15,341 nucleotides of DNA from Bryobacteraceae bacterium (GTDB lineage: Bacteria > Acidobacteriota > Terriglobia > Bryobacterales > Bryobacteraceae), in the NCBI GenBank assembly GCA_947456995.1, contig CANGVB010000014.1:1-15341 (forward strand), given 5' to 3'. A program made the translations under genes and the position numbers. Below, piece by piece: positions 1 to 15,341 of the stretch. The stretch's first letter is position 1. Each line of letters starts with the position of its first letter. The notes under the pieces are model-generated. The model was given only the letters and a program-made list of their open reading frames with translations, was not told where the DNA came from and did no database searches.

Positions 1-2376
1 GCCTGCAAGGCGAGCTTCGTCAGCTCGTCGTCGAGCCCAGATGGACCAAACCTGGCCGTAGCTTTCTTCCTGCTTGCTGGTGAGGTTGCGATAGAGAGAA
101 ATTCGATTCAGGGCTGCGTAGAGTTGGCGCTCTTCGGCCTTGCCGTTGAGCAGGATCCAGGCCTGCTGGATGAGCAAGTCGACCGGTGGATCGACTTTGC
201 GGGAGTCATAAACCTTCAGCGCCATTTCGCCCAGCTTGGCTGCTTCGCCAGCGTTGCCGAGGTCGTTGTGGATGCCAGCGATGAGACTGAGGTGGTCGGG
301 ATCGGCATTCAGCTTTCCAGCGACGAGGGCTGGCATACGGGAGGCCTCGATCAAAGCAGTTTCATTGAGATTGCGGCTCTTGAGCGAGAGAAGCAGACTG
401 CGCCACACGTTGGCTTCGCCGGAGTTTTTGGCGAGGAGTTCGCGGATCAGGCGCTCTGAGTCGGCAGCGCGGCCTTGCTGCATCCAGATGTCGGCGAGTT
501 GAAGTTGAACGTCAACGGAAACCCTGTCGGGGCCATCCATCCGGATCATTTCGGCGAGGAGCTTTTCGGCCTGGTCTGCGTGGCCGAAGCGAGCCTGGAC
601 ATAGGCGGCACTGCGGAGGAAGCCGGGACGCTTGAGTGCAGCCTGATAGAGGTCGGCTGGCATTTTCTCGATTACGCCGAAGGCCGCTTTCTCTTCTTTC
701 TGCTGCAGAAAGGTGGCGATGAGCCCCTCGTATGCGACGAGGTTGTAGGGCTCGGAGCGTATGACGCTCTGGTAAAGCTCAGATGCCTTAGCGAAGTTGC
801 CCTGGTTCAAGTTGGTGCCGGCCACCTGAAGGATGAGCGTATTGGGCATGGCGAGGTTGTTGGCCCGTGAGATGGCCATGGCGCGTTCGACATAGTTGCT
901 TGATTCTTTGCTCTGACCGATTTCGGCGGTGGCGCTGGCCATAAGGCCGAGGAAGTCAGCGGACTTTTGAAGGTCTGTTTGCACCAGCGCTGGAGCGGAT
1001 TGAGCGGCTGAAATTGCGGCTTTGGCCCCTTCGGCCTGATAACGGGCGTTAATCCAGCCGCGCCAGTTGTCGAGGTCGTTCGGTTCGAGTGCGATGAGCT
1101 TCTCGTAGACACTCGCGGCTTCCTTAGCCTTGCCGGACTTCAGATAGACGCCAGCGAGTCCACGTTGGGCCGCGCCGTTTTTAGGGCGAAGCCTGGCTGC
1201 AAACTGGAAGCGCTCGTTGGCTTCATCTACTTTGTCGGACGCCAGCAGACGAGTGCCTTCACGGAGTGCTTTAAAGAAACGTGAGGTTTCAATGGCTTCC
1301 TGAATTGAGGCGACACCCGGTTGGAGCGCCTGAGCCTTTTCCAGGAACTGGAGCGCTGCGCCGAATTCCTCCTGCTTCATGCGAACGAAGCCCATGCCGG
1401 CGAGGGCCCCAGGGCTATTGGGATGTTGCTTGAGGACGGCATCGAATTTCGATTCGGCCAGGAGGGCTTGGCCCTTGTTGAGTTCGTCGAAGGCTGCCTG
1501 TTCTTCAGGGCTGTTTTGTAGGTTGCGGTCTGCACGCTCCGGCATGGCGGGCATGGTTGCGAGAGTACGAGCCAATTCTGTATCAGAGTGTCGTGAGAGA
1601 TAAGCGCGGATGCTCGAAGCCGCTGCGGGGTTGGCCCCTTCCCAGAGGAGCGCCTGACGCCATGCCTGGCGCGCTTTGGCGTATTGGATGTTAGCGGGGG
1701 TGATGGATTCCAGCATCTTGATTCCGGAAAGGCGGGATTCAGGGCGGTAGGTGTAAAGAGTGCCGAGGGACAGCTTGTATTCGACGGCGTTGGGATATTG
1801 CTGCATCAGGGATTGCAGAGCGTTGGTGGCGCGATCCCAACCGCCTGGTGTTGCGGCGTCGGTTTCGTGATACGCAATGGCCCATCCGCCAGCAGGAGGA
1901 TTGCCGCCGAAGACTTCGTTGTAGATGAGCATCGCTTCGCGGGGCTGGCCGTTGCGGGCGAGCTTGCTGGCCTGATCGAGACGCTGGCGTTGGGAATCCA
2001 TGATAACGGTGGATTCCACTTGCTTGATCGCCCCGCTGGAGGGGTTGACCTGCTTGAGCTGGTCCAGCAGACGGGACGATTCATCCACCTTGCCGCGCTG
2101 CTTGGCATAGCGGGCGAGGCCAGCCAGGGCATCGGGCTGGTTGGGTTCGATGAGGAGGAGTTGCTTCCAGGTTTGTGCAGCAAGATCCAGACGGCCGCGA
2201 CCCTCGAGAGAGCGGGCTTTGCTGAGCAGGATGTCTTTCACCGCAGAGACCTGAGGCACAGTAGATACCTGATTGCCGCCGGATTGTGGTGTAGCGGCGG
2301 GAGCGGCAACGGTGGTGAACATCAACGCGAGACAAAGGCTGGCGGTGAGTTTCTTGGTTTGCATGGAGGAGTTCAT
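1..2376 (-). CDS. bcsC: BcsC-like cellulose export protein, TPR region (3' end off the left edge)
   Basis: The minus-strand frame stays open from the ATG at 2376 to base 1 (792 codons, no stop), so the C-terminus is missing. It begins MNSSMQTKK, followed by a hydrophobic stretch and an Ala-rich end (residues ~10-28), a typical Sec signal peptide. The rest is alanine-rich helical tetratricopeptide repeats, e.g. 'LLIEPNQPDALAGLARY' (~75-91) and 'LIALEPNDLDNWRGWINA'. The segment with 'REAMLIYNEVFGGNPP' (~147-162) closely resembles E. coli BcsC ('EEAVASYNKLFNGAPP', from memory). In BcsC family proteins the periplasmic TPR scaffold is followed by an outer-membrane beta-barrel that exports the glucan; that barrel should be encoded left of the window. 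The gene lies 51 bp downstream of bcsAB in the same operon. No good Shine-Dalgarno precedes the ATG, so translation may depend on the upstream gene. An in-frame ATG at 2364 is an alternative start. Identity is firm from homology and context. Confidence 0.92.
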   Translation of the reverse strand, partial: MNSSMQTKKLTASLCLALMFTTVAAPAATPQSGGNQVSTVPQVSAVKDILLSKARSLEGRGRLDLAAQTWKQLLLIEPNQPDALAGLARYAKQRGKVDESSRLLDQLKQVNPSSGAIKQVESTVIMDSQRQRLDQASKLARNGQPREAMLIYNEVFGGNPPAGGWAIAYHETDAATPGGWDRATNALQSLMQQYPNAVEYKLSLGTLYTYRPESRLSGIKMLESITPANIQYAKARQAWRQALLWEGANPAAASSIRAYLSRHSDTELARTLATMPAMPERADRNLQNSPEEQAAFDELNKGQALLAESKFDAVLKQHPNSPGALAGMGFVRMKQEEFGAALQFLEKAQALQPGVASIQEAIETSRFFKALREGTRLLASDKVDEANERFQFAARLRPKNGAAQRGLAGVYLKSGKAKEAASVYEKLIALEPNDLDNWRGWINARYQAEGAKAAISAAQSAPALVQTDLQKSADFLGLMASATAEIGQSKESSNYVERAMAISRANNLAMPNTLILQVAGTNLNQGNFAKASELYQSVIRSEPYNLVAYEGLIATFLQQKEEKAAFGVIEKMPADLYQAALKRPGFLRSAAYVQARFGHADQAEKLLAEMIRMDGPDRVSVDVQLQLADIWMQQGRAADSERLIRELLAKNSGEANVWRSLLLSLKSRNLNETALIEASRMPALVAGKLNADPDHLSLIAGIHNDLGNAGEAAKLGEMALKVYDSRKVDPPVDLLIQQAWILLNGKAEERQLYAALNRISLYRNLTSKQEESYGQVWSIWARRRADEARLAG

Positions 2377-2427
2377 TGTGGTTCTGTGTTGTCGATAGAT
2401 CCAAAGTTCAAATTGAGATTGCTGGCG

Positions 2428-5400
2428 TTAAGAGCGCAGGCGGTGCTGTGTTTGCTGATTGACCCAAACTTCAAGCCTTGAAGCGATCCAGAAACCTGCG
2501 ATCAAGACAAAGAGCGGGATGATCCAGGCATAGCGCCGCACCCAGTATTCAAGAGCCTCTGTCCAGCGCAGCTCGCCGGTGTGAAGAAACGATGTATTCG
2601 CTCGGAAGGAAGTAAAGCGGCCTGCCTGCTCGATGGCAACGGTGCCGAATACATCTTCGTTATAAGCGGATTTGTCGAGGAGGCGGATAAGGGTGGCCGA
2701 GTTGCGAGTGCTCGAAGTGGACAGTGCGATCATCACGCGGGACTCGTCGACGGGAGAAGTGATACCCTCCAGCACTGCTTCGACGGGAGCTTCGCTGCCG
2801 AGGACATCGTTGAGCCGGCGCAGTTCCATGGCTTTGCCGGTACGGATGAAATTCCAGAACCAGTCTAAGGGTGTCTGCTTTTCATTCACACGGGGGATCT
2901 CGCTGTCGAGTTGAACCGGAAGCCGATTCACCCAGCGGCTGAACAAGGGTTGATCCTGGCCGGAGCCGAGAACGAGAAGGTCTTTGCCTGTCATTTTTTC
3001 AACCTGTGAAGAGTCGGCAACGCTGATGCGGTAGCCGGGCATTCCGGTTTGTGCACCGAAGAACGACATGATGTTGAGGTAGAGGCCGATCTGTTCTGGC
3101 GACATCGTTGGAGGAACGATCACCGCAGTGTCGCCGAGATCGGGCATGCGAGTGAAGGGGAAGCCTGCTTTGGCGAAGAGATCGAGGCGAGGTTGTTCGA
3201 CGAAATGAGAGACACCGCGAAGATCAATTTCTGAGTTTCGCTGAATGATCATCTCGGTACTGCGTTCAGCCCCTTCGGCGCCCTGGTAATCGACCTCGAA
3301 GGCGAGGGTGTTTCTTGGATAGAGCTGGGCAACCGACATCTGGATTGTCTCTGAGAAGACACCAGTGAGTTCGGAGGCTTGGAGTTTTCTTTCGGCAACG
3401 GGAGCGCCGTTGAGCTTGATACGGATTCGGGCCGTTGCCTCTTTGGGCAAGCCGTTGAACTTGAGGCCGAGGCGGAGTGGCACACTGACGCGGGAGCCGT
3501 AGTAAAGGTCTGGCGCGAGGCGGAAGTAAAGCCGTGTGGAGCCGTTGTTGTAGATGTGGAGTTGCTCTGACGAAGAAAACTGGTGGAAGGCTGCCGCCCG
3601 GCCGGACTGCAACCAGCGTGGTGCTTCATAAGGGTTGCGTGGCGTGAGTGAAACGTTTTCCAGGGGAACGGATTCTCCACTCAAAGCTTTAGACGAAGCA
3701 AGCATGCGGGCTGCGGCCTGAAGGCGCTCGGGAGATTCGCCGTAGACGACGAGGAGTTTGCCGTAGGGATCATTCGGATTGTCGCGAATCGCTACGCCGG
3801 AACCGGAGAGGGATTGAAAGGTTCCATCTTCGGTGGATCGATTGCCAGAGGCAACGAGCACCACGGCATGTCCTTGAGGAATGGCCCCGACACTAACCGG
3901 AAAGTCGGTGCCGCGAAAATCTGCAAGAGTGCCAAGCCAACTGGCGATGAGGCCGGCGGATTCGAGAAGTTTCGAAGACGGACGTTCGAGGAAGACGAAG
4001 TTTAATCGAAGCGGCCGGTTGGAGGATAAGTCAAAGAGCGGCATGGGGAGCAGGCGAAGATCATTGGCGAAGGGCAGAAGCCGGCCATCAATGCGGAGGC
4101 TGCTGGCGGGATCAATGCTTGTGCGGAGCTGAGCCTTTTGAGAAGCCGAACAGGAAGTGCAGTGGGCTGAGAGAGTGAATGTAAGCGTGTTCTCGCCCAT
4201 GAGCAATTCGGCTGGAAGGCTGACGATCGAAGTGGATGATGCATTGCCGCTGTTGTTGTCTGACTTGAGTGGCACCGAGGCGACGTCACTGCCGTTCAGG
4301 CTTACGGCGATGCTGCCGTCTTCGAGGGTGAGTGAATGAGCGGGCTGGAAGCGGAGCGTGAGCGCCGCATCTGTTGCCACTTTAGTCACCGGGAGTGCGA
4401 AGGAGATAGACGCTACGCCGTCGGTGCCGCGCAGGAGCAAGGGCTGACGGATGCCGAAGAGCTTGAAATCCTGAACATCGCTGAAGGTGCTGGGTGCTTG
4501 TTCGCCCCTTGTGCCACCGGCAAAGACCAACGACTTGGGCTTGGCTTCATACGGAACCTGAGCCCGAACCTGTAGCGAAAACAACGCCAGGAGAGCCGCA
4601 ATCAAGAGAAGAAGTGATGCGGCAGAGCGGCGCGGCTTCAGTCGACCGGCTGGAGGATCCTGCGCTCCAGGCGTGAAGCCGAAGATGGCTTGCGGAACAG
4701 CGAGGAAGCCACGCAAGGCAACTCCCATGATCGTCGCGAAACTGCGGAAGGGACGGTCGATCTCGGCATCGCGCGAGTTGAGCCATGCGTCGCCGCGAGA
4801 GTAAATCACCTGGGCGAGAAATTCATCCTGTTCGAGCGAGAGGCGGCCGAAGGACAGGCGGATGGACTTGCCTTCCACCTCGACAACTACGGCAGGCAAT
4901 GCGGTCTGACTGGCTTTGAGCTCCAGACCCACTTGAACCGAGTCGCCAGGCATGAGGTTCCAACCGGCAGGAGCTTCAATCTGGAGCCCGCCGGTAGAAA
5001 AGTCGATGCTGGACGTGAGTGCTTTGCCGAACTTTACATCCTCGAGGGCTACGGGAAGTTTGACCGGGATTCGCGACGAGCTGCGGAGTTGGCGTTTCTC
5101 GATCGTCACGGCAATGGCCGCACCAAGATTCACCAGATTGAGAGAAGCCCAGGCGATGTTGACGATGATTGTACCGGTCTGGACATCCGGGTTGCCGAGT
5201 TGGCTGACACCCATGGCGATGCCGGCCATGTTCAGGAAGAGCAGAACGATGAAGGGCCGGGAGATGCGCCAGTCGAAGTAGCCACGGTCCATCTGAGTGC
5301 TTTTGGAGGTGACGTTAAACTTGCCCCACTTGGGGTTGATCAGAGCTGCCATGGTGGGGAAGAGGATGTAAGGCGCAAGCACGGTCTCATACACCTCGTT

Positions 5401-6783
5401 CCAGAAGGAGTGACGGAACTTGCCCTGAATGCGGGAGTTTGTGAGTGTGGCGAAGACCAGGTGTGGCACGGCGTAAGAAAGAATCGTGACGACATAGCCG
5501 TACATATTGACGCGGCCAAGCATGAGGTTTACCAGCGGTGCGGTAAGGAAGATAAGTCTGGGAAGCGCGAAGAGGTAATGGACGGTGCTGTTGAAGTAGC
5601 AGAGGCGTTGGGCCAGGGAGAGGCCTTTGCCCAGCAGTGGCAAGTCGATGCGGAGGATTTGAACCATACCGCGGGCCCAGCGAATCCTCTGGCCGATGTG
5701 GTCTGCCACCTTGGCGGTGGCAAGGCCTGCTGCCTGGGGAAGGTTGATGTAGGCTGTGTTCCAACCATTGCGCTGCATGCGAAGGGAGGTGTGTGCGTCT
5801 TCGGTGACGGTTTCGACGGCGATACCGCCGATTTCGTCAAGAGCTGTGCGGCGCATGACGGCACACGAACCGCAGAAGAAGGTAGCGTTCCAGAAGTCGT
5901 TTCCATCCTGAACGAGGCCATAGAAGAGATAACCTTCGTTTGGCACTTTTCGGAAGATGTTGAGGTTGCGTTCAAAGGGGTCTGGCGAATAGAAGAAGTG
6001 CGGGGTCTGCAGCATGGCCAGGTTGGAATCTTCGAGAAACCAGCCCGCCGTCATCTGCAGGAAGGAACGCGTGGGGATGTGATCGCAGTCGAAGATGGTC
6101 ACCAGTTCGGCATCGGTTTGTTGCAGCGCGTTGTTGATGTTTCCTGCTTTGGCGTGGTTGTGTTCGGAACGGACGATGTAGCCTGAACCGCAAGTTATCG
6201 CGAAGTCTCGGAACTCCTGTCGTGTGCCGTCGTCAAGAATGTACACATTGAAGCGATCGGGCGGGTAGTCCATGTTGAGGGCAGCCAGGACGGTAGGCTT
6301 GACGACTTCGAGGGGCTCGTTATAGGTCGGAATGAAGACATCTACCTTGGGCCATGTGTTGAAGTCTGCCGGTAGCGAGGCAGGCTTGCGCTCGAGGATT
6401 TTGAGGCCCTGGAAAAATCCGAGGGCAAGGATGAGTGCGGCGTAGAGCTCGGCACCGAGAAGCAGGAAGACGAAGACGAGATCCCATGTCCAGGCTGCGG
6501 ACCCTTGCATGGAGAGGAAGTTGTAGGTTTCAGAGCAGCGAAACCAAAGATAACGAGCGGTGCAGAACAAACTGCAGAGCATGAGGAAGAGAGTGACTTT
6601 GTAATCCTGAGAGGCGCGGTTGGCCCAGAGAGCGGCCAAGAGCAGAACACCGCTGATCAGCAACTGGGGTTGCCAGTCCAGAGGAATCGTTGCAAGAACG
6701 CCTAGTCCGGCAATTGCCAGAACGAGCAAAAGAAAAGTGCCAACGGAAAGTCCGATGGGCTTAGAGATAGTGGGGGGATTCAA
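2428..6783 (-). CDS. bcsAB: Fused cellulose synthase BcsA-BcsB (UDP-glucose beta-1,4-glucan synthase with PilZ domain plus periplasmic subunit)
   Basis: The 1451-residue protein joins catalytic and periplasmic subunits that are usually separate, as in AcsAB of Komagataeibacter. Residues ~10-125 hold the first membrane helices. The GT2 domain (~140-400) has the processive synthase motifs: D184-D185 (LDDG), D232-C-D234, FFCGS (302-306), T327-E328-D329 and the Q365-R-I-R-W369 acceptor-site motif. More helices span ~400-560. A PilZ domain follows with R567-SSS-R571 and D594-F-S596-TG-G599, the complete c-di-GMP binding signature. A hydrophobic segment at 720-742 ending in 'VRAQ' acts as internal signal/anchor and starts the BcsB part (~745-1417), which ends in a helix at 1418-1434. 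BcsA polymerises glucose from UDP-glucose and extrudes the chain; BcsB guides it through the periplasm. The start is TTG, chosen because AGGAG lies 7 nt upstream. Lies between bcsQ and bcsC. Confidence 0.97.
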   Translation of the reverse strand: MNPPTISKPIGLSVGTFLLLVLAIAGLGVLATIPLDWQPQLLISGVLLLAALWANRASQDYKVTLFLMLCSLFCTARYLWFRCSETYNFLSMQGSAAWTWDLVFVFLLLGAELYAALILALGFFQGLKILERKPASLPADFNTWPKVDVFIPTYNEPLEVVKPTVLAALNMDYPPDRFNVYILDDGTRQEFRDFAITCGSGYIVRSEHNHAKAGNINNALQQTDAELVTIFDCDHIPTRSFLQMTAGWFLEDSNLAMLQTPHFFYSPDPFERNLNIFRKVPNEGYLFYGLVQDGNDFWNATFFCGSCAVMRRTALDEIGGIAVETVTEDAHTSLRMQRNGWNTAYINLPQAAGLATAKVADHIGQRIRWARGMVQILRIDLPLLGKGLSLAQRLCYFNSTVHYLFALPRLIFLTAPLVNLMLGRVNMYGYVVTILSYAVPHLVFATLTNSRIQGKFRHSFWNEVYETVLAPYILFPTMAALINPKWGKFNVTSKSTQMDRGYFDWRISRPFIVLLFLNMAGIAMGVSQLGNPDVQTGTIIVNIAWASLNLVNLGAAIAVTIEKRQLRSSSRIPVKLPVALEDVKFGKALTSSIDFSTGGLQIEAPAGWNLMPGDSVQVGLELKASQTALPAVVVEVEGKSIRLSFGRLSLEQDEFLAQVIYSRGDAWLNSRDAEIDRPFRSFATIMGVALRGFLAVPQAIFGFTPGAQDPPAGRLKPRRSAASLLLLIAALLALFSLQVRAQVPYEAKPKSLVFAGGTRGEQAPSTFSDVQDFKLFGIRQPLLLRGTDGVASISFALPVTKVATDAALTLRFQPAHSLTLEDGSIAVSLNGSDVASVPLKSDNNSGNASSTSIVSLPAELLMGENTLTFTLSAHCTSCSASQKAQLRTSIDPASSLRIDGRLLPFANDLRLLPMPLFDLSSNRPLRLNFVFLERPSSKLLESAGLIASWLGTLADFRGTDFPVSVGAIPQGHAVVLVASGNRSTEDGTFQSLSGSGVAIRDNPNDPYGKLLVVYGESPERLQAAARMLASSKALSGESVPLENVSLTPRNPYEAPRWLQSGRAAAFHQFSSSEQLHIYNNGSTRLYFRLAPDLYYGSRVSVPLRLGLKFNGLPKEATARIRIKLNGAPVAERKLQASELTGVFSETIQMSVAQLYPRNTLAFEVDYQGAEGAERSTEMIIQRNSEIDLRGVSHFVEQPRLDLFAKAGFPFTRMPDLGDTAVIVPPTMSPEQIGLYLNIMSFFGAQTGMPGYRISVADSSQVEKMTGKDLLVLGSGQDQPLFSRWVNRLPVQLDSEIPRVNEKQTPLDWFWNFIRTGKAMELRRLNDVLGSEAPVEAVLEGITSPVDESRVMIALSTSSTRNSATLIRLLDKSAYNEDVFGTVAIEQAGRFTSFRANTSFLHTGELRWTEALEYWVRRYAWIIPLFVLIAGFWIASRLEVWVNQQTQHRLRS

Positions 6784-6790
6784 ACGAATG

Positions 6791-6795
6791 CTCCT
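6791..6795 (-). promoter_or_regulatory. Shine-Dalgarno site fixing the TTG start of bcsAB
   Basis: On the minus strand AGGAG is followed by a 7-nt spacer (CATTCGT) and then TTG at 6783-6781. This spacing is ideal, and there is no comparably placed ATG or GTG. The site supports a TTG start for the fused synthase. Confidence 0.7.
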
Positions 6796-6842
6796 GATTC
6801 ACCTTGAAAGGTCATGTTGTGGCAGAAAGTGGTTTTGGGCAA

Positions 6843-6867
6843 TGCAGCCTAGTCGCCAGTGGCTGCA
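6843..6867 (-). repeat. Perfect 7-bp inverted repeat over the bcsQ stop codon
   Basis: TGCAGCC (6843-6849) and GGCTGCA (6861-6867) are perfect reverse complements around an 11-nt loop, and the TAG stop of bcsQ falls at the arm/loop boundary. In the mRNA this would fold as a stem-loop between bcsQ and bcsAB. No U-tract follows, so it does not look like an intrinsic terminator. It may be an intercistronic stability or translation-coupling element, or chance. Confidence 0.4.
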
Positions 6868-8057
6868 CTTCGGGGATAGGCCGCAGATTCGGTGGATTCA
6901 GAACGAGTCTGCACCCATTCGGCCAGGCGATGGAAGTCTTCGGAGACGCCGCTGTTGGGAGCGTAGTCCACGATGGTTTGGCCTTCTGCCAGAGCCTCGC
7001 TCACCTCGTCACTGCGTCGGATTACGATCGGTAGCAGCCGGGATTTGAGTTCGTCGCCGAGCCATTTGCGCAAGTCTGTGTGAAGACTTACGTTGTGGTC
7101 GAACTTGGTGAGAATGAATTGGGGTTCAATGCGCAAGCCGGTCTTCAACGACAGGTTGTGAAAGACATCAAGGATGGGACGCACCCGAAGTGTGGACCGT
7201 ACTTCGGGCAATAGAGGAATGAGGCAGATAGATTTGCCGGAAAGCCTGGTTAACAGATTCATCGACATGTTAGCCCAGATGTCAACCATCAGGTACTCGC
7301 ATTCGTCGCTCACCTCATTGAGGCCATCGCTAACCCATTCTTCCGTGTTGGAATGGCCGGCAGTGCTTCCGAAAAAGGGAATCATGCCTTCCTGATGTGC
7401 CTTGGGTGTAATGAGGTGAACCGGGGCCGAGTTGGTGCCTCGGGAGACAAAGAAAGTAGAACAACCGGTTCTTGCTCTCTTTGCGCCGAAGTGCATGGGA
7501 ATCAAGGACTGGTTTGAATTCTCAACAATGCCGACAGGTGATTTATGAGAAGAAAGAATTCTTGCTACGGTGGCGGCTATCGTCGTGTTGCCAACACCAC
7601 CGGAACTGGGGAAGAGCAGAATATTCGTGGTTTGGTGCAGTTGTGAGCTGCTGTCCTGGAGATTCGCTTCATCTAGTGCGGATTGAAGGCCTTGCCAGCG
7701 CGCTCCACGGTTCATTGGCTTGCGCACCGCAAAGCGATTGATCCTGGCGGTGATTTCGACTGCTTTGCTGTGTGTGGGGCTAATGTGACTAACTGGCTCG
7801 GAGGATATTGGCGTAGGGAAGGGAACTTGCGAGGCGAATTCGGAAGCCGGAGTCGTGGCGGATGCAAGAACAGGTTCCTGAATCGAGGATGAATGACTTA
7901 CCTGGCTTTCAAGAACACTTGATTGCGCCTGCTCATTCTCAGGAGTCTGTGAATTCGCGGTAGCCGTGCGAGTTCTTGCAAAGTGCAGATAGTTGGTGGT
8001 GCTGATTCCAGCAACGTGACACAGATCGGTAATGTCGTTTTCAAAAGTATTCAACAC
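6849..8057 (-). CDS. bcsQ: BcsQ/YhjQ-like MinD-family ATPase of cellulose synthesis, with BcsR-like N-terminus
   Basis: A 402-residue protein. Residues ~144-385 form a ParA/MinD-type (SIMIBI) domain with the P-loop-like SSGGVGNTT (151-159) and a switch region 'LMVDIW' (256-261). The lysines of a normal deviant Walker A motif (KGGVGKTT) are absent; E. coli BcsQ also lacks the P-loop lysine. The C-terminal part 'SRLLPIVIRRSDEVSEALAE' followed by '...VDYAPNS' (~339-369) matches the BcsQ pattern well. BcsQ is needed for assembly and polar placement of the cellulose machinery in enterobacteria. Residues 5-27 (ENDITDLCHVAGI...NYLHFAR) resemble the short partner BcsR/BcsP, and a Ser/Pro-rich, probably disordered linker (~30-110) joins the two parts. 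Start is GTG at 8057, just after an in-frame TAA, with GGAG about 12 nt upstream; TTG at 8054 is possible. First gene of the bcs operon, 64 bp before bcsAB. Confidence 0.85.
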   Translation of the reverse strand: MLNTFENDITDLCHVAGISTTNYLHFARTRTATANSQTPENEQAQSSVLESQVSHSSSIQEPVLASATTPASEFASQVPFPTPISSEPVSHISPTHSKAVEITARINRFAVRKPMNRGARWQGLQSALDEANLQDSSSQLHQTTNILLFPSSGGVGNTTIAATVARILSSHKSPVGIVENSNQSLIPMHFGAKRARTGCSTFFVSRGTNSAPVHLITPKAHQEGMIPFFGSTAGHSNTEEWVSDGLNEVSDECEYLMVDIWANMSMNLLTRLSGKSICLIPLLPEVRSTLRVRPILDVFHNLSLKTGLRIEPQFILTKFDHNVSLHTDLRKWLGDELKSRLLPIVIRRSDEVSEALAEGQTIVDYAPNSGVSEDFHRLAEWVQTRSESTESAAYPRSAATGD

Positions 8058-8449
8058 TTAGAATGGTGTCTCCATTTCGTAACAATTCAGATACAGCAAA
8101 GAGCCCTGAAGGTGCAGGTGTGGTTTCAGAACACCAGGCTTCAAGCTAATAACGAAGAGCAGAGCGGCCGATTGGGGAACTGATACAAATGAGAGTAAGG
8201 TTCTGTATATACTGTTTGTCTACTAACGGAGAGACTAAGAGACCGTTGCGTACATTAACGAGGCTCGCACAAGTTCTGAGTCTTCGCAAGACGAGAAGTA
8301 TTAGTACTTGGAATGAATAGTAGTGGATAGTACTTGTGCAGAAGTATTCAAAGATGAAGAAAGAAAATCACTTATGATTCAGGTGTTGAGAAAAGTGACA
8401 GTGAGTGATTGACATCTTAAGCCAGATCTGACAAGCCTGAGATAGTCTG
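8058..8449. promoter_or_regulatory. AT-rich divergent intergenic region between bcsQ and the GH10 gene
   Basis: This 392-bp gap must hold the promoters of both the bcs operon (minus) and the GH10 gene (plus). It is clearly AT-richer than the genes around it; for example 8341-8400 has 19 G/C in 60. I found no open frame of plausible gene quality and no GG-N10-GC sigma54 element on either strand. A TATACT (8208-8213) could be a plus-strand -10, but no matching -35 is present. TTGACA at 8409-8414 lacks a -10 at the right distance. The region from 8267 to 8348 is rich in repeated and inverted words and is listed separately. No single promoter call is convincing. Confidence 0.6.
8267..8348. repeat. 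Cluster of short direct and inverted repeats upstream of the GH10 gene
   Basis: TAGTACTTG occurs at 8302-8310 and 8328-8336. GAAGTATT occurs at 8295-8302 and 8341-8348. AAGTA/TACTT inverted pairs lie at 8296-8309 (4-bp spacer) and, in the opposite orientation, at 8331-8346 (6-bp spacer). GCACAAGT at 8267-8274 is repeated as its reverse complement at 8332-8339. The spacing of the TAGTACTTG copies is 26 bp, roughly two and a half helical turns. The arrangement suggests an operator for a dimeric regulator shared by the divergent genes, but AT-rich DNA gives some such matches by chance. Confidence 0.45.
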
Positions 8450-10948
8450 ATGTACTGCTGCATGAAAACGTTTGTAAATCATCTATTTGTTGTATTCCTG
8501 TCTCTTGTTTTGCGAAGTGCTGTATTTGGCCAACAAGAGACTGGACTTATGTTGTTTCCTGCGGACGCCAGCAGTCGATTTCGACTGGATGGAATGGATC
8601 CGCGAGAATTTACAATAAGGCGCGTATCAGACCCGAGATTTTCGGTGATTTGGAATGTAAAGACGCCATTTCCAGCAGCATTGAACCCTTATGACTTTCG
8701 GTTGGTAGGCACGCCTGTGGCGGCGATTCAGAAAGGAGATGTATTAGTTGCAACGTTTTGGATGAGGACTATCTCTGCGGTATATCTCCAAGGACATACT
8801 CGTTTCGTCGTTGAGAGAGGCAGGCCTCCTTATCCGAAATCTGCAGAGTGGTTTCTGGCAAGTGGACCGGAATGGAAGCAGTTTCAGATTCCATTTACAG
8901 CAGCCGAGAGTGATGAGGCGTCTGGATATAGTGCGCAATTTTGGGTGTCATCCGGACCGCAAGAAATTGAAATTGCAGGCTTTCAAATTCGTAATTACGG
9001 ACCGGGAGTGAGGTATAGCAGCCTTGGGTTGAAGGACTATCCCTATGTGAATGCCGAGGCCAATGCATCTTGGCGGTCTGCGGCGTTGGCCAGAATTGAC
9101 AAGTTACGCAAAGGTGAAGTGACGATTGTCTTGCGAGATGCCGAAGGAAGACCTCTGGCCAACCGAAAAGTTCGGGCGAAGATGCTGAGGCATGCCTTCG
9201 GATTCGGGTCGGCGGTGGATGCCCAGACGCTGCTCAGCAATTCCAATGATGGCGAACGATATCGCGACTTTGTGTTTTCAAACTTCAATCGGGTAACGCT
9301 TGAGAATGATTTGAAGTGGACGGAGTGGGAGCGGAACCGATCTGCGGCCTTGCAGGCAATTGATTTGCTTCGCTCCAGAGGAATCACGAAGTTGCGTGGA
9401 CATACATTGGTGTGGCCTGGCTGGGAGTATTTGCCAGAACGATTGAGGGGCTTGCAATCCAATCCGAATGAGTTGCGAAGGGCTGTTGATGCGCACATTG
9501 CCGATATCACGGCCGCAACCAGGGGGAAGCTTACGGAATGGGACGTATTGAACGAGCCTTACACGAATCGAGATCTGCAGCGGGTGCTTGGTAATGCGGA
9601 GATGGCGCGGTGGTTCCAATTGGCTCAAGGCGGGGATTCTGAGGCGGCTCGCTTTATCAACGACTTCAATATTGTAGAGGCTGGCGGAAACGACATTCCG
9701 CACATTGCGGGCTTGAAGGAGATTCTGAATTCAATTCAGCAGGGCAACGGGCCGTGGAATGGAATTGGCATCCAGGGGCACTTTGATCAAAATCTGACAG
9801 ATCCGGAAAAAGTATTGTCGATTCTCGACGACCTGTCGAGTTACCGCAAACCGATTCAGATTACAGAATTTGATGTCAACGTTGCGGATGAAGCGTTGCA
9901 GGCTGCCTATACGAGGGATTTCATGACGGCTGCCTTTAGCCATCCGTCCGTCGAGGGGATTACGATTTGGGGATTCTGGGAAGGGCGTATCTTTAACCGG
10001 ACCAATGCAATGGTGCGGCAGGATTGGACGACGAAGGCGAACCATGCAGTCTGGCGGCAGTTGGTCTACAAAGACTGGTGGACTGACGTGGAGCTTCGGA
10101 CAAATGCCGATGGGATTGCGCGGGTTCGCGGATTTGCCGGAGATTATGAGGTGATTGTCGAAGACGGTGGCAGGCAGACGGTGCTGCCTTATCGGATGGA
10201 GGCCGGCAAGATTGGGTATTTGTTTCAGGGTAAAAGAGATCAGGTTTCGATTCCGGCCGGTGGCATTGTGAACGCGGCAAGTTTCCAGCCTGGGCCTGTT
10301 GCACCCGGTCAGGCCGTGACCATTTTTGGAAGCGGGCATGGATACGAAGAGATTCAAATTGCAGCCAGGGGAGAGAACAATGCGCTGCCGGCATTGGTGG
10401 GGGAGACTCGAGTCTTCTTTGATGGTGTTGCCGCACCGATGATTTACAGTGCCAGGCAGCAAGTGAGTGCCGTTGTGCCGGAAAGTGTTTCGGGCTTGAC
10501 CAAAGTGAAAGTAGAGTTTCTGGGGCAGGTGAGCAACGAAGTAACGCTGCCAGTGGCTGCTGCTCGACCGGGCATCTTCACTTCTGCAAGCGGTACCGGG
10601 CAGGCCGTTGTTTTGAACAACGACTCGGCTGGATCGTTCAACTCTGCCGATAGCCCCGCCAGCCGGGGAAGCGTGGTGTCGTTTTTTTTGACGGGAGAAG
10701 GGAAGACGACGCCCGAGATCGGAGCAGGGCTATTTCCTCAGGCTCCGTTTCCAAGACCAACGCAAGCCGCGCAGGTGTTTTTTGGTGGAGCGCAGGGGGT
10801 TGTGGAGTTTATTGGGCGCATTTTCCCGGGAGTGGTGCAAGTGAATGCGCGGATTCCTGGAAACGCCGAAACAGGCAACCAGGTTTCGTTAGTGGCCAGA
10901 ATCGGGGGATTTAGTTCGCAGGCTGGAGCGACGATTGCGATTCGTTAG
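8450..10948 (+). CDS. Secreted GH10 glycanase (xylanase-type) with N-terminal carbohydrate-binding-like domain and TIGR03437 C-terminal domain
   Basis: An 832-residue protein with a signal peptide (~5-28, ending 'VFGQQ'). Residues ~50-185 look like a beta-jelly-roll carbohydrate-binding module of the CBM4/9/22 type. After a short beta segment (~222-250, 'RHAFGFGSA') comes the GH10 barrel (~250-545) with GHTLVW (317-322), the acid/base glutamate E369 in WDVLNEP and the nucleophile E473 in ITEFDV. GH10 enzymes are retaining endo-beta-1,4-xylanases, and some also act on mixed or cellulosic glucans. Residues ~603-831 are a TIGR03437 domain of unknown role, typical of Solibacter-like acidobacteria. 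The start could be ATG 8450 or ATG 8462; the latter gives a more standard signal peptide (MKTF...), and neither has a strong Shine-Dalgarno. Divergent from the bcs operon. It may process the exported polymer or degrade plant hemicellulose; substrate is unproven. Confidence 0.93.
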   Translation: MYCCMKTFVNHLFVVFLSLVLRSAVFGQQETGLMLFPADASSRFRLDGMDPREFTIRRVSDPRFSVIWNVKTPFPAALNPYDFRLVGTPVAAIQKGDVLVATFWMRTISAVYLQGHTRFVVERGRPPYPKSAEWFLASGPEWKQFQIPFTAAESDEASGYSAQFWVSSGPQEIEIAGFQIRNYGPGVRYSSLGLKDYPYVNAEANASWRSAALARIDKLRKGEVTIVLRDAEGRPLANRKVRAKMLRHAFGFGSAVDAQTLLSNSNDGERYRDFVFSNFNRVTLENDLKWTEWERNRSAALQAIDLLRSRGITKLRGHTLVWPGWEYLPERLRGLQSNPNELRRAVDAHIADITAATRGKLTEWDVLNEPYTNRDLQRVLGNAEMARWFQLAQGGDSEAARFINDFNIVEAGGNDIPHIAGLKEILNSIQQGNGPWNGIGIQGHFDQNLTDPEKVLSILDDLSSYRKPIQITEFDVNVADEALQAAYTRDFMTAAFSHPSVEGITIWGFWEGRIFNRTNAMVRQDWTTKANHAVWRQLVYKDWWTDVELRTNADGIARVRGFAGDYEVIVEDGGRQTVLPYRMEAGKIGYLFQGKRDQVSIPAGGIVNAASFQPGPVAPGQAVTIFGSGHGYEEIQIAARGENNALPALVGETRVFFDGVAAPMIYSARQQVSAVVPESVSGLTKVKVEFLGQVSNEVTLPVAAARPGIFTSASGTGQAVVLNNDSAGSFNSADSPASRGSVVSFFLTGEGKTTPEIGAGLFPQAPFPRPTQAAQVFFGGAQGVVEFIGRIFPGVVQVNARIPGNAETGNQVSLVARIGGFSSQAGATIAIR

Positions 10949-11207
10949 GAGAGGAAGTGGTGGGCGCGCAGGGATTCGAAGCAAACGGTTTTATTCAGTT
11001 TCAACCCTTGGAGCCGAGTCTTCGGGTCTGTAGCTTGTGTCAGATGTTGTTTTGACAGAGTTTTGAAAGGGAGCCTCAGCGCTTTGACCTCCAAAGAGTA
11101 AACCTGTTTCGAAACGATACAGCTCAAGACGAGACAGCCTGTCCAGATGGAATGAAATGGAATGTTCCGATCCATGTAGAATCAAGGGTTTCGACTGTCT
11201 GATCGCC
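10949..11207. other. Intergenic region upstream of the NO-signalling operon, with palindromes
   Basis: No gene is seen here. No hairpin plus U-tract follows the GH10 stop, so no intrinsic terminator can be called. The right part holds three compact symmetric elements: the perfect palindrome GTTTCGAAAC (11106-11115), GACAG-C-CTGTC (11133-11143), and the direct repeat ATGGAATG at 11147-11154 and 11157-11164 (exactly 10 bp apart). The last is followed by TCCAT at 11171-11175, inverted to ATGGA at 11157. They sit about 60-130 bp upstream of the predicted sigma54 start point, where enhancer sites for NtrC-type activators usually lie. Confidence 0.45.
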
Positions 11208-11224
11208 TTGGCGATAGACTTGCA
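11208..11224 (+). promoter_or_regulatory. Candidate sigma54 (-24/-12) promoter of the regulator/H-NOX operon
   Basis: TTGGC and TTGCA are placed so that GG (11210-11211) and GC (11222-11223) are separated by exactly 10 bp. This gives 10 of 13 specified positions of the YTGGCACGRNNNTTGCW consensus, including all of the -12 block. Taking the C of GC as -12, transcription would start near 11235. The first gene downstream encodes a sigma54 activator, which fits autoregulation. A sigma54 start at 11235 would leave almost no leader before ATG 11237, and would favour a start further in (see that gene). Confidence 0.6.
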
Positions 11225-11236
11225 ACTAAAAGAAGG

Positions 11237-12652
11237 ATGCAAGTGGGGAGAGAATTGGAAAGCCTGATATTCCTGGTTGACGATGATGAGAATTTGCGTG
11301 CGGTTGTCGAGCGCTGGCTGCGGAAGGATGGCTATGACGTGTCTTGCCTTTCTGGTGGTGAAGAGTGCCTGAAGGCTCTGAGTGAAGAAGAGCCTGAAGC
11401 AATATGTCTCGACATGAATATGCCGGGCCTGAGCGGCATCGAAACCTTGGAACGAATCCGGGAGCGTTATCCTGCTTTACCGGTTGTGGTGTTGACCGCT
11501 GACGAGACCGCAACTACGGCGGTAAGTGCAATGAAGCTCGGGGCCCATGACTACCTGACAAAGCCGCTGGATGCGATCAAATTGTTGACCACTCTCAGGA
11601 ATGCCATTGCCCACGGTAGATTGTCGATGCGTGTGACGCAGCTTGAGCGTGAGGTTGAAGGGCGCGGCTATCCGGGCATTGCCGGCAATTCCAATGCGAT
11701 GAAGAGTGTGTTTCGCCAACTCGACAGGCTGGCAGTGAGCGATGTTTCGGTGTTGATCCATGGGGAAAGCGGAACCGGTAAGGAATTGATTGCTCGAGCG
11801 ATCCACCAGTCCAGTAGCCGGAGCCGGGGGCCGTTTATCGCTGTCAACTCGGCAGCAATCCCGGAGAGTTTACTCGAGTCAGAGCTTTTCGGACACGAGA
11901 AGGGGTCGTTCACGGGAGCTGCGAATCGTCGCATTGGCCGCTTTGAAGAGGCGAACAAGGGCACACTTTTCCTCGATGAAATTGGAGAATTGTCCCTCCC
12001 GGTACAGGCCAAACTGCTGCGGGTATTGCAGGAGCGGAAGATACAACGTGTCGGTGGCTCGGCCCTGATTCATTCTGACTTTCGATTGATTACGGCTACA
12101 CACCGCAATTTGACCGAAGATGTGAAGGCGGGTAAATTTCGCGAAGATCTCTTTTTCCGTTTGGCTGTTTTTGAGTTGGAACTGCCTCCACTGCGCCGTA
12201 GAAAAGAAGACATCCCGGTGCTTGCGCAGCTCTTTATCAATGGGAACAAGGACACGGCTGGTAGCCGGGTGAATGGTGTCTCTCCTGCGGCTTTGAGCAT
12301 GATGCTGAAGCATGAGTGGCCGGGAAACGTTCGGGAGTTGCAGAATGTGATGCAACGGGCGCTGGTTGTGGCCAATGGCGAAATGATTGAACCAGAAGAT
12401 CTTCCGGAGAGGATGCGGCTGGGGGCGAACGTGTCTGCCTTGAAAGCTGCAAGTGCGGAAGTTGAGGAAGATGGGGGCACGCTTGAAGACGCCTCAAAGA
12501 GGCTCTTGCTGGCAGCACTTGAAAAGCATGAAGGCAACGCGTCGGCGGCGATGAGGGAGTTGAAAATTGGCCGGACCCGCTTTTACAGAATGCTCAAGAA
12601 GTTTGGTTTTGAAGACAAGATGGATGAGATCCGCCAGTCTGGCAGCAAGTAA
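11237..12652 (+). CDS. NtrC-type sigma54-dependent response regulator (REC-AAA+-Fis HTH)
   Basis: A 471-residue protein. The receiver domain (~10-125) has the acidic DDD cluster (15-17), phosphoacceptor D59 in CLDMNMPG, T87 and K109. The AAA+ domain (~145-380) has Walker A GESGTGKE (176-183), the sigma54 contact loop GSFTGA (223-228; the usual form is GAFTGA), Walker B LFLDEIGEL (244-252) and the 'FREDLFFRL' and 'WPGNVRELQN' motifs. A Fis-type helix-turn-helix lies at ~417-455. Phosphorylation should trigger oligomerisation on an upstream enhancer and ATP-driven opening of sigma54 promoters. ATG 11237 directly abuts AGAAGG, so it is a poor start. GTG 11243 has that site 6 nt away, and TTG 11255 (MESLIFLVDDDEN) has GGGGAG just upstream and would suit a transcript starting at 11235. 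First gene of a three-gene operon; its partner is probably the sensor encoded two genes downstream. Confidence 0.94.
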   Translation: MQVGRELESLIFLVDDDENLRAVVERWLRKDGYDVSCLSGGEECLKALSEEEPEAICLDMNMPGLSGIETLERIRERYPALPVVVLTADETATTAVSAMKLGAHDYLTKPLDAIKLLTTLRNAIAHGRLSMRVTQLEREVEGRGYPGIAGNSNAMKSVFRQLDRLAVSDVSVLIHGESGTGKELIARAIHQSSSRSRGPFIAVNSAAIPESLLESELFGHEKGSFTGAANRRIGRFEEANKGTLFLDEIGELSLPVQAKLLRVLQERKIQRVGGSALIHSDFRLITATHRNLTEDVKAGKFREDLFFRLAVFELELPPLRRRKEDIPVLAQLFINGNKDTAGSRVNGVSPAALSMMLKHEWPGNVRELQNVMQRALVVANGEMIEPEDLPERMRLGANVSALKAASAEVEEDGGTLEDASKRLLLAALEKHEGNASAAMRELKIGRTRFYRMLKKFGFEDKMDEIRQSGSK

Positions 12653-12663
12653 GGAGTCAAGAA

Positions 12664-13206
12664 ATGTACGGAATGGTGAATCGGGCAATCGAAGAAATGG
12701 TGAGTTCCGGCTATGGAGAAGAGGTCTGGGAAAAGATCAAGGAGCGGGCGGGAGTGGACGTCGAGGTCTTTATCAGTTCTGAAGGGTACTCAGATCAGAT
12801 CACTTACGGTCTTGTTGGTGCGGCCAGCGAGGTGCTGGGGCTGCCTCAGGAAAAAGTGATGGAAGCTTTTGGGGAGTATTGGATTCTTGAAACTACCAAG
12901 AGAGGCTATAGTGATTTGATGGCTTCGGGCGGGGCGACACTCAAAGAGTTCTTGCTGAACCTTCCGAACTTCCATGCCCGCTTGAGTATGATCTTTCCGC
13001 ATCTCTCTCCGCCGGAGTTCGCTGTGAGCCATGTTGGAGAAAGGTCTCTTAGGCTCCACTACATGTCCAACCGGGCGGGACTTACGTCTTTCATGAGGGG
13101 CTTGATTCTTGGCTTGGGGAAGATGTTTGAAAGTCCAGTTGAAGTAGAGCTAGTTGCGGCGAAAGCCTCCGGAGCCGACCACGACGAATTCCTCGTCCAG
13201 TGGTAG
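12664..13206 (+). CDS. Stand-alone H-NOX (HNOB) heme-based nitric oxide sensor
   Basis: A 180-residue protein of the usual length for a single H-NOX domain, beginning MYGMVNRAIEEMV, the family's typical N-terminus. The proximal heme ligand is predicted to be H104 in LPNFHARL. The heme-propionate motif YxSxR is complete (Y133, S135, R137). The conserved Pro after the proximal helix is present (SPPEF, 115-119). The helix after YxSxR (138-153, AGLTSFMRGL...) has no tyrosine; O2-binding H-NOX proteins carry a distal Tyr there, so this one should bind NO and exclude O2. In bacteria H-NOX proteins act in trans on a neighbouring kinase or cyclase. AAGGAG (12651-12656) overlaps the stop of the regulator gene and lies 7 nt from the ATG, which shows tight co-transcription. 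The sensor gene starts 13 bp after its stop. Confidence 0.95.
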   Translation: MYGMVNRAIEEMVSSGYGEEVWEKIKERAGVDVEVFISSEGYSDQITYGLVGAASEVLGLPQEKVMEAFGEYWILETTKRGYSDLMASGGATLKEFLLNLPNFHARLSMIFPHLSPPEFAVSHVGERSLRLHYMSNRAGLTSFMRGLILGLGKMFESPVEVELVAAKASGADHDEFLVQW

Positions 13207-13219
13207 GGAGCTGGAAACC

Positions 13220-15341
13220 ATGCGTGAGTCGTCGGAACCTGTATTGACCTCAGAGCAACTGCGAACGTTGTTTCCGTTCCACCTCGCCTTTGACGAATTG
13301 TTGTCCATTACAAGCATCGGTAGGTCGTTGCATAAAATCTGTCCGGATTTGGTGTTGGGTGCTAAGGTGGCGGATTTCTTTGAACTCGATCGGCCCAGGG
13401 TCAGGTTGGAGTTTCAGGAGCTAGTGAGTCGAATCGAATTGCTCTTTCTGCTGAGTATGCGTGGAAGCAGCATCCGGCTTAGAGGCCAAATGATGTTGTT
13501 GCCCGAGCAAGGGCAGATGATCTACCTTTGTTCCCCATGGCTGCCGCAGGCAGGAGCGTTGAAATCTCTGGGGCTCACGCTCGAAGACTTTCCGATCCAC
13601 GATCCAATGCCCGAACTGGTTCAGGTGGTGCAATCTCAGAATCTGGCGATGGCGGATATGAAGCTCTTGGCAGACAAGCTTCGCGCCAGGGGGCAAGAGC
13701 TGAAGGCAACAAACCAGCAGCTACAGGTGAGCGAAAAGAATGCCAAGCAGCTGGCTTTGATCGCAGCCCGCACTGAGAATTCGGTGATCATCACGGACGC
13801 GGTAGGAAAGGTGCAATGGGTAAACGAGAGCTTTGAGCGGCTGACTGGCTACACTCTTGAAGAAGCGATGGGGAAGACTCCTGGGTCCTTTCTGCAAGGC
13901 CTCCAGTCTGATCGTGATGTCATCGCCTTGATGAGTGCGAAGGTGAAGTCCGGGGAGGGGTTTCACGCCGAGCTTCTGAATTACAACAAAAGCGGCCACA
14001 AATACTGGGTTTCCATCGAGGTGCAGCCAATTCGTGATGAGACAGGGGCTGTTACGAACTTTATGGCAATCGAGAGTGACATTACGATTCGCAAGGAGTG
14101 GGAGCAGCGCCGCAGCCTTGAATACTCCGTCACGCGGGTTCTTGCCGAATCGATTCGTCTAGATTTTGCGTTGGAGAGAATTCTCAGCTTGATCTGCACG
14201 GCACTTGGCTATCAGGCGAGCTGCTTCTGGCAAGTAGACGAATCGGAAAGTTGTCTGGAATCTATCGGTATGACGTTGAGGCCAAACATGAGAGGGAGTC
14301 AGTTTGAGATTCTTTCCCGGGAGCTTCGATTGCAATCCGGGGAGGAAATTCCTGGACGTGTCTGGCTTGAAAACAGGAGCATATGGATTGCAAACCTGGC
14401 AGATCTAAGCGATTCGCCGAGAGCTCCTCATGCCCTGGAAGTTGGAATCCAAAGCGTGTTTGCTTTCCCATTGCGCGATGGCGACAAGGTGAATGGGGTG
14501 ATCGAACTCTTCGCTAACGCCAAGGAGCCGCCAACAGCGGGATGGATGGAGAGTTTGGTTGGTCTTGGGAGACAAATTCAGCAATTCGTAGAAAAACAGG
14601 AAGCCGACCACGACCGTGCGAAGGCCTTATCGCTACTGGATTCCACCATTGAATCTACAACGGAGGGTATCCTCGTTACGGATTTGCGAGGCAGAGCACT
14701 TCGTGCAAACCATCGCTGGATGGAACTCTTTGAGATTCCTCAAGAACTGCGAAATTTCTCCAACCAGAAAGCACTTCTTGAATGGGTGAATCCCCTGTTC
14801 GTAAATCCGCTGGAGCGCATCGCGGCAAGGCAGAGACTCTTTGACTCCCCGGAGGAAACGAGGCGGGATACCGGTGTATTGACCAACGGGACCATCCTTG
14901 AGATTCAATCTACGCCGCATCGAATGGGCAGTAAGTTGGTAGGTCGCGTGTGGACTTACCGGAATATCACAGATGCCTATCATTCGCAGCGAGAGCGGGA
15001 AAAGCTGTTGGCCGCCCTCAATGCCACGCTCGAAGCCACCACTGACGGTATCCTGGTTGCGGATCTGAACCAGCAAATCATTTCCTTCAATCAACGATTC
15101 CTGGCTTTGTTCGGTATCTCCCAGGAATTCAGCGACAGAAGAGAAGCTGGCGAAATGCGGAGAGTGGTTCTGAATCAGTTGGTCAACCCTGACGAATTCG
15201 AATCGAGGATCCTTTGGCTGTATTCTCACCCGGGTGAGTCCAGTCATGACGTGATTCACTTTCTCGATGGCCGTATTTATGAGAGAGACTCGCATCCGCA
15301 AAGAATTGGGGAAGATATCATCGGGCGGGTATGGAGTTACC
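13220..15341 (+). CDS. HNOBA-coiled coil-PAS-GAF-PAS-PAS sensor protein (3' end off the right edge)
   Basis: The frame is open from ATG 13220 to the window end (707 codons, no stop). A GGGAG site lies 9 nt upstream. Residues ~15-135 are an HNOBA domain: FPFHLAFD (18-25), IRLRGQMMLLPE (85-96), YLCSPW (102-107) and 'GLTLEDFPIHD' (118-128) line up with the equivalent region of animal soluble guanylyl cyclase. A coiled coil (~137-183) leads to a PAS domain (~183-290) that resembles LOV but has GKTPGSFLQG where LOV has the photoactive cysteine. A GAF domain (~300-460) and two related PAS domains (~470-583 and ~598-707, sharing 'T(E/D)GILV.DL' and 'GRVW.Y') follow. The protein has no membrane segment, so it is probably cytoplasmic. 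Output is not visible: a histidine kinase is likely given the response regulator in the operon, but GGDEF/EAL is possible. HNOBA should dock the adjacent H-NOX. Confidence 0.9.
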   Translation, partial: MRESSEPVLTSEQLRTLFPFHLAFDELLSITSIGRSLHKICPDLVLGAKVADFFELDRPRVRLEFQELVSRIELLFLLSMRGSSIRLRGQMMLLPEQGQMIYLCSPWLPQAGALKSLGLTLEDFPIHDPMPELVQVVQSQNLAMADMKLLADKLRARGQELKATNQQLQVSEKNAKQLALIAARTENSVIITDAVGKVQWVNESFERLTGYTLEEAMGKTPGSFLQGLQSDRDVIALMSAKVKSGEGFHAELLNYNKSGHKYWVSIEVQPIRDETGAVTNFMAIESDITIRKEWEQRRSLEYSVTRVLAESIRLDFALERILSLICTALGYQASCFWQVDESESCLESIGMTLRPNMRGSQFEILSRELRLQSGEEIPGRVWLENRSIWIANLADLSDSPRAPHALEVGIQSVFAFPLRDGDKVNGVIELFANAKEPPTAGWMESLVGLGRQIQQFVEKQEADHDRAKALSLLDSTIESTTEGILVTDLRGRALRANHRWMELFEIPQELRNFSNQKALLEWVNPLFVNPLERIAARQRLFDSPEETRRDTGVLTNGTILEIQSTPHRMGSKLVGRVWTYRNITDAYHSQREREKLLAALNATLEATTDGILVADLNQQIISFNQRFLALFGISQEFSDRREAGEMRRVVLNQLVNPDEFESRILWLYSHPGESSHDVIHFLDGRIYERDSHPQRIGEDIIGRVWSY

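Follow-up and report, generated by a model that had tools for sequence, protein, structure and literature searches.

NO, sensed through a stand-alone H-NOX protein, probably controls sigma54-dependent polysaccharide genes in the bacterium studied here, with a split receptor feeding a phosphorelay and a regulator that would act on a shared enhancer. We give this reading a probability of roughly 0.6. New here are the neighbourhood of the three-gene operon (the trio) and polysaccharide genes, and one enhancer-like motif that, together with sigma54-type sites, precedes both in several genomes. Matching control sites in relatives suggest that the operon switches itself and the neighbouring polysaccharide-coat cluster. 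Soils and waters are rich in Acidobacteriota, whose responses to NO are, to our knowledge, little known.

Operon layout, regulator and relatives

The DNA derives from an uncultured Acidobacteriota-like bacterium. The window, the whole analysed stretch of 15,341 nucleotides, makes up the complete contig C14 in a 634-contig, 79%-complete assembly of 4.0 Mb. Its right end cuts the sensor gene, and we therefore looked for the remainder among the other contigs and in relatives. Regulator, H-NOX and HNOBA-led sensor follow in tandem with intergenic gaps of 11 and 13 bp in the ORF list. ORFs, gaps and Pfam domains agree with the preliminary description of a tightly packed NtrC-type activator, single-domain H-NOX and HNOBA-first sensor, and the Shine-Dalgarno it placed over a stop codon is found at both junctions. 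The features are:

11105..11121, no strand assigned: enhancer-like near-palindrome of the TGTTTCG-N3-CGNNACA type, proposed regulator binding site (motif recurrence in relatives)
11208..11224, + strand: predicted sigma54-type -24/-12 site, GG-N10-GC (consensus match, like sites in relatives)
11237..12652, + strand: NtrC-type response regulator (Pfam, motifs, relatives)
12651..12656, + strand: Shine-Dalgarno-like AAGGAG overlapping the regulator stop (sequence)
12664..13206, + strand: stand-alone H-NOX (Pfam HNOB, seven-sequence alignment, PDB sequence match)
13206..13210, + strand: Shine-Dalgarno-like GGGAG overlapping the H-NOX stop (sequence)
13220..15341, + strand: 5' part of a hybrid histidine kinase (707 residues, HNOBA-PAS-GAF-PAS-PAS), running past the contig end (Pfam, full-length relative L088)

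The regulator combines REC (Response_reg, 1.8e-29), a sigma54-interacting AAA+ domain (Sigma54_activat, 1.3e-71) and a Fis-type HTH (HTH_8, 7.8e-07), which is the architecture of NtrC-type regulators. Walker A is present as GESGTGKE, and the GAFTGA loop reads GSFTGA with Ser for Ala, a variant seen in 4 of 9 regulators inspected, this one included. Where it starts is uncertain among three codons: ATG 11237 gives the longest frame, GTG 11243 agrees with the lengths in relatives, and TTG 11255 is preceded by a purine run of its own. NorR is a direct NO-sensing sigma54 activator with its own NO-sensing GAF domain in place of REC. The window's regulator has an N-terminal REC and no GAF, and reaches 342.2 bits with the NorR model (cut-off 476). 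It likewise stays below the curated cut-offs for PrsR, the PEP-CTERM response regulator (TIGR02915; 404.6 vs 502.6 bits), and LuxO (NCBIfam NF041946; 364.9 vs 800 bits). No rpoN was found in the window's own 79%-complete assembly; it is present in 11 of 11 other genomes tested.

The co-occurrence search proposed in the preliminary description returned the trio order in several genera. It is seen again within Acidobacteriota; Bacteroidota and Verrucomicrobiota have it too, there with distant regulators. The PF07700 profile, run on 150 genomes of the family and 396 of the phylum, had a match in 11 and 28, respectively. A complete regulator gene lies directly upstream in only 6 of the 12 H-NOX loci of the family. 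From the phylum sample 29 loci were taken for context, 28 of which match an H-NOX profile built here; five have HNOBA within 400 bp downstream of H-NOX, and none has a REC-sigma54 gene within 400 bp upstream, L060 narrowly missing this rule. Among the best 80 of 249 named loci, a set biased because it was chosen by similarity to the query, HNOBA occurs in 71 and the full trio in 12. A plasmid search gave 17 records with H-NOX only 21-30% identical.

Predicted control sites and the polysaccharide cluster

In most relatives examined, the trio adjoins a Wzx/Wzy-type polysaccharide cluster with Wza/SLBB, Wzy, flippase-like, tyrosine-autokinase-like, EpsZ-like and EpsE-like genes. The regulator of G015 starts 9 bp downstream of the flippase-like gene. 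Wzy is found in all six trio genomes of the family sample besides the window's own, compared with 4 of the remaining 143 (p 1.5e-8, ignoring kinship). The window's own genome yielded no more of the cluster than its flippase end, and in G041 trio and cluster are unlinked.

The predicted promoter at 11208..11224 matches 10 of 13 sigma54 consensus positions and leaves 12 nt to the first possible start codon. This start is so close to the -12 element that the leader would be very short, which we count against the prediction. The site is one of 14 matches to a tighter sigma54 pattern in the 4.0 Mb assembly. A scan of the window with up to two mismatches gave 5 sites against a shuffle mean of 8.5, which is not above chance, and the site is credible only because of its position, its conservation and the enhancer. 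Similar sites precede the regulator in G078, G544 and G545, and a weaker one in G543. Across 11 genomes the tighter pattern has 126 matches vs 75 with a one-base-shorter spacer, so that many single matches are chance; in G041 and G142 the control matches outnumber the real ones. One sigma54-like site lies 121 bp before a glycosyltransferase in four genomes and at the corresponding place in G015. It is located inside the preceding gene and may reflect coding conservation; it was kept in the counts and is not used as an argument.

Within the window, TGTTTCGNNNC is found only at 11105..11121. This enhancer-like motif also stands before the regulator in G078, G544 and G545, in tandem in G142 and with one mismatch in G543, and in relatives it precedes sigma54-like sites of polysaccharide genes as well, mostly 55-125 bp upstream of the predicted promoters. 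Genes preceded by it in relatives include those for FkbM, Wza and an EpsE-like protein. Of 149 correctly spaced sigma54-like sites, 28 have it in the 250 bp upstream, vs 19 of 907 control sites with nine wrong spacers. These 28 sites are not independent, since G078, G544 and G545 are closely related, one motif copy can be shared by divergent promoters, and the motif was derived from the very loci counted. None of the 13 other sigma54-like sites in the window's assembly carries the motif, nor does any of 41 sites in G124, G076 and G041, whose polysaccharide cluster is not linked to a trio. Excluded from both sets were G068 (only Wzy found), G034 (set aside as distant, Wzy 34-35%) and the C230 piece of G147. 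A further element, TTTTCAAT/ATTGAAAA, is situated nearer the promoters than the enhancer-like motif.

The combined enhancer-plus-promoter pattern has the window's regulator promoter as its sole match in its own assembly and matches 38 other family genomes, most of them once; it has no match in the trio genomes G041, G142 and G147. The motif was not seen before the regulator in L019/G041, L097, L060, L109, L137 and G015, and in G058 it lies only far upstream. For G142, the copies before Wza have no sigma54-like site of at least 10/13 within 250 bp, and the only paired site near the regulator is oriented away from it. On C230 of G147, the 8.7 kb of polysaccharide genes lack a strong sigma54-like site, and the sole motif copy there lies inside a gene.

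These exceptions bear on the rival that survives best, although we consider it unlikely: the H-NOX phosphorelay is real, the regulator targets other genes, another sigma54 activator uses the enhancer, and the polysaccharide link is one of neighbourhood only. Binding of the regulator to the enhancer is a prediction, comparable polysaccharide clusters exist without H-NOX in G124 and G076, and G041 and G147 possess both trio and polysaccharide genes with the motif absent at the promoters as far as seen. Against this, the motif precedes the regulator's own operon and the polysaccharide genes alike in several genomes, and at the three unlinked clusters that were scored it was found at no sigma54-like site.

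Sensor kinase, H-NOX and proposed circuit

The sensor begins with HNOBA (Pfam, 9.9e-33), followed by PAS, GAF and PAS-type domains. The predicted structure of its HNOBA part (179 residues, mean pLDDT 82.8, 10-row alignment) best matches sGC beta-1 (E 4.8e-11); another match is the histidine-kinase PAS 2p08 of Nostoc punctiforme. Past the right edge, where the preliminary description had proposed to look for output domains, the nearest relative L088 (72% identity in the part common to both) continues as a complete hybrid kinase with HisKA-HATPase-REC and an Hpt motif. Contig C630 of the window's assembly carries the end of an HATPase, REC, the Hpt motif GHNWKGTG and then a convergent flippase-like gene as in L088; it is the probable 3' end of the window's sensor, with HisKA falling in the unassembled gap, which spans about 1 kb between C14 and C630. 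C552, another candidate, was dropped because it is nearer the kinase of G055 and overlaps weakly with the window's sensor (30% identity over the matched piece). No cyclase catalytic domain was detected by Pfam in the 707 available residues, and relatives have kinase output. The sensor is thus very probably a histidine kinase and, lying 13 bp from H-NOX, an H-NOX-associated hybrid kinase of the HqsK/HahK kind by adjacency. The domain content of C630 and L088 points to phosphotransfer in a His-Asp-His-Asp relay. The preliminary description had the sensor phosphorylate the regulator: the kinase anatomy stands, and the simple two-component pair gives way to a predicted four-step phosphorelay. We looked for what it had named as speaking against it, an unrelated output or a gene order lost in relatives, and found kinase domains and a recurring order.

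It is improbable that the kinase mainly serves another partner, for example a c-di-GMP regulator, with the NtrC-type gene as bystander. In G055, from the same genus, an H-NOX/HNOBA kinase without REC-Hpt stands beside a REC protein. That protein also contains a GGDEF-like region, the signature of which seems degenerate on visual inspection. C552 is the end of a second kinase of the G055 type in the window's own assembly. The G055-type kinase is, however, another paralogue (C552 and the kinase of G055 share 62% identity), regulator, H-NOX and kinase are kept together across several genera, and the regulators of the Acidobacteriota trios form one group in the tree (13 rows, support 87/95).

The H-NOX product matches HNOB (PF07700) at 1.4e-48, with 165.3 bits vs a curated cut-off of 25.5. 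His104, Pro117 and Tyr133-x-Ser135-x-Arg137 are conserved in a seven-sequence alignment, with H104, Y133, S135 and R137 invariant in 7/7; the proximal His and YxSxR are presumably the haem contacts. The window's H-NOX contains no Cys. It is predicted to bind NO through haem. That it senses oxygen or redox state instead is very improbable: some H-NOX proteins bind O2 and the ligand cannot be told from sequence with certainty, but the nearest solved structures are Nostoc Alr2278 (3.6e-59) and then sGC beta-1 (2.7e-28), and Phe143, with no Tyr, aligns with Nostoc Met144, a position that we take to bear on O2 vs NO sensing.

For NO control of the polysaccharide genes, we infer the following course. 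The stand-alone H-NOX would act in trans on the HNOBA end of the hybrid kinase, the two forming a split, guanylate-cyclase-like NO receptor. Phosphate would pass from the kinase His to its own REC Asp, its own Hpt His and the REC Asp of the NtrC-type regulator, which, once phosphorylated, would bind the TGTTTCG-type enhancer ahead of sigma54 promoters and act with sigma54 RNA polymerase to turn on its own operon and the exopolysaccharide cluster of Wzx/Wzy type. If Vibrio is a guide, NO-bound H-NOX would most likely lower kinase activity and thus polysaccharide expression. Tentatively, at a little under even odds, we extend this to a self-contained circuit of split receptor, four-step relay, autoregulating sigma54 activator and linked Wzx/Wzy cluster under the shared enhancer, with near-leaderless messages (start codons 11-15 nt past the -12 element), evolved separately from Vibrio syp. 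If true, this would be a compact circuit, predicted from sensor to promoter with its DNA sites named and each piece testable, in which animal NO-receptor modules (H-NOX plus HNOBA) control transcription instead of cGMP, and a distant-phylum parallel to the Vibrio symbiosis-polysaccharide circuit.

Comparison with known systems

SypG is a sigma54-type activator; one study, by its title on two sigma54 enhancer-binding proteins, reportedly names it 235 times. The view that an arrangement like the window's had not been characterised was too strong, as the available parts of two papers describe H-NOX-kinase wiring to sigma54-type regulators in Vibrio (PMC12369376, PMC6759604), and the window's operon is a variant on it. 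In Vibrio fischeri, HnoX/HahK act through SypF and LuxU on SypG (PMC12369376, available part). In V. harveyi and V. parahaemolyticus, H-NOX/HqsK feed a His-Asp-His relay to LuxU and then LuxO, the kinase being inhibited by NO-bound H-NOX (PMC6759604, excerpts). In the open-licence PMC literature we found no report of an operon that encodes both an HNOBA kinase and a sigma54 regulator.

As in the V. fischeri hnoX-hahK operon, a kinase would relay to the transcription factor of a polysaccharide locus; unlike there, where regulator and relay partners are encoded elsewhere (PMC12369376, available part), the window's operon, from another phylum, encodes the regulator together with H-NOX and with a kinase of the HNOBA type that has an Hpt-like end of its own. 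With HqsK-LuxU-LuxO it shares a sigma54-type end regulator (NCBIfam names LuxO sigma54-dependent), whereas that pathway, as far as the excerpts go, has quorum-sensing output and a separate Hpt protein (PMC6759604). In Myxococcus xanthus, the NtrC-like regulator EpsI/Nla24 is encoded in a polysaccharide locus, is required for polysaccharide and binds c-di-GMP; the position beside polysaccharide genes is alike, and the part of the paper available describes no H-NOX or HNOBA kinase (PMC4877007). The closest solved H-NOX by sequence is from Nostoc, and the N. punctiforme kinase PAS (PDB 2p04/2p08) has the HNOBA fold. Animal sGC beta-1 shares the H-NOX sequence and the HNOBA (PAS plus helix) fold; unlike animal sGC, the window has two separate proteins, histidine-kinase output and no cyclase domain.

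Operon structure and the C-terminal half of the kinase

The window is the complete contig C14 of an assembly in 634 contigs that is 79% complete. Open reading frames and Pfam domains bear out the tandem of NtrC-type activator, H-NOX and HNOBA-led sensor named in the preliminary description. It had noted one Shine-Dalgarno sequence at a stop codon; there are two Shine-Dalgarno-like runs, each overlapping the stop of the gene before it. The features are as follows.

11105-11121, near-palindromic TGTTTCG-N3-C motif (candidate enhancer), upstream of the regulator's promoter site; sole copy in the window
11208-11224, sigma54-type site GG-N10-GC, TTGGCGATAGACTTGCA, upstream of the response regulator gene
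11237-12652, + strand, response regulator (RR): REC, sigma54 activator, Fis HTH
12664-13206, + strand, H-NOX: HNOB
from 13220, truncated at the contig end, + strand, sensor: HNOBA, then PAS, GAF, PAS_7, PAS

The RR carries the GSFTGA and Walker A motifs, and the alignment places the conserved H-NOX residues at H104, P117 and Y133-S135-R137. Among solved structures, the H-NOX is nearest to Nostoc Alr2278 and next to sGC beta-1. For the 179-residue HNOBA piece, AlphaFold2 gave a model (mean pLDDT 82.8, pTM 0.66) that matches both sGC beta-1 (E 4.8e-11, TM by query 0.66) and a Nostoc kinase PAS.

The nearest named relative, L088 (Bryobacter sp., JALHNH010000001.1), carries the same trio with identities of 90% for the RR, 85% for H-NOX and 72% for the sensor. 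Its sensor of 1488 residues comprises HNOBA, PAS, GAF and PAS-type domains, HisKA, HATPase and REC in Pfam, so that the HisKA and HATPase domains which the preliminary description proposed to look for past the right edge are found in this relative. Pfam calls no Hpt in this protein at E 0.001; a GHNWKGTG motif stands at the place of the Hpt called in the sensors of L019, L021, L023, L090, L097 and L160. The best match in the window's assembly to the C-terminal half of the L088 sensor is contig C630 (70% identity, residues 319-748 of that half), and as in L088 a convergent flippase-like gene follows. This motif, match and gene order make it very probable that REC-Hpt also forms the end of the window's own kinase. 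Between the two contigs some 340 residues of it, HisKA included, are unassembled. On a further contig, C552 (L018, 1-1227), lies another kinase of HNOBA type, of which the 3' end is present; it has no REC-Hpt and shares 62% identity with the kinase of genome G055. The incomplete assembly yielded no H-NOX partner for it.

Recurrence of the trio and its polysaccharide neighbourhood

H-NOX is present in 11 of the 150 family-sample genomes, the window's counted. Of the 12 family H-NOX loci, 6 are preceded directly by a complete REC-sigma54 gene and followed by HNOBA; counting G147, where the last 110 RR residues lie at a contig edge, the trio is found in 7/11 H-NOX genomes. The gene order suggested for a co-occurrence search does recur: at other named Acidobacteriota loci (for example L088, L090, L091, L097, L109, L137), at L160 in Bacteroidota, at L167 in Verrucomicrobiota and, less closely spaced, at L060 in a different family of the same class. 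Beside the H-NOX genes of the wider phylum sample, HNOBA and the regulator are uncommon, at 5/28 and 0/28 loci. In a tree of 35 sigma54 proteins, 13 Acidobacteriota trio RRs including L060 group together (support 87/95; core of nine, 96/93), with 7 label changes against a shuffled mean of 12.1. The Bacteroidota and Verrucomicrobiota RRs are placed far from this group, and the pairing may therefore have arisen more than once.

Other arrangements were also observed. L027/L089 (Bryobacteraceae RE-18aug17-11) looks like a decayed trio operon: its H-NOX is 77% identical to the window's, the upstream RR remnant has only about 98 residues, and no HNOBA kinase was found nearby. In three genomes of about 2 Mb (L064, G195; L067, G153; L070, G505), a tandem pair of stand-alone H-NOX genes lies close to REC, HK and divergent NtrC-type genes, and HNOBA is lacking. 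The G055 H-NOX operon has a divergent neighbour (L022, 10230-12299) that encodes a REC protein; the signature of its GGDEF-like region appears degenerate by eye.

The upstream neighbours of the trio are unlike between the window and L088; the recurrent downstream side is a polysaccharide cluster. It encodes a flippase-like protein, several glycosyltransferases, a Wza/SLBB export protein, a tyrosine-autokinase-like protein, FkbM, a hexapeptide acyltransferase, a Wzy_C protein, WecG-type and EpsZ-type transferases and a STAS protein. Trio and cluster are linked in G543 (the genome of L088), G078, G544, G545, G015, where the RR starts only 9 bp past the flippase-like gene, and G142, and partially in G058 and G147; in G041 the two lie on separate contigs. 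Wzy occurs in 10/150 family genomes: in all six trio genomes besides the window's (G015, G041, G058, G078, G142, G147) against 4/143 remaining genomes (p 1.5e-8, kinship uncorrected), and in none of the four that have an H-NOX but no trio (G055, G070, G113, G135). The window's incomplete assembly gave no Wzy match, the flippase end alone being recovered. On the window's other side (1-8057, -; 8450-10948, +) Pfam identifies a BcsQ-like gene and, adjoining the group that it begins, a GH10 glycoside hydrolase; by eye, the BcsQ-like gene is followed by a 1451-aa protein resembling fused cellulose synthase BcsA-BcsB and by a repeat-rich BcsC-like gene.

Promoter sites and a candidate enhancer

Sites like that before the window's RR precede the RR in G078, G544 and G545, and, more weakly, in G543; several relatives also have them ahead of the FkbM, EpsE-like, Wza and STAS genes. 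Their distance to the start codon is often 11-15 nt. Counted along the polysaccharide strand in four genomes, sites scoring at least 11/13 come to 4, 3, 3 and 4 for the right spacer, compared with 0-3 for other spacers. A tighter pattern has 14 matches in the window's assembly, the RR site among them; another of the 14 precedes a gene that is flgB-like by eye, in keeping with the use of sigma54 in flagella. At loci L214-L226 of this assembly, sigma54-like sites stand 11-15 nt ahead of start codons, that of the flgB-like gene for one, and sigma54 messages in this lineage may usually be near-leaderless. rpoN was not found in this incomplete assembly and is present in 11/11 other genomes tested.

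The TGTTTCG-type motif is common to regions upstream of these sites. In trio and polysaccharide regions totalling 318 kb, it lies within 250 bp upstream of 28/149 right-spacer sites vs 19/907 with nine wrong spacers (p 1e-13 if sites were independent, though they are not); it was derived from overlapping data, and several of the genomes are close kin. It accompanies 0/41 sites in three genomes whose cluster is unlinked to the trio (140 kb) and, within 300 bp, 0/13 other sites of the window's assembly. It was not seen in G147, G041, L097, L060, L109 and L137 or before the RR of G015. Enhancer and promoter combined match 39/150 family genomes, mostly once, probably by chance in most cases. The only match in the window's assembly is the RR promoter, the only one in G015 precedes FkbM, and 3/5 in G078 fall within the trio and polysaccharide region; G041, G142 and G147 have none. 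Beside the extended trio operon of G058 (L021, 12350-12604), motif and site also stand ahead of a divergent gene with some 450 codons, whose product is a membrane protein that looks PAP2-like by eye.

Proposed phosphorelay and known systems

We propose, with a probability of roughly 0.6, an H-NOX phosphorelay to the RR that controls the polysaccharide genes as well as its own operon. H-NOX would bind NO and act on the kinase through its HNOBA end, in the manner of the two domains in guanylate cyclase. Phosphate would pass His-Asp-His-Asp to the RR, which would bind the enhancer and activate transcription with sigma54. The sign of the response is borrowed by analogy from Vibrio; there the kinase is inhibited once H-NOX has bound NO (PMC6759604). 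Alternatively, the RR targets other genes, the enhancer belongs to a different sigma54 activator, and the polysaccharide link is one of neighbourhood alone. We consider this rather unlikely; the misses in G142 and G147 count toward it, and because of them we grade it higher and the proposed phosphorelay lower.

The preliminary description knew of no such characterised arrangement. This holds for the one-operon form, which we did not find described in the open-licence PMC literature; the wiring from H-NOX through a kinase to a sigma54-type regulator is already known. In V. fischeri, HnoX/HahK leads to SypG with polysaccharide output (PMC12369376), HqsK-LuxU-LuxO is an H-NOX kinase route to a sigma54-type regulator (PMC6759604), and the NtrC-like EpsI/Nla24 of the M. 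xanthus eps locus (PMC4877007) parallels the RR in output. The words 'sigma', 'NtrC' and 'HNOBA' gave no hits in a term search of a 2022 H-NOX review (PMC8738867), and no paper in the open-licence PMC literature was found to join 'H-NOX' with 'Acidobacteri'. Solved kinase domains of HNOBA fold also exist. With wiring, output parallel and HNOBA-fold kinases already known, what appears new here is the joining of these parts in one operon and the predicted regulon.
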